NCBI GenBank assembly: GCA_903904835.1
Contig: CAIVEI010000070.1
Span: forward strand, 1 to 64,000
Origin: an uncultured Schlesneria sp.
GTDB lineage: Bacteria; Planctomycetota; Planctomycetia; Planctomycetales; Planctomycetaceae
Length of the DNA: 64,000 nt
Direction of reading: 5' to 3'
Shown in pieces: positions 1 to 64,000 of the stretch (position 1 is the first letter of the stretch; the number at the start of each line of letters is the position of its first letter). A model generated the notes under the pieces. It saw only the letters and a program-made list of their open reading frames with translations, was not told the origin of the DNA and searched no databases. The position numbers were made by a program, and so were the translations under genes.

Positions 1-31
1 CTTCCGCGTACTTTTGTTGCCAGAAATCCAT
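1..31 (-). CDS. Possible 5' end of a gene running off the window
   Basis: On the minus strand an ATG at 31-29 opens a frame reading MDFWQQKYAE before the window ends. An aromatic and charged start of this kind is compatible with a real protein, for instance a small-molecule methyltransferase, but ten codons cannot establish a family. It would diverge from the tRNA gene and belong to the chromosomal flank. Only the sequence left of the window could confirm it. Confidence 0.25.
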   Translation of the reverse strand, partial: MDFWQQKYAE

Positions 32-173
32 CGTCGACTGATCCTATGCAAGAGTTCGTTCGATCAAGCCGGGCGCGTGCGACCCGATTGTAACAAGCTG
101 CACCGCCGATGCGACCAACGGAAACCCCGAACCATTCCTGAAAAGGTCGCCATCCGCACCATTCGTATGATTT

Positions 174-197
174 CGTAGCATGGGCTTTAGCCCGTGC
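174..197. repeat. Dispersed palindromic repeat, copy 1
   Basis: A 24-base segment whose core is the palindrome GGGCTTTAGCCC flanked by CGTAGCAT and GTGC. The reverse complement occurs at 63596-63619 with one mismatch in the loop. Both copies lie in intergenic sequence outside the integrated elements, which suggests a dispersed host repeat of the REP or small-hairpin kind. Confidence 0.6.
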
Positions 198-353
198 AAC
201 TCCCGGCATCAGGAAACACCGATCCGTTCCCGAAAAACTCGCGAAACGCCAACCCCTGTCAACTTCGGGCTGATTGAATATGTTAAATATGCGGATTTTT
301 CAAAGACCCGCGATTTCTATGAAATCGTCCGAAATATCGAAATGACGCGAACC

Positions 354-381
354 TTGCGACGAACTGGATGGTCGCTATACT
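354..381 (+). promoter_or_regulatory. Promoter of the tRNA-Leu gene
   Basis: TTGCGA at 354-359 and TATACT at 376-381 are separated by 16 bases and match a sigma-70-like promoter. Transcription would begin near 388, about 28 bases before the tRNA. It lies on the chromosomal side of the insertion, so the tRNA stays expressed after integration. Confidence 0.55.
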
Positions 382-415
382 GTCCCCCCGCGCCTCATTC
401 AAACCGAGGCACCCA

Positions 416-499
<84 letters not shown>

Positions 500-514
500 A
501 ATCCTTGTGAGATA

Positions 515-543
515 ATGGCTTGTGGCGAATTCGCCCAAGCCAT
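515..543 (+). terminator. Hairpin after tRNA-Leu
   Basis: ATGGCTTG-t-GGCG pairs with CGCC-CAAGCCAT around an AATT loop, with one bulged T. A CTCTTTTT stretch follows about 20 bases later. It probably terminates the tRNA transcript after the native terminator was displaced by the insertion. Comparable hairpins follow the other two att copies (45059-45100 and 52684-52722). Confidence 0.55.
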
Positions 544-564
544 GTTTCACTTGGGATTCTCTTT

Positions 565-584
565 TTGGTAACAAATTGGTAACA
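565..584 (+). promoter_or_regulatory. Putative integrase arm-type sites, left end of element A
   Basis: TTGGTAACA occurs at 565-573 and again at 576-584, one helical turn (11 bases) apart. The same octamer TGGTAACA recurs as a pair with identical 11-base spacing at 44845-44863, just inside the other end of element A. The position between the att core and the integrase gene fits arm-type recombinase or excisionase binding sites. This is an inference from spacing and symmetry of location. Confidence 0.5.
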
Positions 585-610
585 ATGTTGCGGTGACATA
601 GGAGCCGCAC

Positions 611-1846
611 ATGGCCGGTCTTCAGCATCGAAACGGCAGTTACCGCATTCTTTTTCGCTACCAAGGCAAGCAGCATACGCTGACTCTCGGTGCGGTCACG
701 GAAGATGAAGCCGGGACCAAAGCAGCCCAGGTCGACTACCTTCTGATGCGGTTGAAACAGAAGCTGGCTGTACTTCCGCCGGGCATCGAAATTGTCGAGT
801 TCGTGCAGATGGACGGTCGTGTCCTGCCGCCCGCCTCGCCAGAAATTCAAAAGATCAATCTCACGGCTCTTCGCGACCAATATGTCGCGGCCCATCGAGC
901 TTCCCTAGAACCCAATACGCTCAAATGCATCCAGATTCATTTCCGGCATTTGGAAAAGCATTTCGGTGCTGCGTTTTGCATTTCCGATTTGCAACTCTCC
1001 GATCTTCAGGGGTACGTCAATCACCGTGCGAAGGCTGCTGGTCGCAACGGACGAAAACTGTCCACTGTTACCATTCAGAAGGAATTGGTAACGCTTTCCA
1101 CCGTCTGGAACTGGGGAGCGAAGATGAAACTCGTCGTCGGACCGTTCCCCAACGACGGCTTACGGTATCCGAAGACAACGGAGAAACCGGCATTCCAGAC
1201 ACGAGAAGAAATCAATCGTCGTGTCGCCGCAGGCGGTCTGACCGACGCCGAAAAGGCCGAGATGTGGGAATCGCTCTATTTGACAACCAAGGAGATTGAG
1301 AAACTCCTGAAATACGTCAAATCAAATGCCAGCAAATCATTCATCTATCCGATGCTGGTGTTCGCGGCACATACGGGGGCACGCCGGTCGGAAATCGTCC
1401 GCACACGCATCGCCGATTTGGATTTTGACGGGAAGAATGTCGTCATCCACGAAAAGAAGCGGGTTCGCGCCAAAACGACTACCCGGCGAGTACCTTTGTC
1501 GGCCTTTCTCATTGGAGTCCTGAAAAAGTGGCTTCAATCCCATCCCGGTGGCCTATACCTCTTCTCGATGGAAAACATGGTCGAACAAGGCAAAGCACAG
1601 GCGAGGCCAATAACGCTGGATGAAGCCCACATTCAACTCAAGCGAACCCTCGCCGACAGCGAATGGAAAGAGATCAAGGGCTGGCACTGCTTCAGACACA
1701 GCTTCGTCTCGGCGTGTGCGAGTCGTGGCGTCGATCAACGGCTGGTGCAGGCTTGGGCGGGACATATGTCGCCAGAAATGAGCAAGCGGTACGCTCACCT
1801 CTACCCAAGCACCCAGGCCGAAGCGATTGCTCGCGTTTTTGGCTGA
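611..1846 (+). CDS. int: Tyrosine recombinase/integrase of element A
   Basis: This 411-residue site-specific recombinase should integrate and excise element A at tRNA-Leu. The N-terminal half (about 80-200) is a SAM-like core-binding domain and the C-terminal catalytic domain carries R258 (TGARRSE), H359-x-x-R362 (HCFRHS), H385 (AGHMS) and nucleophile Y394 (KRYAHL). The ATG is preceded by TAGGAG at a good distance. The gene starts 111 bases from the tRNA 3' end and points into the element. It is clearly different in length and sequence from the element B integrase, although both use the same target. The catalytic set is complete, so it should be active. Confidence 0.93.
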   Translation: MAGLQHRNGSYRILFRYQGKQHTLTLGAVTEDEAGTKAAQVDYLLMRLKQKLAVLPPGIEIVEFVQMDGRVLPPASPEIQKINLTALRDQYVAAHRASLEPNTLKCIQIHFRHLEKHFGAAFCISDLQLSDLQGYVNHRAKAAGRNGRKLSTVTIQKELVTLSTVWNWGAKMKLVVGPFPNDGLRYPKTTEKPAFQTREEINRRVAAGGLTDAEKAEMWESLYLTTKEIEKLLKYVKSNASKSFIYPMLVFAAHTGARRSEIVRTRIADLDFDGKNVVIHEKKRVRAKTTTRRVPLSAFLIGVLKKWLQSHPGGLYLFSMENMVEQGKAQARPITLDEAHIQLKRTLADSEWKEIKGWHCFRHSFVSACASRGVDQRLVQAWAGHMSPEMSKRYAHLYPSTQAEAIARVFG

Positions 1847-1952
1847 TGAAGTCTGCGGAACCCGGCCATTTGGGACGCAGTTGGCTTTTGCTGTTTGGCG
1901 ACTCAGAAATATTGACTTGAGTCTCTATGAAATATGCAATAGTTTTTCTTAG

Positions 1953-2585
1953 ATGAAAAAAGCAAAACATCAGCCACAAAGCATTGAATCACAGATATTT
2001 GCCCGTATTCGCAGAAAAGGTCGATGTTCCGTTTTTGTTCCAGGGGATTTCCTCGATCTCGGAAATCGTCAAGGGGTCGACTTTGCTCTTCACCGCCTGA
2101 CCAAGAAGGGAACCCTGCGGAGGTTGGCGCGGGGTCTCTACGATTACCCGAAAGTGCATCCGAAACTAGGAACGCTGTCCCCGACGGTAGATGCCATCGC
2201 AGAGGCACTGGCGGGCCGCGATCGTTTACGCATTCAACCATCTGGCGCTTATGCCGCAAATCTTCTCCATCTTTCCGAACAAGTCCCCGCAAAAGCCGTC
2301 TTCCTTACCGATGGTCCGTCGCGACGGCTAAAGGTCGGCAAACAAGAAATCGTTCTCAGGCGAACTACTCCACGGGCAATGGCAGCGGCGGGACGGATGA
2401 GCGGCCTCGTTATTCAGGGGCTGAAATATTTAGGGCAGCAGCACGTAACGATGGAACGGATCGCTCCTCTACGAGAGCTGCTCTCGGAGAAGGACCGCAA
2501 ACAGCTCAAGCAAGACATGCCTTTGGCTCCGGCATGGATGCGCCCATTCTTGCAGATGGTGGCGGAAGGAAAGGAAAACGCATGA
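1953..2585 (+). CDS. AbiEi-like (DUF6088-type) antitoxin/regulator
   Basis: A 210-residue protein resembling the DUF6088/AbiEi-like group of type IV antitoxins. It has an N-terminal winged-helix region (about 10-60, with FVPGDFLDLG and ALHRLTKKGTLRRLARGLYDYP) and a conserved middle section around LSPTVDAIAEALAGRD and PSGAYAANLLHLSEQVPAKAVFLTDG. Such proteins normally repress their own operon and neutralise a nucleotidyltransferase toxin encoded immediately downstream. Here the downstream frame opens with a 4-base overlap but stops after 13 codons (2582-2623), so this looks like an orphan antitoxin. Family assignment rests on recognised motifs, not on a search. Confidence 0.75.
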   Translation: MKKAKHQPQSIESQIFARIRRKGRCSVFVPGDFLDLGNRQGVDFALHRLTKKGTLRRLARGLYDYPKVHPKLGTLSPTVDAIAEALAGRDRLRIQPSGAYAANLLHLSEQVPAKAVFLTDGPSRRLKVGKQEIVLRRTTPRAMAAAGRMSGLVIQGLKYLGQQHVTMERIAPLRELLSEKDRKQLKQDMPLAPAWMRPFLQMVAEGKENA

Positions 2586-2623
2586 GTCGATTGGCCGAAC
2601 GCAGTCGCGAGGAGCTTCTGTAA
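2582..2623 (+). pseudogene. Truncated start of an AbiEii-like partner
   Basis: An ATG overlaps the TGA of the preceding antitoxin gene (ATGA), the usual coupling in AbiEi/AbiEii-like operons. The frame reads MSRLAERSREELL and then a stop, where a nucleotidyltransferase toxin of several hundred codons would be expected. The convergent HigBA genes follow directly. I interpret it as the residual 5' end of a deleted toxin gene. The evidence is position plus start context, since 13 codons carry no family motif. Confidence 0.4.
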
Positions 2624-2644
2624 TCATCCAGTGCGGAATGACGA

Positions 2645-3001
2645 CTATACGATTTGCAGATCACCCGCCCCATGATGCCGAGTTCCGCGATGCGACAGAT
2701 CAAACTGATCGATCCTGACCGTTCCTTTGGGGAATTTCGCCAGAACCTCCAACTCACCGCCCAGGGCTGCAACTATTTTTTGCAGCGTCGAAATATGCAT
2801 GTCCGCTTGCTTTTCAAGTTTGGACAAGCTCGGTTGCTTGATGCCAAGCGCATCGGCAACCTGCTGCTGACTCTTGCCGGTCAGTTGCCGGACTTCGCTT
2901 AAGAGCAACTCTCCGAGCAATTCCTGAGTGCGGCGAGCCGCCTTGGCTTGCGTTTTCTTGGTGGTCGTCCGCTTGACGAGATCATCGAATGATTTGGCCA
3001 T
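2645..3001 (-). CDS. higA: XRE-family antitoxin (HigA-like)
   Basis: A 118-residue DNA-binding antitoxin with a Cro/CI-type helix-turn-helix at about 40-90 (GKSQQQVADALGIKQPSLSKLEKQ), followed by the HigA-like segment STLQKIVAALGGELEVLAKFP. It should bind the toxin encoded upstream and repress the shared promoter. The start lies 5 bases after the toxin stop, giving the toxin-first order typical of higBA. The C-terminal 20 residues, rich in His, Arg and Gly, are unlike the rest of the family and may come from a shifted or recombined 3' end. Confidence 0.85.
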   Translation of the reverse strand: MAKSFDDLVKRTTTKKTQAKAARRTQELLGELLLSEVRQLTGKSQQQVADALGIKQPSLSKLEKQADMHISTLQKIVAALGGELEVLAKFPKGTVRIDQFDLSHRGTRHHGAGDLQIV

Positions 3002-3006
3002 TGTGA

Positions 3007-3375
3007 TTACTCCTTACCCTTCTTTTTCGCTTTTAATACCGCCAGATGTGCATCGAATAATTCGTCCGCTTTGGCGATCAGTTGCTTGTAAAATCTTTTC
3101 TGGCCGACGCCCGACTTGTCGCCAGCAACCAGAAGCATCGCGGCACGTTCGGGATCAAACGCAAACGCAATCCGCATCACCTTGTCCGACGTGTCAGCAC
3201 GAAGCTCCTTCATGTTGGCATGCTTCGAACCATTCAGCGTATCCGCATGGGGCCTTGCCAGTCTCGGTCCCAAGAGTTTCAACAATTCCACTTTAGCGAT
3301 GATTTCGGCCTGGCCGTCTTCGTCCAGGTCGGCAAACCACTCGTCAAATTTATCGGTCGTCGCCACATTCCACAT
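3007..3375 (-). CDS. higB: RelE/HigB-family mRNA interferase toxin
   Basis: A 122-residue toxin of the RelE/HigB (Gp49-like) fold. Characteristic segments are LLGPRLARPHADTLNGSKHANMKELR (split as LGPRLARPHADTL and GSKHANMKELR) and VMRIAFAFDPERAAMLLVAGDK, followed by a helical basic C-terminus. Members cleave mRNA on the ribosome when their antitoxin is degraded. It is the first gene of a two-gene minus-strand operon with higA. Two 16-base palindromes just upstream (3385-3400 and 3410-3425) are probable operators. The pair probably stabilises the element. Confidence 0.85.
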   Translation of the reverse strand: MWNVATTDKFDEWFADLDEDGQAEIIAKVELLKLLGPRLARPHADTLNGSKHANMKELRADTSDKVMRIAFAFDPERAAMLLVAGDKSGVGQKRFYKQLIAKADELFDAHLAVLKAKKKGKE

Positions 3376-3384
3376 GAGTCAATC

Positions 3385-3425
3385 ATAGCCTGTGGGCTAT
3401 GTCCTGTCAATAGCTTTGAAGCTAT
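3385..3425 (-). promoter_or_regulatory. Twin palindromic operators upstream of higBA
   Basis: ATAGCC-tgtg-GGCTAT (3385-3400) and ATAGCT-ttga-AGCTAT (3410-3425) are two perfect 16-base palindromes of the form ATAGC-N6-GCTAT, 25 bases apart centre to centre. They lie 10-50 bases upstream of the higB start on the same strand. This fits cooperative binding of HigA or the HigBA complex and autorepression. Confidence 0.7.
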
Positions 3426-3482
3426 ATCATGTTTGTGTGAAAGAGAGCCAACTTCTTCTGCCAGCCCCCAAGAATCAAGCCG

Positions 3483-3767
3483 TCAACGCCCCTCATTTAA
3501 CTGGAAAGGAAGCAATCCTTCGCGTTGCAATCGCAGCAATTCGGCGTGACTGATCGCCCAACTGGCGTGCGCTCCACGGCCCGATCTCCGCTTTTCGGCA
3601 CGGATTCGCCCTAATCTTGCCCATTCACGGACCGTGAATTCGGACTTGCCAACGATCTGTGCAACCTGATCCGTGGAATACCATTCACGAATGGTCTGCT
3701 GTTCAACGAGGGTTAACAGCATCGATTCGATTCTTTCGAGGCGTTCGTCTATCGTCACGTTGCACAT
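3483..3767 (-). CDS. Small HTH_17/excisionase-like DNA-binding protein
   Basis: A 94-residue protein from the chosen ATG (upstream ATGs at 3776 and 3803 are possible). An N-terminal helix (IDERLERIESMLLTLVEQQ) precedes a MerR/excisionase-like winged helix: STDQVAQIVGKSEFTVREWARLGRIRAEKR, quoted here as STDQVAQIVGKS and FTVREWARLGRI. Such proteins act as recombination directionality factors or local repressors. It closely follows the small gene at 3787-4062 on the same strand, so the two are probably co-transcribed. The exact role in the element is unknown. Confidence 0.7.
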   Translation of the reverse strand: MCNVTIDERLERIESMLLTLVEQQTIREWYSTDQVAQIVGKSEFTVREWARLGRIRAEKRRSGRGAHASWAISHAELLRLQREGLLPFQLNEGR

Positions 3768-3786
3768 CCTTCCCATCGTGCGGTTG

Positions 3787-4062
3787 CTACATCTCCCGAC
3801 CACCGCGATCCAGTTGCTGCTGTTCTGTTTCCTGAACGACTTGTTCCAGAACCCCTTGATTCAATTCCGGCGTCGGCGTGTATTGGCCCGGTCCGTAAGG
3901 AGTGAACGCGGCCCCGTTGAAGAGTGCTTGTGCCATCTCCATCGCCCCTTGTGTGCCGAGCCGGGACAATTCCGCTCCGACCTCTGGCCCAATTTTTTCC
4001 AGTCCAGGAGCGATTGCCGTAATCGCTTCCTTCATGACGTCGAAAAAGTCTCGCTCTGCCAT
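3787..4062 (-). CDS. Small hypothetical protein upstream of the HTH gene
   Basis: A 91-residue product starting MAERDFFDVMKEAI; the longer frame back to 4158 lacks coding character. It has an amphipathic N-terminal helix, a Gly/Pro/Tyr-rich middle (PYGPGQYTPTPE) and a Gln-rich end (QETEQQQLDRGG). I recognise no domain. It ends about 20 bases before the start of the HTH gene at 3767 and is probably in the same operon. Confidence 0.5.
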   Translation of the reverse strand: MAERDFFDVMKEAITAIAPGLEKIGPEVGAELSRLGTQGAMEMAQALFNGAAFTPYGPGQYTPTPELNQGVLEQVVQETEQQQLDRGGREM

Positions 4063-4200
4063 GCCACACCGACCTTTCGTGAATGATGAAATCGTTGCTG
4101 ACCCCGGGCCGCACCGGTCAAGTGCAACGGCTTGTTCGGCGGTGCATCTCTCAAGCACGGCCCAGGATCAGCAACTTTGAATGCCCACATTTCGTGAGAC

Positions 4201-4704
4201 CTACTTTCGCTTCAGGATCAGCATCACATTAGGGCCATTGCCAGCGAATTCGCTCGGACGCCCCATTCCTGATTCATCAACGCAAAATCTCAATTGACCG
4301 CCCTTGAGTTCGTAGATCCCGTGCAGAGTACGATTTTCAAGGGAACCCCTGCTTGTGCCTGGGTCAACAGTACCAATGGCATTCTTGAAATCTATCTGCT
4401 TGGGCGACTTTGCCGAGTCCAGGCTGAAGGCAGCATTGAACTTTATGCCGCCGCACCAATGCGTGAACGTATCACCGGCGAAAGTGATATACTCTCCAGC
4501 GACTGTTCCCGATCCGCTGCGAGACTCACCAGCCATTACGATCCACTCGCCCTGGACGGAGTCCTTGTCCTGCTTGGATTGGATTCCGTTATCCGTTCCC
4601 CAGCTTGGCGATGGTGTGGATCTCGAACCGCAGCCGATTGCGAGAAACACCAGCAGTAAATACCAATTCGACAAAGCAGATTTCAGTGACATCTTCATTT
4701 CCAT
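4201..4704 (-). CDS. TIGR03067-type planctomycete lipoprotein
   Basis: A 167-residue putative lipoprotein. The chosen ATG is preceded by AAAGGAG. A signal sequence of about 20 residues ends in the lipobox LAIGC, so the protein should be anchored through that cysteine. The mature part carries the TIGR03067 pattern: GEWIVMAGE, YITFAGDTFT, SPKQIDF, GIYELKGGQLRFCVDE and RPSEF. This domain is strongly expanded in Planctomycetota and its function is unknown. It supports a planctomycete host and shows that the element is adapted to this phylum. Confidence 0.82.
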   Translation of the reverse strand: MEMKMSLKSALSNWYLLLVFLAIGCGSRSTPSPSWGTDNGIQSKQDKDSVQGEWIVMAGESRSGSGTVAGEYITFAGDTFTHWCGGIKFNAAFSLDSAKSPKQIDFKNAIGTVDPGTSRGSLENRTLHGIYELKGGQLRFCVDESGMGRPSEFAGNGPNVMLILKRK

Positions 4705-4821
4705 TTCTCCTTTTTCAGTGACATCGGTCAGGTCAACACTCTTGCTAATTTCGCTGCCGAACAACAAAGATCAGCAGCCGGTCAGGACGTTGCTGCGCTG
4801 GGGGTAGTCAGCGCACGTTCC

Positions 4822-6570
4822 CTACGCACATAAAACGACGACGAACCCCAAACTGATCAGTAGCAATATCAAGGACTCGGCGAAGACATTCGCCATCGCC
4901 TTGAACCGCTCCCCGCATCCTGGCTGCCCCGCCAGATTGCGTTCTTCGAAGTACCGGATGCGCGTCGTCCAAATGGGCAGCATTCCAGGTGTAAACGTGA
5001 TGACGATCCGATCCGACAACGCCAGGATTTCCGCAGGCTTGAGCAGGTACCGGCCTAGCTGCGACCAGTTACTGGACTCATTTGTCGAGTAACTAGAGCT
5101 ACCTTCTCCCTTGCTGGATGCTTGCCGCGAGGTTCCCGTGCTGGTTCCACCGCTGCTAACCACGATGGTCGATTCACCGAGTCGGTTGCTCACGTACTCC
5201 GCTGTCGGCAGGTCATTGATCCCAAAAAACACCTGACTTACATTGCTGAGCAATGTTTGGTCTTGTCCGTCCGGGAAAGACTTCCTGACCTGTGAAACCG
5301 ACTGAAAATAAAACTGGAGCCTGACGCCGTATCCACGGAACTTATCCACCGCATCGTCCAGAGCATCCATTTTCCCGAGACTCGCCGCTTCATCAAGAAT
5401 GAAATTGACGAGGCTCCGTTCCTGCAAACCGCCACGAATAACGGCCCGCAGTAGCGATCCAATCCACATCCGAAGCAATGGCGACTGTGCTCGCATATGC
5501 TCAGGAGGCAACACCAAATAGACCGTCAACTTCCCCCCGAGCAAATCGCCCGGGTTGAAACTGCTGGACTGCGTATTATCTGAAACGGCGAGCGTATCCA
5601 GAAACCGCAGGAAGCGGTTCGTTGTCGTCAACGTCGAAGAAAGCTCGCGGTCACGATATTGACTAAGTTGGCCCCCCATACGCGCAAGAAGTCCACCCCA
5701 GGCGTCGGAAGCACACATCAGCTTGATCGCCATTTCGAGTTTCGTAGGATTGGTGAGCAATGCCCGCACCGTCTGCAATGACCGATCACCGAATTCGCCA
5801 TAGTGAACGACGAGTGCAACCAGCGCCCCAATCCATGCTTCAGCGGAGTCCCCCCAGTGAGGTTCTCGCTCTTGCCCGTTACGCACCACCAGCGCTTCAG
5901 CTAAATCCCGGCATTCGTCGATTGCGACCGGCGACTCGCGATCAATGAATTCCAACGGATTGAATGCGTCCGGCTTCTGCGACACAACTTTGTAAGGATC
6001 AAGTACAACGACCCTGTGCCCAAACGCTTGCCGCCGATGTTCGGCAGTTTTCTGATACAGCTCCCCCTTGAAATCAACGACGACCGCCGACTCATTAGAC
6101 GTCAACAGAAACGGAATGACGCAAGACACACCCTTACCGACACCTGTCGGTGCAAAAACTGCTGTATGTACTGCGTTCGGCAGTCTCACCAGTTCCGAAG
6201 TTTGTCTCGGTGGTCGAAAGAACCGGATCGAATCCAAGAATTGCTTGGAAGCCTCTTTTGACGAAACCCGGAAGTCAAACAGATCACACTGTGCCTTGTT
6301 GAACGATGGCTTGATGCTATTCGTAACCCGCCCAATGATCGGCCCGCGCCACGCACCGAGCATTCCCGCATACCGCAAATCGTCGACGGTCGCCCATCGT
6401 GCGGTTCCGTAAGCGCTGTATTCTCCAAGTTTGCGTTTAGTAAAGTGGGCAAAGACCACTATGGCGATGCCGACATAGACCAACCCGCCCGTACACATTG
6501 ACACAATCACCAGGCAGAACGAATAGCCAATTATCGCCAGGATCAGCATCAAGCGAGACAGTATGTACAT
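4822..6570 (-). CDS. virD4: VirD4/TraG-type coupling protein
   Basis: A 582-residue inner-membrane ATPase of the type IV coupling protein family, which presents relaxase-bound DNA to a mating channel. Two N-terminal membrane helices lie at about 5-25 and 27-45. Walker A is APTGVGKG (140-147), Walker B is NFILDEAA (389-396), and TraG-like segments include VVDFKGELY, FNPLEFID and LPPEHMRAQSPLLRMW. An unusual hydrophobic segment closes the C-terminus (about 560-582). Element A also has a MobF relaxase but no VirB4, VirB6 or pilus genes, so transfer must rely on a channel encoded elsewhere. Confidence 0.9.
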   Translation of the reverse strand: MYILSRLMLILAIIGYSFCLVIVSMCTGGLVYVGIAIVVFAHFTKRKLGEYSAYGTARWATVDDLRYAGMLGAWRGPIIGRVTNSIKPSFNKAQCDLFDFRVSSKEASKQFLDSIRFFRPPRQTSELVRLPNAVHTAVFAPTGVGKGVSCVIPFLLTSNESAVVVDFKGELYQKTAEHRRQAFGHRVVVLDPYKVVSQKPDAFNPLEFIDRESPVAIDECRDLAEALVVRNGQEREPHWGDSAEAWIGALVALVVHYGEFGDRSLQTVRALLTNPTKLEMAIKLMCASDAWGGLLARMGGQLSQYRDRELSSTLTTTNRFLRFLDTLAVSDNTQSSSFNPGDLLGGKLTVYLVLPPEHMRAQSPLLRMWIGSLLRAVIRGGLQERSLVNFILDEAASLGKMDALDDAVDKFRGYGVRLQFYFQSVSQVRKSFPDGQDQTLLSNVSQVFFGINDLPTAEYVSNRLGESTIVVSSGGTSTGTSRQASSKGEGSSSYSTNESSNWSQLGRYLLKPAEILALSDRIVITFTPGMLPIWTTRIRYFEERNLAGQPGCGERFKAMANVFAESLILLLISLGFVVVLCA

Positions 6571-6644
6571 TGTGTGTTCCTTCTATCTGCCAAACGTGGG
6601 CACGCCATCGCGACGTGCCCACGCCGGAATTCCAGTCGAATGCT

Positions 6645-6929
6645 TCATTCCTCTTTGCTTGCCTTCATTGCTGATCGAACCGCAGCAATTCCAGCCACCA
6701 CAGCTCCTACGTCGTCGACCAGTCCGAAGGGACCGAGCAACGCCTCTGGAACGATATCGATAGGAGAGATGCAGTAGATTGCGCAGAGGATGGCGATGCA
6801 CCATCCGATGATCGGGAGCAAAAACGCTCGCAACTTGCTCTGTGGCAGGGAGAGTAAAACCACAAATGCTACGACCACAGCCGTACCGCATAAAAACATT
6901 GTCTGAATAAGACCAAAGATTCCTGTCAT
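6645..6929 (-). CDS. DUF1232 (YkvA-like) membrane protein
   Basis: A 94-residue protein with two hydrophobic helices (about 5-28 and 42-56) followed by the DUF1232 signature YCISPIDIVPEALLGPFGLVDDVGAV. The key motif is SPIDIVPE followed by LVDD. The function of the family is unknown. The start at 6929 is preceded by GAAGGG; a longer frame exists but is less likely. It lies 74 bases upstream of the coupling protein gene on the same strand and may share its transcript. Confidence 0.8.
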   Translation of the reverse strand: MTGIFGLIQTMFLCGTAVVVAFVVLLSLPQSKLRAFLLPIIGWCIAILCAIYCISPIDIVPEALLGPFGLVDDVGAVVAGIAAVRSAMKASKEE

Positions 6930-7131
6930 GATCAGCCCTTCACTTTTGAAATTTAATGGCACGTGTAACACCCATGCGAATTGCTTCTTTCACACCTTCA
7001 GCGACGATAGTTTTGAATGTGATCTTTGGTTTTCCCCCTTTCTCTGCGCGCACCGCGAACGCAAAACCAACAGGATTGGTCAATTCACAGACATTCGATC
7101 AGGCGATACTCCGCGCCTGAGAGCACTGCGG

Positions 7132-7950
7132 TCAGTCGGTGCGTTTTTTGTTTTTCGAGGCCATCACAGCCTGAAACGCTCGAATATCCATCGCCTGATC
7201 GCGGGCTTTTCTGACTTCACGGAGTGACTCACTAAGTGATTCATGCAAATCATCGAGTGACTGCCCAGCACCGCTGACAACGACTTTCACACCTGAAGAC
7301 GGCAATACGAAATTCACCCGCGACACCTTCACCGCTGGCTTGCTGCCACTGCGGCTTTTCTTTACGACGCGCGCCAGGTCGTCCCGACTGGTGATCCGAC
7401 CTGTCTGCCATTCCGCCAGCAATTCATGCTGACGTTGTTCAGAACATTTAGAAAATTCATTCCATTCCGTGATGCCAAGCAAGCCCGTTGCTGCCGCTTC
7501 CTTCACCGCAGGCACGCACCGTCCCAAGGAAAGAATGCGGCTCATCATCGCGGGCTTCCTGCCAATACGTTCGCCCAATTGCTCATCAGTGGCACCGGGA
7601 TTTCGCTCCTTCAACTGGCTGATACCGATATATTCTTCGTAGGCGCTGATTGCTCGCGTATGGATCGCGGTCTGAATCATGATTTCGAGTCGTCCTGACT
7701 CGTCGATCGGCTCATCCGTTATGCAGACCAGTACCTCAGCATCTGGCCCGCCTACCAATTGCGCACCAGCTTTTCTGCGATTCCCATCCTCCATCACATA
7801 GTCAGAAGAGCAGATGATCGCATTCACCGGACGCTTGAGGTAGGAACGGCCCAATTGTCGCAGTTCTTCCTCTGTGCCCATGTCTTTACGTATGTAGTGC
7901 GCTGCTTGTTTAAGCAGCCCGACTTTAATCATGAGAAATTTTCTGGCCAT
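7132..7950 (-). CDS. ParB/RepB-like DNA-binding protein
   Basis: A 272-residue protein with an N-terminal ParB-like segment (RRPVNAII-type start here as KRPVNAIICSSDYVMEDGNRR, key residues about 40-62) and a central KorB/ParB helix-turn-helix (LKERNPGATDEQLGERIGRKPAMMSRIL, about 118-145). The C-terminal part is basic with a short coiled coil. Relatives act in plasmid partition or regulation. No ParA is encoded beside it, so a regulatory or accessory role is as likely as partition. GAGAGG precedes the ATG. It heads a minus-strand run with the DUF1232 and coupling protein genes. Confidence 0.75.
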   Translation of the reverse strand: MARKFLMIKVGLLKQAAHYIRKDMGTEEELRQLGRSYLKRPVNAIICSSDYVMEDGNRRKAGAQLVGGPDAEVLVCITDEPIDESGRLEIMIQTAIHTRAISAYEEYIGISQLKERNPGATDEQLGERIGRKPAMMSRILSLGRCVPAVKEAAATGLLGITEWNEFSKCSEQRQHELLAEWQTGRITSRDDLARVVKKSRSGSKPAVKVSRVNFVLPSSGVKVVVSGAGQSLDDLHESLSESLREVRKARDQAMDIRAFQAVMASKNKKRTD

Positions 7951-8245
7951 GATTGACCTCTCGTTCTTTCTGGATGAATGAATCGTTTTGATTTCGATTG
8001 TTCCCGTCGCGAGTAACAGCTAATACCACCGACGCAAAAACAGATGGCCGAGATCACAAAAAAAATTCCGGTCTGAAAAATTCCTTGGTTGCACGTTCGT
8101 TTTCTCTTGTTTCCACTGGTTTCTGCCGCCGTCACCCGCCATTTGTTGTCACTCGAAAGCCTTGCCGTTAGACTGCATTCGAGATGTCAGAATCTTAACG
8201 GCAGTCCGGGAACGGTTTACCCACGTTGCCGAAAGTTGGCGAAAG

Positions 8246-8890
8246 ATGGGAAAAAAGCGGTCCGTCACCCCCAACGGGAATGCTGTGCGTAGCGCCCGAT
8301 TGAGGAGAGCGTGGACGACCGACGATCTGGCAGGACGTTCCGACTGCACCACCAAGACCATCGAGAATGCTGAGAGAGGAAAGCCGATCTACGCGAATAC
8401 GCTGGCACTCATTGCCCGCGCCCTCGAAGTCGAATACGACTCGCTAATCGCCAGGCCGGTCGAGCAGAAAACATCCACGTCAGTCGAGCAGAAGAAGGAC
8501 AGAAAACTTAGCCCGATGATCTCAACCACTCGTGTCAACGCCACGATTGGAATACTCGCAAAAGAGAATCAACCCATCGATACAGAATGGTTTCTTGAGC
8601 AACTGAAAAGCCATGTGTCTTTTCAAGACGTGATCGATGTTCTTGACAATCGCTACGGGCAGGCTCCAGGCATTCCAGAAGGTGGTGTGTGGATCACGCT
8701 CAAAATGACGGTTCGTGACTTCTACGAGGTCTATGACTTTGTCGAGGCCAAATCCAAATCCAACGAGCTATTCTTAAAAGTCGCCTTTGTCTGTGCAGAG
8801 TCCATCCCCAATCCTCACATCCGTGACAGATCTCTATGGCTGTCTCCACTCCTTTATGTAGAACCACCACATTCGCATCTTTACGATTGA
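8246..8890 (+). CDS. XRE-type transcriptional regulator with unknown C-terminal domain
   Basis: A 214-residue protein from ATG 8246; the frame is open upstream to 8162. An XRE helix-turn-helix occupies about 12-70 (SARLRRAWTTDDLAGRS, KTIENAERGKPIY, LALIARALEV). The remaining 130 residues contain no domain I recognise. It is divergent from the parB-like operon and may regulate it. Relics of a second relaxase locus follow directly. Confidence 0.7.
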   Translation: MGKKRSVTPNGNAVRSARLRRAWTTDDLAGRSDCTTKTIENAERGKPIYANTLALIARALEVEYDSLIARPVEQKTSTSVEQKKDRKLSPMISTTRVNATIGILAKENQPIDTEWFLEQLKSHVSFQDVIDVLDNRYGQAPGIPEGGVWITLKMTVRDFYEVYDFVEAKSKSNELFLKVAFVCAESIPNPHIRDRSLWLSPLLYVEPPHSHLYD

Positions 8891-8978
8891 CCCCATGTTC
8901 TCTATGGAACCACATTAGGCCGTCGTTACTCGACATGTAAGCGAACGCGGGCAGTAAAGGCGTTTCAACGCGCAAAAA

Positions 8979-9310
8979 CTATTGTAGGAACGCCGGGGCT
9001 TTTTGGCTGATCCATTCCTTGAGTGCGGCATGTGACTCGAATTCGGCGACCTCGATCTTGTCGATCGTCGGTTCCGTTTCTCCTACGTGCCTGATTTCCT
9101 CTTCCGACATTTCGCGGACGCGAAATGTCGCCTGAACGTACGGTGCTTCCCGCTTGGGTTCCCGGAACTTGCCCGCTTTCCTTTGCTTTCCCCCATGTCC
9201 CAGTTCGTGTTGAACACGAAATCGTGGGAATACAACTGCCGGTATGGCGGGCCTTCAACAAACCGCGACGTGGCATGGATCAGCTTTTGCTTCGTGAAGC
9301 AAGCGAATCG
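8979..9310 (-). pseudogene. Chimeric remnant: MobF relaxase fragment fused to the 172-aa downstream gene
   Basis: This stretch is a degenerate copy of two parts of 13241-16445. Bases 8979-9110 encode MSEEEIRHVGETEPTIDKIEV and so on to the stop, nearly identical to the C-terminus of the 172-residue protein at 13241-13759. Bases 9113-9310 match the relaxase around its HxH motif and onward (KLIHATSRFVEG, HDFVFNTNWD, then PKREAPYVQATFRV), with a frameshift and HAH changed to YSH. The two parts join in frame at FRV-REMSE, over a short shared GCGGAC-like sequence. It marks a second relaxase module lost by internal deletion. Confidence 0.8.
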
Positions 9311-9509
9311 CCAAGAAATGCTAAAGGCAGTCTGGCTCGTGCTCACGTCGTGCGTATTACTTGCTTATTGCGTTTTATACGTCGTATGTTAAATATACAT
9401 TCCGATCAGACAGGTGCGCTATTACTACCGTAGTGACGCATAGACGGGGTGCAGATAACACAGTGCCACTTGTGTGTTATAGGTTTATGCGGTGTTAAAG
9501 CGTTTCAAC

Positions 9510-9716
9510 ATGAGTGACATGACTATATTGCAGCTACTTCACGCGCAACAGGAAAGAAATCCGTTTGACCAGCCGAAGCTGGGACTACTTGAATACATAA
9601 TGCTTCCAATAGCATTCCTGGTACTCGTGTTCTTGATTTGTCTCATGTCCGCTGCTGGCATGTTCGTCGCACTTATCCGGCTCTTGCGTCAGCCAGACGC
9701 GCAGGCGACCGATTAA
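9510..9716 (+). CDS. Possible small single-span membrane protein
   Basis: A 68-codon frame starting MSDMTILQ with one strong hydrophobic segment (MLPIAFLVLVFLICLMSAAGMF) and a basic, polar C-terminus. No clear ribosome binding site precedes it and I recognise no family. It lies just upstream of the polysaccharide genes on the same strand. A perfect 8-base inverted repeat ATAACACA/TGTGTTAT (9455-9480) precedes it and could be a regulatory site. Confidence 0.4.
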   Translation: MSDMTILQLLHAQQERNPFDQPKLGLLEYIMLPIAFLVLVFLICLMSAAGMFVALIRLLRQPDAQATD

Positions 9717-9751
9717 CCGGCAGGACATGATGACGTGCATATGGGGCTGAT

Positions 9752-10639
9752 GTGAAGCTGGAGTATTTCAAAGGTGAGCATCCAAACTTTGGCGATGAGC
9801 TTAATACTTGGCTATGGCCCCAGTTATTGCCCGATTTCTTCGATGACGATCCAAGTGTCGTCTTCCTTGGCATCGGGTCGATTATTGGAAACCATTATGA
9901 AGCTGAGGCCAAGAAAATCATATTCGGGGCGGGCTTCAACCCGAACTATAGTCAACTCCCGAATATACAGGGTGGGGATTGGGATGTTTTTTTCGTCCGT
10001 GGACCGAGAACCTCCCGCGCACTCGGTCTTCCCGATAGCTTCGGCGTTGGCGATGCTGCCATCCTCATACGTGCGCTCAACGTCCAGTTTCGACGAGAGC
10101 CCCGCTATGTTGGCTTCATGCCGCATTGGGAAAGTTTGCCGCGAGGAAACTGGGGAACGGCTTGTAAGCTAGCGGGCATCCGGCTGATCGACCCGCGATC
10201 ACCTGTTGAACAGGTCATCACTGAAATCCTTGGGTGTGAAGTATTAATCACAGAAGCCATGCATGGGGCAATCGTCGCTGACGCGCTCCGTGTGCCATGG
10301 GTTCCGGTACTCCCGATCGACAGTATACATCGCGAAAAGTGGTTTGATTGGGCGGACGCTCTGTGCCTCCAACTCACCCCGCATCGTTTATGGCCTTCAA
10401 GCCTGCCCGAAGTGTCGATCGCAACGATGCGTCGGCCCTTCCTTTCGAGCATTGCAGCGGGTTTATCCTGGGGACCTGTATCAGGCATTGCCGGAACAGT
10501 AACCACATATGCCGCTGCTCACCGTTTATCTGTACTCGCCAAGCGAGCACCCTGCTTAAGTGCCGACAGTGCCATTGAAAACGCTACCGCACAAATGCAG
10601 GAAAACCTTCTACAACTCACAAAACAATACAGAAAGTAG
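9752..10639 (+). CDS. Polysaccharide pyruvyltransferase family protein (ExoV-like)
   Basis: A 295-residue enzyme starting at GTG. It begins VKLEYFKGEHPNFGDELNTW, the classical opening of ExoV/CsaB-type polysaccharide pyruvyltransferases, followed by VVFLGIGSII, KIIFGAGF, FFVRGPRTSRALGL and ITEAMHGAIVADALRVPWV. These enzymes move pyruvate from phosphoenolpyruvate to a sugar hydroxyl in exopolysaccharides. It is the first gene of a three-gene unit with a GT2 glycosyltransferase and a flippase, all on the plus strand. It would alter a surface polysaccharide, which could affect phage adsorption or donor-recipient contact (inference). Confidence 0.88.
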   Translation: MKLEYFKGEHPNFGDELNTWLWPQLLPDFFDDDPSVVFLGIGSIIGNHYEAEAKKIIFGAGFNPNYSQLPNIQGGDWDVFFVRGPRTSRALGLPDSFGVGDAAILIRALNVQFRREPRYVGFMPHWESLPRGNWGTACKLAGIRLIDPRSPVEQVITEILGCEVLITEAMHGAIVADALRVPWVPVLPIDSIHREKWFDWADALCLQLTPHRLWPSSLPEVSIATMRRPFLSSIAAGLSWGPVSGIAGTVTTYAAAHRLSVLAKRAPCLSADSAIENATAQMQENLLQLTKQYRK

Positions 10640-10646
10640 GTTGGTT

Positions 10647-11666
10647 GTGCGTACAATATCGGTAATCATTCCATACTTTCAGCGTGAACCCGGAATACTT
10701 TCCCGAGCGCTGAACTCGATTATTTCCCAGGAAATCCCCGATGGCTGGGCGGTAGAGGTAATCGTCATCGATGACGCGTCACCGTGTCCAGCGCAGGACG
10801 AAGCACACAACTTGCATTTGAAAGAAGCGCTGCATCTTAAGGTGATCCGGCAGGAAAACGGGGGAGTTGCGGCGGCACGCAATCGTGGGCTTGAGGAGGT
10901 CGATCCGTCCACCATCTTAATTGCCTTTCTAGATTCCGATGATATTTGGCCCTCTAATCATCTCGCTCGTGCCATCCACGCGCACAAATCAGGGTTCGAT
11001 TTTTATTTCACGGACAATCGGAGGCCAGGATTCCACGAATCACACGTTCATACATTTTGTGGCCAGAAGACAGGCAGATTCATTGCCGCCTCCCAGCAAA
11101 TAAACGGCATTCTTCCGATCCCGACGAATCTTATGGTCGGACTGGTCATTCAAGAATTTCCGACGCAAGCATCGACCATCGTCTACGACTTTGGCGTCGC
11201 TCCGCTTCTGCGCTTCAATACAGAACTCAAGGCGGCGGGCGAAGACATGCTATTTTTCACCGCTCTTACCTCTAAGGCAACTCGCGTTGGTTTTGATCTC
11301 GACAGCACCGTGGAGTGCGGTGGCGGCTTGAATATTTATTTTGGAAACCTCAGTTGGGATAGTCCCAAGTGCATGGCAATACGGGTAGACCAATTAATTG
11401 CACATCGCCTTATAGGCAGAATGGCTACTCTGTCACCCGAGACTAAACAACTCAACGACACGGTAGTGAAATCCTGTCGGCGAGAACTTGCTTTCCAGAC
11501 ATTGAGAAACCTATTCAAATACCCTGCGCGAGTTCCAAAAGAGATATCTCGATTGATGAGGTTAGACCCCCGAGTGGCGCTTTTACTGCCAATGGACGTG
11601 ATCCGCGTTGCAGTTTGTCAGGCCTTCGGAAGCAATAGAGACAAGGCGGAAGAAAGGCGAGCGTAA
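10647..11666 (+). CDS. Family 2 glycosyltransferase
   Basis: A cytoplasmic GT-A fold glycosyltransferase of about 339 residues. Landmarks are ISVIIPYFQRE, VEVIVIDDASP, ENGGVAAARNRGLEEVD and the DXD-like AFLDSDDIW. A frame is open from 10560, but GTG at 10647, seven bases after the previous stop and behind AGTAGG, is the more plausible start. The C-terminal half (GEDMLFF) matches ExoO/ExoU-like enzymes that extend a lipid-linked repeat unit. It is coupled to the pyruvyltransferase upstream and the flippase downstream. Confidence 0.85.
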   Translation: MRTISVIIPYFQREPGILSRALNSIISQEIPDGWAVEVIVIDDASPCPAQDEAHNLHLKEALHLKVIRQENGGVAAARNRGLEEVDPSTILIAFLDSDDIWPSNHLARAIHAHKSGFDFYFTDNRRPGFHESHVHTFCGQKTGRFIAASQQINGILPIPTNLMVGLVIQEFPTQASTIVYDFGVAPLLRFNTELKAAGEDMLFFTALTSKATRVGFDLDSTVECGGGLNIYFGNLSWDSPKCMAIRVDQLIAHRLIGRMATLSPETKQLNDTVVKSCRRELAFQTLRNLFKYPARVPKEISRLMRLDPRVALLLPMDVIRVAVCQAFGSNRDKAEERRA

Positions 11667-11667
11667 G

Positions 11668-13095
11668 TTGTCTTTCAAACAAATTGCCAAAGGAACGGCA
11701 CTCATTGGCTTCGTAAATGTCGTGAGGCTCGTAGCCCAACTCTTCTCAGTTCCAGTGCTTGCGCGGCTGCTGTCGCCAGCGGATTATGGTCTCGCGGCAA
11801 TGTCGATGCCCGTCATTCTTTTCGTGATGATGATTGCCGATGCTGGGCTTAGCACCTCACTCGTCCGAAGCGGGAAAGTGGATCAGCCAGCCTGGCATAC
11901 GTGCTTCTGGCTCTCGGTCGCGTTGGGAATCTTGTTTGCGATCGCAGTCATACTACTCTCTCCTGTTGTGGGTTTTCTCGCCAGCGAACCCCGGCTCGTG
12001 CCACTCATCACTGTGCTTGCTGCGATTATCCCCCTCCAGACCCTGACACTGGTTCCTGGAGCGGCACTTCAGCAGCAAAAAAGGTTTGCAACCATCGCCA
12101 TGGCTGAAATCGGGTCGCTCGTTGCAAGTATTGGGGCCGCAGTTGCCTGCGCGCTCGCGGGCTTCGGCGTTTGGGCTCTCATTTGGCAACAAATCGTATT
12201 CTATATTGTTAGAGTCATGCTCACACTGGCTTGCTCACCGTACCGCCCTCGCCTGATATTCGACCTTCCTGACGCTTGGGAACACGTTATATTCGGTCGG
12301 AATCTCCTTGGCGTAGCATTGATAACCTCTGCGAGCAGAGCTATTGAAAACCTTGCGATTGGGAAGATTAATGGTCCGGGCGCTACCGGTATTTATTCGA
12401 TGGCCTTCCAGTTTGCACGTCTGCCATTCATGTTAGTCACAGGACCGCTACAATATGTGCTTTATCCCCATATCGCGGCAATTCGGGAAGACAAAACGAA
12501 ACTCGCGGCGCTGTTCTTACTGTTCACGCGGCTCTTGGCGATGGTGGTTTTCCCGGGCGTCTGCCTAGTGGCCCTTGCGAGCGAGCCAATGTTTCATCTA
12601 CTATTATCGAAGAAATGGGAACAAGCTGCACCCATCTTTGTACTCATCGCACCTGCGGCAGCATTGCAACCTGTCACGTCAATCGTCGGTACGTTTTTGA
12701 TGGCGTTAGGCCGAACCGAGGTGCAAATGCGTCTCGCCGGGCAGTTCGCGGTATTGTGGCTTGTCGGGCTCATGCTTTCGGTTTGGTATGGTATCGAAGC
12801 GGTCGCGGCCACGTATTCCATCTGCGGAGTGTTGTTTTCCATGTGGTCACTGCGAATCTGCTTGCCGCTCGTGGATTGTTCATTTGCCAGTTACGCGCGT
12901 GTGTTCATGTGGCCAGTTGTGCTGACTGTCACGGCGATGATCGGCTATGCGATGCTTCGCTCGACGAGTGCTACTCATGACGTCTTAAACGTATGCTTAT
13001 CACTGGCACTGGCAGCTTCCGTGTGTGTTGTAGGCTTATTTGCTCAGCGACGTGCGCTGTTAGCAGTTCTAACAAAATCAGATTCGATCACATAG
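11668..13095 (+). CDS. Polysaccharide flippase (Wzx/MATE-like)
   Basis: An integral membrane protein of about 475 residues with some 12-14 hydrophobic helices. The N-terminal segment IAKGTALIGFVNVVRLVAQLFS and LARLLSPADYGLAAM is typical of Wzx/RfbX-type oligosaccharide-lipid flippases. TTG at 11668 directly follows the glycosyltransferase stop and is preceded by AAAGGCGAG; an ATG at 11608 would overlap the upstream gene by 59 bases. It should translocate the lipid-linked unit made by the preceding enzymes. No polymerase or chain-length regulator is present, so the cluster probably feeds a host pathway. Confidence 0.87.
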   Translation: MSFKQIAKGTALIGFVNVVRLVAQLFSVPVLARLLSPADYGLAAMSMPVILFVMMIADAGLSTSLVRSGKVDQPAWHTCFWLSVALGILFAIAVILLSPVVGFLASEPRLVPLITVLAAIIPLQTLTLVPGAALQQQKRFATIAMAEIGSLVASIGAAVACALAGFGVWALIWQQIVFYIVRVMLTLACSPYRPRLIFDLPDAWEHVIFGRNLLGVALITSASRAIENLAIGKINGPGATGIYSMAFQFARLPFMLVTGPLQYVLYPHIAAIREDKTKLAALFLLFTRLLAMVVFPGVCLVALASEPMFHLLLSKKWEQAAPIFVLIAPAAALQPVTSIVGTFLMALGRTEVQMRLAGQFAVLWLVGLMLSVWYGIEAVAATYSICGVLFSMWSLRICLPLVDCSFASYARVFMWPVVLTVTAMIGYAMLRSTSATHDVLNVCLSLALAASVCVVGLFAQRRALLAVLTKSDSIT

Positions 13096-13240
13096 AAGTC
13101 TGGGTAGCTGGATGTCTAACAGCCATCTGAGAAATACGTAGCACCAGTGGGTGGTGACGGCTTCATATGCAGTTGTGTCAATCTGGAGTAATGTAGAAAC
13201 CCGCGTTAGCGGATGGCATCACGCAATGGATAAGGCTGAC

Positions 13241-13759
13241 TCAAAGCACGAACGTTGGTGCTTTCTGGCTGAGCCATTCCTTGAGTGCAGCATGTGACTC
13301 GAATTCGGCGACCTCGATCGTGTCGATCGTCGGCTCACTCTCCCCAACTTGGACGATTTCCGCTTCCGACATCTCGCGGACCCACAATAGGCGGTTCCTT
13401 TGAAAACCTGCATGAGTCAGAGTGACAGCTCCGTCTTTGAGCGGTTGATCCAGGTTGCTGCCTTTGATGAGCACCAGATACACGAGGTCACCCGAGAATT
13501 TCAGCAACAGCCCCTCGCTGGGGTTATACTGCCAGTTTCCCATCCAGCTATATGGGAACCACACTCGGTTACCGTCTCTGAACCGAAATTCCACAGCCGA
13601 TGTCTGATCACGAATACCGCGCAAATAGCCAAATGCCCGGCACCCTGACTCCGGCGCCTCAGAGTCATCTGCTTTGTCTTTTGCCTGCAAAATCCCACTC
13701 AGTCCTTGCGGTGTTGGAGGTCGATTCAGGCGGTCTTTGTGTGTGGTTTCATCCAGCAT
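13241..13759 (-). CDS. Conserved hypothetical protein coupled to the relaxase gene
   Basis: A 172-residue soluble protein with a beta-rich middle (FRFRDGNRVWFPYSWMGNWQYN, EGLLLKFSGDLVYLVLIKG) and an acidic C-terminal part (IDTIEVAEFESHAALKEWLSQK). No named domain is recognised. Its start overlaps the end of the relaxase gene by 11 bases, so it is translated with it. A C-terminal fragment of a paralogue is fused to a relaxase fragment at 8979-9310. The repeated association suggests that the protein works with the relaxase or belongs to its module. Confidence 0.75.
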   Translation of the reverse strand: MLDETTHKDRLNRPPTPQGLSGILQAKDKADDSEAPESGCRAFGYLRGIRDQTSAVEFRFRDGNRVWFPYSWMGNWQYNPSEGLLLKFSGDLVYLVLIKGSNLDQPLKDGAVTLTHAGFQRNRLLWVREMSEAEIVQVGESEPTIDTIEVAEFESHAALKEWLSQKAPTFVL

Positions 13760-16445
13760 GATCCATTCCCCTATCGTTCATTTGTTCATTGCTGATTCCC
13801 GGTTGCGTCGTATTGTCCCGTCCGCCAAACAGCGAATGGGTACGGAAGAAGCCCAGCCGTTTTGCAGGCTGGACCGGCGATGTGGCGTCCTTCTGCGGAG
13901 ACTCGGCAAGCTCCGTTGCCGACAATGGCTCGTCCACCCGTTTCATAGCCGAAAGCAATTCGTTCTTGTCATCTGTGTAAATCACCGCTTGTTCGCGCCC
14001 ACGAGTCAGTGCCACATAAGCGGTCCGCTCGTAGGTTGCTGGGAGTGATTCGTTGGATACACCAACAAATACCTTGTCGACCGTGACGCCCTGGCTGGCG
14101 TGGCTGGTCACGACATATCCGTGAGTCAGGTGGCCGAAATTCTTATCAATGACCCAGCCATGATCGACGACGATGTCGCCGCGTCGCGTAAATCCTTGGA
14201 CGGTCAAAAGTGACCCGTTGCTCAGACGATGCTCGCCATCCTTGGTCTTGCCGCCCGCCGTGACACGCACGCGATCACCAACGCCAAGAGCCAATTTCAC
14301 GGGCCGATACACTTCGAACCGATTGGCAAGCTCCGTTGGAGGGCTTCTCCCATCGCGCACGATCACGCGATCCCCTTTTTTGAAGCCCGGCGCATTCTGG
14401 TGGAACTGAATCAGATCGCCAGCATCGTATTCGGTAGCGTCCGTCTTCTGATCGTCGGTCAGGCGCGTGGGTGTCCATACCTGCACGATTCGCTCTTTGC
14501 CAAGCTTGTTTTGTTCCTTCAGGCCAACACGAATTGCCTGAGTGATTCGGTTAGCTTCGGCATGTGTTGGCGAAACGACCAGGGCGGATTTTGGCTTGCC
14601 GTCCTTCTTCGTTTCGGCTGCGGCGGAAAGGTAATCGTTTGCCAATTGCTGGTAACGATCCGCATCGGGAACCTGTTTGATCCACCCCATCTTTTCAAGC
14701 TGGTCGAAGGCAAACCCGACCCGCCCTTCGCTGAGCGACTGTGCCACCTTTTTGTAATCACCCTTCTGCCTGAGGATGTCGGTGACTTGCGCAACACGCA
14801 GCCCGGCATTTTCTTCCAACAGCTTGAGCGGTTCGCCCGCCGTGACACTACGGTGCTGGCGGCGATCACCGACCAGAATCACCCGTGCTCCGACATTTTC
14901 GGCGACGTCAAATACCCGCAGCATATCCCGCGTGCCAAGCATGCTGGCTTCGTCTACCAGTACGACACCACCACGCGCTGATTCCTGCATGTCCTTGTCT
15001 TTCAGGAACCGGGCCACCGTATCCGCTGTCTTGAATCCCGCTTCCTCGCGCAACACTTCACGACTGGCCTTCACCGACTGGGCAATGGCAACCACGGGTT
15101 TTCCCGTTTCCGCCAATGCCTCCCCGATCTCCTGTTCGAGCGTAGTTTTTCCCGTACCTGCAACCCCGCGAATAATCATCACCCGGTCACGCGAGCCAAG
15201 CACATGGGCAACCGCAGCCTTCTGTCCTTCATTAAACCAGTCACGGGAACATGGCCGGTCGGGTTTGCCCAGTGGCCGGAAACGCCCACGGCCATCGCGG
15301 GCGAAGTCGATTAACTTTGATTCCAATGCCAGCATTTCTTTCGTGGTCGCCATGTTGCGACCCTCAACCTTGCTTCGAATCAACGGACGTTCCTGCACTT
15401 CGCGCGTTACGTCATCGACCGTCACGGAACCAAGTCCCCGCTTCAGAGCCTCGGTGACCAGCTTCCGTTCAGGAACAACCGCATCACGTACATAACTGTG
15501 TTCAAGAGCATGATCGACCGAAGCCGCCTCACCACGAGTCTTTCTTGCCACCGGACGTTCGCGGCGGTGTACTGCCGCCATCGCATCGCGCTCCGTCTTC
15601 GTTAGCCGTTCATTCCATTCCTTGCGTAATGCCTCCCAACTCAAGGCTTTGGCTTTCTTTTCTCTAGTTTCGGCCCCGAGTTCCGCTTTTCGGTCGGGAT
15701 CGGTGATGCCCTTTTCTTCGGCCAGCTTCTCAATCAGTGCCGTCCGGCGTGAGTAGCGTCCCAATATATCTGGAGGAAGCCCGGCGATTTCAAAATCGTC
15801 GCGTTTGCGTTCAATGCCAAAACCCTGGTCCTGAAGTTTGTTGGCCAGATGGACGCGAAATGCCGCCTGGAAGTAGGGTGCATCCCGCTTGAGTTCCCGA
15901 AACTGTCCTGCTTTCCACCGCTCTTCTTGCTCGTCCCACGTCGTATTGAATACGAACACATGGGCATGCAATTGCGGGTCAGGAACGCCGTCCACAGGTC
16001 GGGACGTGGTATGGATGAATTCCGCCCAGGTCATGTTACTGGTGACGCGATTTACATCCTTGTGCCCTTTGCGGACACGCGTCTGCATCTCCGATTCCAT
16101 CTCCCGCATCGTCTCATCAACGGAACTGCGGAAGGCATCCATGATGCCTTCGTCGCCACTCATGGCATACAGGACCGATACCGACTTGGGCACCGAGAAC
16201 GTGAAATCGTACCCCACGGTCCGGTCGGTGCGTGTCAGCACCGTAAGCGATTCTCCCGTCGTTGGATTGAGATTGTCGCAGAGACGATCGAAGGAGAATT
16301 GGTCGACTGTGCCTGACAGTCCGAGGCGGGACGCACCTTTCCCGCCCCAAAGGCCAACTATTTCTTGGCCTTCGCTGTAATAGTCCGCCGTGGTGTAGTA
16401 ACTCTTGGCGGCTTTGGCACTATCTCGTTGGGTGACGCGGATCAT
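13749..16445 (-). CDS. traI: MobF-family relaxase-helicase (TraI/TrwC-like)
   Basis: An 898-residue conjugative relaxase. The N-terminal TrwC domain has paired catalytic tyrosines (SYYTTADYY, Y16/Y17 and Y22/Y23) and the metal-binding triad H145, H160 and H162 (IHTTSRPVDG, QLHAHVFVFN). A RecD/UvrD-type helicase follows, with Walker A GVAGTGKTT (427-435), VLVDEASML and the motif TSHASQGVTVDKV. It would nick at oriT, bind the 5' end covalently and unwind the plasmid strand. It is shorter than F TraI, which is common for mobilizable elements. The 172-residue gene overlaps its 3' end. The 400-base upstream gap is the first place to look for oriT. Confidence 0.95.
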   Translation of the reverse strand: MIRVTQRDSAKAAKSYYTTADYYSEGQEIVGLWGGKGASRLGLSGTVDQFSFDRLCDNLNPTTGESLTVLTRTDRTVGYDFTFSVPKSVSVLYAMSGDEGIMDAFRSSVDETMREMESEMQTRVRKGHKDVNRVTSNMTWAEFIHTTSRPVDGVPDPQLHAHVFVFNTTWDEQEERWKAGQFRELKRDAPYFQAAFRVHLANKLQDQGFGIERKRDDFEIAGLPPDILGRYSRRTALIEKLAEEKGITDPDRKAELGAETREKKAKALSWEALRKEWNERLTKTERDAMAAVHRRERPVARKTRGEAASVDHALEHSYVRDAVVPERKLVTEALKRGLGSVTVDDVTREVQERPLIRSKVEGRNMATTKEMLALESKLIDFARDGRGRFRPLGKPDRPCSRDWFNEGQKAAVAHVLGSRDRVMIIRGVAGTGKTTLEQEIGEALAETGKPVVAIAQSVKASREVLREEAGFKTADTVARFLKDKDMQESARGGVVLVDEASMLGTRDMLRVFDVAENVGARVILVGDRRQHRSVTAGEPLKLLEENAGLRVAQVTDILRQKGDYKKVAQSLSEGRVGFAFDQLEKMGWIKQVPDADRYQQLANDYLSAAAETKKDGKPKSALVVSPTHAEANRITQAIRVGLKEQNKLGKERIVQVWTPTRLTDDQKTDATEYDAGDLIQFHQNAPGFKKGDRVIVRDGRSPPTELANRFEVYRPVKLALGVGDRVRVTAGGKTKDGEHRLSNGSLLTVQGFTRRGDIVVDHGWVIDKNFGHLTHGYVVTSHASQGVTVDKVFVGVSNESLPATYERTAYVALTRGREQAVIYTDDKNELLSAMKRVDEPLSATELAESPQKDATSPVQPAKRLGFFRTHSLFGGRDNTTQPGISNEQMNDRGMDHAG

Positions 16446-16845
16446 GCCTCATTTTACATTATCACAGATTCGTTAATTGTTCCTTAACTCTTCTGTGCTC
16501 CACCGCAGCCAGCCTAGGTTTGCGAGGATTGCGACACCCTCAATACGACCTCCGCGCCACCACAATGCCACCCATCGGTGCGACTGATTTTATTCCGAAG
16601 AGAGTTTTTTTCGACCCGCCATTGCCTTCGCTTGCTGGACACTTGGTCAACTTCCCGCATGATCGTGAGAAGCGGACATTCGATGGTTGAAGATGATTTC
16701 CTAAAGTCTAAGCCTCGCAAACTGGCTCTGAGAGCCATCTTCCGAAAGACATTGCGTCTTGATTGTGCTAGAATGGAGCTGAATAAATGTCGCTTGAATT
16801 CACATTGGCGAATTGGAACGCGACGAAGTGGGAGCTGGAATAGAT
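16446..16845. other. Intergenic region upstream of the relaxase, possible oriT
   Basis: About 400 bases separate the relaxase from the divergent small gene at 16846. No ORF with coding character is visible. It contains the perfect palindrome TGGCTCT-g-AGAGCCA (16723-16737) and a promoter-like pair (16746-16774). MobF relaxases usually nick close to their own gene, so oriT may lie here, but I see no nic consensus that I can name. Confidence 0.4.
16746..16774 (+). promoter_or_regulatory. Putative promoter for the gene at 16846
   Basis: AAGACA (16746-16751) and TAGAAT (16769-16774) are 17 bases apart. The palindrome TGGCTCT-g-AGAGCCA ends 8 bases upstream of the -35 element and could bind a regulator of this promoter or of the divergent relaxase gene. 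Confidence 0.4.
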
Positions 16846-17187
16846 ATGGGATCGCATGACACAGATACATTCTTGAATCAACGGCATGAAAAGCAGTTGC
16901 AAGGCATCACGCTTGAATCCGTTTTGGAGAAACGCCGATTGGATCAGGCCTTGAATGCTAAAGAGTTCGCGGTCTGTGTTGGCGTGTCATACTCAACGGC
17001 GAGATCATGGTTTCGTCTGCCGGGCTTTCCCGTATTCCACGGTCGCGTCTTCTGGGAAGACTTTGCTTGCTGGCGCTCAGCACAAAACGGACTCCAGGTC
17101 CCTCAGGCAACTCCACAGGATGTTGCACTGTCGAGAGGCCAACCGAGCTTGCCTGCGCGTGCGGCTCAGATTCTTCTCGACTTCTAA
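16846..17187 (+). CDS. Small HTH protein, AlpA/excisionase-like
   Basis: A 113-residue protein starting MGSHDTDTFLNQ behind a GGAG motif. The central part reads DQALNAKEFAVCVGVSYSTARSWFRLPGFPVF, quoted as AKEFAVCVGVSYSTARSW plus LPGFPVFHGRVFWEDF; this resembles the winged helix of AlpA-type regulators. It is divergent from the relaxase gene and precedes the large unknown protein by 173 bases. A role in regulating mobilization is plausible but not shown. Confidence 0.65.
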   Translation: MGSHDTDTFLNQRHEKQLQGITLESVLEKRRLDQALNAKEFAVCVGVSYSTARSWFRLPGFPVFHGRVFWEDFACWRSAQNGLQVPQATPQDVALSRGQPSLPARAAQILLDF

Positions 17188-17360
17188 ATTCGCTCAAAGC
17201 CGTGGCGAGCTTTTCTCGCGTGCAAATGCATTCATGGTCGCCAACCGCATGGCAACCATTTGAATTTCCATGATTTGCAAACGTCATACATTCTTCATAA
17301 TTCGGTAACGGCACCTGCGCTATAATGACGTTCTTGGTGTAACTACTTTCCATTGGTTTT

Positions 17361-19934
17361 GTGGCTCAGGAACGTCAAAGTCTTCAAAGCGATATTTTGG
17401 TACCGGATGATATCGTCATACTGCTCGATGGTTCCGTAAAGACCGTTGCCCGCAGCATGAAATCTGATGATGCGCTCCGTACCCTGAATTATCGGCTTTT
17501 GTCCTTACGACCGGCAGATCTGGATTCGCTTGATCAGGCACGGAATAAGATTTCGCAAGCGATTACGGATATTGAAGCTGGTAAGTTTGACTTGATGTTC
17601 GCCGTTGTTGCGGTCCGTCAGAAGCCAAACTCTGACCACGTTCATGAGGCTACTACCATCCGAGATCAGTCGTTGACTCATCTTCGTTCTATTCAATGCG
17701 ACGATCAACTGTTGGCGGAGATTCTCGACAAAGGCAAATCAGCGCTCGCGGCCGATCATGATCTGCGAATACAACCCACTTCTGATAGTCTGATTCAGGA
17801 AGCTGCCACATACCTGAACGCCCAAAACTCTCCTATTACCGGTGGTATGGATCGGTTGTTCACAGCAGAACGTATTCCGTTGCTATTGTGCAACGAGGCC
17901 AACTCTAACATAGTGGCACGACTCCCTGGATATACTGGTAATATAAAGCCAACAGATGCAGCCTATGTGTACTTATCGTCGTCGTTTTTTGACGTTAAAA
18001 CGGCAAAGCCCGGGCGTGATCAACTTGCTTTTAATCAAATACTCTTTGATCAAGTTCTCTCGCGCGGTCTCGGAGTACTGGCAACCGCCGATGTCGCAAA
18101 AATGCTGGCAGTGGACATGCAGAAAATTAACTACGAGTTGGACCGCAAGCGATCAGACGTCGTACGCTATAACAAAACAAACCGCAGATCGATTGAAATG
18201 TTTGATGATGCGGAAACGACTGCCAGAACAAAACTGCGGGTCGGTCCAGAGGCTGCAAGTAACATAACACACGATGACATGTCATCAATCGCTGGGCAGG
18301 TGCATCATCTTCTCACCTACTATCAAGACCCCAAAGACAAGGAACAGATTAAAAACCGATTCGACCACACCATTGCATTTCATGATCGCCTGGTGGCGGC
18401 GATCGATTTCAGCGTGGACGGACGAATTTTAAATTTCGCCCTTCCGCAAACTCATGCGGTTTCTGACATTGAAGACAATGTGGGACCGCCGCTGACGGCA
18501 CAGGGAGCGGTTGATCGGGCAACCACGTTCGCAAGGCAGAAATTACCGGATCACTACAGGCTGCGAAGTTATTTGAAGCCGACGCCAGATCACCAGATCG
18601 ACGTAAAACTGACAAACGATGCCGGTGAAACCCACGAACGCATAATCAACCTCCGGCAACCAAACGCGGAGGCGGCGCTGGATATCAAACGGCAGGTCCA
18701 GGCACAGCTGCTCGATATGCCCGGCATTGTGCCATATCGTGGTCCACAGAAAGAAGGCAACTATGTCGTCAATCTCGATGAGTTGATACCTGCCACTCCT
18801 GCAAGGCACAGGATTGCCCCCAAATACGGCGAATACCACCTCAAACTCGACTGGCGGGATTGTAATGAAGAGGTTGTTCTTCCTCTTGGCGTTCACTATT
18901 CCGCCGAAAATCGCGAAGAAGCGACTCGGCGAGCGGAATTCGTTCTTGAGCAGCTGCAAAACGCCAGAGCCATCAACGAAGGACGTACACATCTGCCATT
19001 GACCAAGCGGGATATCATCGATCGGTTGCGTGTTCACGTGCAACAGCAAAACGGCCGATGGGACGAAAGGACACATGGTGAAATCGGCGATTTTCCGATT
19101 GCTTTGCGTTTTCCATTTTCAAAACCAGGCGCAGCGCAGGAGTCGTGGCTACAAATCGGCGAACTAAAGACTGACGGCGATCCAAATTACACATGGATTT
19201 TGCCGGTGAGCGTGATCGTAAATGGGCAACGCCTCGCGAATGCGTCTACGCATGTCAATCTTCATGTTCGTGAACGAAGTGTCGCTGAGCAACGAGCCAT
19301 CGATGCGGTCAATCACATGATGCGGATCGTGAGCAGCCTGCCTCCTGACGCCCAATGGGCTATCGACCCCGAGCATCCACGACACCTGCTAAATCTGTCG
19401 GAAGCAGCCCGCACAGCAGAGCTGCACTTGATCGACACCAATCGGCTCACGGATATTCAAAATGAACTACGAAGCCCGTACCAACAGGACCTTCGCGTCG
19501 AACTCGTGGGAGAACCTGTCGTCGCCGAAGGAAAGCAGACCTTTAGCCTTGGCATCGTACGGGGCGGGGATCACGGCCTCGCTGAACCAGTTCTGGCCAA
19601 TAAAGAATTCAATCAGCCGCCAGTGACAGTCCAACGGAAATTCACTGTGCCTGTCTCGCAAGCTGCTGACATTCAGGCATTCACTGATTCAATCAATCGC
19701 ACATTCCGCGATGTCATCCGTGAGGAATACGACCCGCGATCATCGCTGAACTATGATGCCGAAAACATTCGCAAACTTAAAACCCCACGGCACTTCAACC
19801 CAAACTTTGCACCCAACGTATTTGATCGGGCGATAGAGACACATTTGAAGAACTTTCCCGACATCGAGTCACTCGACTTGCATACATCTCGTGCACGCAG
19901 TCGGCTTGCAGAAGCCCCCACACGCCTCAAGTAA
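17361..19934 (+). CDS. Large protein of unknown function (857 residues)
   Basis: A long intact frame starting at GTG with no clear Shine-Dalgarno; internal starts such as ATG 17457 cannot be excluded. The product is soluble, with no signal peptide, membrane helix or nucleotide-binding motif that I recognise. The middle and C-terminal thirds alternate predicted beta segments (YGEYHLKLDWRDCNEEVVLPL, LRVELVGEPVVAEGKQTFSLG) with helices carrying regularly spaced acidic and basic residues. It stands alone between two HTH genes in the mobilization half of element A. It is one of the least explained large genes in the window. Confidence 0.8.
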   Translation: MAQERQSLQSDILVPDDIVILLDGSVKTVARSMKSDDALRTLNYRLLSLRPADLDSLDQARNKISQAITDIEAGKFDLMFAVVAVRQKPNSDHVHEATTIRDQSLTHLRSIQCDDQLLAEILDKGKSALAADHDLRIQPTSDSLIQEAATYLNAQNSPITGGMDRLFTAERIPLLLCNEANSNIVARLPGYTGNIKPTDAAYVYLSSSFFDVKTAKPGRDQLAFNQILFDQVLSRGLGVLATADVAKMLAVDMQKINYELDRKRSDVVRYNKTNRRSIEMFDDAETTARTKLRVGPEAASNITHDDMSSIAGQVHHLLTYYQDPKDKEQIKNRFDHTIAFHDRLVAAIDFSVDGRILNFALPQTHAVSDIEDNVGPPLTAQGAVDRATTFARQKLPDHYRLRSYLKPTPDHQIDVKLTNDAGETHERIINLRQPNAEAALDIKRQVQAQLLDMPGIVPYRGPQKEGNYVVNLDELIPATPARHRIAPKYGEYHLKLDWRDCNEEVVLPLGVHYSAENREEATRRAEFVLEQLQNARAINEGRTHLPLTKRDIIDRLRVHVQQQNGRWDERTHGEIGDFPIALRFPFSKPGAAQESWLQIGELKTDGDPNYTWILPVSVIVNGQRLANASTHVNLHVRERSVAEQRAIDAVNHMMRIVSSLPPDAQWAIDPEHPRHLLNLSEAARTAELHLIDTNRLTDIQNELRSPYQQDLRVELVGEPVVAEGKQTFSLGIVRGGDHGLAEPVLANKEFNQPPVTVQRKFTVPVSQAADIQAFTDSINRTFRDVIREEYDPRSSLNYDAENIRKLKTPRHFNPNFAPNVFDRAIETHLKNFPDIESLDLHTSRARSRLAEAPTRLK

Positions 19935-20056
19935 TGTCTTCTCACACTTTTGCCACACCAAATAGAACTCGGAAACTGGCTCTCCCCCTCTTTTTCAGGG
20001 ACATTCGTATAATTCCATGATAAAATAAAGATTCGAAAAACGACGAAGAGTCTGAT

Positions 20057-20293
20057 ATGCACGATATTCCAGAAACCGGCTTCTTGCGTTTGCCACAAGT
20101 GTTGAGCGTCATTCCGCTCGGGAAAACCTGTTGGTGGGAAGGTGTAAAAGCCGGACGTTTTCCGAAGCCGATAAAGTTGACGGAACGATGCACCGCTTGG
20201 CGGGCGGAAGACATTCGGGAATTGATCAAAAACCTATCTGATCAATCTTCGCCAAAACACGCTGAGACCATCGACTCTCAAGTGGGGGTATAA
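20057..20293 (+). CDS. alpA: AlpA-family regulator
   Basis: A 78-residue AlpA-like winged-helix protein: GFLRLPQVLSVIPLGKTCWW, VKAGRFPKPIKLTERCTAWRAEDI. AlpA proteins regulate P4-type integrases and excision. The gene precedes the P4-type integrase at 20544 in the same orientation. Repeats GGGGTACA begin at its 3' end (20285) and continue to the integrase start, probably as the operator or excisionase sites of this pair. Confidence 0.88.
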   Translation: MHDIPETGFLRLPQVLSVIPLGKTCWWEGVKAGRFPKPIKLTERCTAWRAEDIRELIKNLSDQSSPKHAETIDSQVGV

Positions 20294-20543
20294 AAGTGGG
20301 GTACATCGAAATTATTCTATTGTGAATTTCCAATAAGATCAAAGTGTTATGTTATCACTGCGGTCACCGCCCGGATCACCATCTCCCCACTCGCTAGTGT
20401 CCGCCAACATCCGCCAAATCAAGACTCAGAGCCAACAACAAGCTGATCCCCGGTCGGGACCGGCCATACAAAGTCGTTGACATTCGCGCGAAAACAGGGG
20501 TACAAAAATAGGCATGTACCCCAGCTAACGACAAATGTACCCC
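20285..20543. repeat. GGGGTACA octamer cluster between alpA and the internal integrase
   Basis: The octamer occurs as GGGGTATA at 20285-20292, GGGGTACA at 20298-20305 and 20497-20504, and inverted as TGTACCCC at 20515-20522 and 20536-20543. The first two are 13 bases apart, the last two inverted copies 21 bases apart. The last one overlaps the integrase start region. This arrangement fits binding sites for AlpA or for the integrase arm domain. Confidence 0.6.
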
Positions 20544-21725
20544 ATGCCGGTCACACTTTCAGACGCAAAGGCGCGAAACGCCAAGCCAAAGGCAAAGCCC
20601 TACAAGCTCGCAGACGGTGAAGGACTGTTTCTTCTGGTCTTGCCATCCGGCGGCAAATACTGGCGGCTGAAATACTTCTTTGCAGGCAAAGAAAAATTAC
20701 TGGCTTTGGGAGTCTACCCAGAAATCAGCCTTGCTGACGCCCGTGAACGCAGAGCACAAGCACGAAAGGTGCTCGCCGCAGGAAATGACCCAGGAGAGGC
20801 CAAAAAAGAGGCCAAGCGTTTGACGAACTTGAGTAATGCCAACACTTTCGAGGTCGTAGCTCGCGACTGGTTCGAAAAACGCCAACATGAATGGGCCGCG
20901 AGTTCCACACGAACCAAACGCATCTATCTCGAAAAATATATTCTTCCCAAGATCGGGCAAAGGCCAATTGCGGACATCTCCGCGAGAGAACTTCTGGATT
21001 TCGTTCGAGTAATTGAAGAGCGAGGCACATTGGATACCGCGCGGCGCGTCATGCAGATGTGTGGGCAAATCTTCATGTACGCGATTGCCACTGGTACGGT
21101 CGAACGGAACCCAGTCCCTGACTTACGGGGCGCGTTGAAGACACCGGTCGTTAAACATCATTCGTTCCTCCAGGCAAACGAGTTGCCGCAGTTCCTGAAG
21201 TGCGTAGAGGGGTATGACGGCAGCGTGCAAACCAAATTGGCCCTCCGCCTGCTTTTGCTGACCTTCGTCCGCACCAACGAATTGCGAGGAGCACAATGGT
21301 CAGAAGTTGATTGGAACAAGTCCGAGTGGCGGGTTCCTGCTGAACGCATGAAGATGAAAGAATTGCATATTGTCCCGCTATCCACGCAGGCGGTTGCCGT
21401 TCTTCGGGAATTGGAAAAACTGTCTGGCCGCGTTCAGTTCGTTTTCCCCAACCAACACAATCCCGCGACGTTCATGAGCGAAAACACGATGCTCTATGCC
21501 CTGTATCGCATGGGCTATCATTCCCGCGCAACGGGTCATGGTTTCCGCAGCACTGCCAGCACGATTTTGAATGAACACGAATTTCGTGCCGACGTGATTG
21601 AACGCCAGCTTGCCCACGGTGAACGTGATCGCGTTCGAGCCGCTTACAACCATGCCCAATACCTTTCAGAACGCCGGAAGATGATGCAGTGGTGGGCGGA
21701 TTATCTTGATGAACTGCAAGGATAG
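20544..21725 (+). CDS. int: P4-type tyrosine integrase (DUF4102 arm-binding domain)
   Basis: A 393-residue integrase; an ATG at 20535 is also possible. The N-terminal arm-binding domain has the hallmark LSDAKARNAKPKAKPYKLADG...LFLLVLPSGGKYW, followed by LGVYPEISLADARERR. The catalytic domain carries R in FVRTNELRGAQW, HGFRSTA for H-x-x-R, LAHGE and Y in AAYNHAQYL. It lies in the interior of element A, far from both att sites, and no further tRNA repeat flanks it. With alpA it probably marks an older integrative element captured or fused into element A. Confidence 0.92.
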   Translation: MPVTLSDAKARNAKPKAKPYKLADGEGLFLLVLPSGGKYWRLKYFFAGKEKLLALGVYPEISLADARERRAQARKVLAAGNDPGEAKKEAKRLTNLSNANTFEVVARDWFEKRQHEWAASSTRTKRIYLEKYILPKIGQRPIADISARELLDFVRVIEERGTLDTARRVMQMCGQIFMYAIATGTVERNPVPDLRGALKTPVVKHHSFLQANELPQFLKCVEGYDGSVQTKLALRLLLLTFVRTNELRGAQWSEVDWNKSEWRVPAERMKMKELHIVPLSTQAVAVLRELEKLSGRVQFVFPNQHNPATFMSENTMLYALYRMGYHSRATGHGFRSTASTILNEHEFRADVIERQLAHGERDRVRAAYNHAQYLSERRKMMQWWADYLDELQG

Positions 21726-21735
21726 TCGCAGCTGG

Positions 21736-23178
21736 TTAATGCCTGGACTTCACGTAAATTCCCGTTCTCCCGGAGCAGGCGTAACCCTGTCTATTCTTAT
21801 GCGGGTTAAGTCGGGAATCGCGTGTCGCTCTCGTGAACTGTTTCCCGCAAATGGAGCACTTGAACACGTATTTCAAGCCTCCCGCCGATCTGCTGCCCCG
21901 AGTTCGGGCACTCGATCCAGAGGAATGCCGTGTCGGCGTCACAAGGCTGGTTGAAGTCATCTGACGGGCACTGAGACGAACGGGTCCTTCCGGGATGAAG
22001 TCAATTGAATAACGCGGTGTGAACGGTTGCCGCATCACGGTCGCGCCAATAATTCGGTCCGTTCGGAAACAGCGGATGTCCGCCGTCGGAAGTTTGACTC
22101 CGTAGAGGAGCATATTGCCTTCCTTTGTCCTTCGCAGCGAATAGGGTTCAATGACATACGTTGAGCGTTGTCCAGTTTCCTTCCGATAGTCGAGTTCGAC
22201 GCACAGACGGTTCACGGCAGCGAAACGGACACGTTCGAGGACGTTGAAATTGGGACTTCCAGCCTCAAGCCCAATGGCAGTGGTCTCGCCATCGTATTGT
22301 GACGGTATGCCAGGCAATGGCACGGCCATCGCGGAATCGGGATTTTCGAGCCACGAGAAGAAAGCTGGCAATTCACCCCAGTAAGAATCGAACGGGGGAA
22401 GCGCCTGCAACTGATGGCCAAGCTGGTCATCCCAGCCAGCGGCACAGACTTCCTTGTGCTGATCGAGATCGGCCAGTGTCGGAAACGTGATGCCCTTGAA
22501 CTCGCATTTCTTCATCAGAATGGACTTAACATCGCCCGCAACTTCGCGTGACTCCGGGCGTCGATAAAAATTGATGACGTCGTAAAGATCGCGCGGACGT
22601 GTACGTTCCTTGAGTGCTCGAGTTTTTTCCGCGAAAACTTCTGCGTAGGAATAGGATTGGATGGTGATCCCGTCTTCGGGACAATCACTGTAGTCGTGCC
22701 GAACCGACATCATGACCGGGTCCTCAACCAAAAGTTCATCGGCTGATAGGTCGAGCTTGATGCGCGGCATCGACTGCTTGCCGGAATACGTGGCAGGCCC
22801 TTTGTAGAAGACTTTTCCCTGGCAGGATTCAACGCCACGGGGATTCGTGTAAATCTCAAACGTCAGCCGGTCGGCTGGTATCTCGATACCACTCTCCTCG
22901 TATATCCATTCGGCGATGGCAGTGAATGTTTCCCGAAGGAAGTCAACACTGAGGTGAGATCGGTCACGGAGCGTGAAATCCAGATCCTCCGAGAAACGGT
23001 ACGTATCAAAGTAGCATTTCTTGAGACATGTCCCGCCCTTGAATACCCAGTTGTCGCGTAGGGCAGAGTGCTGATGGATGCCCGCCAGCAACCAGCCGAG
23101 CACGTAATCCTTCTCGATCACATGTGGTGTCAGGTTGGCTTGCGTGGCCAGTTCAATGATTTCATTTTTGAGTATCAC
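21736..23178 (-). CDS. abiEii: AbiEii-like nucleotidyltransferase toxin with WYL-like and zinc-finger domains
   Basis: A 480-residue type IV toxin. The N-terminal DUF1814 nucleotidyltransferase domain shows KGGTCLKK (47-54), SEDLDF (63-68), PRIKLDLS (138-145) and the AEKTRAL...RPRDLYDV helix pair (183-201). Residues 312-380 resemble a WYL domain (LDYRKETGQRSTYVIEPYSL, RCFRTDRIIG). The extreme C-terminus holds a C2HC finger with C441, C444, H460 and C468. AbiEii normally uses a nucleotide to modify a cellular target and stop growth of infected cells. It overlaps the antitoxin gene by 4 bases. The two C-terminal additions are unusual for the family. Confidence 0.88.
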   Translation of the reverse strand: MILKNEIIELATQANLTPHVIEKDYVLGWLLAGIHQHSALRDNWVFKGGTCLKKCYFDTYRFSEDLDFTLRDRSHLSVDFLRETFTAIAEWIYEESGIEIPADRLTFEIYTNPRGVESCQGKVFYKGPATYSGKQSMPRIKLDLSADELLVEDPVMMSVRHDYSDCPEDGITIQSYSYAEVFAEKTRALKERTRPRDLYDVINFYRRPESREVAGDVKSILMKKCEFKGITFPTLADLDQHKEVCAAGWDDQLGHQLQALPPFDSYWGELPAFFSWLENPDSAMAVPLPGIPSQYDGETTAIGLEAGSPNFNVLERVRFAAVNRLCVELDYRKETGQRSTYVIEPYSLRRTKEGNMLLYGVKLPTADIRCFRTDRIIGATVMRQPFTPRYSIDFIPEGPVRLSARQMTSTSLVTPTRHSSGSSARTRGSRSAGGLKYVFKCSICGKQFTRATRDSRLNPHKNRQGYACSGRTGIYVKSRH

Positions 23179-23999
23179 TGGGATCGCTCCGTCCCGAAGG
23201 AAAGCTTCGAAGGGATGAACAGCCGCCAGCGGGTTATCAGTTTATCGCCCTTCAACGCCGGATCGAGTTGCGCATTTCCTTTGCTTAATCGAGATTTGCA
23301 GGCATCCACCAGGAGATGATCTTCGCCCAACAGACTTTCGGCGAGAAACCCCAGCCGCTTGAAAACCGCCGCGTTGCCAAGTCGCTCAGCGTACTCGACT
23401 AATTGCTCGGCATTGAAGTGAGAACTCTTTGCATATTCTTTGAAACAGTCGATGACGTGCTGAATACCTCCGCCGGTCCACGGATTCGAAAGCATGTCCA
23501 CGATGGTCCTGGTCGGATCGGACACCGACAGCTTCTTTTCCTTCTTCCACACAGTCTTCGTACCGAATTGCTGATCGGGATCAACATGCGTCGCGACAAA
23601 TGGAATGTTATGAATGACCTGATTACGCTTCGCGACAGCCCGCGAAGTAAAGACACAAATGTCTCGGAAAATCTGCTCAGTCAGATCCCAGTGCTCCGCT
23701 GCTGACCAGCCTCCGACATACGCTGGACCGAACAGGTCAGGAATGATGATCCATGCGTCTTCAAGAGCACGATCCCTGCTGATCGATTCGATCGGAACCG
23801 GAACGTAGACACCTCGTTTGATGCGACTTAGCCAGCCCTGGCTGCTCCAGCGTGCGAGCGCCTTCGCCGTTTCTTCACTGCTGATTCCCAGAATACGGGC
23901 GGCGTTTTCCACCGTCAGAACATCTCCACCCTCGCGCAGCAGCTTACCCAGGCGTTCCCGCGTCCGTGAGCGACCAGTGTTTGGATTGCTTGGAATCAT
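23175..23999 (-). CDS. abiEi: AbiEi-like type IV antitoxin
   Basis: A 274-residue antitoxin and repressor. The N-terminal winged helix (about 20-65: VLTVENAARILGISSEETAKALARW, then GWLSRIKRGVYVPVP) is followed by the AbiEi core with AYVGGWSAAEHWDLTEQ, DICVFTSRAVAKRNQVI and the DPTRTIVDMLSNPWTGGG segment. It should bind inverted repeats at its own promoter and counteract the toxin. It is the first gene of the abiEi-abiEii minus-strand operon, next to the P4-type integrase, a frequent cargo position. Confidence 0.88.
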   Translation of the reverse strand: MIPSNPNTGRSRTRERLGKLLREGGDVLTVENAARILGISSEETAKALARWSSQGWLSRIKRGVYVPVPIESISRDRALEDAWIIIPDLFGPAYVGGWSAAEHWDLTEQIFRDICVFTSRAVAKRNQVIHNIPFVATHVDPDQQFGTKTVWKKEKKLSVSDPTRTIVDMLSNPWTGGGIQHVIDCFKEYAKSSHFNAEQLVEYAERLGNAAVFKRLGFLAESLLGEDHLLVDACKSRLSKGNAQLDPALKGDKLITRWRLFIPSKLSFGTERSQ

Positions 24000-24605
24000 A
24001 CATTTTATCTCTCGAAATCACCTTAAACAGTGAATTAGTCGAGTCGCAGTGTATCACAAGAAGCATGGGAAGTACATTGGAAATCGAGAAAGCGACCTTT
24101 CGGCGGAAAATCATGAGCTTGGATGTACTTAACATTGGGCGAGGCAACTTCGGAGGGCGCTGTTTGTCAGAAACCCTGATCTGACCGCATGTTGCAGTTG
24201 TCGGCAAATCCATTTCATTTCCTGAGCGCGATCGGCACCTCGCCGAAACGTCGACCGCGTGCTCTCGGGCTTCGCTTCGCTCCGGTCGCAAGGCCGACGC
24301 GAAACGCCCCTGCCGCCCACTGGCGCTGACGGCTAACGCCTGATTCGGCCACCTCACGGTGCTGTTGGTTTTCAAGATGTTTGGGGGTGCTCCCCCGTGC
24401 CGTCAAGGATGAGGCCCACGCTCCCTTTGCGGCTTCCTCCCAACCTTCCGCACTCCGCAAAGCCTTCGTTTGTGCAGGTCGGTGCCCTCCGCGCCGGTCG
24501 TCCTTGACTGCACTCCCCCCGGCATTTGGCTCTTTGTTCCGTTCGCCAAAAGCATGAGCTGTTTGGCTCGCGAACAAATCCATTTTTAAGAGGGAGACGA
24601 AGACA
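24000..24605. other. Non-coding stretch between abiEi and ardC
   Basis: About 600 bases without a convincing gene. Frames on the minus strand are rich in Arg, Ala and Gly and look like by-products of high G+C. AAATCCATTT occurs near both ends of the GC-rich part (24206 and 24576), and GGGGG-tgct-CCCCC (24383-24396) forms a hairpin. The position upstream of ardC fits a conjugative leading region. GAGGGAG before 24606 is the ardC ribosome binding site. Confidence 0.4.
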
Positions 24606-25508
24606 ATGTCCACTGCCACCGCTGCCCGAGTTGATGTTTACACCCGTGTTACCACCCGCATCATTGAAGAACTTGAGCGAGGCGTCCGGCCTTGGCTCAA
24701 GCCTTGGAATGCCGAACACGCCGCCGGAAGGATCACACGGCCACTTCGGCATAACGGCCAAGCTTACAACGGAATCAACATTCTGATGTTGTGGGCATCG
24801 GCTGAGCTATCCGGTTTTGTGTCCCCGTTCTGGATGACGTTCCAACAGGCGAAAGAGCTTGGCGGACATGTGAAGAAAGGCGAGCACGGTTCACCCGTTG
24901 TCTATGCCTCGACTTTCAAGAAGAGCGACACCAACGACGCAGGCGAGGAAGTCGAAGCCGATATCCCGTTCCTCAAGGAATACACCGTCTTTTGTGCTGA
25001 CCAATGCGAAGGATTGCCACAGCACTTTTACCAGATGGCAACACCGCCAGTTGACAAGCTGGAACGCATCGACCGAGCGGAAGCGTTTTTCGCCAACACG
25101 AAAGCGGACATCCGCACCGGAGGCAACCGGGCATTTTATGCGATCGATGCCGACTATGTTCGGATGCCACCCTTCGAGAGTTTTCGTGATGCCGAATCAC
25201 ACGCCGGAACGCTGGCTCACGAGTTGACTCACTGGACGCGGCACGAAAGCCGACTCAATCGCGAATTCGGTCGGAAACGCTGGGGCGATGAAGGCTACGC
25301 GATGGAGGAACTTGTTGCCGAGCTTGGTTCCGCCTTCCTCTGTGCTGACTTGCAAATCACACCCGAGGTTCGCGACGACCACGCCAGCTATATCGATTCA
25401 TGGCTCAAGGTTCTGAAGGATGACAAGCGGGCGGTTTTCTCCGCCGCTTCCCATGCCTCAAAGGCAGTTGAATTCCTGCACGGCTTGCAGCCGCAGGCGA
25501 CGGCCTGA
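24606..25508 (+). CDS. ardC: ArdC-like antirestriction protein (zincin-like)
   Basis: A 300-residue protein of the ArdC group. The N-terminal ssDNA-binding domain (about 1-125) includes RVTTRIIEELERGVRPWLKPW and YNGINILMLW. The C-terminal zincin-like domain carries the metal motif H205-E-L-T-H209 in LAHELTHWTRH, followed by YAMEELVAELGSAFL. Known ArdC proteins bind single-stranded DNA entering a recipient and protect it from restriction. GAGGGAG precedes the start and a strong terminator follows (25524-25553). It marks the probable leading region of element A. Confidence 0.93.
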   Translation: MSTATAARVDVYTRVTTRIIEELERGVRPWLKPWNAEHAAGRITRPLRHNGQAYNGINILMLWASAELSGFVSPFWMTFQQAKELGGHVKKGEHGSPVVYASTFKKSDTNDAGEEVEADIPFLKEYTVFCADQCEGLPQHFYQMATPPVDKLERIDRAEAFFANTKADIRTGGNRAFYAIDADYVRMPPFESFRDAESHAGTLAHELTHWTRHESRLNREFGRKRWGDEGYAMEELVAELGSAFLCADLQITPEVRDDHASYIDSWLKVLKDDKRAVFSAASHASKAVEFLHGLQPQATA

Positions 25509-25523
25509 TTGCTTCCGCTTTAG

Positions 25524-25553
25524 CCGCCTGCCGGAATCCCGGCGGGCGGTTTT
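25524..25553 (+). terminator. Rho-independent terminator after ardC
   Basis: CCGCCTGCCGG (25524-25534) pairs with CCGGCGGGCGG (25539-25549) around AATC, with one wobble pair, followed by TTTTCT. Confidence 0.8.
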
Positions 25554-25601
25554 CTCCCAACCATACTTTTCCCGTAGTTATCCCCGCTTTTTCCCGGAGT
25601 T

Positions 25602-25967
25602 ATGCACATGGACCCCAACCGCACCTATCTGGACATGTTCGAGGCGATGAAAAGCAACGACTTCGAGACCGCTAGAGAACTGGCCCTTGCCCTCAAGGAC
25701 TGGTTCGCCAAAGGCGGATTCTATCCGTATCAGTACACCCCGCAGGCGATGCACGCATACATCGCTTCCGTTTTGCGACGAACCGCCGCACACGGACCCG
25801 AGCCTGTCTTCTCACTTATCTGCCAGTATTGTGACGCAGGTGACGGGATCGAGACGGAGGAACGGGCCATCACCGAAGGCTGGAGCGAGATCGAACCGGC
25901 CTTCGCCCTTCCGCAGGCGAACTATTGCGGAACCTGTCCAGACTGCCGAACGGTGTTCGATCACTGA
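25602..25967 (+). CDS. Hypothetical protein with C-terminal cysteine clusters
   Basis: A 121-residue protein starting MHMDPNRTYLDMFEAM (ATG 25608 equally possible). A helical N-terminal half (KSNDFETARELALALKDWF) is followed by YQYTPQAMHAYIASVL, then ICQYCDAG and YCGTCPDC, four cysteines in two C-x2-C pairs that could bind zinc. Proteins of this kind accompany ardC in mobile elements, but I cannot name the family. A perfect 13-bp terminator hairpin follows its stop. Confidence 0.7.
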   Translation: MHMDPNRTYLDMFEAMKSNDFETARELALALKDWFAKGGFYPYQYTPQAMHAYIASVLRRTAAHGPEPVFSLICQYCDAGDGIETEERAITEGWSEIEPAFALPQANYCGTCPDCRTVFDH

Positions 25968-25992
25968 CAGAACGACGAACGCGGATTGCGTC

Positions 25993-26118
25993 GCCGCTCG
26001 ATGAGCAGACTCATCGAGCGGCCTCTTTATCTGGAAAAATCCGGGCGCGGCACTCAGAGCGCCACGCCCGGATGCCATCCCTGGCTAAATCTGTGCCCGC
26101 CGTCCAGGCGGGCATTTT
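25993..26118 (+). terminator. Three consecutive hairpins, first and last terminator-like
   Basis: GCCGCTCGATGAG (25993-26005) pairs perfectly with 26010-26022 around CAGA and is followed by CTCTTTAT. ATCCGGGCG (26039-26047) pairs with CGCCCGGAT (26065-26073). GCCCGCC (26095-26101) pairs with GGCGGGC (26107-26113) and is followed by ATTTTC. The first ends the 25602 transcript. Three stems in 126 bases exceed what one terminator needs and match the hairpin density elsewhere in this region. Confidence 0.65.
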
Positions 26119-26190
26119 CATTTGCCGTTGACGCTTCTCCGTTAACCGTTCGTTAAATGGTTTACCTTACTCTTCAAGGAGCAATCAACG

Positions 26191-26244
26191 ATGGATTATC
26201 GCGATGGACAATCAGGACTTCGCAGTTTTTACGAAGCTCAATGA
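26191..26244 (+). other. Possible 17-codon leader ORF overlapping the next gene
   Basis: AAGGAG at 26176-26181 is ideally placed for ATG 26191, which opens MDYRDGQSGLRSFYEAQ and then stops. The longer, protein-like frame begins at 26204 in another frame, 22 bases from that AAGGAG. The short frame may be a leader translated ahead of the gene, or AAGGAG may serve 26204 at an unusual distance. Confidence 0.3.
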
Positions 26245-26497
26245 ACTCGCCGAACGTCGCGGGCTCAAGCCATATGATTTTGTCGCTACCTTCAGGAGGG
26301 TAGCTGAACAGTCCTACTCACTGAATTTCGAAGTCCCCGCTCAAGGTAACGCCCTTCGTGAAGAACGCTTTGACAAGATGCTTAAAGACCTCGGAGTCGT
26401 TGTTGGCGGCAGTGCCGAGTTAAAAGGCTCCCCGGAGCACGTTATCGACGCTCTCGATCGTGCCTTGAGCATGACCCCACGCAGTCGTTTCTCCTAA
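26204..26497 (+). CDS. Small conserved-looking hypothetical protein
   Basis: A 97-residue soluble helical protein: DFAVFTKLNELAERRGLKPY, DFVATFRRVAEQ, then FEVPAQGNALREERFDKML and PEHVIDALDRALSM. No domain is recognised. It lies in the ardC-associated set of small plus-strand genes and its function is unknown. A strong AAGGAG lies 22 bases upstream, nearer to a short overlapping frame at 26191. Confidence 0.65.
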   Translation: MDNQDFAVFTKLNELAERRGLKPYDFVATFRRVAEQSYSLNFEVPAQGNALREERFDKMLKDLGVVVGGSAELKGSPEHVIDALDRALSMTPRSRFS

Positions 26498-26921
26498 TCC
26501 CATTTTCTCCCGGCGAATTCATCGCACGGCGCTATCACGTCGCCTGCCTGCCAAAAGATGTCCGTAGCCACGTCTGACAACCGGCGTGCCAGTCGCCGAT
26601 AACATCACCGTTGCTGGTTCAGCTCTCTCGCTTCATCGGTTTCGCAGTCTGAATCTGAACTTCGGCGTTCCGTTCCTTTGCCCGTCTTGCCAATCAGTTT
26701 CTCTCTCTCCTGTCCGCCACGACACACGGCCTTTGCCCTGTCACGCGTAAAGCCGCCGCCGGTCCGCTCAAGCAGAAAATCGGTTCCCCCTGAAGGTCTC
26801 CCCCGATTTTCAGCTTGCCCGGTCGCTGATGCTCGCTTCGCCCCGGCCTGTAGCGGCTTTGTTCGCTGTGCCATCAGGCCGCGATGGTCGCGGTCGGTAA
26901 CCAAAGAGAAGGAGAAACACC
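26498..26921. other. Non-coding stretch with an inverted repeat
   Basis: No convincing gene. GAAAATCGG (26775-26783) pairs with CCGATTTTC (26803-26811) around a C-rich loop, and GAAGGAG before 26922 is the ribosome binding site of the next gene. The C- and T-rich plus strand may reflect strand-biased composition in a leading region. Confidence 0.4.
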
Positions 26922-27131
26922 ATGTCCGACACCAACACCAACGAAACCACCGCCAAGGCTCCCAGCCATATCGCTTACCAGGTACGCGACCGTGAGGGAA
27001 AGAAGGGCTTCTGGACCCGCATCGGCAGCGTCTGGCCACACGCTGACGGCAAGGGCTTCAACATCCAACTTGAGGCATTGCCAATCGATGGACGGATCTC
27101 GCTCCGCATCGCCACCGAGACGAAGGAATAA
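26922..27131 (+). CDS. Small hypothetical protein (69 residues)
   Basis: A well-initiated small gene (GAAGGAG, 7 bases before ATG). After a polar N-terminus the product reads HIAYQVRDREGKKGFWTRIG, SVWPHADGKGFNIQLEALPI and DGRISLRI, a compact beta-rich fold. Similar short proteins occur beside ardC genes of plasmids and integrative elements, with no known function. It is followed by another small gene of the same group. Confidence 0.75.
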   Translation: MSDTNTNETTAKAPSHIAYQVRDREGKKGFWTRIGSVWPHADGKGFNIQLEALPIDGRISLRIATETKE

Positions 27132-27187
27132 CGGCATCAACCGGGCGGGCCGCAATGCCCGCCCCATCACCCGAAAGGATTCGAATC

Positions 27188-27496
27188 ATGCAAACCATTA
27201 CCGAAGATGAATTCGACGACCGGTATCCACTCGTCACCAATCACATCAACCCCAACGCAAGCTGGGCATTTGGCAACGGACCGGGCTGTCTTTTTGAAAC
27301 CTACGGCGAAGAACTCGCCTTCGTCAGAAGCCAGAACCCCAATACCATCTGGACCCTGGTTGACGGCGACGACGGCAACCAATACGTCATCAGCGGTTAC
27401 CATTTCGTCAACCGGATTGGCTACCTCATCAGTACCATCCCGTTTCCCGAGGACGCCGATATCGAGGTTCCCATCCTGTTCGACTCAGACGAATAG
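27188..27496 (+). CDS. Small hypothetical protein (102 residues)
   Basis: Starts MQTITEDEFDDRYPLV behind GAAAGGA; a longer frame from 27155 is unlikely. The acidic product contains the segments NASWAFGNGPGCLFETYGEE and TIWTLVDGDDGNQYVISGYH, then VNRIGYLISTIPFP. This pattern is familiar from small plasmid and integrative-element proteins without assigned function. It closes the small-gene series after ardC. Confidence 0.75.
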   Translation: MQTITEDEFDDRYPLVTNHINPNASWAFGNGPGCLFETYGEELAFVRSQNPNTIWTLVDGDDGNQYVISGYHFVNRIGYLISTIPFPEDADIEVPILFDSDE

Positions 27497-28196
27497 AGTG
27501 GCGCGTCAGTCGCTCACTCTACCTGAGTGGTGACCAGTAGAAGCGGCGTTCGACCGGCTCTCGCCTCTGAACTTCCTGTCGCTTCATTCACGCTGCGCCC
27601 GACCGGGCATCGCGGCGAAATCAAATCCTGAGTTCCAAGCCATCATTGTCTCGATGGCTCGGCTGCTTTATCCCCAAATCGTCCTGGCGACCGACGTACA
27701 TGGCGGACGGCGACTTGTCCTGACGGAGGCTCTGCGTCCGGCAAGGATCGCCTCTTCGCCACCCCCGAAAACCTCAAGCTCTCCGCTGGTTTCCAGAACA
27801 TGGAAACTGAGCGTTTTTCGCGAGCTTTTAAGAGACTGAAGAGATCAGGCGTCTTCCCTGTGCACAGCCCAGGCCGGGTTTCCCGGGGAAATTCGGGCTT
27901 TTCGCCTCCGCTCAAAGCCCGAATTTAGCCTCGACGCCTTGCCCCATTCGTGGTGATTGACGATTTTCCGTAAATCGTCAATCACGATACGTCGCCAATC
28001 CCAGCGACGTATAGAAAACCTGTCGCCGATCCATCGCGACATTTGCTCAAATGCTGCGATCAATTCACCGAGCAAATCTGGTCGATTGCTCGTTGCGTTG
28101 CGTGAAATGGCCTTGAAATCTGCCGATATCGTGCGCCAAAAATCTCTGAAAGCCGCACTCAGCCTATTGCGCAGCGTGTTTCACCTGTGATACAAT
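27497..28196. other. Non-coding region ahead of the defence operon
   Basis: About 700 bases in which short frames on both strands look like chance ORFs. Its most striking content is the series of five stem-loops at 27889-28077, listed separately. Just upstream of 28197 the sequence TTGCGC-N20-TACAAT could be a weak promoter. Confidence 0.45.
27889..28077. repeat. Cluster of five inverted repeats, candidate oriT or single-strand structure
   Basis: Perfect stems follow one another: 13 bp (27889-27901 with 27914-27926), 14 bp (GTGATTGACGATTT, 27953-27966 with 27972-27985), 9 bp (ATACGTCGC, 27987-27995 with 28004-28012), 6 bp (TGTCGC, 28021-28026 with 28036-28041) and 8 bp (ATTTGCTC, 28041-28048 with 28070-28077). 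No gene is evident. Such structure is expected of an oriT, a single-strand replication origin, a single-strand promoter or a structured RNA. No nic site can be named from sequence alone. Confidence 0.65.
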
Positions 28197-28412
28197 ATGT
28201 TCATTATGATGCCTCCGGTCTATCACTTTCGCGATCTCAGCAACCAGGCTCAGATGATGTCCCGGCAATGCGAAAACGAGCGACTAGCGATGACCCTACA
28301 GTACGTTGCCCTTGGGTCCATGATCGTCATGACAGGTTACGCCGCCAGCCAGATACTCAAGGATGTTTTCGGTTCACCAGATCATGACCGGGGACATGGA
28401 CGGTCGCGGTGA
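28197..28412 (+). CDS. Possible small membrane protein
   Basis: A frame of up to 71 residues (start could be 28197, 28206 or 28209) with a polar N-terminus, one hydrophobic helix (LQYVALGSMIVMTGYAASQIL) and a basic His/Arg-rich tail. TACAAT just upstream may be a -10 element. No family is recognised and no clear ribosome binding site is present, so it may not be expressed. Confidence 0.35.
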   Translation: MFIMMPPVYHFRDLSNQAQMMSRQCENERLAMTLQYVALGSMIVMTGYAASQILKDVFGSPDHDRGHGRSR

Positions 28413-28679
28413 CCTTGCCGCCTAGAGTTCGCAGAATTCCGTGGTCAATTCCGCTCGTCCGCTGAAGCCATCCACCAATGTCCCACAGACCCAAGCCCCC
28501 CAGATCACTGAACGCTACTCCGTTCATACCGGTCCGACTGCCGCCGGGAGGATCGCTCCGGCAATCCGGTCCCCCTCGAAAAACCCGCTGAAACTGGCGG
28601 TTTCTCTTTCCCGGTTGCGCGATCCCGTTTCAACATGGTAGCAATTGTCCATGCTGACCGATTTGCGATGCTGTCCTCC
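28413..28679. other. Intergenic segment before the defence promoter
   Basis: No gene is evident. AAACCCGC and GCGGTTT (28581-28603), followed by CTCTTT, form a weak terminator-like hairpin that could insulate the defence operon from upstream transcription. Confidence 0.35.
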
Positions 28680-28709
28680 TTGACATGTCTATCACCAAGA
28701 GATAGACAT
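28680..28709 (+). promoter_or_regulatory. Promoter and palindromic operator of the defence operon
   Basis: A perfect -35 hexamer TTGACA lies at 28680-28685 with a weak -10 (TAGACA, 28703-28708) 17 bases on. The palindrome ATGTCTATC-N7-GATAGACAT (28685-28709) fills the space between them and covers the -10. A protein bound there would block RNA polymerase. The small HTH protein encoded immediately downstream is the obvious candidate repressor. Confidence 0.7.
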
Positions 28710-28735
28710 TATCCAAACCAACAGGAGCAACCGAA

Positions 28736-29026
28736 ATGCCATTTGAGCGTTCCCAAGAGATCGAACGCCGACTGGACGAAGTTCTCCGCCTGATTAGTAC
28801 CGGGCGGTTTTCTACGCCCAAGTTGGCCGAAGAAGTCGGCGTCTCGATCCCAACGATTTCCCGGTGCGTCACGGCACTCCGGGAAAGGGGCCACGACATC
28901 GAAGCGAAGCGAACGAGCGAGGGTTGGCGGTATGTTTTGAAAGTTGGCGCAACTTCGAAGGGGCAATCCAGTGCCCCGAAGCACAACACGGACACAAGCA
29001 AAAGAGCAGGTAGCCATGATAACTGA
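28736..29026 (+). CDS. Small HTH_11-type regulator heading the defence operon
   Basis: A 96-residue protein with a DeoR/BirA-like winged helix at about 8-65: RLDEVLRLISTGRFSTPKLAEE, then VSIPTISRCVTALRERGHDIE and SEGWRYVL. AGGAG precedes its ATG. It overlaps the start of the SNF2 helicase gene by 11 bases, so the two are translationally coupled. The 9-bp palindrome in the promoter upstream suggests autorepression of the entire 16-kb operon, as expected for a potentially toxic restriction system. Regulation by a ligand or by phage infection is speculation. Confidence 0.8.
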   Translation: MPFERSQEIERRLDEVLRLISTGRFSTPKLAEEVGVSIPTISRCVTALRERGHDIEAKRTSEGWRYVLKVGATSKGQSSAPKHNTDTSKRAGSHDN

Positions 29027-31901
29027 CTACCACGCTAAATATTTTGCACACGATCTTACCCGGCGCGGGGTTGCTGGGTTGGACCGTTTGTCGATGTCGC
29101 TGTTTGATGCTGCGGTCGATCTCAACCCGCATCAGATTGAAGCGGCTCTCTTCGCCCTTCAGTCGCCACTTTCCAAGGGGGTGATCCTTGCCGACGAAGT
29201 CGGTCTCGGAAAGACCATTGAGGCGGGCATCGTTCTCTGCCAATCTTGGGCGGAGCGAAAGCGGCGGTTGATCGTCATTTCACCTGCTTCCATCCGCAAG
29301 CAGTGGGCACTGGAGCTTGAAGAGAAATTCAATCTACCGGCTGTTGTGTTTGATGCGAAGGCATATCGCGACATTCAACGGCAGGGGCGAGCACCGCTTT
29401 CCGAGAAGGCGGTCATCGTCATGTCGTTCAATTTCGCGAACAAGATTCGCGATGAACTTAAGGCCGTCTCATGGGATCTGGTTGTCATTGATGAGGCGCA
29501 CAAACTCCGCAATGCTTACCGCCCGAGCAACAAAGTCGGCCAGGGGATTCGGTGGGCGACCGAAGATTGCCGAAAGCTGCTGCTGACAGCAACGCCGCTT
29601 CAGAATTCGCTGATGGAACTCTACGGCCTCTCGACCCTCATCGACGAGCACCTCTTCGGTGACGTCAATTCCTTCCGGGCACAGTACGCAAGCGCTGGGG
29701 CTAACCTCGACTCGCTTCGCCAGCGGCTTTCGACGTTCTGCAAACGCACGCTTCGTAATCAGGTCACTGAGTACATTCGTTATACCGAGCGTCGCCCAAT
29801 TACTCGGCCATTCAAGCCAACCGACGACGAACATGCCCTGTACGAGGCAGTCTCAGCCTTCTTGCAACGCGAGAACAGTTACGCTCTTCCGCAGCGGCAA
29901 CGTCACCTGACTGCCCTGATTCTCCGCAAGTTGCTTGCATCGTCTTCCCAGGCGATCGCAGCAACACTGGATCGTCTTCGGATACGGCTGGAGACTCTTC
30001 GAGACCAGCAGGCGGTCAGCGACCTCGAATTCACCGAGGCGCTGATCGAAGGCGAGGAGATCGAGGATGACCTGCTCGACGAAATCCTCAACGAAGACTC
30101 AGAGCCGGAAGGGGACAAGCCGGTTGTCTCCACAATCGACCGTGAGAGACTGAAGGAAGAGATCGAAGTCTTGGGCCGTCTTGCCAAGTGGGCACACGGT
30201 ATCGGCATCGACACCAAGACCCGCACTTTGCTAAAGGCACTGGAACTCGGTTTCGAGACGTTGACATCCATTGGAGCTACCCGCAAGGCGATCATCTTCA
30301 CTGAATCACGTCGCACGCAGGATCATCTGAAGGCATTTCTGGAGGCCAACGGCTATGGGGGTCAGGTCGTGCTTTTCAACGGCACAAATAGTGGCCCAGA
30401 AGCCACAGCGATCTATGAGCGATGGGCGGAAGCAAACCGGGCGACCGGGCGAGCGACTGGCTCGCGTGCCGTGGATGTGCGAACTGCCCTGATCGAACAT
30501 TTCCGGGACAGTGCCTCAATTCTTCTGGCGACCGAGGCTGCATCCGAGGGGGTGAATTTGCAATTCTGCTCACTCGTTGTGAATTATGACCTTCCGTGGA
30601 ATCCACAGCGAATTGAACAGCGGATCGGCCGTTGCCATCGCTACGGCCAAAAGCACGACGTTGTCGTCATCAATTTTCTAAACGAACGCAATGCGGCCGA
30701 TCAACGCGTTCTCGAATTACTCGCCGAAAAATTCAAGCTTTTTAACGGTGTCTTCGGTGCATCGGACGAAGTGCTCGGATCAATTGAGTCTGGGGTGGAT
30801 TTCGAGAAGCGCATTCTGGCGATCTACCAACAATGCAGAACTCCCGCTGAGATCGACGCCGCCTTCAGCAAATTGCAGGAGGAAATGGACGAGCAAATCC
30901 GCACGCGACTGGATGACACACGGCGATCACTGCTTGAACATTTTGATGAAGATGTCCATGAGCGTCTGCGGATCAAGCTTGCCGATACCAAGGCACAGCT
31001 CGACCGGGTCAGCAAACGGTTCTGGGCGGTGACGCGGTTTATCCTCGATGGCAAAGCACGGTTCGACGATAACGCTCTGGCGTTCGAACTCGACCGTCCG
31101 CCCTGTGACGGTATCGCCGCCGGTTGCTATCACTTGATTTCAAAGACTCATCCCCAGGCCAGCTCCGACACCATCGATGATTCTGGACAATTCCTTTACC
31201 GGCTATCGTCTCCGCTCGGCGAACATGTGATCGACAACGCGAAGGTGATAGAGACACCGATTGCGCAAGTCATCTTCAACGTCAGCGGCCATCCTGCCCG
31301 CTTGCACGTAGTCGAGACCCTTCGGGGCAAAAGTGGCCATCTCACGCTCACTCGCCAAGTCATTGACTCGTTCGAGACTGAGGAATATTTGCTCTTCTCA
31401 GGGTTCGACGATGAAGGGCATTCGCTCGATCAGGAGACAATCGAAAAACTCTTTCAATGCGCCGGGCGGGTTGCACCAAACAGTGGTATCCCAAATAACC
31501 TCGCAGAGAGATTGACCGGGGAATCCAAACGCCACGCCGAAGCAACGGTGAGCCGTTCGCTTGAAGCCAATAGCCGACACTTTCAAGAGGCGCGTGAGAA
31601 GTTGGAGCGTTGGGCTGACGACATGGTCATTGCCGCAGAAAAGGCACTTCGGGATACCAAAGAGAAAATCAAAGTCATGCAACGTGAGGCGAGACAAGCG
31701 GCCACGCTCCCCGATCAACATCGCATTCAGGAAGAGATTCAGAAGTTGGAAAAGGTTAAACGGCGACAAAGACAGGACATCTTCAAGGTTGAAGACGAGA
31801 TCATCGACAAACGAGACGCACTGATTGACTCACTTGAGAAACGACTGGCACAACGGACTAACATCGAAACACTTTTCACCATCCGCTGGTCAGTTGAATA
31901 A
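29016..31901 (+). CDS. SNF2-like (DrmD-like) helicase/translocase
   Basis: A 961-residue superfamily 2 ATPase of the SNF2/RapA type. Motif I is DEVGLGKT (60-67), motif II DEAH (159-162), motif III LLLTATPLQN, motif V LLATEAASEGVNLQF and motif VI QRIGRCHRYGQ (from 535). After the helicase core lies a long C-terminal region with coiled coil (about 840-950). The ATG at 29016 lies inside the end of the HTH gene. Similar helicases occur as DrmD in class 1 DISARM and beside RM systems, where translocation on DNA is thought to assist recognition or degradation. Here it is followed by Mod- and Res-like genes. Confidence 0.9.
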   Translation: MITDYHAKYFAHDLTRRGVAGLDRLSMSLFDAAVDLNPHQIEAALFALQSPLSKGVILADEVGLGKTIEAGIVLCQSWAERKRRLIVISPASIRKQWALELEEKFNLPAVVFDAKAYRDIQRQGRAPLSEKAVIVMSFNFANKIRDELKAVSWDLVVIDEAHKLRNAYRPSNKVGQGIRWATEDCRKLLLTATPLQNSLMELYGLSTLIDEHLFGDVNSFRAQYASAGANLDSLRQRLSTFCKRTLRNQVTEYIRYTERRPITRPFKPTDDEHALYEAVSAFLQRENSYALPQRQRHLTALILRKLLASSSQAIAATLDRLRIRLETLRDQQAVSDLEFTEALIEGEEIEDDLLDEILNEDSEPEGDKPVVSTIDRERLKEEIEVLGRLAKWAHGIGIDTKTRTLLKALELGFETLTSIGATRKAIIFTESRRTQDHLKAFLEANGYGGQVVLFNGTNSGPEATAIYERWAEANRATGRATGSRAVDVRTALIEHFRDSASILLATEAASEGVNLQFCSLVVNYDLPWNPQRIEQRIGRCHRYGQKHDVVVINFLNERNAADQRVLELLAEKFKLFNGVFGASDEVLGSIESGVDFEKRILAIYQQCRTPAEIDAAFSKLQEEMDEQIRTRLDDTRRSLLEHFDEDVHERLRIKLADTKAQLDRVSKRFWAVTRFILDGKARFDDNALAFELDRPPCDGIAAGCYHLISKTHPQASSDTIDDSGQFLYRLSSPLGEHVIDNAKVIETPIAQVIFNVSGHPARLHVVETLRGKSGHLTLTRQVIDSFETEEYLLFSGFDDEGHSLDQETIEKLFQCAGRVAPNSGIPNNLAERLTGESKRHAEATVSRSLEANSRHFQEAREKLERWADDMVIAAEKALRDTKEKIKVMQREARQAATLPDQHRIQEEIQKLEKVKRRQRQDIFKVEDEIIDKRDALIDSLEKRLAQRTNIETLFTIRWSVE

Positions 31902-31940
31902 CGACCTGCTGAGAATAACAACGAGGGAACGGAAACACTG

Positions 31941-34900
31941 ATGAGCCAGAAATTCGAAAAACTGAAATCACTGCTGAAAGAGCTTTTCCAGCTCGACCAG
32001 CCAGACCTTGATTTCGGCCTATACCGCATAATGCACGCCAAAGCAGCCGAGGTTAGCCAGTTCCTTGACCACGACCTACTTCCGCAGGTCAAAGAGGAGT
32101 TCAGCCAGTACAAGACAGCCGACAAGGCGGAGATTGAGAAGGAGCTGGCGAAGGTTATCGCTGGAATCCAAACGGGTGGAATGGACCCCGAGCAGTCACC
32201 CAAGGTCAAAGACCTGCGGGCCAAGCTCGCGGGCGATGCCGTGGACATCGCATCGCTGGAATCCGAGGTGTATGACCACCTCTTCGGGTTCTTCCGCCGC
32301 TACTACTCGGAAGGTGATTTTCTTTCCAAGCGAGTCTACAAGCCTGGCGTCTATGCCATTCCCTACGAAGGCGAAGAGGTCAAGCTGCACTGGGCCAACG
32401 CGGACCAGTATTACATCAAGACCAGCGAATACCTGCGGGACTATGCCTTCCGGTTGCGACCGGAAGATTCCGCCAAACCGATGCGGGTCCATTTTCGCCT
32501 CGTTGATGCCGCTGAAGGTGAGCATGGCAATGTGAAGCCAGCCGAGGGAAAAGACCGTGTCTTCATCTTGGCGACGACCGATTTCATCGCTGAGGAAGAT
32601 GGGGAACAAGGCCGCGAATTGGTGATCCGTTTTGAGTACCGTCCAGCGACGTTGACCGACTGGCCGGAAAGTGTCCGCGACGGCAAGAAGAAACCACCGG
32701 CACAGAAAGACATGACTGCGCTCGCTGAAACACGGATCGCTGCTATTGATGAGAAAGCGCTTTTGAAGTGGGTCGAGGAGCTGGAAAAGTCTCACATCAA
32801 GTCAGACGGTGAGCAGGCCGAGTATTCACGGCTTCATGCTCACCTCAACCGCTACGTTGGCCGTAACACGTTCGACTATTTCATTCACAAGGATCTTGGA
32901 GCATTCCTACGCCGCGAACTCGACTTCTACATCAAGAATGAGGTGATGCACCTCGATGACGTTGAGAACGAGACAGCGGCGCGAGTTGAGCAATACCTGT
33001 CGAAAGTGAGGATCATCCGCCGCATTGCAGGCAAGGTCATTACTTTCCTCGCCCAACTGGAGGACTTCCAGAAGAAGCTGTGGTTGAAAAAGAAGTTCGT
33101 CATCGAGACCAGCTATTGCATCACGCTGGACAGGGTTCCTGAACGCTTTTATGCGGAAATCGCAGCAAACCAGGCACAGCGCGAAGAATGGGTGCGACTG
33201 TTTGCGATCGACGAAATCAAGACGACAAGTGACGACAAAGATCCATCACTCTTTCCTGAAGCACCGGTGGCCTATTCGGTCCCGCTCTCGACAGACTTCA
33301 TCAAAGCACACACAGCATTACCTTTAGACACTAGGTTCTTTTCACATACATTCACTGCGAGTCTGCTTGACGCGGCGAACGTCAGCGACCAGACCACAGA
33401 TGGTCTACTGGTACATGGCGACAACTTCCAGGGATTGCAGTTACTCGCCTCACGCTTCGGTGGACAGATTCGCTGCATCTATATCGATCCACCCTACAAC
33501 ACCGCAAGTAGCTCGATTCCGTACAAGAATGATTATCGCCATTCTTCATTCGCCTCGATGATCTATGACCGAATCCAGGGGCTGCATCACCTTGTGAGCA
33601 ACGACGGTGCGATCTTCGTCAGCATCGACAAGACGGAACGAACAGTTCTTGAGCACGTTCTCGATGACATCTTCGGCGTCGATAACCGGATCGAGGAACT
33701 CATCTGGGCGATGAATACAAACAACAGCCAAGCCCCGAACTACTCCACCAATCACGAGTATGTTTTGGTCTATGCCAAACATAGACCAACGGCGGAGCAG
33801 GATCGGAATATGTTTCGCGATCCTAAGCCTGGTTATGAAGAGGTCATGGAGTTGGTTACGGGACTTAACAAAGAGTTTCCTGCAATCGCTGCAATTGAGC
33901 AGGCCATCAAGAAACTCTATGAACAGCACAAGATTGAGTTTCGTGAGGAGTTGGAGGCACAAGGGCTTGAGTGGGAGGACGAAAAGGGTAACGATCCTTG
34001 GAAGGGTTTGTACAATTATTCACACGCCGAATACCGTGATGAAAATGGGAAACTTGTCCCTGAATCGAAGGCCAAAGCACAGCTAGCACGAATCTGGGTT
34101 TGGCGAGAAGACAACATCTCAATGCCTGCAACAAAACAGGCTGCGAGTACGCGAGACCCAAGCCACAAGAATTATCGCTTCTACCGTCCGCCGCATCCAA
34201 AAACTGGGCGTCAGTGTCCACATCCGAAGAGCGGTTGGAAGTTCGCATACGATGACGATGAAGATTCGCCAGATAAGAGGAGCTTTGTCGCACTTGATCG
34301 CGATGGACGAATCGTTTGGGGCCAAGATGAGACAAAGCAACCTCAACTCAAGCGTATGCTTCACGAAGTAGAAACAAACGTCGGCAAGAGTGTGTTCTCC
34401 GACTATTCGGATGGAGAGAAGCAAACGTCGGCGATGTTTGGCCAGTCGGGCTTGTTTCTAGCCCCGAAGCACGCGGACTTCGTCTCACGGTTTGTCCTGC
34501 ATGCGGCAAAACCTGACAGTACGATTCTTGACTGTTTCGGCGGTTCAGGAAGCACGGCTCATGCGGTGATCAAGCTCAACCGCGCTGATCGCGGCCAGCG
34601 GAAGTTCATCCTGATCGAAATGGCCGAATACTTTGATCGCGTACTCAAACCTCGCGTGTTGAAAGCAATCTATTCGCCGGATTGGCGATCCGGGAAGCCC
34701 ATCTCTCGTAAGGGTATCAGTCAATGCCTCAAAGTGATTCGTCTCGAATCGTATGAGGACGCTCTCAACAACCTGTTGCTGCGCCGATCTTCGTCGCAGC
34801 AATCTCTGCTTGATGCTGCCGAAGCCAAAGGCACCGACCGTCTGCGAGAACAGTACTTCCTACGGTACATGCTCAACGTCGAAACAGAAGGCAGTTCGTC

Positions 34901-35423
34901 GCTTCTCAACGTGCAGGCATTCACCGACCCAACAAGCTACCTGCTTAAAGTGAAACGCCCCGGCTCCGACGAAAGCCGCGACATCAAGGTTGATTTGCTG
35001 GAGACGTTTAACTGGCTGATTGGCCTAACGGTTCAGCAGATTGCCGCCCCGCAGTGCTTCACCGCAAAGTTCGAACGTGACAGTGAGAAACGCCTACAAC
35101 TCAAGGGGCGATTGAAGCAGGATGACTCGGGGGCTTATTGGTTTCGCACCGTCACTGGCACGACACCCGATGGCCGGAAGACACTTGTCATCTGGCGAAA
35201 ACGACCCGGCGGTGAAACGCACGAGGCCGTCGAGCAAGACAATCTCGTGCTCGACGAATGGTTCACTCGCCAGGGTTATTCCAGCAAGGACAGCGAGTTC
35301 GACCTGATCTACGTTAATGGCACGAACAATCTCGAAAACCTCCGAGCACCGGACGACACCTGGAAGGTCCGTTTGATCGAAGACGACTTCCACCGGCTCA
35401 TGTTCGTAGCGGAGGGTCTATAA
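31941..35423 (+). CDS. mod: Long Type III Mod-like N6-adenine DNA methyltransferase
   Basis: A 1160-residue adenine methyltransferase of the beta arrangement. Motif IV is DPPYNT (516-521) in [12 protein letters not shown], and the AdoMet motif I is DCFGGSGST (from 864) in the C-terminal half. The order IV before I and the context match Type III Mod subunits, but those are usually 600-700 residues. The extra 480-residue N-terminus ([32 protein letters not shown]) has no recognised catalytic motif. It should modify host DNA and provide target recognition. Its stop overlaps the start of the Res gene (TAATG), implying a stoichiometric complex. Confidence 0.9.
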
Positions 35424-38400
35424 TGGCGAAAAAAGCAGCCCGCCGCGTAGAGGCGGCGACAGAACCCGCTGCGGCATCACGGCGACGAGCGATCAAAAAG
35501 CCCCAGGTGCCGTTCCCCTACAAACTGATTCTCAATCAGTGGCTGTTGTCGTTGTTCAACGTCGAACGGCTGGAGAAGCTTGCGGAACACTTGAAAAACG
35601 AAGCCTTGGAGGGACTGGATGAAAACAATGTCCATCGGTTCCATCACGCTCTGACTGCCCAACTCTTCAACCTGACGGAGCTTCCGACAGAGTTACTGCT
35701 CGAATACGACCAGAACATTGTTCGGCATACGCTTCGCCTCAATGAGCGCCGGATTACGAAGGGCGACGATCCGATTGTCTGGAAATATTTCCAGTACCTT
35801 TCGCTACTCTTCGCGGAAATCTACCTGGACCACTATTTCCGTGACCCAACGGACCTCCGAAAGGCACTTAACAGCCAGGTCGAGGCATACAACGCCGACA
35901 AGCCGGAAGCGGACCAGATCGCCAAACTAGACGAGACCGCTGAAGCATGGCCGCAGCTCAACAAGCTGGCTTTCTGGATGGCGACTGGCAGCGGCAAGAC
36001 ATTACTTATGCACGCCAATATCCTGCAATTCCAGCATTATCTCCAAAAGCGCGGCAGGTCACGGGAGCTGAATCGCATTCTGCTTCTGACACCGAACGAG
36101 GGCCTGAGTCAACAGCATCTGCGTGAGTTTGAGGCAGCAGGCATCGAGGCAGAGCTGTTCGACAAGAACTCTGCTTCCAAGTCATCTCAGCAGTCACTGC
36201 CGTTTGATGGTCGAGGCGTCTCCACGCTGCCGTTGGTGGAAATCATCGAGGTCACGCGGCTGCGCGACGAGATGGGCGATAAGACAGTCGCCATTGATGC
36301 ATTCGAAGGGAATAATCTGGTTCTTGTCGATGAGGGACATCGTGGGGCCAGCGGGGGCGAAGACGGTGCATGGATGAAGGCACGCAATGCCTTGTGCGAG
36401 AAAGGCTTTTCCTTCGAGTATTCGGCAACCTTCCAACAGGCGGTCGCAGGTAATGTCAAACTGTCAGACCAGTATGCCAAGAACATCCTCTTCAATTACT
36501 CCTACCGCTATTTCTATGGAGACGGGTTCGGCAAGGACTACCAGATCCTCAACTTGGACGAAGGAACGCAGGACAGCCACCTTGAGCTGTATCTGGTGGC
36601 CTGCCTGCTGACTTTCTTCCAGCAGCAGCGGCTTCACCGAGAGCATGGGACGGCATTTCGCCCATTTAATATCGAGAAACCGCTTTGGATTTTCGTTGGT
36701 GGCAGCGTCACGAAGACACTCGCCAGCCGGGACGCATCAGACATCATCGAAATTTTGAAGTTTCTTGGACGGTACGTTGCTAATCGTACCGAAAGCGTCG
36801 CCAGAATTGATCGTGTCCTGAACCAAGGTTTAGTCACCGCCACCGGTAAGAATCTCTTCGCCGGGCGGTTTTCGTACCTCAATACGATCGGACTGACCCC
36901 GGTACAAATTTTTGATGAGACCCTTTCGACGCTTTTCAATGCCCCAGGCGGCGGACAACTTTACGTCGAGAATCTCAAAGGAGCCACCGGGGAAGTGGCG
37001 CTTCGCCTTGGTGCCGACAACAAAGCCTTCGGAGTCATCAACGTCGGGGACGACGCGAAATTAGTCGCACTGTGTGAGGAGCACGGCATTGCAACGGCCA
37101 CACCCGAGTTTTCCGGCTCGCTGTTCCACGAAATCAATAATCCTGACTCCACCGTTAACGTGCTGATCGGATCGAAGAAATTCACCGAAGGCTGGAGCAG
37201 TTGGCGAGTCAGCACTATGGGGTTGATGAACGTTGGGCGTGGCGAGGGAGCGCAGATCATTCAGCTTTTCGGTCGTGGCGTTCGGCTCAAAGGCTATGAC
37301 GTGAGCCTCAAACGTAGTGGCAAGACCCAGCTTCCCGAGGGCGTCGAACGCCCCCGCCATATCACGACACTGGAAACCCTGAACATTTTCGGCATTCATG
37401 CCGACTACATGGCCGAATTCCGCAAGCATTTGGAGGAAGAAGGTCTTCCAACCAACGATGACCGCAAGGAATTCCTGATGCCAGTCATCAAGAATCTGGG
37501 CACGCAGCCCCTCAAGATGATCCGGCTGAAGAAGACCATCAATGGCGTTAGCACCGAATTCGGCGACGCATTCCGAAGGCTTGGCCCGATTCCGACAGTG
37601 GAAAAACCCGACGCAGTCCGGGATAAGGCGAGCGTGTACCTCCAGAACAACAAAGTAGTGTTGAACTGGTATCCGAAGATCAAGGCGATCAAGTCGGTTG
37701 GGGTCGTGGGTGGCGACGGCGAGGAAAGGCCAAACCAAGCCCATCTCGGCGCGGCACATGTCGCCTTTCTAAATTTGGACCGGCTGTACTTCGAGTTGGA
37801 ACGCTTCAAGGCCGAACGGGGATGGTACAACCTCAATCTCACGCGAAACGGCTTTCGCGATCTGCTTGCCGACCAAAGTTGGTATGAACTCCTAATTCCG
37901 GCGGAAGAGTTGGCATTCGACTCGTTTGAGAAGGTCGCTTTGTGGCAAGAGATTGCGCTGGCCCTGCTCCGGAAATACACGGAACGATACTACACCTTCC
38001 GCAAGAGGGAATGGGAACTGCCTCACCTGGAATACCAAGACCTTTCACCAACTGATCCGAACCTACTCGGGAACGGCGAAGCGTCTGGTGATCCGTACTA
38101 CCGAATCCTCATCGACCAATCACAGGATGAGATCGTTGCCAAACTCGAAGAACTTAAGGCATTGATCGAACGGGAAGATTTCAAGCCTTGGGAATTCCGC
38201 ACACTCAAGGCCATTTGGTTTGGGCGTCACCTGTACCAGCCGCTCCTGTACCTTCAAGAGAAGATCGTCGAAATCAGCCCTGTACCGCTCAACAAAGGCG
38301 AGCGTCAATTCGTCGAAGACCTGAAAACCTTTCACGACGGCGATGGCGGGTTCTTCAAGGGCAAGGAACTCTACCTGCTTCGTAATCTCAGCAAGGGGCG

Positions 38401-38743
38401 CGGCGTTGGATTCTTCGAGGCGGGCAATTTCCACCCCGATTTCATCTTGTGGCTGCTCATGGACGGGAAACAGCACATCATATTTGTGGACCCGAAAGGC
38501 ATCCGAAACGTCGGTGTCACCGACCCGAAGATTCACTTCTACGAAACTATCAAGGAGATCGAGGTTCGCCTCGCGGACTCAGACGTCCACTTGCACTCCT
38601 TCATTGTCTCGGGTACGCCCTCGCACACTATGCGACTACTATGGGGCACCGACAAATCACAGATGGCCGCTTGGCATATTGTCTTCCAGGAAGAAGACCG
38701 GGAAACCTACGTCCGTACAATGCTGGAACAAGCAACTTCGTAA
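35423..38743 (+). CDS. res: Type III restriction Res-like helicase-nuclease
   Basis: A 1106-residue superfamily 2 helicase fused to an endonuclease domain. Walker A is ATGSGKT (187-193), motif II DEGH in [12 protein letters not shown], and motifs V-VI lie in [16 protein letters not shown] and [11 protein letters not shown]. The C-terminal PD-(D/E)xK nuclease is seen in [16 protein letters not shown] (P1005, D1006) and FVDPKG (D1023, K1025). Type III Res cuts DNA after ATP-dependent communication between sites, in complex with Mod. Initiation overlaps the mod stop codon. All catalytic motifs look intact. Confidence 0.92.
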
Positions 38744-38769
38744 AACCTAAGTGAAAAGCGATAGCCCGA

Positions 38770-40935
38770 ATGAAACAATTGAACGTAGAATTGGAAAACT
38801 GCTATGGGATCAAACACCTTATGAGGCAGTTTGATTTCTCCACCAACAGGGCTTACGCCATTTATGCCCCCAACGGCGCGATGAAGTCGTCATTCGCGCA
38901 GACATTCAAGGATGTGGTTGACGGCACCCAATCTAAGGATCGCATATTTCCAGACCGGGTTTGCATCAGGAAGATAACCGACGAGAATGGAACTGATTTG
39001 CCAAAGGAAAGTATACTCGTTGTTTCGCCCTACGACGAGGTTTTTGGCCACACAGAGAAAACGTCGACCTTACTGGTGGACAACAAGCTGCGAAAGGAAT
39101 ACGAGCAACTCCACACCGATATTGATATCGCAGAGGACGCATTTCTAAGGGCTCTAAAGGAGCAGTCCGGTTCAAAGAAGAACCTAAAAAGCGAGATTTC
39201 CTCCACGTTCACCAAGAGTCAGGATGCCTTTTACCGTGCTCTGAATCGCGTTAAGGACGAGGTCCTGGCGCAGAAGGACGCTCCATATGCACAGATTCAA
39301 TACGACACGGTATTTGATGACAAAGTATTGGCATTTCTCGGCACAAAAGACTTCAAAACAGCGATTGAGGAATACGTCAAGAAATACAACGAATTGCTCG
39401 CTGCTTCTACATATTTCAAGAAGGGCACATTCAATTACTACAACGCAGCGACCATTGCAAAGAGCCTGGCGGAAAACGGATTCTTTGATGCCAAGCACAC
39501 GGTCAGTTTGAATGCACAGAACAACCTTGAAATTACCAGTCAGAAGCAACTAGAAGAACTAATTGCAAAGGAAAAGGAAGGGATAACCTCAGATAAGGAG
39601 CTGCGGAAGAAGTTCACTGAAATTGAAAAACTCATAACCAAAAATGCGAACGTGCGGGACTTCGAAGCCTATTTGGCGGAACACGAAGAGATTCTGCCGA
39701 AACTCGCGAACATCGAAGGGTTTAAGGAAGATATCTGGAAATCGTACTTCAAGGTACGACTCGATCTCTATAAAGATCTGCTTGAAAAACACCAAGCGGC
39801 CGAGAAGAGAAAGAAGGAAATCGAAGAAGAGGCTGGAAAGCAGCGGACGCAGTGGGAGGCAGTAATTGAGATTTTCAACGACCGCTTTTTCGTTCCATTT
39901 AAATTGACCGCGAAGAATCGCACGTCTGTGATCTTGGGTGAGGAGCCGATGCTTGTCCTGGGATTTACTTTCGAGGACGGAGCGGACAAGGCACCGGTTG
40001 ATAAAGCGACGTTGATGGAAGCCCTCAGTACGGGTGAAAAGAAAGCGCTTTATGTGCTGAACATCATTTTTGAAGTCGAAGCTCGTAAAAAGGCCAAAAC
40101 GGAAACGGTTTTCATTGTTGACGACATCGCAGACTCGTTTGACTATCGAAACAAATACGCGATTATCCAGTATTTACAGGATATTTCAGAAGAGCCGCAG
40201 TTCAAGCAAATCATTCTGACGCACAATTTCGACTTCTTCCGGACTGTAAACAGTCGGTTCGTGAACTATTCGAGTTGCCTCATGGCTTTCAAGAACAGCA
40301 CGGGGCTTATGTTGAGTCAGGCTGCCGGGATCAAGAATGTCTTCGTGAATGATTGGAAGCCAAATTTCTTTACCGACGCCAAAAAACGTATTGCCTCCAT
40401 CCCGTTCATCCGCAACATCATTGAATACACCAAGGGTGAAGGAGATCCGGATTTTGTCAAGTTGACATCGTTACTGCACTGGAAGGCAGATTCGGCGGGA
40501 ATCACACAATCAGAACTTGACGCAATCTACAATGCTGTTTTTGGTGGTACAGGAGTGTCAGCCAATAGCACTGGCCTAGTAATCGATTTAGTCACACACG
40601 AAGCGGCAGAGTGCATCAATGCCGTTGACGGGATTAATTTTGAGAACAAAATCGTTCTTGCAATCGCCACGCGAATCGCTGCCGAACAGTTCATGGTCGG
40701 CAGAATCAATGACCCTGCGTTTGCCTCTAAAATTACGTCCAATCAAACTCAAGCGTTACTGGCAAAGTTCAAAAAGGTTTTTCCAGGGTCAACAGATGCC
40801 ATTCAGATACTACAGCGGGTAGTACTCATGACGCCGGAGAATATTCACCTAAATTCATTCATGTACGAGCCAATATTAGATATGTCAGACGAGCACCTAA
40901 GAAAGCTTTATCAGGACGTATGCGCATTAGCATGA
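38770..40935 (+). CDS. SMC/ABC-type AAA_13-like ATPase
   Basis: A 721-residue ATPase with head halves at both ends and a helical middle. The Walker A region is APNGAMKSS (33-41), lacking the first and last glycines of the usual G-x-N-G-x-GKS loop. The signature is LSTGEKKAL (419-427), Walker B VFIVDDIADSFD (D451, D452) and the H-loop LTHNFDFF has H485. The architecture resembles the AAA_13 group to which PrrC and RloC belong, but I see no HEPN or other nuclease motif in the C-terminal 230 residues. It lies 26 bases after the Res gene and is probably a further subunit of the system. Confidence 0.85.
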   Translation: MKQLNVELENCYGIKHLMRQFDFSTNRAYAIYAPNGAMKSSFAQTFKDVVDGTQSKDRIFPDRVCIRKITDENGTDLPKESILVVSPYDEVFGHTEKTSTLLVDNKLRKEYEQLHTDIDIAEDAFLRALKEQSGSKKNLKSEISSTFTKSQDAFYRALNRVKDEVLAQKDAPYAQIQYDTVFDDKVLAFLGTKDFKTAIEEYVKKYNELLAASTYFKKGTFNYYNAATIAKSLAENGFFDAKHTVSLNAQNNLEITSQKQLEELIAKEKEGITSDKELRKKFTEIEKLITKNANVRDFEAYLAEHEEILPKLANIEGFKEDIWKSYFKVRLDLYKDLLEKHQAAEKRKKEIEEEAGKQRTQWEAVIEIFNDRFFVPFKLTAKNRTSVILGEEPMLVLGFTFEDGADKAPVDKATLMEALSTGEKKALYVLNIIFEVEARKKAKTETVFIVDDIADSFDYRNKYAIIQYLQDISEEPQFKQIILTHNFDFFRTVNSRFVNYSSCLMAFKNSTGLMLSQAAGIKNVFVNDWKPNFFTDAKKRIASIPFIRNIIEYTKGEGDPDFVKLTSLLHWKADSAGITQSELDAIYNAVFGGTGVSANSTGLVIDLVTHEAAECINAVDGINFENKIVLAIATRIAAEQFMVGRINDPAFASKITSNQTQALLAKFKKVFPGSTDAIQILQRVVLMTPENIHLNSFMYEPILDMSDEHLRKLYQDVCALA

Positions 40936-40980
40936 TCTGTTTTTCCGCGAATTCGCGATATTCCTAGAGAGCCACAGCGC

Positions 40981-41823
40981 ATGCCCAAGATGTCTGATCC
41001 GTTATTCGCCGACGCCACTCTTGACACCGCACAACTCCACGCGCTGTTTCAAATAACTCACAATACTCCATTTCTGCGACTGGCCATATCTTCTGAAAAT
41101 GCAGAAACGCTGAAACAGTCATTAGGCATTCCAATTCGTCGTTGTTATATAACGGATGACTTACTTCACCAGCGCGCCAAGGAACTCTCCCTGTCATTGA
41201 ATGACGTTCTGGCCACGAAACTGCCCGATGCTGGTTCTACTATGTCGGGCGATTTTGGCGAGATACTTACGTATCTGTATCACCTGGGTACACAGAACCA
41301 GCAAGCTGCCTTTGGCCCGAAGAAATGGCGGCTTAAGCAGGACCGCACCAAGCCAGCCCCGTATTCGGATGTGGTGCATTTTCTGCTTCCATCATGGCCA
41401 TCTTCAACTGATCAAGATGAACTCCTTTGCTCTGAAGTCAAGACAAAGGCAACCGACGGAGCATCACTGCCAATATCGAATGCCATCTCGGACAGCCAGA
41501 AGGACGCTACCAGTCGGCTTGCAAGGACGCTCGTCTGGCTACGCGAGAGGGCGATAAGCGATGGGTTGGAGGATGTATCACTAGATCATTTGGATCGATT
41601 CATCAATGCAATCGACCACCCGTCTTTCAAGAAAAGTTTCTATGCCGTTGCAGTGATTTGTGGTGACCTTGTTGAAAGCGAAATCATCGCCGATCCTCCA
41701 TTGCTCGTTAAGGGTCACACGCTGTTACTGATTGTCGTTCCCAAACTCAAGGATGTTTACACTGCTGCGTTTGAATCTGCCAAAACGTCCGTTGCGTCTG
41801 AAGCCGAAGAGGGATTGGCATGA
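40981..41823 (+). CDS. hamA: HamA (DUF1837) nuclease of a Hachiman system
   Basis: A 280-residue protein of the HamA/DUF1837 family. The PD-(D/E)xK-like core is visible as E94 in GDFGEILTYLYH, D130 in PYSDVVHF and E152-x-K154 in CSEVKTKA. In Hachiman, HamA is the effector nuclease held inactive by HamB and released on aberrant DNA to degrade cellular and phage DNA. Its stop overlaps the hamB start (ATGA), as is usual. The gene follows the ATPase by 45 bases, so Hachiman is probably co-transcribed with the Type III-like genes. Confidence 0.9.
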   Translation: MPKMSDPLFADATLDTAQLHALFQITHNTPFLRLAISSENAETLKQSLGIPIRRCYITDDLLHQRAKELSLSLNDVLATKLPDAGSTMSGDFGEILTYLYHLGTQNQQAAFGPKKWRLKQDRTKPAPYSDVVHFLLPSWPSSTDQDELLCSEVKTKATDGASLPISNAISDSQKDATSRLARTLVWLRERAISDGLEDVSLDHLDRFINAIDHPSFKKSFYAVAVICGDLVESEIIADPPLLVKGHTLLLIVVPKLKDVYTAAFESAKTSVASEAEEGLA

Positions 41824-44813
41824 GGGACTCTCTTGCTCGTTGGATAAGCGATGCAGATGCGTTGCGACACCTCGAACATTTCCGCAGTAAGGAAATACCA
41901 CTTTCGTTGGCGCCTCTTCGCTCGCGCGCAGACGACTATTATCTCTCATTGGTCGGAGAGTTATTCGACCGCATGAAGAATGATTATTCGGACAAAACAG
42001 ATTGGGCAACTTTAGGTAATGCGCTCGTTCAGTTCGCCGAACGAGATGCCCGTAGCCTTGCAACCGCCGGTGTTAACGCGGAAGAGGCTCGACTTTTTGC
42101 ATCGGCTGCGTTTTACAATGGTGGATATCCAGCTTCGGCTTACCTCACAATGAGACCCGCCACGATTATTGCAAATAGCGAGGCGTATCGGTCGTGTTTT
42201 GACTTTCTCGCGAGACCAGCTTCCCTTACTTCTGAAAGCGTTCGCTCACTGATCGATGCGGTAGGTCGTGGAGATCAGGCCCGCGTTGAGCAAATCGTAT
42301 CTACAATTTCGAATCAAGTTACGGTCAGCCTAGCCGAAGGGCCGACTGAATGGATTCCTCAGCGTCTTTTGGAGATCTTGGTCACTCGATTCAGTAACAC
42401 CAATCTTCGAGCCGTTCTGCCTGATGGCAATTCATCCTTCTGGACTCCGTTGGTTTCTTCGTTTCTCAATCAGCGACCACCAGCATGGGAGTTCTTTCCT
42501 TCACAGATTCAGGCAATCTCACAAGGGCTCTTGAGTCGTTTCGAAACTTTCTCGCTCCAGATGCCGACCGGGGCTGGGAAAACGGCTCTGTGCGAGACGC
42601 TTCTGTTCCACCATCTGATGTCAAACCAGGAAAATCTTGCAGTGTTTCTGGTTCCATATCGATCTCTTGCGTCGGAACTTCGTGGCACTCTGGTCAAACG
42701 ACTTAATAACATGGGGATTCTTTCTAGGACAGCCTACGGTGGAACTGTTCCAGTCGGAAATGAGTCCGGGATGTTGGACACGATTCGAGCGCTTGTGGCA
42801 ACGCCAGAGTCACTTTCTGGGCTTCTGAGCGCCAATCCGAGTTTCTTTCATCGCATCACATTAGTTGTCGTCGACGAAGGCCACCTACTTGATGGGGGAG
42901 CACGAGGGATATCTCTTGAATTGCTACTCGCACGAATGAAGACAAGGGAACCTGCGTCTCCGAGATTTGTTTTTTTATCTGCAATTGTTCCAAATATTGA
43001 GGAAATCAACGTATGGTTAGGCGGTACCACCGAGACTGTTGTTCGGAGCGACTACCGTCCAGCCGTAGCGGAGTTTTCACAACTAAAACCGGATGGCAAA
43101 GGAAGCAAGACCTCAGTTGCACTTGAAATGCATCCTCACAAGTCTGAACCGACACGATATCAAATCGAACGATTCCTCAGCAGAGACGATTTCACTTGGA
43201 TCAACCCAAAAACTGGAAAGGCAAATACCTACAAGTTTGAATCGATAAAGACGCAGGCTATTGCTGCCGCACGGAAAGCACTTTCAATGGGAGCCTCGGC
43301 AGTATTTGCAGCAAACAAGAGGGGAAACCAAGGCGCTATCGGCCTTGCTGAAGAACTTCTTTCTCAATTGGAGTTTCGCCTCTCCTTGCCAGAGCCGAAG
43401 GACTTTTCTGCATCGGCTCCGGTGGATCGTGCCTGGGTATACACAAGAGATGAGTATGGTCTTCAGTGGGTTGGCGCAAGAATGCTCGCGGTCGGTGCGG
43501 TGCTGCATCATGGTGACATTCCTCAAGAGACTCGCGAAGTAATTGAAAGCCTGCTCCGAAACAGGTTTTCAAAACTGGCAATCTGTACGAGCACGCTGGC
43601 TGAGGGTGTAAATCTTCCTATTAGAACCCTTGTGCTTTATTCGGTTATTCGTCGTGACAAGACCGGAGAGGCGACAACACTTCTTTCACGGGACATCAAG
43701 AACCTAGTTGGACGTGCTGGCCGTGCCGGAGCGACAACTAAGGGCCTTGTCATTTGCGCTAATGCAAACCAATGGTCCTCGATTGAGCCGGTTGCAGAGC
43801 AGGCTCTCGGCGAAAATGTTGAAGGCGCTCTTCGAGAACTCGTCTCGCGTATTCTGTCTTTTCTCGCAAGAGAGAAAGAAACGCTCACAAACGAGTTGCT
43901 TGAACGATTTACTGAACTCCACTCGTTAGTGGATGGTGTCGACTCGACGCTTATCGAATTGGCAGCCCAAGAGATTGGCGAAGATGCGTTATTGGAACTC
44001 GCGACTGCCATTGCTGACAAGACCTTCGCGTCAATGCAGTCCGAAGCCGAACCAAAACGCATCCTTCAAGAGGTATTCCAACTAAGAACTCGTCGGATCA
44101 TTGAACTGCGTTCATCAGGCCGCCTGGGATGGATTCGAGAAACAGGCGCAAGGACACGAATGGTAGACCAAGTTGAGAACGGCCTGCTACCTCGCTTGGC
44201 AACTTGGAGCGACATCACGGACCCGACAGATCCCGCGCTTGTCACCGCATTGGTTGATTGGGGGTGTTCACTTGCCGAAATGCAGAATGTCCTTCGTGAG
44301 GCATACCAGCTTGATGATGAGGTTGACACGGATAATCTTCGTGCGCCATTTCAATCTTTGGTCAATCTGTGGCTGTCCGGTAGTAGATTCGTGGAAATTG
44401 CCAATCAGCTTCGTCTTGACGTCGACGATGTACTTGGGATTCACGCGCGAGCGTTGTCGTACGCTTTTCAGACAATCGTCGAGCAAGGTATGGCAGTTCT
44501 TGCCAAGATTTTGGAATCAAGAGGGCAGCTTCTAGCGCCTGCGGCAATACTCTTTCCAGAACAACTACGATTCGGCGTTCCAACTCCTGCGGCACGCGTG
44601 CTCGCGGCGGAAGGTGTCCGGCATCGCCGTGCAGCCGTAATCCTTGGAACCCTTCCAGAGGTAATTGCCCTTGGTATTGAAAGTCGGCCTTTGATCTGCT
44701 CTACCGCCCGCCAGATCCTAATTGCTCAGGAAGATGTGTGGAAGCCGCGTTTAGGAGAATTGGTATTCGCTAATACCCTTCAAGACCTCAACGACATCAC
44801 TTCCAACTCATAG
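41820..44813 (+). CDS. hamB: HamB helicase of a Hachiman system
   Basis: A 997-residue Ski2-like superfamily 2 helicase. Motif I is MPTGAGKTAL (248-257), motif II DEGH (352-355), motif III FVFLSAIVPN, and motifs V-VI lie in TSTLAEGVNLPIRTLVL and NLVGRAGRAG. An N-terminal helical region of about 220 residues precedes the core, which fits HamB proteins that contact HamA and sense DNA ends. It overlaps hamA by 4 bases and is the last gene of the defence operon and of element A before its right att site. Confidence 0.92.
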   Translation: MRDSLARWISDADALRHLEHFRSKEIPLSLAPLRSRADDYYLSLVGELFDRMKNDYSDKTDWATLGNALVQFAERDARSLATAGVNAEEARLFASAAFYNGGYPASAYLTMRPATIIANSEAYRSCFDFLARPASLTSESVRSLIDAVGRGDQARVEQIVSTISNQVTVSLAEGPTEWIPQRLLEILVTRFSNTNLRAVLPDGNSSFWTPLVSSFLNQRPPAWEFFPSQIQAISQGLLSRFETFSLQMPTGAGKTALCETLLFHHLMSNQENLAVFLVPYRSLASELRGTLVKRLNNMGILSRTAYGGTVPVGNESGMLDTIRALVATPESLSGLLSANPSFFHRITLVVVDEGHLLDGGARGISLELLLARMKTREPASPRFVFLSAIVPNIEEINVWLGGTTETVVRSDYRPAVAEFSQLKPDGKGSKTSVALEMHPHKSEPTRYQIERFLSRDDFTWINPKTGKANTYKFESIKTQAIAAARKALSMGASAVFAANKRGNQGAIGLAEELLSQLEFRLSLPEPKDFSASAPVDRAWVYTRDEYGLQWVGARMLAVGAVLHHGDIPQETREVIESLLRNRFSKLAICTSTLAEGVNLPIRTLVLYSVIRRDKTGEATTLLSRDIKNLVGRAGRAGATTKGLVICANANQWSSIEPVAEQALGENVEGALRELVSRILSFLAREKETLTNELLERFTELHSLVDGVDSTLIELAAQEIGEDALLELATAIADKTFASMQSEAEPKRILQEVFQLRTRRIIELRSSGRLGWIRETGARTRMVDQVENGLLPRLATWSDITDPTDPALVTALVDWGCSLAEMQNVLREAYQLDDEVDTDNLRAPFQSLVNLWLSGSRFVEIANQLRLDVDDVLGIHARALSYAFQTIVEQGMAVLAKILESRGQLLAPAAILFPEQLRFGVPTPAARVLAAEGVRHRRAAVILGTLPEVIALGIESRPLICSTARQILIAQEDVWKPRLGELVFANTLQDLNDITSNS

Positions 44814-44844
44814 CTTCCGTACCTCCAACGTTGCCGTCTAAAAG

Positions 44845-44863
44845 TGGTAACATTTTGGTAACA
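44845..44863 (+). promoter_or_regulatory. Putative integrase arm-type sites, right end of element A
   Basis: TGGTAACA occurs at 44845-44852 and 44856-44863, 11 bases apart, the same pair and spacing as at 565-584 next to the other att site. Recurrence only at both ends of element A supports a role in recombination by its integrase. Confidence 0.5.
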
Positions 44864-44992
44864 ACATTGGCAATATCAGCCCCATGCCAGTACAATGCGA
44901 ACGTCGTCAGGCCATAGCGTAAAAGCCTGTAAATCAGCACATTTCAACGTCATTGCAGCGTGTTTCCAATGTCACACCGAGGGAATGTAAAG

Positions 44993-45048
44993 TAGGTTGA
45001 GGGCCTAGTGGTAGCAATACCGTGCAGGTTCGATTCCTGTCTTGGGCA
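44993..45048 (+). repeat. Internal att: tRNA 3'-end direct repeat, copy 2
   Basis: Fifty-six bases identical to 444-499 of tRNA-Leu. The tRNA 5' half is missing, so this is not a gene. It is both the right end of element A and the left end of element B, whose integrase starts 188 bases later. Confidence 0.93.
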
Positions 45049-45058
45049 TAACACATTA

Positions 45059-45100
45059 CCAGACAATGACTTGCGGCTACAAACCGCAGTCATTTTCTGG
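45059..45100 (+). terminator. Large hairpin after the internal att
   Basis: CCAGACAATGAC-t-TGCGG pairs with CCGCA-GTCATTTTCTGG around CTACAAA. It takes the place relative to the att core that the hairpin at 515-543 has in element A and could terminate the tRNA transcript if element B alone occupied the site. Confidence 0.5.
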
Positions 45101-45235
45101 AAGTGTGGGAAAATTGCTGAAGTTGATACGCTGAAACAAGTTACGTTACCGGAAGACGTTCTTCCGTGCAGATGAAAATCGTCCTGTCCGTGTCGGTAAT
45201 CACTACCGAAACGGTATTTTGGAAGGATCATCCGC

Positions 45236-46300
45236 ATGAAAAAACGTCTTCCGTCACTGACACGCCACAAGGCTACCGGACAAGCTCGTGTCTGGTACAA
45301 CGGCAAAGATCACTACCTTGGCGCGTACGGTTCACCGGAAAGCCGCATCCGTTACGCTGATCTGATCAAGGAAATCGCCACCGGACTACCCGTTGACCCG
45401 ATTGCCCAACGTGGCACCGACGACACCGGCCCGACGATCAACGAAATATCATCGGCGTTCGAAAAGTGGGCTGACGGCCACTATCGGAAAAACGGCAAAC
45501 GGACTGCCGAATACGATTGCGTCAAGTCGGCCATTACTCCACTGGTCCACCTGTTCGGCGACACTCCGGCAAAGTCATTCGGTCCCAAGTCCCTCAAAGC
45601 TGTTCGCCAGAAGATGCTGGACGGCGGGACATGGTGCAGGGAGTACATCAACAAGTCGGTCGGACGCATCCGGCGGCTATTCCGTTGGGCTGTTGAAAAT
45701 GAACTGGTCCCATCAACGGTACTTCTCGGTCTCGAAGCTGTGGCAGCATTACGCGAGGGTCATCCAGACGCCACGGATCACGCTCCACGGACTGCCATTA
45801 AGAAAGACATTCTGGACGCTGTCCGTGCAGCCGTAAGCCCGGAAACGCGCGATATGATCGATCTGGCGATTCTCACGGGCTGTCGTCCTGGCGAACTGGT
45901 TTCGCTCACATCTGAGATGATTGACCAATCCGACCCGACCGCATGGGTGGCAGTTTTGACCGACCACAAGATGAGGCACAAGGGGAAGCAACGGGCGCTC
46001 GTATTCGGATTACGCGGCCAAGAGATTCTGGCAAAGTACATGACCGGAAAGCCGTCTGCGAAATTGTTCCCGATTCAGAGGGCGACATTTTCCAATCGGT
46101 TGAAAAAGACCTGCGACGATTTGAAGTTGCCACGGTTTACGGGGCATTGGCTACGTCATTTGGCTGCGACCGAGATAAGGCAAGTCCACGGGCTTGATGG
46201 CGTACAGGCATCGCTTGGACATGCCAACGCGTCGATGAGCGATCACTACGCACACGTTGACTTGGAAAAAGCCAAAGCTGTTGCACGCGTTCGAGGTTGA
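45236..46300 (+). CDS. int: Tyrosine recombinase/integrase of element B
   Basis: A 354-residue integrase with a short N-terminal arm region (GQARVWYNGKDHYLGAYGSPES), a SAM-like core-binding domain (about 65-165) and the catalytic residues R217 (GCRPGELVSL), H304-x-x-R307 (HWLRHLAAT), H329 (LGHANA) and Y338 (HYAHVD). The beginning, which likens substrate-protein features (YGSPESRIRYADLI), is typical of many planctomycete integrases. GAAGGATC lies upstream of the ATG. It shares the tRNA-Leu target with the element A integrase but is a distant relative, so two independent lineages use this site. Confidence 0.92.
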   Translation: MKKRLPSLTRHKATGQARVWYNGKDHYLGAYGSPESRIRYADLIKEIATGLPVDPIAQRGTDDTGPTINEISSAFEKWADGHYRKNGKRTAEYDCVKSAITPLVHLFGDTPAKSFGPKSLKAVRQKMLDGGTWCREYINKSVGRIRRLFRWAVENELVPSTVLLGLEAVAALREGHPDATDHAPRTAIKKDILDAVRAAVSPETRDMIDLAILTGCRPGELVSLTSEMIDQSDPTAWVAVLTDHKMRHKGKQRALVFGLRGQEILAKYMTGKPSAKLFPIQRATFSNRLKKTCDDLKLPRFTGHWLRHLAATEIRQVHGLDGVQASLGHANASMSDHYAHVDLEKAKAVARVRG

Positions 46301-46381
46301 TACCGTCGCTACCAGTCACACAAAAAGGTGGAAGACTCTTCCACCTTTTCTTCCCACAATTTCAATCAAGGGATACGACCC

Positions 46382-46555
46382 ATGACATCTGACAAGGCAA
46401 TCAAATTACGTGACATCCAAACCGCGAGGTTCGCGTCACTGCTGAAAATCATCAAGATTCTGGACGAACTGGAAACCACTGAAAACGATACGGAATTTGG
46501 CGACGGGGAAGCGGCCCGAACTTGGGTACTCGAACAACTCACGGACGAGAAATGA
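46382..46555 (+). CDS. Small hypothetical protein (57 residues)
   Basis: A short acidic helical protein (MTSDKAIKLRDIQTARF, LLKIIKILDELETTEND). It overlaps the next gene by four bases (ATGA), which supports expression. Function unknown; its position after the integrase and before two HTH genes suggests the control region of element B. Confidence 0.55.
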   Translation: MTSDKAIKLRDIQTARFASLLKIIKILDELETTENDTEFGDGEAARTWVLEQLTDEK

Positions 46556-46776
46556 TTGCCATGAAAACCGAACCCAAACCGCACGTCTGCGGAATTGTTC
46601 GAGGGAGGATCTACACGGCGGGTGAACTGATCACGTCATTCAGGATCACAGAAAAGACGCTCCAAACCTGGATTGATGAGGGACTGACGCCAGCCCGCAA
46701 ACACACGAAAACACGATTTTTCTTAGGCGATGATCTGGTCGAATTCCTTTTCCCACATCGGACGGAAACGACATGA
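46552..46776 (+). CDS. Small HTH_17/excisionase-like protein
   Basis: A 74-residue protein, or 71 residues if ATG 46561 is used. The core reads GRIYTAGELITSFRITEKTL, QTWIDEGLTPARKHTKTRFF and GDDLVEFLF, a MerR/excisionase winged helix. It overlaps both neighbours by four bases. It is the best candidate for the excision factor of element B. Confidence 0.7.
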   Translation: MIAMKTEPKPHVCGIVRGRIYTAGELITSFRITEKTLQTWIDEGLTPARKHTKTRFFLGDDLVEFLFPHRTETT

Positions 46777-47000
46777 AGACAGAGACAACCATCAAGCCGA
46801 TCAACTATCAACCGTTGCCAAGCTCTGGTCGTTTTCTTTCTGAGGACTGGGCGCAGATACTCGGATGCGAACCGGAAACGCTTCGAAAAAACCTAAAGGA
46901 AAAAAGCATCCGTACGATAGTTTTCGGCGCGAAGACCATCATTGACGCTGAATGGTTCTGGGCGGACTTGATCCGATGTCAGCAGCCGCCAGCCGTATGA
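46773..47000 (+). CDS. Small HTH-like protein, third of the overlapping trio
   Basis: A 75-residue product. The segment RFLSEDWAQILGCEPETLRK, followed by NLKEKSIRTIVFGAKTIIDAEWFW, resembles a second winged-helix domain of the same general kind as the preceding protein. It is coupled to it by an ATGA overlap and followed by a strong terminator at 47030-47062. The two proteins may act together on the att site or on the integrase promoter. Confidence 0.65.
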   Translation: MKTETTIKPINYQPLPSSGRFLSEDWAQILGCEPETLRKNLKEKSIRTIVFGAKTIIDAEWFWADLIRCQQPPAV

Positions 47001-47029
47001 AGCCATAATGCCACGGACCCCGCCAACGG

Positions 47030-47062
47030 ACCCCTGTTTACGATCAGTAGGCAGGGGTTTTT
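47030..47062 (+). terminator. Rho-independent terminator after the small regulators
   Basis: ACCCCTG (47030-47036) pairs with CAGGGGT (47052-47058) and runs into TTTTT. Confidence 0.75.
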
Positions 47063-47209
47063 AGTTTTCCGATCGTCTTTTTTTAAAAGTGGTAGGGAAG
47101 TAATACCATTTTCATATTACTCCGCTCCAAGTGGTCTATTCTTGGCTCGAATCCGCCCATAGCCTGCAACGAGTCTCAGACGTTCCACGTTTTTTCAGGA
47201 GGATTCGAA

Positions 47210-47503
47210 ATGGACAAGGAAGACTTACTGCACTTCGGGACTGAAGCCGCTGCTCAGTTTCCTGGACGGCGGCCAAGCCGAGCAACGATGTGGCGATGGT
47301 ATCTTCGAGGCTGCAAGGGCGTGAAGCTCGAAACGATTCTGATTGGCGGCCAACGATACACGTCAAAGGCTGCGATTGAAAGATTCATCCAAGATCAGAA
47401 CCAACCCAAAGACCAGCCAGCAGAATTGGCACCGATCAGCGCGACGCAACGAGCACGACAAAACACCGCTGCACGCCAAGCCCTTGCCGCTATCGGCATC
47501 TGA
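47210..47503 (+). CDS. DUF1580 protein
   Basis: A 97-residue protein of the DUF1580 family, which is found mainly in planctomycete genomes. Diagnostic segments are FPGRRPSRATMWRWYLRGCKG, LETILIGGQRYTSKAAIERF. The pattern suggests a small DNA-binding winged helix. TCAGGAGG precedes the start. It begins the second gene block of element B. Confidence 0.82.
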   Translation: MDKEDLLHFGTEAAAQFPGRRPSRATMWRWYLRGCKGVKLETILIGGQRYTSKAAIERFIQDQNQPKDQPAELAPISATQRARQNTAARQALAAIGI

Positions 47504-47579
47504 AAAAAATGTCTCTCAATTCGTCATGGTAATTTCGCCCGGACGACCACCAGTTCTCTTTCTTGAAGGATCACGACAA

Positions 47580-48128
47580 ATGCAGTTTCCATCAGTACCG
47601 TTCAACAGTCCAAAAGTGTTGATCGCACTCCACACGAAAATCTCGGGTGAACTGGAAAAGCTCGAAGGCGACAAAAACGCTCTCGCGGGGACAATCCAAG
47701 AAATCAAAACCAAATCGGCGAAGGGTTTTGCCGTTAAATCGGCACACGAGTGCCAGCAATTGAGGTGGTCACACCTTGAACGCGAGATCGCACTCAGAAA
47801 CGAAATCATCTCGTTCTTGGAAGGGGATTACAAAACCCACGTCGTTGAACTCAGTCGCGTTGCCAATGAAAAACCGGCATCGGTTCAAGCTGAACTCAAG
47901 ACGGGATTTGAGCGACTTGGTTTTCCAACCAACGAGGATCAAGAGGGACGCATCCCTGAGACGTTTTATCGTTACCACCCGAGATTCAGACAGGCATTGC
48001 AGGACGCTGATTTTGCCACTGATCTTGTCGGCAGAATCGGGAGCATGGTCAACACCCATCTTACGGGAATCGCTGATTGCGAAGAACGAATGGAAAAGTT
48101 TCGCGACCGTACGCTTCAACTCGCTTAA
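47580..48128 (+). CDS. Coiled-coil hypothetical protein (182 residues)
   Basis: Start ATG 47580 is supported by GAAGGA; the frame remains open upstream without coding character. The product is mostly helical (LHTKISGELEKLEGDKNALAG, LRWSHLEREIALRNEIISFL), with no known domain. It lies between the DUF1580 gene and further small genes leading to the primase-helicase. An accessory role in element replication is possible. Confidence 0.65.
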   Translation: MQFPSVPFNSPKVLIALHTKISGELEKLEGDKNALAGTIQEIKTKSAKGFAVKSAHECQQLRWSHLEREIALRNEIISFLEGDYKTHVVELSRVANEKPASVQAELKTGFERLGFPTNEDQEGRIPETFYRYHPRFRQALQDADFATDLVGRIGSMVNTHLTGIADCEERMEKFRDRTLQLA

Positions 48129-48173
48129 TCGCCAACCGACCACACATTAACAGCAGTTATCAGAGGAATAAAA

Positions 48174-48575
48174 ATGTCTGAAACAATTCGAATAAACCCG
48201 AACCGAGTGGACTCTATCGAACGAGCAGCAGAGCAAACACTCAGCAACGCAAGTAAGACGCAGTTCGGGGCGGCATCTCCGCAGAACGTCAAGATCCGCG
48301 AAGCTCTGGACGCTGTTCGTGCTCACAAAAATCGGGACTGTCCGTTTCAACCGGGAGGATGGAGGCTCTTCCGACAAGGCGTTGATTTTGATCAACATTG
48401 TCGTGAGGAACGAGTTTTGATTCACCGTCTGTTTGGCGCGCTCTGTGGCGTTGACGTTGGACCAATGGCACCAACCGAACCGACCCCGCCAGTGGTGCCA
48501 AAGCGGAAACTGACTTACCTGGAATCTCTTCAACGACAGATGAACCAGCCAGAAAAGAAAGTAGTCCTGACGTGA
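48174..48575 (+). CDS. Hypothetical protein (133 residues)
   Basis: A plus-strand gene starting MSETIRINPNRVDSIERAAE behind AGAGGAA. The middle reads FQPGGWRLFRQGVDFDQHCREE and the C-terminal third is Pro-rich (PTEPTPPVVPKRK). No family is recognised. The next gene overlaps its stop by four bases with a GTG start. Confidence 0.6.
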   Translation: MSETIRINPNRVDSIERAAEQTLSNASKTQFGAASPQNVKIREALDAVRAHKNRDCPFQPGGWRLFRQGVDFDQHCREERVLIHRLFGALCGVDVGPMAPTEPTPPVVPKRKLTYLESLQRQMNQPEKKVVLT

Positions 48576-48799
48576 ACAACCGCGACGCCATAAACGATTG
48601 CGAGCGTTGTTCAACTCGACTGCATCGAAAGATACAGTCGAAACTAAATCGACTGGCATTCTCAACGGACCCTCGCAAAGACTGTCAATTGCTTGAAGCT
48701 GAAGTTGAAGCGGATCGACAAAAGCTTGAGGAACTTGACCGGCTCGTAGCCAGCGAAGATTTCGAAGCCGTTCGCGAATTCTTGCGGACTCTTTTCTAA
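48572..48799 (+). CDS. Small helical hypothetical protein (75 residues)
   Basis: Begins with GTG overlapping the previous TGA (GTGA). The product has a short Cys-containing start (INDCERCSTRLHRKIQSKL) and a charged helical C-terminus (ECQ-free LEAEVEADRQKLEELDRLV). No family is recognised. It is followed by the strong inverted repeat at 48814-48842. Confidence 0.55.
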   Translation: MNNRDAINDCERCSTRLHRKIQSKLNRLAFSTDPRKDCQLLEAEVEADRQKLEELDRLVASEDFEAVREFLRTLF

Positions 48800-48813
48800 C
48801 CTAAAAAAACAAG

Positions 48814-48842
48814 AACGGCACCAGCTTGTCACTGGTGCCGTT
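48814..48842 (-). terminator. Eleven-bp hairpin before the primase-helicase gene
   Basis: AACGGCACCAG (48814-48824) pairs perfectly with 48832-48842 around CTTGTCA. On the minus strand it is followed by CTTGTTTTTTT, a classical terminator; on the plus strand no T-run follows. For plus-strand transcripts it could be an attenuator or mRNA-processing structure just upstream of 48880. Confidence 0.6.
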
Positions 48843-48879
48843 CCCAATTTCTTCACCCCCGCCAAGAGGTAAAACCATT

Positions 48880-51138
48880 ATGCAAACTATTTGCAGCTCT
48901 GACAAGACAATTTCACGTAAAAACCTAAAGAACGTCAAGAGACCGTATTGTGCCGATGATGTTCTGCTGCCAGTATTGGCGGACGATGACCGGACCCCAC
49001 TTTTTAGTGGCATCGTCGATGGCACTGAAGTCTATATCACCGGCGGGAGTTCACCGGAAGCCGTTGTTCGCACTCTGATTGAAGCCAATGCGTCAAACGT
49101 CCGTGAATACCTTCATTGCCACTGTATCGAACCGGTTAAGGAATCTCTGCCACTGTTCGATGGCATCACCTGGACCGTCGATCAAGTCGAATATGATAAG
49201 CAAACAAACGAATGGAATATCTCTGGGGACGCGCGGACTGAGATTGTCGAACCCTATCCGATGGGAACAACCACGGCACGCATCGACCGGCAGATACAAC
49301 ACGGCCAACCGGACCCCGACGCATTTATAACCCGTCGATGCGTTACCCTGAAATTCTCAGACACCGACCGTGCGAAAAGTTGCCAAGCCTGGCTCACTTC
49401 GAAATACAAATTTCCCGCCGGCGCGTTGATCGTGGCAGATGATGAGACATGGTTGATTTACCCGTTCACGTTCAATCCGACGCCAGAAGAATTGATCATC
49501 GCCGATGGACGGAAAAAGCTCGCCATGTTGCAGGCACCTATCCGCAAACGATTGCAGGAGGTATCCAGCTTTCCAATTTTCGATGGCACCAACGAAGGCG
49601 ACCGGCTCCTGGCAGAACTGGTTCGATTGTCTGCCGAATCTGGACGCCGGATTGATGACGAACGGGAAACCTTTTGGTCGAGCGATGAACCCCTGGACGA
49701 TGACCAGCAATATCGAATCGATCACGGGGATTCTCGGCACTGCCGCCGATTCCTGGAAGCCATAGCTCCACGGTTTGGAATCGATGTTGAATCATCGCTC
49801 CGCCTGGACGTGTCGGTGCCCATGCCTTTCATCGGGGAAGCAACCGAAATCGTGGCGGACCCTATTTCGAAAAACTGGTTCAAGCCAGTGACGGAAAAAA
49901 TGCTCGAACAAATTGCCGATGAGATCACCGAAGAGGCGGCGTTGTGGAATCCCGGCGGTTTACTTCAAGAATGGATTGATTTCAATCTTCGGACGGCACA
50001 CAAGCGCCAGCCGGAATTGGCCTGTATATCTGCCATTGCCGGTTTCGCTACGCTGATTGGTCGCAAGGTTCAGGACGATTACGGCACCACGCCAAATTGC
50101 TATCTGATCGGCATTGCCGCAAGCTCTGCCGGTAAACAGCATCCGATGAACTTGAACAAGCTGGTTATCGCCACGGCGGGCGGCGGGAATATGTTGCAGG
50201 ACGGACTTGCCAGCCATGCGGGACTACATTCCGCGCTCGTCAACAGTCCGTCCACGCTCCTTCAGTCCGATGAGATGGGGCGTCTAATGACCGTACTGGG
50301 CAACAGTAAGCAAGCTCCTCCACACTTGGCGGGAATCATCGACATCTGGTTAAAACTCTTCAGTTCTGCGAGTACTGTCTACATCGCTCCGGCCTACGCG
50401 GACAAGAAAAATAACCATTCGATTCAGTTCCCGAACTTCTGCATCTATGGGACTTCAATCCCCGCGAACTTTTACGGATCGTTGACCAAAGAGGCATTGT
50501 CGGACGGCCTGTTCAATCGGTTCCTGATTGTGGAAGCCAGTGATAACAATCCGCCAATGCAGAAACCCGACCCGTTGATGGTCCCGCCATCGCTGGCAGA
50601 GGTCACCAAATGGTGGCATAACTACAAGGCCGATCCCCTGGCAGACGGCGGACCCCGTATTCTGACGACATCGCCAGTAGCCGAGAAGGAATTCAAGGCG
50701 CTGAATAAAATCGTTGACAGGCACCGACTAGCGGAAGAAAAACGGGGCACACAAGTATGGGGCAGGACTTGGGAATACGCGCGGAAGCTGGCATTGATTC
50801 ACCAATGCAGTCTGAACCATGAAGCTGTCGAGATATCCGGCCCGTCTGCGAAGTGGGCGTGTGCATTCGTTTTGAAGCTCACACAACGAATGGAACAACT
50901 TGCCGCTGATCACGTCGCGGATGGTGCTTTCGATGCCATCGGCAAGAAGCTGCTGCTCTTTATTCGCGATGGTGGCACCGGCGGACGAACGCGACGTGAA
51001 GTAAGTCGCCAAGTTAGGAATCTTCCGGCCCGTGACATGGACGCAGTTTTGGCAAAGCTGGAGGAAAACGGCGAGATTGAAAAGGAGCCGTACCAACCGC
51101 CAATCGGGCGTCCAGCCTGGATGTATCGGGCGATCTGA
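48880..51138 (+). CDS. DUF3987-like primase-helicase
   Basis: A protein of about 752 residues starting MQTICSSDKT behind AAGAGG. The C-terminal half matches the DUF3987 helicase-like family of phages and plasmids: NCYLIGIAASSAGKQ with a degenerate Walker A (SSAGKQ), LLQSDEMGRLM as Walker B, then FCIYGTSIPANFYGSL and DGLFNRFLIVE. The extreme C-terminus has a winged helix (RTRREVSRQVRNLPARDMDA). The N-terminal half, with CRRFLEAIAPRFGI, may bind the origin. It is the presumed replication protein of element B, with candidate iterons directly downstream. Confidence 0.8.
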   Translation: MQTICSSDKTISRKNLKNVKRPYCADDVLLPVLADDDRTPLFSGIVDGTEVYITGGSSPEAVVRTLIEANASNVREYLHCHCIEPVKESLPLFDGITWTVDQVEYDKQTNEWNISGDARTEIVEPYPMGTTTARIDRQIQHGQPDPDAFITRRCVTLKFSDTDRAKSCQAWLTSKYKFPAGALIVADDETWLIYPFTFNPTPEELIIADGRKKLAMLQAPIRKRLQEVSSFPIFDGTNEGDRLLAELVRLSAESGRRIDDERETFWSSDEPLDDDQQYRIDHGDSRHCRRFLEAIAPRFGIDVESSLRLDVSVPMPFIGEATEIVADPISKNWFKPVTEKMLEQIADEITEEAALWNPGGLLQEWIDFNLRTAHKRQPELACISAIAGFATLIGRKVQDDYGTTPNCYLIGIAASSAGKQHPMNLNKLVIATAGGGNMLQDGLASHAGLHSALVNSPSTLLQSDEMGRLMTVLGNSKQAPPHLAGIIDIWLKLFSSASTVYIAPAYADKKNNHSIQFPNFCIYGTSIPANFYGSLTKEALSDGLFNRFLIVEASDNNPPMQKPDPLMVPPSLAEVTKWWHNYKADPLADGGPRILTTSPVAEKEFKALNKIVDRHRLAEEKRGTQVWGRTWEYARKLALIHQCSLNHEAVEISGPSAKWACAFVLKLTQRMEQLAADHVADGAFDAIGKKLLLFIRDGGTGGRTRREVSRQVRNLPARDMDAVLAKLEENGEIEKEPYQPPIGRPAWMYRAI

Positions 51139-51157
51139 AAACTGTCGCGGGGACTTC

Positions 51158-51351
51158 TGTCCCTTTTGACCACCCACCTTCCCGCTTGCTGCCAGATGGC
51201 AAGGGGGAGGGAAAACGGGGTGAAGGAAACACCCCCCGGTCAAAAGGGACACAATTAATTATGAATATGAAATACTCTATATTTATAGTAGTTTTAGTGG
51301 TTTAGTTCTGTCCGAAGCACTCCGGTCAAAAGTCGGTCAAAAGGACAGAAC
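51158..51351. repeat. GGTCAAAAG repeat cluster, candidate replication origin
   Basis: A 14-base perfect inverted repeat, TGTCCCTTTTGACC (51158-51171) and GGTCAAAAGGGACA (51238-51251), is followed by two direct GGTCAAAAG copies at 51324 and 51335, exactly 11 bases apart. GTTCTGTCC (51305-51313) and GGACAGAAC (51343-51351) form a further inverted repeat around them. An A+T-rich segment lies between. Iteron-like repeats adjacent to a primase-helicase gene suggest an origin. Confidence 0.55.
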
Positions 51352-51589
51352 TCCCCATTTTCGACCGAGCGTCAGACGTATAAGCGGTTTTTGATCGGAC
51401 GGAACTCCCAAAGGTCTGGACGCCGATCATGACCATAATCCCACTGGCAACCTGACAGCCAACCGACCATGCGACAAAAATATCACCGTATTTTCTGATC
51501 GTGCTGGTTTCCATTATCGGCTCGGATGCTTACCTGAGCAGCCAAGCAAGAATCAGCGAACCCTGACCACCCGCACATGGCAACAAATA

Positions 51590-51618
51590 GGAAAAGCCCT
51601 ATTTTATAGGCTTTTTCC
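51590..51618. terminator. Bidirectional terminator between convergent genes
   Basis: GGAAAAGCC-CTAT pairs with ATAG-GCTTTTTCC with a small bulge, giving A- and T-runs on both sides. It lies between the plus-strand primase-helicase and the minus-strand gene at 51887-52285. Confidence 0.6.
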
Positions 51619-51886
51619 AGTTTTTGTGTGAAGGACGAAAAATAATTCGTGAAAGAAAGTGTCAGGCGTGGCGGTGATCAAGTGTATACAGCGTAACGAC
51701 TTACGGCGGGAGGGACCCGTTAGCATGGGGGAGTGATTAAGGGATTCTCTCTGTCTGTGGTCTGTATCGACCGATGGCAATAACGGACCCGCGAGGATGA
51801 CACCAGCCGTCATGATGGCAACCTGGACGACAGAATGATCGTACTGGCAGCCGATGGGCTTGGAACGCATTGTCGTCAAGACTCGA

Positions 51887-52285
51887 TCAATTCTTTCGCT
51901 TCGTTGGTGCATTACGTTCATGGGCATCGACGTGAGTACCATCAGCTTTAGTATACGCCTTAACGTGGACGGGCTTTGGCGTGGTGGTCGATTCCTTCGG
52001 TACTGACGGAACTGGTGATGCAAGGGACTGTATCGGCCTGGATGGCTGCGGCGGCGTATATGTCGGAGCACTTCGGGGAAGGAAACTGACTGCAATGATC
52101 AATCCGAGCAACGACAGGAACGACACCGCAATCGTCAGCCGTACATTGAACCAGAACTGTTTCCACCCTTCCCGATTCGCCAATTCTTTCGCAATACGAG
52201 CGCGTTCAATCGCTCGCAGCTTTTCCTCTTTGGCGAGTAATCGCTCGCGTTTCTTTTCAGCACTTTCAAAGAATGGTATTCGCAC
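51887..52285 (-). CDS. Single-span membrane protein with YTKADGTHV motif
   Basis: A 132-residue protein with a charged N-terminal helix (KKRERLLAKEEKLRAIERAR), one membrane segment (LTIAVSFLSLLGLIIAVSFL, about 50-70), a Pro/Ser-rich linker and the C-terminal motif YTKADGTHVDAHER. Short motifs of this Y-x-R/K-x-DGT-x-V-x-x-H type occur at the ends of many phage and mobile-element proteins, with unknown role. It is the last gene of element B and the only one on the minus strand. Confidence 0.7.
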   Translation of the reverse strand: MRIPFFESAEKKRERLLAKEEKLRAIERARIAKELANREGWKQFWFNVRLTIAVSFLSLLGLIIAVSFLPRSAPTYTPPQPSRPIQSLASPVPSVPKESTTTPKPVHVKAYTKADGTHVDAHERNAPTKRKN

Positions 52286-52626
52286 GATTGGCCCCCCGTG
52301 ACTGAATGACTGATCCAGTGACCATCAGACTATTTCTGAACGGCGACATCAAGTGTCGCGACGACGGGCGGCATGCTCGCAAAGCCGACATAGCGACTAC
52401 CGGGATTCGTTGGCGCTCTCGACGTAAGTATAGTTTTATCACCAAATGATAAGACGATACACCTAGCGAAACACACTAATACCGACGCTACCGGAAATGA
52501 TAAAAATAACCGAGAAACAAAGGGACTTTTTGAGATTGCGTGAGACTCGTTGACATTACATAAGACAGTGACTAAACTCTACAAAATAGGCGGTTTTATC
52601 TTAAAAAGACCTGTTTTCGCGTATTC
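52286..52626. other. Right terminal segment of element B
   Basis: About 340 bases without an ORF. The last 180 bases before the att copy are A+T-rich, typical of the arm of an attachment site. I see no repeat shared with the left end of element B. Confidence 0.5.
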
Positions 52627-52678
52627 TTGAGGGCCTAGTGGTAGCAATACCGTGCAGGTTCGATTCCTGTCTTGGGCA
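52627..52678 (+). repeat. attR: tRNA 3'-end direct repeat, copy 3
   Basis: Fifty-two bases identical to 448-499 of tRNA-Leu, starting in the anticodon loop. This is the right boundary of element B and of the whole tandem array. The four bases TAGG present in the other two copies are absent here. Confidence 0.92.
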
Positions 52679-52683
52679 CTATC

Positions 52684-52722
52684 AAAGGGACTGGCTCCGT
52701 TCGCGGTGCCTGTCCCTTTTTT
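52684..52722 (+). terminator. Terminator after attR, probably the original tRNA-Leu terminator
   Basis: AAAGGGAC (52684-52691) pairs with GTCCCTTT (52712-52719), with TGGC/GCC(T) extending the stem, followed by a run of T to 52722. It would lie directly behind the tRNA gene in the uninterrupted chromosome. A related sequence, GGGACTGGCTCCG, occurs at 54106. Confidence 0.75.
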
Positions 52723-53101
52723 CATTGCCGTTGAGAAGTCCTGAAGCGACCTGCTTCAGGAGTTCTCTTTTTTTCATCCTCGCGACGACAGACGTGACCG
52801 TAAATCTTCCCCTCAGGCGACTCATGTACTGACGCCTCCCCAGGCGAGCCGGGCGACGTCAGTCCCCGGATTCTTTCTTCAAGCCTCGTTGTGCAAGCGT
52901 TCGCATGACCAACCCAGTCGTGCGAGTCGGCCTCCTGACCCCGCACAAGTGCCCGACGGAAGGTTGCCCTCCCATTTTGACCCAGCGAGCCGAGGATCTT
53001 AATTCTCAGATTCTTCAAGATGTTTCGACTCACCACTCACGACTCTCTACCCGCTTTCGCTACGTGAGATTCTGTCTGCTGAAACATGTTGTTCAAAAGA
53101 T
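52723..53101. other. Intergenic chromosomal flank
   Basis: No ORF with coding character. The stretch leads directly into the tandem repeat array at 53102. Confidence 0.45.
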
Positions 53102-53672
53102 TTGCGCAACTATGGCCGAACCGTAGCGGCGGCTTCTGGCCGCTGATCGTCGGACGACAAGGCCGCTCGAAGATGTCAGAAGTTGAGCAACTATGGCGGA
53201 AATCAGGGCTTTTTCAACGTTTCAGAGTTCCGAAAGCTTGCGCAACAATGCTGAGCAACTATGGCCGAACCGTAGCGGCGGCTTTTAGCCGCCGATCTCA
53301 GACGACAAGGCCGCACGACGATGTCGACAGTTGCGCAACTATGAGATTCTTGCGCAACAATGGCGGAATACAGAGCTTTTTCGACATTTCGCAGTTCTCA
53401 ATGATTTGCGCAACTATGGCCGGACCGTAGCCGCGGCTTCTAGCCGCCGACCTCGGATGACAAGACCGCTCGACGATGTCAGAAGTTGAGCAACTATGGG
53501 ATTTTTGCGCAACTATGGCGAAACACATGGCGAAACACATGGCTTTTTCAACGTTTCAGACTTCCGAAAGCTTGCGCAACTATGGCCGAACTATAGCGGC
53601 GGCTTCCACCTGCCGATCTCGGATGACAACGCCGTTCGACGATGACCGCATTTGCGCAACTACGAAGCCAAA
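53102..53672. repeat. Four-unit tandem array with GCGCAACTATGGC motifs
   Basis: Imperfect units begin near 53102, 53252, 53406 and 53573 (periods about 150, 154 and 167). Each opens with GCGCAACTATGGCC or a one-base variant, continues with a hairpin of the type CGGCGGCT-tt-AGCCGCCG and the segment GACGACAAGGCCGC, and ends with CTTTTTCAACGTTTC. The CAACTATG or CAACAATG core occurs about ten times. Short frames inside repeat AIVAQ on the minus strand and are by-products. No spacer structure or cas genes are present. It may be a structured RNA or a host repeat. Confidence 0.75.
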
Positions 53673-54638
53673 TCGGATTCTCAAAGCATGCGTAGGGTGC
53701 GGTCGAGTCTTCGAGGCCCACCAGTCTCAAACACCTAGTGAGAAACACAAAACGTTTCAAAAACATCTTGAACAGAGGGAAACGAAGGTAACAAAGAAAT
53801 GAGAAAAGTCATTTCGTAAATCATTGGACGAACACGACCAAAGTCCCATCGAGGCCTGACCGCCGACTGCATCGTCTTTGCTTTACTTCGTGACCTTCGC
53901 GCCCTTCTGTTCAAAATTCTTCTCTTATAATAATCTGCCGTCATCACGCCCCGCAGAATTTAATGTCAAAGTTCGCGCGAGTTCGAGTGACTTCGACCAT
54001 TCTTCGTATTTCATAGGGTTTGCGAAGCTGTTTTCGATTTTGTCGTCATTAAAAAGTTCGCGCGACTTCACCAGACTTCACCTAACTTCGACAGCGGACA
54101 AAACCGGGACTGGCTCCGAGCCTCGATTGCCCGTCCCGCTTTTGCTCGGTATCCCACTTTTTTTTACGCGGATCAGCCCGCTGTGATGGATTGCCAATGA
54201 AGCGATCCGTTTTCAATTTATTCCAAAATGCCAAAGATCTATCGCCGTCATCACGTTCCGGTTTCCGAAAACACATGCAAGCCCGTGACCAGAATCCCAG
54301 CCCCCGTATTTTGTCAGACCCGGCATATCTTCCAATCAGCTCTTTTGACCTCGCCTCGAAGAGAAGCGAGGATTCGGCGCAACGAACGAAACACGAGCTT
54401 TTTCCAACGGGGCAACACACGACATAAAACTACAAACAAAAATAAATAAAGTCAATGAACAAATAAAGATACATTCTTAAGGTTTGGAATGTGCACACGA
54501 GATTTATGACAACGAGCCTGAAGCAGCGCCAAAAAAAGACCACCGTCAGCGGTGACACCAGAACTTTGGGTGATTCGCAATGGAAAACAAATGAGCTGCC
54601 ACAGCTTGTGTGTTTCCGCCCGAAATCTCCTTTTGAAA
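53673..54638. other. Intergenic region with a repeated segment and terminator-like hairpin
   Basis: Nearly 1 kb without a convincing gene. AAAGTTCGCGCGA occurs at 53968-53980 and again from 54053. CGGGAC (54105-54110) pairs with GTCCCG (54133-54138) and is followed by CTTTTG; this hairpin shares GGGACTGGCTCCG with the terminator at 52684. The segment 54430-54480 is A+T-rich. Confidence 0.45.
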
Positions 54639-54658
54639 CTGCATCATATATGATGTAG
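54639..54658 (+). promoter_or_regulatory. Palindromic operator upstream of the XRE/Fic pair
   Basis: CTGCATCATATATGATGTAG is a 20-base palindrome with one mismatched pair, whose inner 14 bases are perfect. It ends 22 bases before the ATG of the XRE gene, as expected for autoregulation by that protein. Confidence 0.65.
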
Positions 54659-54679
54659 TATTTCCGGAGGAGAATGGTC

Positions 54680-55066
54680 ATGACGAACCGCAAGCCGTTG
54701 TTTGAAAAGCTCGAATCCCGCCGCCGTGAACTCGGACTTAGCCAGGCTGCACTTGCCGATCGAAGCGGCGTTTCGTTGCCGACCGTTCACCGTATCCTCT
54801 CCGGGCATGGCTCTTCGGCAAGCATAGAGAATATCCTCGCAATCACGCAGGTTCTTGGGATGGACCTTGAAGCCGTCCCGCGTATTGACGCTCAGGAGAT
54901 CCTCGAACAACAGGCTCGTAAGAAGGCTGAAAAACTCATTCGTATGGTGCAAGGAACGTCGGCGTTGGAGGCCAAGGGAGTTGCCGACCGCCATATCGGG
55001 CAGATGATTACGAAAACCGTGCAAGAACTGCTGGCGGGTTCTCGCCGCCGACTATGGACCGAGTGA
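54680..55066 (+). CDS. XRE-family regulator, mobile mystery protein A-like
   Basis: A 128-residue protein starting MTNRKPLFEKLESRRRELGL; GGAGGAG is well spaced for this ATG, though an ATG at 54674 exists. The helix-turn-helix is LSQAALADRSGVSLPTVHRIL (about 18-40). The C-terminal helical part (EILEQQARKKAEKLIRMVQG) probably contacts the partner. It overlaps the Fic gene by 13 bases. This pairing corresponds to the mobile mystery A/B family, a toxin-antitoxin-like unit found in genomic islands. Confidence 0.78.
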   Translation: MTNRKPLFEKLESRRRELGLSQAALADRSGVSLPTVHRILSGHGSSASIENILAITQVLGMDLEAVPRIDAQEILEQQARKKAEKLIRMVQGTSALEAKGVADRHIGQMITKTVQELLAGSRRRLWTE

Positions 55067-55662
55067 TCGTGACCTGGAAATCCATCCCCGTCGAAACGCC
55101 GATCGACGTTTCCGGCCTCAAGGTTTCCGGTGTCAGCAACCGCAGTCAGCTTTCAGTTGTTGAAGCCGAAAACGTCCGCAAGGCAATCGTCAAATACCTT
55201 GGCGGTTCGCTCACTCGCCGAACCGCAAAATTCGATCTTTCGTGGATGCTGAAACTCCATCGCGAGGTGTTTGGCGACGTCTGGGATTGGGCGGGCAAAA
55301 CGCGTACCTCCAATCTCAATCTCGGTGATCCGTGGCATCAGATCCAGACCCGGTTGCAGGATCTATGCGACGACCTGGCCTGCAGGCAGAAGCACTCGCC
55401 GGATTTTGTTGAGCATGCGGCACACCTGCATCACGGCGCAGTGCTGATCCATCCGTTTCTAAACGGTAATGGTCGATGGTCGCGACTTCTTGCCAATATC
55501 TGGCTGAAGGTCAACAAGCAACCGCTCACGGAATGGCCAGAGGAAGTCATCGGTGAAACAAGCGTGATTCGCGACGAATACCTCATCTCCATCCGTGCGG
55601 CGGATTCGGGCGATTATCCATCCTTGTCCCGAAGAGCGGTCGCTCGTTACTATCCAAGGTAA
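55054..55662 (+). CDS. Fic-domain protein, mobile mystery protein B-like
   Basis: A 202-residue protein with the Fic motif HPFLNGNGR (133-141), in which Asn replaces the usual Asp/Glu. Family-typical context includes RTAKFDLSWMLKLHREVFGD, VWDWAGKTRTSNLN and GDPWHQIQTRL. Fic enzymes transfer AMP or related groups to proteins. As the partner of the overlapping XRE gene it probably acts as the toxin. Whether the Asn permits AMP transfer is uncertain, though the histidine and GNGR loop are intact. It lies outside the tRNA-Leu elements, so it may be an older insertion. Confidence 0.87.
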   Translation: MDRVIVTWKSIPVETPIDVSGLKVSGVSNRSQLSVVEAENVRKAIVKYLGGSLTRRTAKFDLSWMLKLHREVFGDVWDWAGKTRTSNLNLGDPWHQIQTRLQDLCDDLACRQKHSPDFVEHAAHLHHGAVLIHPFLNGNGRWSRLLANIWLKVNKQPLTEWPEEVIGETSVIRDEYLISIRAADSGDYPSLSRRAVARYYPR

Positions 55663-55783
55663 GAGCCATATGAGGTAATTCTGCACGTACGGATCTGTTC
55701 GGGGGGCGGCCAGTAATGGCCGTCCCTACCGCGATTCCCCATTGTTTGCCTTCACGATCCCTTCCAGAAACGAAGGTTTAATC

Positions 55784-56203
55784 ATGTGTGAATTTTTTCG
55801 ACCTTGGCGACGAAAGATCGGCTGTGTCACGCTCATGCTGGCGTGCGTGTTGATGGCGGGGTGGGTTCGAAGCAATAGAGTTGCGGAAGGGTTGGTGTTT
55901 CAACCCTACAGGACGCAATATGGAGTCGCCCATAGCAGAGGCCATATTGCGTTGTTTCGCACGCTTTTTGTTGACGGGTTACGATTTGGCTCATGGTCTT
56001 TCGCACCCGATCCCGATACTGGTCCACAGGGACCAATTCCTCCAATGGTAATGGACGAAGACGTGTTGATCGTCCCTCCCTACTGGTCCATCGTCCTCCC
56101 CCTGACCATCCTCTCCGCTGGTTTGCTCCTCACCAAGCCCCGAAACTCGACTCAGAAGAAGTCTCCTGAACCCGCCGCAAACGAGGGAAGAGGGGGAACA
56201 TGA
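55784..56203 (+). CDS. FF-x-x-W-RK small membrane protein, paralogue 1
   Basis: A 139-residue protein starting MCEFFRPWRRKIGCVTLM after GAAGG. An N-terminal membrane helix (about 10-28) and a C-terminal one (about 105-122, VLPLTILSAGLLLTKPR) flank a variable extracytoplasmic domain. The C-terminal tail RNSTQKKSPE is shared with the paralogues at 56200 and 59212. I know the group only as a lineage-specific planctomycete family with no function. It overlaps the next paralogue by four bases. Confidence 0.75.
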   Translation: MCEFFRPWRRKIGCVTLMLACVLMAGWVRSNRVAEGLVFQPYRTQYGVAHSRGHIALFRTLFVDGLRFGSWSFAPDPDTGPQGPIPPMVMDEDVLIVPPYWSIVLPLTILSAGLLLTKPRNSTQKKSPEPAANEGRGGT

Positions 56204-56691
56204 GAGAGTTTTTCAAGGGATGGCGAAGGAAGATCGGCGTTGTGACGCTGATGATGGGGAGTATTTTTGCGATGGGGTGGGTACGGAGTCTTTCTTATTA
56301 CGATCAAGTGGCACTTCCTGAATTCGACTCACAGCGAAGCAGTTGCCTGCAATCGCTAAACGGTTCATTCCGTTGGATTCGGATTGACTCCCTTTCGAGT
56401 AGCGACGTTTGGCTCGCAATCCCAAGCAGAGATCATGTGGTCAAATCAATCGTTCCCGACGAAAGTCCTGGCGTCCATTGGAGGTTTCGATTTTTGGGTT
56501 TTGGAGTTGGTGTTTTTGGACAGGCCAATGCAAAGATTTCGATGCCGAGTAACTTATACTGTTGCTCCTATTCGACGCTCGTCATCCCGTTGACCGCCAT
56601 CTCCGCCTACCTACTCCTTTCTAAGTCCCGTCAATCGACTCCGAAGAAAACTGCCCAACCCATCACAAGCGAGGGAGGAGCGGCAGCGTAA
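56200..56691 (+). CDS. FF-x-x-W-RK small membrane protein, paralogue 2
   Basis: A 163-residue relative with MREFFKGWRRKIGVVTLMM at the N-terminus and IPLTAISAYLLLSKSRQST at the C-terminus. The middle (about 30-135) diverges strongly from paralogue 1. Two membrane helices with a central extracytoplasmic domain are predicted. It overlaps both neighbours (ATGA before, one base after), forming a compact operon with the RND fragment gene. Confidence 0.75.
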   Translation: MREFFKGWRRKIGVVTLMMGSIFAMGWVRSLSYYDQVALPEFDSQRSSCLQSLNGSFRWIRIDSLSSSDVWLAIPSRDHVVKSIVPDESPGVHWRFRFLGFGVGVFGQANAKISMPSNLYCCSYSTLVIPLTAISAYLLLSKSRQSTPKKTAQPITSEGGAAA

Positions 56692-57749
56692 TGAGAGAGT
56701 TTTTTCGGACCTGGAGGCGGAAACCCGGCGTGATCGTCATTTCGATCATCGTCCTTTTTCTGGCCGGGTTGTCCATCAAAGCACTGCTGAACTCCCTATT
56801 CCCCTCCTGGGTTTCTCCAACCGTAGAAGTGACAGTCAGTTTTTCCGATGCCAAAGCGAACCTTTTGGTTGACCCGGTATTGGTCACTCTGGAAGAAGCG
56901 ATGAACGGGGTGCCGAACATACGTTATATGGCCTTCGCCGCCACACCCTTTGGTACTGCTGGTGAAGCGAAGATTTTGGTGATCTTCCAGCCTGGTACGG
57001 ACCCAAAAGTTGCGGTCTTGAACGTGCAAAACCGAATTCAAAAGGTGAAGAACAGGCTCGCTCCCATGATGGAAACTGAAGGGATCACAGTCACGCAGGC
57101 TTTGGCGAGCAGGTTGATGTATGTGAGCATCAATAGCACATATGAAGACGCAGACCAGGATTTTCTTTGTAATTACACCGCTGGTCATCTTTCCGAATTA
57201 GAGCAGGTTCAGGGGATCGGTAATGCCACGATTCTCGGCTACCGCAAGTCTGTGATAAGGTTCAAGCTGGATCTCGACCGCATGAGTCCCTGGAATCTGA
57301 CTGCCAGCGATGCGTTAAATGCGATGATACCTTCGAGCATGATGGGTCCGTCCCAGCCTGCCTTCCTGGAAACAGGTCGGACATCGCAGGCCGTCGAGTA
57401 CGTTCGCACCTTCGGGTTGATTCCGAGGTACGAAAATCTGGAGCAATTTGAAAACATCGTTCTCAGGGCCAGTCCTGACGGCGACATTCTGCGACTAAAA
57501 GATATCGGCGAAGTCGAGTGCGGCACTGTGTACCCTTCTTATCCTTCGCATTACAACATCGACACTGACATTGATGGTCATTCATCTGCGGTCATCTTTC
57601 TGAAGCAACTCCCCGGTGCCAATCCCGCCGAAGTCATCAAGGAGGTCAGGAAGAAGCTCGAAAAGTGGTTGTTTCCATTTGAGATCAGCGACGAGTTTCC
57701 GGCTTCCTGGAACCTTCCTCAAAACCCTTCACGGTCAGGAAACCGTTAA
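56691..57749 (+). CDS. FF-x-x-W-RK N-terminus fused to half of an RND porter domain
   Basis: A 352-residue protein. The first 16 residues (MREFFRTWRRKPGVIV) match the neighbouring paralogues. One membrane helix (about 12-35) follows, then a region aligning with the N-terminal periplasmic porter domain of AcrB-type pumps: NGVPNIRYMAF, FQPGTDPKVAVLNVQNRIQ, VQGIGNATILGYRKSVIRF and RLKDIGEVECGT. The protein ends just where the second membrane helix of an RND pump would start. Complete pumps have about 1000 residues and 12 helices, so transport is not expected. No frameshifted continuation follows. It may be a domesticated periplasmic binding module. Confidence 0.75.
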   Translation: MREFFRTWRRKPGVIVISIIVLFLAGLSIKALLNSLFPSWVSPTVEVTVSFSDAKANLLVDPVLVTLEEAMNGVPNIRYMAFAATPFGTAGEAKILVIFQPGTDPKVAVLNVQNRIQKVKNRLAPMMETEGITVTQALASRLMYVSINSTYEDADQDFLCNYTAGHLSELEQVQGIGNATILGYRKSVIRFKLDLDRMSPWNLTASDALNAMIPSSMMGPSQPAFLETGRTSQAVEYVRTFGLIPRYENLEQFENIVLRASPDGDILRLKDIGEVECGTVYPSYPSHYNIDTDIDGHSSAVIFLKQLPGANPAEVIKEVRKKLEKWLFPFEISDEFPASWNLPQNPSRSGNR

Positions 57750-57765
57750 AAACAAAGACGACGGG

Positions 57766-58032
57766 ATGCCGATCCTGATCTCATTTTCGTTGCTCATCAG
57801 CACGCCGAGTACATCTACTCAAACCCAAACTGCCTTACTTCTCAAAAGCGAGGGGGGAGGGGCGACACCTGATGTGATTGACGAACGAGGTTTTGAAAAT
57901 CTCTCACGGAACGGAAAAGTCGATTTCTACCAGCATCTGGGTTGCCTGCTCGAAGTAAGCCACAGCGACAACGGCCCAAAGGTTAAAATTTGGTTAAACG
58001 ACGTCAAACCGGAGCTGTTTCGCACTCATTGA
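57766..58032 (+). CDS. Possible small exported protein
   Basis: An 88-codon frame starting MPILISFSLLISTPSTSTQ, which resembles a short signal peptide, followed by GFENLSRNGKVDFYQHLGCL and VKIWLNDVKPELF. It begins 17 bases after the RND-like gene. No family is recognised and no clear ribosome binding site precedes it, so the call is tentative. Confidence 0.4.
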   Translation: MPILISFSLLISTPSTSTQTQTALLLKSEGGGATPDVIDERGFENLSRNGKVDFYQHLGCLLEVSHSDNGPKVKIWLNDVKPELFRTH

Positions 58033-58092
58033 CCCGTGCAACTTCCGTCGTCAGAATTCCACTGGCAATGACGCCTCAGGGAATTTGTCACG

Positions 58093-58257
58093 ATGCAATC
58101 AAAAGGCGAAACCAAAGAAACACCGAATCCGCCCCAATGTCCTTCCAGGCCGGTCTGTCCGGTATGTGGCGGTTCATTAATTGAAATTCGAGCCAAGCTG
58201 CAATGTTCTCGCTGCCATACGATTTGTGAAACCTGCTGCGAAGGTGGTCGGGGATGA
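58093..58257 (+). CDS. Short zinc-ribbon protein (54 residues)
   Basis: ATG 58093 opens a 54-codon frame with MQSKGETKETPNPPQCP, then VCPVCGGSLIEIRAKLQCSR and CHTICETCCEGG. Eight of nine cysteines form C-x2-C pairs (CPVC, CSRC, CETC), the pattern of a small zinc ribbon. Very short zinc-ribbon proteins of this kind are common in planctomycetes, with unknown function. The frame begins about 60 bases after the preceding ORF and stops at TGA 58255-58257. Confidence 0.65.
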   Translation: MQSKGETKETPNPPQCPSRPVCPVCGGSLIEIRAKLQCSRCHTICETCCEGGRG

Positions 58258-58502
58258 GGCGGTGCGGGATCAGCTTTGGACGGTTGCGGTCACGGGTTGA
58301 GGCTGAGCAGAATGTTGCACGAAACTTCGTTTAGGAAAAAATGGTCTGGGCGACGCAATGCATCACCAAACTTCAAGCCGGTGAAACCCGCCAATTCGAA
58401 ATCCCAAACGATCTCTCGGCTATTCGTTCAACCAAGGAAAGTTTTCTTCCCAATCTTAGATGTCATCGAGTTTCAAGTATTCTTCGATACTGCTCGTTCG
58501 CG

Positions 58503-59084
58503 TCAGTTCGAGTTCCCAGGCTTCTTTTCAAACGTCAGAACGAATTGAATCGCATCGTCGAGCGTCGTCCCACAAAAATCGGTATTCGCTGGCAGTATGA
58601 TCCGAGCATCGTTGGAGAGATCCTTCATCCATTTGGCAGGAAAGTTTTCGTCCTCATACGCTTTTGTCGGCTGGCCAAATCTGTGCGTGACATTGAACTG
58701 AGTCAACGGCGAAGTTGGTTTAAGAGATTCCCAATCAACCTCAGATTTGCGAGCGAGAGCAACAATAAAATCGAGAATCGGTCCGTTTCCTGATCCTGGA
58801 AAATGCACCCGACACCAGTTTGTTGCCGACCGGATGATTTTCGAGTCCAGCCGCCACCGCTCGAAATAGAGCGTGAGGCTGAGCGGCAAAGCAATCAGAA
58901 GGCCAAAACCAAAAACAGCCATCGAACCTTTGGTGAAAACAGCAATGCCAAACAAAATGACCACGACAATAAACGCCCAAAAACAGCCGGTCGCATCCGT
59001 AGGGCGGCGATGCCGTAAAATTGGCGACTGATTATCCGTGGAATTGGACTCTGGCATCACTGAGCATATTGTGAAGTGGGTCAT
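58503..59084 (-). CDS. Hypothetical two-helix membrane protein
   Basis: A 193-residue protein; ATG 59057 (MPESNSTDNQ) is an alternative start. Two adjacent membrane helices (about 33-50 and 54-72: FWAFIVVVILFGIAVFT and AVFGFGLLIALPLSLTLYF) are followed by a soluble domain of 110 residues (WCRVHFPGSGNGPILDFIVA, DLSNDARIILPANTDFCGTT). The sequence is uncharacterised. It is on the opposite strand to the paralogue operon. Confidence 0.65.
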   Translation of the reverse strand: MTHFTICSVMPESNSTDNQSPILRHRRPTDATGCFWAFIVVVILFGIAVFTKGSMAVFGFGLLIALPLSLTLYFERWRLDSKIIRSATNWCRVHFPGSGNGPILDFIVALARKSEVDWESLKPTSPLTQFNVTHRFGQPTKAYEDENFPAKWMKDLSNDARIILPANTDFCGTTLDDAIQFVLTFEKKPGNSN

Positions 59085-59211
59085 TGATTATCGGTTGCGC
59101 AAAATACGGAATGACCTCGCCATCTGCAACGAAACGAGCCACACCCTCCTATGAACACGCACGCCAAACGGCCGAGCCTCTGTTTCCAACCTTGAAGAAC
59201 TCTCCCATGAT

Positions 59212-59709
59212 TCAGGCCCCCTCGATTGAAGCGGGTAGAGAAGTTTTCTTCCGAGTCGAATTGCGGGGCTTGGAAAGCAAAAGCCAAAGTGAGATGAGTG
59301 TTAAGGGGATCGTGACGAGGGCATATGGAATGGCACAATAATTCGAAAAGTGGATCGTCGAATCTTGTTCCTGAGATGAAACGCGGATCCCAACCCCGTA
59401 CCACGACCAATTCCAAGTTACTCCGTCAGAATCCTCAAAAACGCGCATATCAATCTCTTTGTATGGTCCGCTCGCCCAAATAAACTGGTGCAATATATTT
59501 CCTGCTTGTCCGGGTTGTTCGTCATTAAGCATGAACAAAATGACGTACTGGAAAAAAGAGCCGCCAACCACTGTCCTGTGTTGACCAAGCGGGACGATGA
59601 ATTGATCGCTGAAGCTGAAGCTCCTGATCCATGCCGCCATGAACACCAAAGCCATCAACAACGTGACGCATCCAACTTTTCTCTTCCACCCTCGAAAAAA
59701 CTGACCCAT
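59212..59709 (-). CDS. FF-x-x-W-(R/K)RK small membrane protein, paralogue 4
   Basis: A 165-residue protein with MGQFFRGWKRKVGCVTLLMA at the N-terminus and VTIPLTLISLWLLLSKPRN near the C-terminus, matching the proteins at 55784 and 56200. Two helices bracket a variable domain of about 100 residues. It lies on the opposite strand about 1.5 kb from the others, so the family expanded by local duplication with inversion. Confidence 0.75.
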   Translation of the reverse strand: MGQFFRGWKRKVGCVTLLMALVFMAAWIRSFSFSDQFIVPLGQHRTVVGGSFFQYVILFMLNDEQPGQAGNILHQFIWASGPYKEIDMRVFEDSDGVTWNWSWYGVGIRVSSQEQDSTIHFSNYCAIPYALVTIPLTLISLWLLLSKPRNSTRKKTSLPASIEGA

Positions 59710-60084
59710 GATTCCTCCCAGACGAATCGATGATCACTCCAGCGATCTGCCCGCGTGATTCGCGTCGGTATACAGTGTCAAAATGTCTTGAATTTTTAAA
59801 CTCAAAGGTTTCATCGTCAAAAAACGGGAATCATTTGCTCTCCAGAAACGATCTTGAATTTGCCAAAAAACGTGATATCATATTGAGGTCGAATAAATCG
59901 CTCCAAAGCCAACAGGGTTGGCGGTGCCACGCAGGCCAAACTGCGGTGTTTCTTTTCGCAATTTGATGCGAATCTCTACTTGCAATGTGTGTGCTCTAGG
60001 CTGAGCAGTTTTGTTTCTTGGGGTCGGTGTGCCGTCGCAGTTGCGATGCCCGTAATCATGCCCATGACATTGGAAAGACTCCAA
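59710..60084. other. Intergenic region
   Basis: No convincing gene in about 375 bases. The frame of the next gene is open upstream to 59980 but lacks protein-like composition there. Confidence 0.4.
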
Positions 60085-60408
60085 ATGTCCAATCGTGTTT
60101 TTTTGCCCGGTCGTGCTTACAAATTTCTTTACCCTGCCATCAATTTTGAATGTTTGCGATTGATCAGCCCGATGGTCGAGCGGCGGATACTCGTTTCTCA
60201 GATACGTGATACCGCCGCCGAACCACTGGATGAAGAGACTCTCGCGATTCACCCCTACACGAATCGAGGACGGTGGCTGGTTACTGGTATCGATCTGGAG
60301 AAATTCGAAGAGCGATCGTTTTACGTCGAATCGATGGTCAGCGTTGTCGAAGTCACGGATCACAAGTTTAGCAACAGGGAACTTTCCAGCTTGTGCCGAA
60401 GTGTTTGA
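60085..60408 (+). CDS. Hypothetical protein (107 residues)
   Basis: Starts MSNRVFLPGRAYKFLYPAIN; upstream ATGs at 60046, 60058 and 60064 are possible. The soluble sequence (VERRILVSQIRDTAAEPLDE, RGRWLVTGIDLEKFEERSFY) looks like a real compact domain, while the opposing minus-strand frame does not. No family is recognised. A 41-codon frame (60421-60546) follows and may be a remnant or by-product. Confidence 0.5.
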   Translation: MSNRVFLPGRAYKFLYPAINFECLRLISPMVERRILVSQIRDTAAEPLDEETLAIHPYTNRGRWLVTGIDLEKFEERSFYVESMVSVVEVTDHKFSNRELSSLCRSV

Positions 60409-60774
60409 GGTTCATGCCGAATGGCAACCCGAAGGCCTCTCGCCATTAAGGTGAAACTTCGTGCGCAAGATTGGCTGGACTTCCGGTCGCTCGATCCATG
60501 GGACTGGATTGAAATCACGCTTCATCAACACGTCGAAAGTTCGTGATCTCAATTGGGCAAGTGGTAAAGTAGGGGCGGGGGGCAGGTCAGCAGATGACAA
60601 CTGTTCTGCCGGAACCACGCTACACCGTTACGCAATTTGCTTAAAAAACCTAGGGCAAAGGCCCGTTAACCACCGCAGCAGGGGCGGTGGGGCGGGGGCT
60701 TTGTAAACGCCTTCACGGCGTTGCCCAAGGGGCTGACGGATCAGAGGCTGACGTCTGCGCTGCCAGCCTTAACG
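60409..60774. other. Intergenic region with a short ORF
   Basis: Contains the 41-codon frame 60421-60546 (MATRRPLAIKVKLRAQDWLD and so on), which I cannot support as a gene. AACGCC-ttcac-GGCGTT forms a small hairpin around 60710-60726. The stretch 60565-60705 is G-rich. Confidence 0.4.
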
Positions 60775-61725
60775 TCATCTGAACTTCGGCCACCACCACT
60801 TTGAAGGGGTCTGCCAATTGACTAGATCGTTGGCGAGTTCCGCAGCAGTGGAATATCTGTCTGAAGCTCGCTTCGCTATTGCCTTGAGACAAATCCGGTT
60901 TAGCTCGACAGGAATATCTCCGTTCAAATCTCGTGGCGGCGAAGGTTTGGTCGAGAAGATTTGATTGATGAGTTCAACTCCGCCGCCCCGAAACGGTCGT
61001 TGTCCGGCAAGCAGTTCGTAAAGCATAATTCCTATTGAATAGACGTCGGTGCGACCATCGACAAGATGATAGTCGCCTCGGACCAGCTCTGGACTCAGAT
61101 GCGATGGATTTCCGATAACGATGCCGTCATCGCCGAGAAACGGGAATCCAAAATCCGTGACGTATGGTTTTCCGCTGTTTGCCTCCAGCAAGATGCTGCC
61201 GAGATGCAGGTTGCGGTGCAAAATGCCATGTTCGTGAACGTAATGCAGTGTTTGAGAGACGGTCGCTAACAACCTTGCAGATTCATCAAATGCGATCGTC
61301 TCTTTTCGAACTCGTTCCCGAAGCGTGATTCCCTGGATAAACTCCGAGACAGTGTAGTACCTGCCGTCTTCTGTTCGTCCGTAATCAATGTAACGAAGCA
61401 GATTTCGGTGGTTCAATTTGGAAAGACAGCGTGCATTGATAAGGAAACTTTCAGCTTGATCGGGTGGCACTCGGTCGTCCAGGACTTCAATTGCCACATG
61501 GCAATGATCATCCGAAGCGAGATATACGAAGTTTCCATAGGCCGTCCGGCTCAATACTTTGTCTAAACGGAAGTTTCCGATTCGTTGAGCATCAGACATC
61601 ACCAGTTGCTCCGATCTCAATTGGTCGTTAGCGCGTCCCAGCTTACAGCCTGTTTCTTTCAGTGTCATCCAAATGCCATTGACTGAATCGACGGCTTGCC
61701 TTTTGACAAAGAGCGTTTGGAACAC
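60775..61725 (-). CDS. Predicted Ser/Thr pseudokinase
   Basis: A 316-residue protein with a kinase fold. The start is uncertain: GTG 61725, or ATG 61599 (MSDAQRIGNFRL), which has a better ribosome binding site. The catalytic residues are changed: the VAIK lysine is glutamate (HVAIEVLDD, E80), the HRD aspartate is asparagine (LHRNLHLGS, N172) and the glycine loop is LSRTAYGNFVYLA. DFG (191-193), SPELVRGDY and RTDVYSIGIMLYELL are retained. The fold should be preserved but phosphotransfer is unlikely. Planctomycetes carry many PknB-like kinases; this one is probably a scaffold or regulator. Confidence 0.82.
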   Translation of the reverse strand: MFQTLFVKRQAVDSVNGIWMTLKETGCKLGRANDQLRSEQLVMSDAQRIGNFRLDKVLSRTAYGNFVYLASDDHCHVAIEVLDDRVPPDQAESFLINARCLSKLNHRNLLRYIDYGRTEDGRYYTVSEFIQGITLRERVRKETIAFDESARLLATVSQTLHYVHEHGILHRNLHLGSILLEANSGKPYVTDFGFPFLGDDGIVIGNPSHLSPELVRGDYHLVDGRTDVYSIGIMLYELLAGQRPFRGGGVELINQIFSTKPSPPRDLNGDIPVELNRICLKAIAKRASDRYSTAAELANDLVNWQTPSKWWWPKFR

Positions 61726-61809
61726 GATACCTTCATATGATGTTTGATTACTCTGTTCCCACCCAAACGCTCATGTTTCCAATCTCTTGAGGCAGGTATC
61801 GGCGGTCGA

Positions 61810-63165
61810 TCAATCGATCAGTTTTTGCGATCGAGTCTCTGGCATGGCGGCGGCGATCAGGATGCCGACTAAAAACAAAAGCGATAGTCCGGTGACGGCC
61901 CAGCGGATGTCGACTCCTGGTTGGCCCTTTAGCCAGCCGGAAAAAAATAACATGGGGACCGCTAACAGGCGGCCTCCGTTGAAGCAGAAGCTGGCTCCGG
62001 TGGCTCGGATTGATGTGGGAAAGAGTTCCGGGAAATAAATGGCGTAGCCTGCGTGTAAACCTAACGTGGCAAAGCCGAATAATGGTAACAGCGTCAACAT
62101 CTGCCAGTAGGATTGCGGGGCAAAACAGGTTAGCGGAACTACCGCCAGCGCTAATAATTGAAAGGCGATGAAGGTTCTGCGTCGTCCCCAGCGGGCACAG
62201 AGCGGTCCGAATGCGAGCAGGCCGACTCCGCCGCCTGCTGTTTGTACGATTCCGTAGGCGAACTTGCCGTTGCGGACGGCGACTGGTTTTTCGATGCCGT
62301 TTCGAAGTTGGATGTCTTCGGCAAGGTTTTGGCCGGCGACTGTTACCGCCCAGAATGTTCCGAGTCCGACGGATGCGAGCAGCATTCCGAGAATTGCACG
62401 CTGCCGCCAGCGTGGATCCTGCAGCAAGTCTCGAAACCGGCCCATTCCTGCTGAACCGACTTCCTGCTGACGCGTTTTCCATTGCTCTGGTTCTCGGACC
62501 GTGGATCGGACCCACAGAACCAGAAGGGCCGGGGCGACTCCTACCAGATACGCGATTCGCCAGTTGTTTCCGACGGCGATGCCGACGATAGCGGCCATCC
62601 AGGTTCCCATGACGCTGGTGGCATGAAAGATTCCTGACGCGTGAGCGCGGGCCTTAGCAGGAAAGACTTCACTCACCAGGCTGGCTGCGACAGCCCATTC
62701 ACCTCCGACACCCATCGCGACCAGGAAGCGAAGTGCAGCGACTTGCCAGAGTGAATTTGCGAAATACGTGAGCCCTGAGAAGACCGAGTACATCAGGATG
62801 GTTGCGATCATGGCCGGGCCGCGACCGAAACGATCGGCTAATGAGCCGAACGCCAGTCCGCCAATTGTTCCGCCTAATAAAAAGATGCCGAGGAACATAT
62901 CGCCGTATTGCTTGACGTTCGCTTGGGCTCCTTGGGCAGATAAGACGTCGGTCAGTAACTGGTCTCGCGTGATGTTAAAAATCTGGCCTTCATAGACGTC
63001 GAAGATCCAACCGGCGCAGGCGATTGCTAAAACCATCCACTGGTATGAGCTGACTCCTTGATACCAGGGTCCGTTGTCAGTTGCGTCAACTGGGGTCGCT
63101 GGGGTGGTATTGAGGGCGGTTTGTTCTTTAGCGTCGGACATGGCGTTTTCGGAGGGGATCGACAT
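61810..63165 (-). CDS. MFS transporter
   Basis: A protein of about 451 residues (start ATG 63165; ATG 63141 also possible; the frame is open to 63333). Twelve membrane helices are predicted. Signatures are GSLADRFGRGPAMIATIL between helices 2 and 3, RFLVAMGVGGEWAVAASL in helix 4 and EVFPAKARAHASG. This matches the sugar/aromatic-acid porter branch of the major facilitator superfamily. Substrate cannot be told from sequence. It is followed by the kinase-like gene on the same strand. Confidence 0.87.
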   Translation of the reverse strand: MSIPSENAMSDAKEQTALNTTPATPVDATDNGPWYQGVSSYQWMVLAIACAGWIFDVYEGQIFNITRDQLLTDVLSAQGAQANVKQYGDMFLGIFLLGGTIGGLAFGSLADRFGRGPAMIATILMYSVFSGLTYFANSLWQVAALRFLVAMGVGGEWAVAASLVSEVFPAKARAHASGIFHATSVMGTWMAAIVGIAVGNNWRIAYLVGVAPALLVLWVRSTVREPEQWKTRQQEVGSAGMGRFRDLLQDPRWRQRAILGMLLASVGLGTFWAVTVAGQNLAEDIQLRNGIEKPVAVRNGKFAYGIVQTAGGGVGLLAFGPLCARWGRRRTFIAFQLLALAVVPLTCFAPQSYWQMLTLLPLFGFATLGLHAGYAIYFPELFPTSIRATGASFCFNGGRLLAVPMLFFSGWLKGQPGVDIRWAVTGLSLLFLVGILIAAAMPETRSQKLID

Positions 63166-63595
63166 TTTTAGGTCCGATGAGCGGGGTTGAGGGACTCGTC
63201 TTGACTCAGGTTTGAAATCATCGAAGGGGAAGGCTATCGATTTTCTGAGGGAGATGCGAAAAAGCGAAGAGACGTTGGTCACGGATGAACAGGGCGCGGG
63301 CTTCGCCCGCGATTCAATGGAAGGATGGAGCATTCATATACACGTATCGATTAATCGCCTTTCAGGGATCAGAAGACGAAGAAAAGAAAGATTGGAACAC
63401 TAATCAGCACTAATCTTCGCTAATCAGACAATTCAAAAAACTCTTAAATACTGATGACCTATTATTCGTGTCGAGAAAATCGTGACAAAGGGGTTCTGGG
63501 GCTATTTTTCTTGCGATTGACCTTATCTTTCTCTGTGTGTTTCTGAGTGCATCCGTGGCTAACCCCTTTTAATTTCCTGCGTTTGATGTTTTGGC
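63166..63595. other. Intergenic region between the dioxygenase and the transporter
   Basis: No gene is evident. GCGGGC-ttc-GCCCGC near 63298 forms a small hairpin. Confidence 0.4.
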
Positions 63596-63619
63596 GCACG
63601 GGCTGAAGCCCATGCTACG
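63596..63619. repeat. Dispersed palindromic repeat, copy 2
   Basis: Inverted copy of the 24-base repeat at 174-197, with one mismatch in the loop (GGGCTGAAGCCC core). It lies just downstream of the dioxygenase gene and could act as its terminator or be a REP-like element. Confidence 0.6.
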
Positions 63620-63630
63620 GCATTACGACA

Positions 63631-64000
63631 CTACGGGGTGACGAACGAATGCGTGCGCATTTCCGCTAATGAGGCCAGGACCTTTCGTGGGCCTCGAAAT
63701 GTGCGGCGAGCGTGCATGGCGACTGTGTTATCGATCAGGACGGCATCGCCCGTCTGCCACTGCACGTCGAAGGTGAGTTCGTCTGCCAGCCGGATCGCCT
63801 GAGCGACATCATCGGCGTTCAGTTTGGTACCATCTCCGAAACGGATTGCGTTCGAGATGTCATTGCGACTGTCCTTCCAACCGCAGAACGCGGCGATCAT
63901 TTGATTGAAAAAAGTCTTTCGGCCAGGGCTGACTTCCATCACGGCCGGTAGCACCGGTGTCGTCGACTTCAAACACCCGTTATCCAGCCATTCCCATGAG
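63631..64000 (-). CDS. TauD/TfdA-like dioxygenase, C-terminal part (cut by window edge)
   Basis: The minus-strand frame is open to the window end, reading SWEWLDNGCLKSTTPVLPAV at its visible start. The C-terminal section DAVLIDNTVAMHARRTFRGP carries the distal iron-binding histidine and the arginine that binds 2-oxoglutarate in TauD/TfdA dioxygenases, and GRKTFFNQM fits the family. These Fe(II) enzymes hydroxylate small molecules such as sulfonates or siderophore precursors. The N-terminal HxD is outside the window. Substrate is unknown. Confidence 0.8.
   Translation of the reverse strand, partial: SWEWLDNGCLKSTTPVLPAVMEVSPGRKTFFNQMIAAFCGWKDSRNDISNAIRFGDGTKLNADDVAQAIRLADELTFDVQWQTGDAVLIDNTVAMHARRTFRGPRKVLASLAEMRTHSFVTP

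Follow-up and report, generated by a model that had tools for sequence, protein, structure and literature searches.

A candidate SNF2-partnered variant of Type III restriction with two accessory modules on a mobile element of an uncultured Schlesneria sp.

Described systems and the gene row

Type III restriction-modification systems, such as EcoP15I and Mbo45V, consist of mod and res only: the beta-class methyltransferase Mod carries DPPY before FxGxG with a variable segment between them, and the adjoining Res combines an SF2 motor with a PD-(D/E)xK-like motif. These systems methylate a single strand of an asymmetric site and require two sites for cleavage. DISARM class 1 comprises DrmD, DrmMI, DrmA, DrmB and DrmC; in it, a RapA/DrmD-like SNF2 protein accompanies a DNA methyltransferase and another DNA motor. 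PADLOC also holds PDC-S46, a candidate of its own, in whose label "S" presumably stands for single, i.e., a single-gene candidate. In ARMADA and Hma (DUF499-centred, BREX-related) systems, an SNF2 protein (RapA/BrxHII-like) is joined by a PglX-like enzyme that methylates adenine and, as third member, by an ATP-driven component, which is a YprA helicase or a DUF499 ATPase (PMC12458937, PMC12839542). Hachiman responds to DNA damage or DNA ends and, as its last resort, degrades DNA (PMC12278908).

The window, i.e., the whole stretch of 64,000 nucleotides that was analysed, contains seven tightly packed plus-strand open reading frames (28736..44813) in the order HTH, SNF2, Mod, Res, ATPase, HamA, HamB. 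They lie on an element of ~44.5 kb that is integrated in tRNA-Leu and bounded by 56-bp direct repeats. Sequence comparison established the parts of the row, their order and the element borders, as follows.

416..499, plus strand: tRNA-Leu(gag); its 3' 56 bp (444-499) form the left attachment repeat
611..1846, plus strand: tyrosine integrase (Pfam Phage_integrase), just within the left element end
28686..28708, no strand assigned: predicted operator, perfect inverted repeat TGTCTATC-N7-GATAGACA
28736..29026, plus strand: HTH regulator, 96 aa, winged HTH (HTH_11, 29.7 bits; cut-off 25)
29016..31901, plus strand: SNF2 helicase, RapA/DrmD-like (core), by profile matches; kept upstream of Mod-Res
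31941..35423, plus strand: Mod, long beta-class methyltransferase (core; MTase_III, 632 bits)
35423..38743, plus strand: Res, SF2 motor and PD-(D/E)xK-like nuclease motif (core; REase_III, 740 bits)
38770..40935, plus strand: SMC/ABC-type ATPase, accessory module (PADLOC PDC-S46, 940 bits, residues 1-720 of 721)
40981..41823, plus strand: HamA nuclease of Hachiman (HamA, 313 bits)
41820..44813, plus strand: HamB helicase of Hachiman (HamB, 1120 bits)
44993..45048, plus strand: right attachment repeat, repeating the 56 bp at the 3' end of tRNA-Leu exactly and in direct orientation, 179 bases past HamB

An earlier note on this DNA had described seven co-directional genes separated by overlaps or gaps of at most 45 bases, and all reading frames and junctions were found as it described them (in gene order, overlap of 11, gap of 39, overlap of 1, gaps of 26 and 45, overlap of 4). 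The SNF2 start was taken as the ATG at 29016; the ORF list has a longer, TTG-started frame from 28944. A profile search of each protein, as the note had proposed, was run with PADLOC, Pfam and NCBIfam models and returned a family match beyond chance for all seven; the enzyme activities named here are predicted ones. Judging from the spacing, the seven genes probably share a single transcript. The single promoter named in the note gained no support, as promoter-like sites occurred at chance level (8 found versus 10.1 in shuffles, sd 3.0); two of them on the plus strand, at 40139 and 40625, fall inside the ATPase gene, so that a separate HamAB promoter is possible. A scan for terminator-like sites, near chance overall, found none in the Res/ATPase gap or the ATPase/HamA gap.

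The dedicated HTH regulator of the earlier note was borne out. It likely has an operator of its own, as the inverted repeat lies right behind a TTGACA box and 27 bases ahead of the HTH start, and the same site, with 13-bp arms, is kept ahead of the HTH gene of one close relative (L030, identical to L075). Across the 8.18 Mb assembly the repeat occurs exactly only here, and one more site differs from it by 2 mismatches. The HTH protein is predicted to be an autorepressor and would repress the operon via the inverted repeat over the promoter. In the loci of relatives, the slot ahead of the core is taken by several unrelated regulators, the HTH gene being one of them.

The row is best read as three stacked modules rather than as one five-gene system plus Hachiman. 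We put the probability at about 0.72 that three defence modules share one gene row on an integrated mobile element, with the SNF2-Mod-Res core, the ATPase and Hachiman in the roles proposed below.

The SNF2-Mod-Res core

One rival reading takes Mod and Res as a plain Type III pair and the SNF2 gene as unrelated, lying upstream by chance in defence islands. PADLOC calls both proteins Type III. In its favour, a sequence search matched Mod to the solved Type III Mods EcoP15I and Mbo45V and to one more. The DPP of its first motif (D516-P517-P518) as well as F866, G868 and G870 were invariant in 26 members. However, the window Mod measures 1160 aa, including a conserved N-terminal part of ~480 aa, versus 644 aa for the EcoP15I Mod chain, and Res had no match among solved structures at E 0.01 (sequence search).

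The variable recognition segment of Mod spans residues ~561-840, between DPPY and FxGxG. Within 621-840 the mean pairwise identity was 20%; it was 48-60% where the motifs lie and towards the termini. The window segment was 76-77% identical to those of one alphaproteobacterial and one archaeal locus and 19% identical to that of L075, the closest locus by Res among the matches listed. These comparisons show, at the level of sequence, that the segment is swapped as a cassette. Mod would recognise its site via this segment and methylate adenine, the probable target base, as a self mark. In Res, G191-K192-T193, D303-E304-G305-H306, Q614, R618 and P1005-D1006 were invariant in 16/16 relatives; D1023 was present in 15 (E in one) and K1025 in 11, with His in the other 5, which speaks against the preferred reading. 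Res would act as a DNA motor bearing a PD-(D/E)xK-like nuclease and cut DNA whose site is unmethylated.

Conservation of the core was assessed in relatives with at least 6.5 kb of upstream sequence (n = 57). Mod was present in 56 of them and SNF2, ahead of Mod on the same strand, in 43; the loci span 14 named phyla. The remaining 14 had no SNF2 in the sequence seen, which is the second point in favour of a plain Type III pair; 13 of these placed on the Res tree require 7 changes (at least 6 forced), so that SNF2 may be dispensable. The tree comprised 53 of the 57 loci (without L107, L129, L131 and L133). Both this set of 57 and the set of 80 core loci used below include repeats (L075, L107 and L140 equal L030, L033 and L039) and the near-identical L116, L129 and L131. 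Of 20 regions taken from other genomes within the phylum, 15 contained SNF2; these regions represent 20 of 24 other Res-bearing genomes, four fragments having been left out. In that comparison, gene calling gave nothing usable for L056. HTH-SNF2-Mod-Res also occurs on an E. coli IncF plasmid.

Against a chance neighbour, evolutionary distances of the three proteins co-varied over 37 triads (r = 0.77 for SNF2/Res, 0.77 for Mod/Res and 0.57 for SNF2/Mod), and 0 of 2000 permutations gave correlations as high. These were 37 of the 43 triads, excluding L107, L129 and L131 (split or near-identical) and L119, L125 and L140 (broken or short gene). Mean column identity of SNF2 was 68% over 19 members. 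Moreover, of 9 loci looked at in a second Type III lineage, 4 pair an SNF2 protein with Mod and Res. The available sequences thus support SNF2 as belonging with this Mod/Res, and the earlier note's statement that the locus is not plain Type III stands; we regard the chance reading as unlikely.

SNF2 could also point to descent from a DISARM in which DrmA, DrmB and DrmC were lost and Mod/Res acquired. In both PADLOC and NCBIfam it matches DrmD models best, and the same DrmD model matched 19/19 scanned SNF2 members. In contrast, the PADLOC match (645 bits) covers only residues 29-659, the helicase part, and the NCBIfam scores stay below their cut-offs (NF038318, DrmD_b, 653 bits versus 950; NF038317, 267 versus 610). 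The methyltransferase belongs to another family, with no match of Mod to the DISARM methyltransferase models in PADLOC, and Res stands in place of DrmAB. A Pfam scan of 27 proteins of the window revealed no DUF1998 (DrmB) or phospholipase D (DrmC) protein, in agreement with the note's claim that this is not a complete DISARM. Such a derivation appears very improbable.

The window likewise differs from ARMADA and Hma in having Mod where they have a PglX-like enzyme and a Type III Res as third component (PMC12458937, PMC12839542). Hma and BREX were rejected, since parts are missing; in the case of Hma, profile searches of the ATPase gave no DUF499 or HmaC match. We infer that the RapA-like SNF2 serves as a second DNA translocase working with Mod-Res, most likely clearing bound proteins off the target DNA, or moving along it, so that restriction can trigger. 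No description of the SNF2-Mod-Res triad was found among the best-ranked matches in the open-access literature, a search to which older comparative surveys did not belong, so that an earlier description is possible. Our verdict is that the operon represents a new, SNF2-partnered variant of Type III restriction with two accessory modules.

The ATPase and Hachiman modules

The earlier note had offered HTH, SNF2, Mod, Res and ATPase as possibly a distinct five-gene system, to be checked by its conservation elsewhere. Conservation with this type of Mod/Res held for SNF2 and failed for the ATPase, and the HTH slot is variable; conservation of the five genes as a unit was not supported. The ATPase was seen in none of 80 core loci, including 0/56 with at least 2.5 kb downstream, and in none of a further set of 28. 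It occurred in 3 of 392 genomes of the phylum, with Res only in that of the window. At 23 of 26 ATPase loci no Mod or Res was found nearby, some flanks being short. The count of 26 omits L155-L160 and L180, which duplicate contigs already listed or nearly do so. The ATPase was matched in 27 plasmid records, two of them over 8% only, and 12 of the 27 were taken.

That these five genes nevertheless form a single defence system of a distinct kind, in which the ATPase serves as effector or sensor, agrees with their tight spacing and with the recurrence of the order SNF2-Mod-Res-ATPase at two loci whose SNF2, Mod and Res are non-orthologous (L158, identical to L182 and L198, and L189). There, the ATPase directly follows Res, at distances of 122 and under 20 bases, respectively. 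Besides the counts above, PADLOC's treatment of PDC-S46 as a separate candidate speaks against it, as does base composition: GC3 was 0.61-0.66 in HTH/SNF2/Mod/Res, 0.56 in the ATPase, 0.50 in HamA and 0.46 in HamB. Composition is indecisive as module evidence, because GC3 is 0.512 in a gene elsewhere on the element (17361-19934). Overall, we consider a single five-gene system rather unlikely, if slightly less so than the chance placement of SNF2.

We had also considered the ATPase to be unrelated to Type III operons. This was dropped, since at 2 of 26 ATPase loci the gene follows SNF2-Mod-Res, which makes it a recurrent optional add-on. As the operons at these two loci belong to another lineage, the pattern is recurrent though not conserved; against our preferred reading, this speaks for a functional tie rather than mere stacking. 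Although PDC-S46 matches the window ATPase over its full length, PADLOC lists it alone, whereas here and at two other loci it would be an optional accessory at the end of SNF2-Mod-Res operons. Sequence search against solved structures gave one weak match (E 0.005), and no paper on PDC-S46 was found in the open-access literature.

The preferred three-module reading ends with Hachiman. As the earlier note had it, a complete pair is appended: HamA (DUF1837) and HamB are adjacent, with a 4-base overlap, and retain the catalytic residues of the described system (E94, D130, E152 and K154, i.e., E, D and ExK, in HamA; DEGH at residue 352 in HamB). Only the placement differs, as last module behind a restriction operon. 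Neither gene was found in 56 core loci with room downstream or in the further 28. The window HamAB is presumed to have anti-phage activity. Because the enzyme ahead of it in the row would create DNA ends, Hachiman would act as a back-up layer to restriction, a layering that we propose from the gene order. Stacked systems on tRNA-integrated elements show tested synergy (PMC12458937).

Implications for Type III-labelled restriction

A wider proposal, to which we give somewhat less than even odds, is that SNF2-Mod-Res forms a distinct and widespread restriction-modification class in which cleavage needs a separate RapA-like translocase. The SNF2 partnership would then have two or more origins, one joining a DrmD-like protein to the long Mod and another an HKD-SNF2 to a standard Mod. 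A single SMC-like ATPase family, recruited behind both, would be a functional partner and not cargo. Its presence on E. coli plasmids makes the system testable. If SNF2 belongs to the machinery of restriction, many systems labelled "Type III" (at least 566 Res relatives in one scan) work by another mechanism, and would join DISARM, ARMADA and BREX-related systems in a plan of RapA-like motor, DNA methyltransferase and third motor. The row also illustrates how a restriction operon carried by a mobile element gains unrelated immune modules.

Operon structure and genomic setting

Seven plus-strand genes (HTH, SNF2, Mod, Res, ATPase, HamA and HamB) are closely packed at positions 28736 to 44813, each junction being an overlap or a gap of at most 45 bases, as an earlier note had described. 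All seven proteins matched their expected families, and HamA has the catalytic residues which that note had named, as HamB has its own. We infer one transcript for all seven genes; promoter-like sites (8 versus 10.1) and terminator-like sites (23 versus 19.2) are about as common in the region as in shuffled sequence.

Landmarks of the integrated elements
416-499, tRNA-Leu
44993-45048, exact copy of the last 56 tRNA-Leu bases (444-499)
52627-52678, partial copy of the same repeat (52 of the 56 bases)
611-1846, integrase gene just inside the left border of the first element
45236-46300, integrase gene just inside the left border of the second element

Because of the tRNA-Leu repeats and the integrase gene at each left border, we interpret the operon as the final cargo of a ∼44.5-kb element, separated by 179 bases from its right repeat, with a second element of 7.6 kb in tandem behind it; the two appear to share one tRNA-Leu target. 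The repeat is also present on another contig, as a 55-base copy, and two weaker copies occur elsewhere. The larger element also bears a type IV coupling protein, a TrwC relaxase, a second integrase gene, AbiE and ArdC. Its AbiEii-type gene (21736-23178) adjoins AbiEi and encodes an additional C-terminal WYL domain, and the ArdC-type anti-restriction protein (24606-25508) shares the element with the restriction operon.

A conserved SNF2-Mod-Res core

We file the operon as an SNF2-partnered variant of Type III restriction-modification plus two accessory modules. PADLOC labels Mod and Res as Type III, and Mod is a sequence relative of the EcoP15I and Mbo45V Mod proteins; a sequence search with Res gave no match among solved structures. 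The SNF2 protein is RapA-like and nearest to DrmD models, yet falls under the NCBIfam cut-offs, in agreement with the earlier statement that this is not a complete DISARM. The plan resembles those of DISARM, ARMADA and DUF499 systems (PMC12839542), but the operon is none of these. No description of the SNF2-Mod-Res triad was found among the open-access papers listed (two older surveys lie outside that scope).

Of 392 Planctomycetota genomes, 25 have a Res relative, the present one among them. Neighborhoods were read for 20 of the other 24, and 15 had the order SNF2, Mod, Res. Five lacked SNF2: in L045 and L047 the contig is short, and the other three (L037, L048 and L049) had no SNF2 in the 4.9 to 6.2 kb before Mod. 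A Res-alignment scan of 84,980 species genomes gave at least 566 relatives, of which the best 80 were kept. Among the 57 of these loci with at least 6.5 kb upstream, Mod was present on the same strand in 56 and SNF2 (>300 bits) in 43, which supports SNF2 as a usual companion of this Mod/Res type; 22 of these 43 loci had both gaps below 300 bases. On a 53-row Res tree from the same best 80, SNF2-bearing loci fall in 14 named phyla. The 13 SNF2-less rows need 7 changes (shuffled mean, 11.8; none of 500 as low), so that loci lacking SNF2 are clustered but still spread over the tree, a pattern compatible with repeated loss though no proof of it. Pairwise distances across 37 triads correlated at 0.77 (SNF2/Res), 0.77 (Mod/Res) and 0.57 (SNF2/Mod), values reached by none of 2,000 permutations.

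Two loci (L148 and L152) have Mod-Res without SNF2; in both, Res is immediately preceded by a gene identified as DUF1828-type from a scan of one of them. An E. coli IncF plasmid (L161, 5602-15354) carries HTH-SNF2-Mod-Res, near-complete in 2 of 5,426 E. coli genomes; of 170 records matching this query, the 10 others listed match over just 298 bases within Res (query 8324-8621; 99.7% identity).

Across loci, the interval from the first core gene to Res yielded 46 ORFs of at least 120 aa in 27 clusters; the core is therefore often a host for extra genes, which in the window sit at its end. With one member scanned per cluster, the largest, present in 12 loci, is Fic-like. A cluster from 4 loci, of which 3 are near-identical, matches HEC-01A and has a HEC-01B partner, and one from 2 loci has a GmrSD domain. 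A Fic-domain gene also lies past the second element, at 55054-55662.

Probable exchange of target recognition, and the regulator slot

Across 26 Mod proteins, mean pairwise identity is 20% at residues 621 to 840 (32% gaps) and 24% at 561 to 620; elsewhere it is 60% (N-terminal 400 residues), 48 to 49% (motif parts) and 58% (C-terminal part). Segment 561-840 of the window's Mod, encoded at 31941-35423, is 76 and 77% identical to those of an alphaproteobacterium and an archaeon, respectively, 47 and 57% to two more loci, and 14 to 26% to the other 21. In L075, one of these 21 and the closest locus by Res among the best 80 of at least 566, it is only 19% identical. Judged by sequence, this pattern is the behavior of a putative exchangeable target recognition segment.

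Mod genes sharing the window's segment
L110, 3776-7213, alphaproteobacterium
L079, 6501-9923, Methanomicrobiales archaeon

The HTH and SNF2 genes share an 11-base overlap. Immediately behind a TTGACA box, 27 bases before HTH, lies a perfect inverted repeat, a putative operator; since a search allowing 3 mismatches found some match in 13 shuffled windows out of 100, this repeat is by itself modest evidence. The exact site is unique in the 8.18-Mb assembly. In comparison locus L030 this repeat, there with arms of 13 bases, precedes the HTH gene in the corresponding position, and among 163 loci it occurred only there and in L075 (same contig). This HTH family was in no further locus of the best 80. 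The regulator slot was judged by eye in 42 SNF2 loci and 10 proteins were then scanned; 9 loci have a recognizable regulator, of unrelated families, and none was recognized by eye in the remaining 33.

Regulators in the slot
HTH_11: L075
Phd/YefM: L079, L083
Ribbon-helix-helix: L081, L139 (L103 below cut-off)
Cro/C1-type HTH: L117 (L109 marginal); L161 (E. coli plasmid, in addition to the nine)
WYL: L093

ATPase and Hachiman as probable accessory modules

The ATPase is PADLOC's PDC-S46, with motifs that we take to be Walker A, the LSxGE signature and Walker B, and with His485 invariant in 6 members. The five-gene unit, HTH to ATPase, which the earlier note had considered as a possible distinct system, was not supported as conserved: no ATPase was seen in the best 80 core loci (56 with at least 2.5 kb downstream) or in 28 earlier ones. 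It occurs in 3 of 392 Planctomycetota genomes, only the window's also having Res, and, within the class to which core locus L081 belongs, in 3 of 385 genomes. Its 27 plasmid records of 72,556 (25 near-complete) include none of the 25 with near-complete Res. No Mod or Res was seen near 23 of 26 ATPase loci, some of them with limited flanking sequence (hardly any upstream in L179); in L188 a methyltransferase was matched weakly 3.5 kb upstream.

An HKD-SNF2 helicase, a standard-length Mod and Res make up a second lineage that combines SNF2 with Type III genes, with the ATPase family next in two of four loci.

Loci of the second lineage
L158 (= L182), 1-12567, ATPase directly after the Mod/Res pair
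L189, 779-11123, ATPase directly after the Mod/Res pair
L202, SNF2-Mod-Res, no ATPase match
L203, SNF2-Mod-Res, no ATPase match

Being unseen in the core loci compared and present after Mod/Res at L158 and L189, the ATPase is optional, yet recurs after SNF2-Mod-Res operons, in two cases, a number too small for gauging any excess over chance.

HamAB is a standard Hachiman. In Planctomycetota, 4 of 392 genomes have a HamB relative, and the 56 core loci with enough downstream sequence (from the best 80 of at least 566) showed neither HamA nor HamB. GC3 is 0.61 to 0.66 in HTH, SNF2, Mod and Res, 0.557 in ATPase (GC, 0.458), 0.498 in HamA and 0.464 in HamB. Such a drop is as expected for separate arrival of the last three genes, and serves as support only, because another gene of the element (17361-19934) has a GC3 of 0.512. 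According to two published reports, DNA ends and damage trigger the HamAB response (PMC12278908), and synergy is possible between stacked systems on tRNA-integrated elements (PMC12458937). In this operon, HamAB may act as a back-up to Res.
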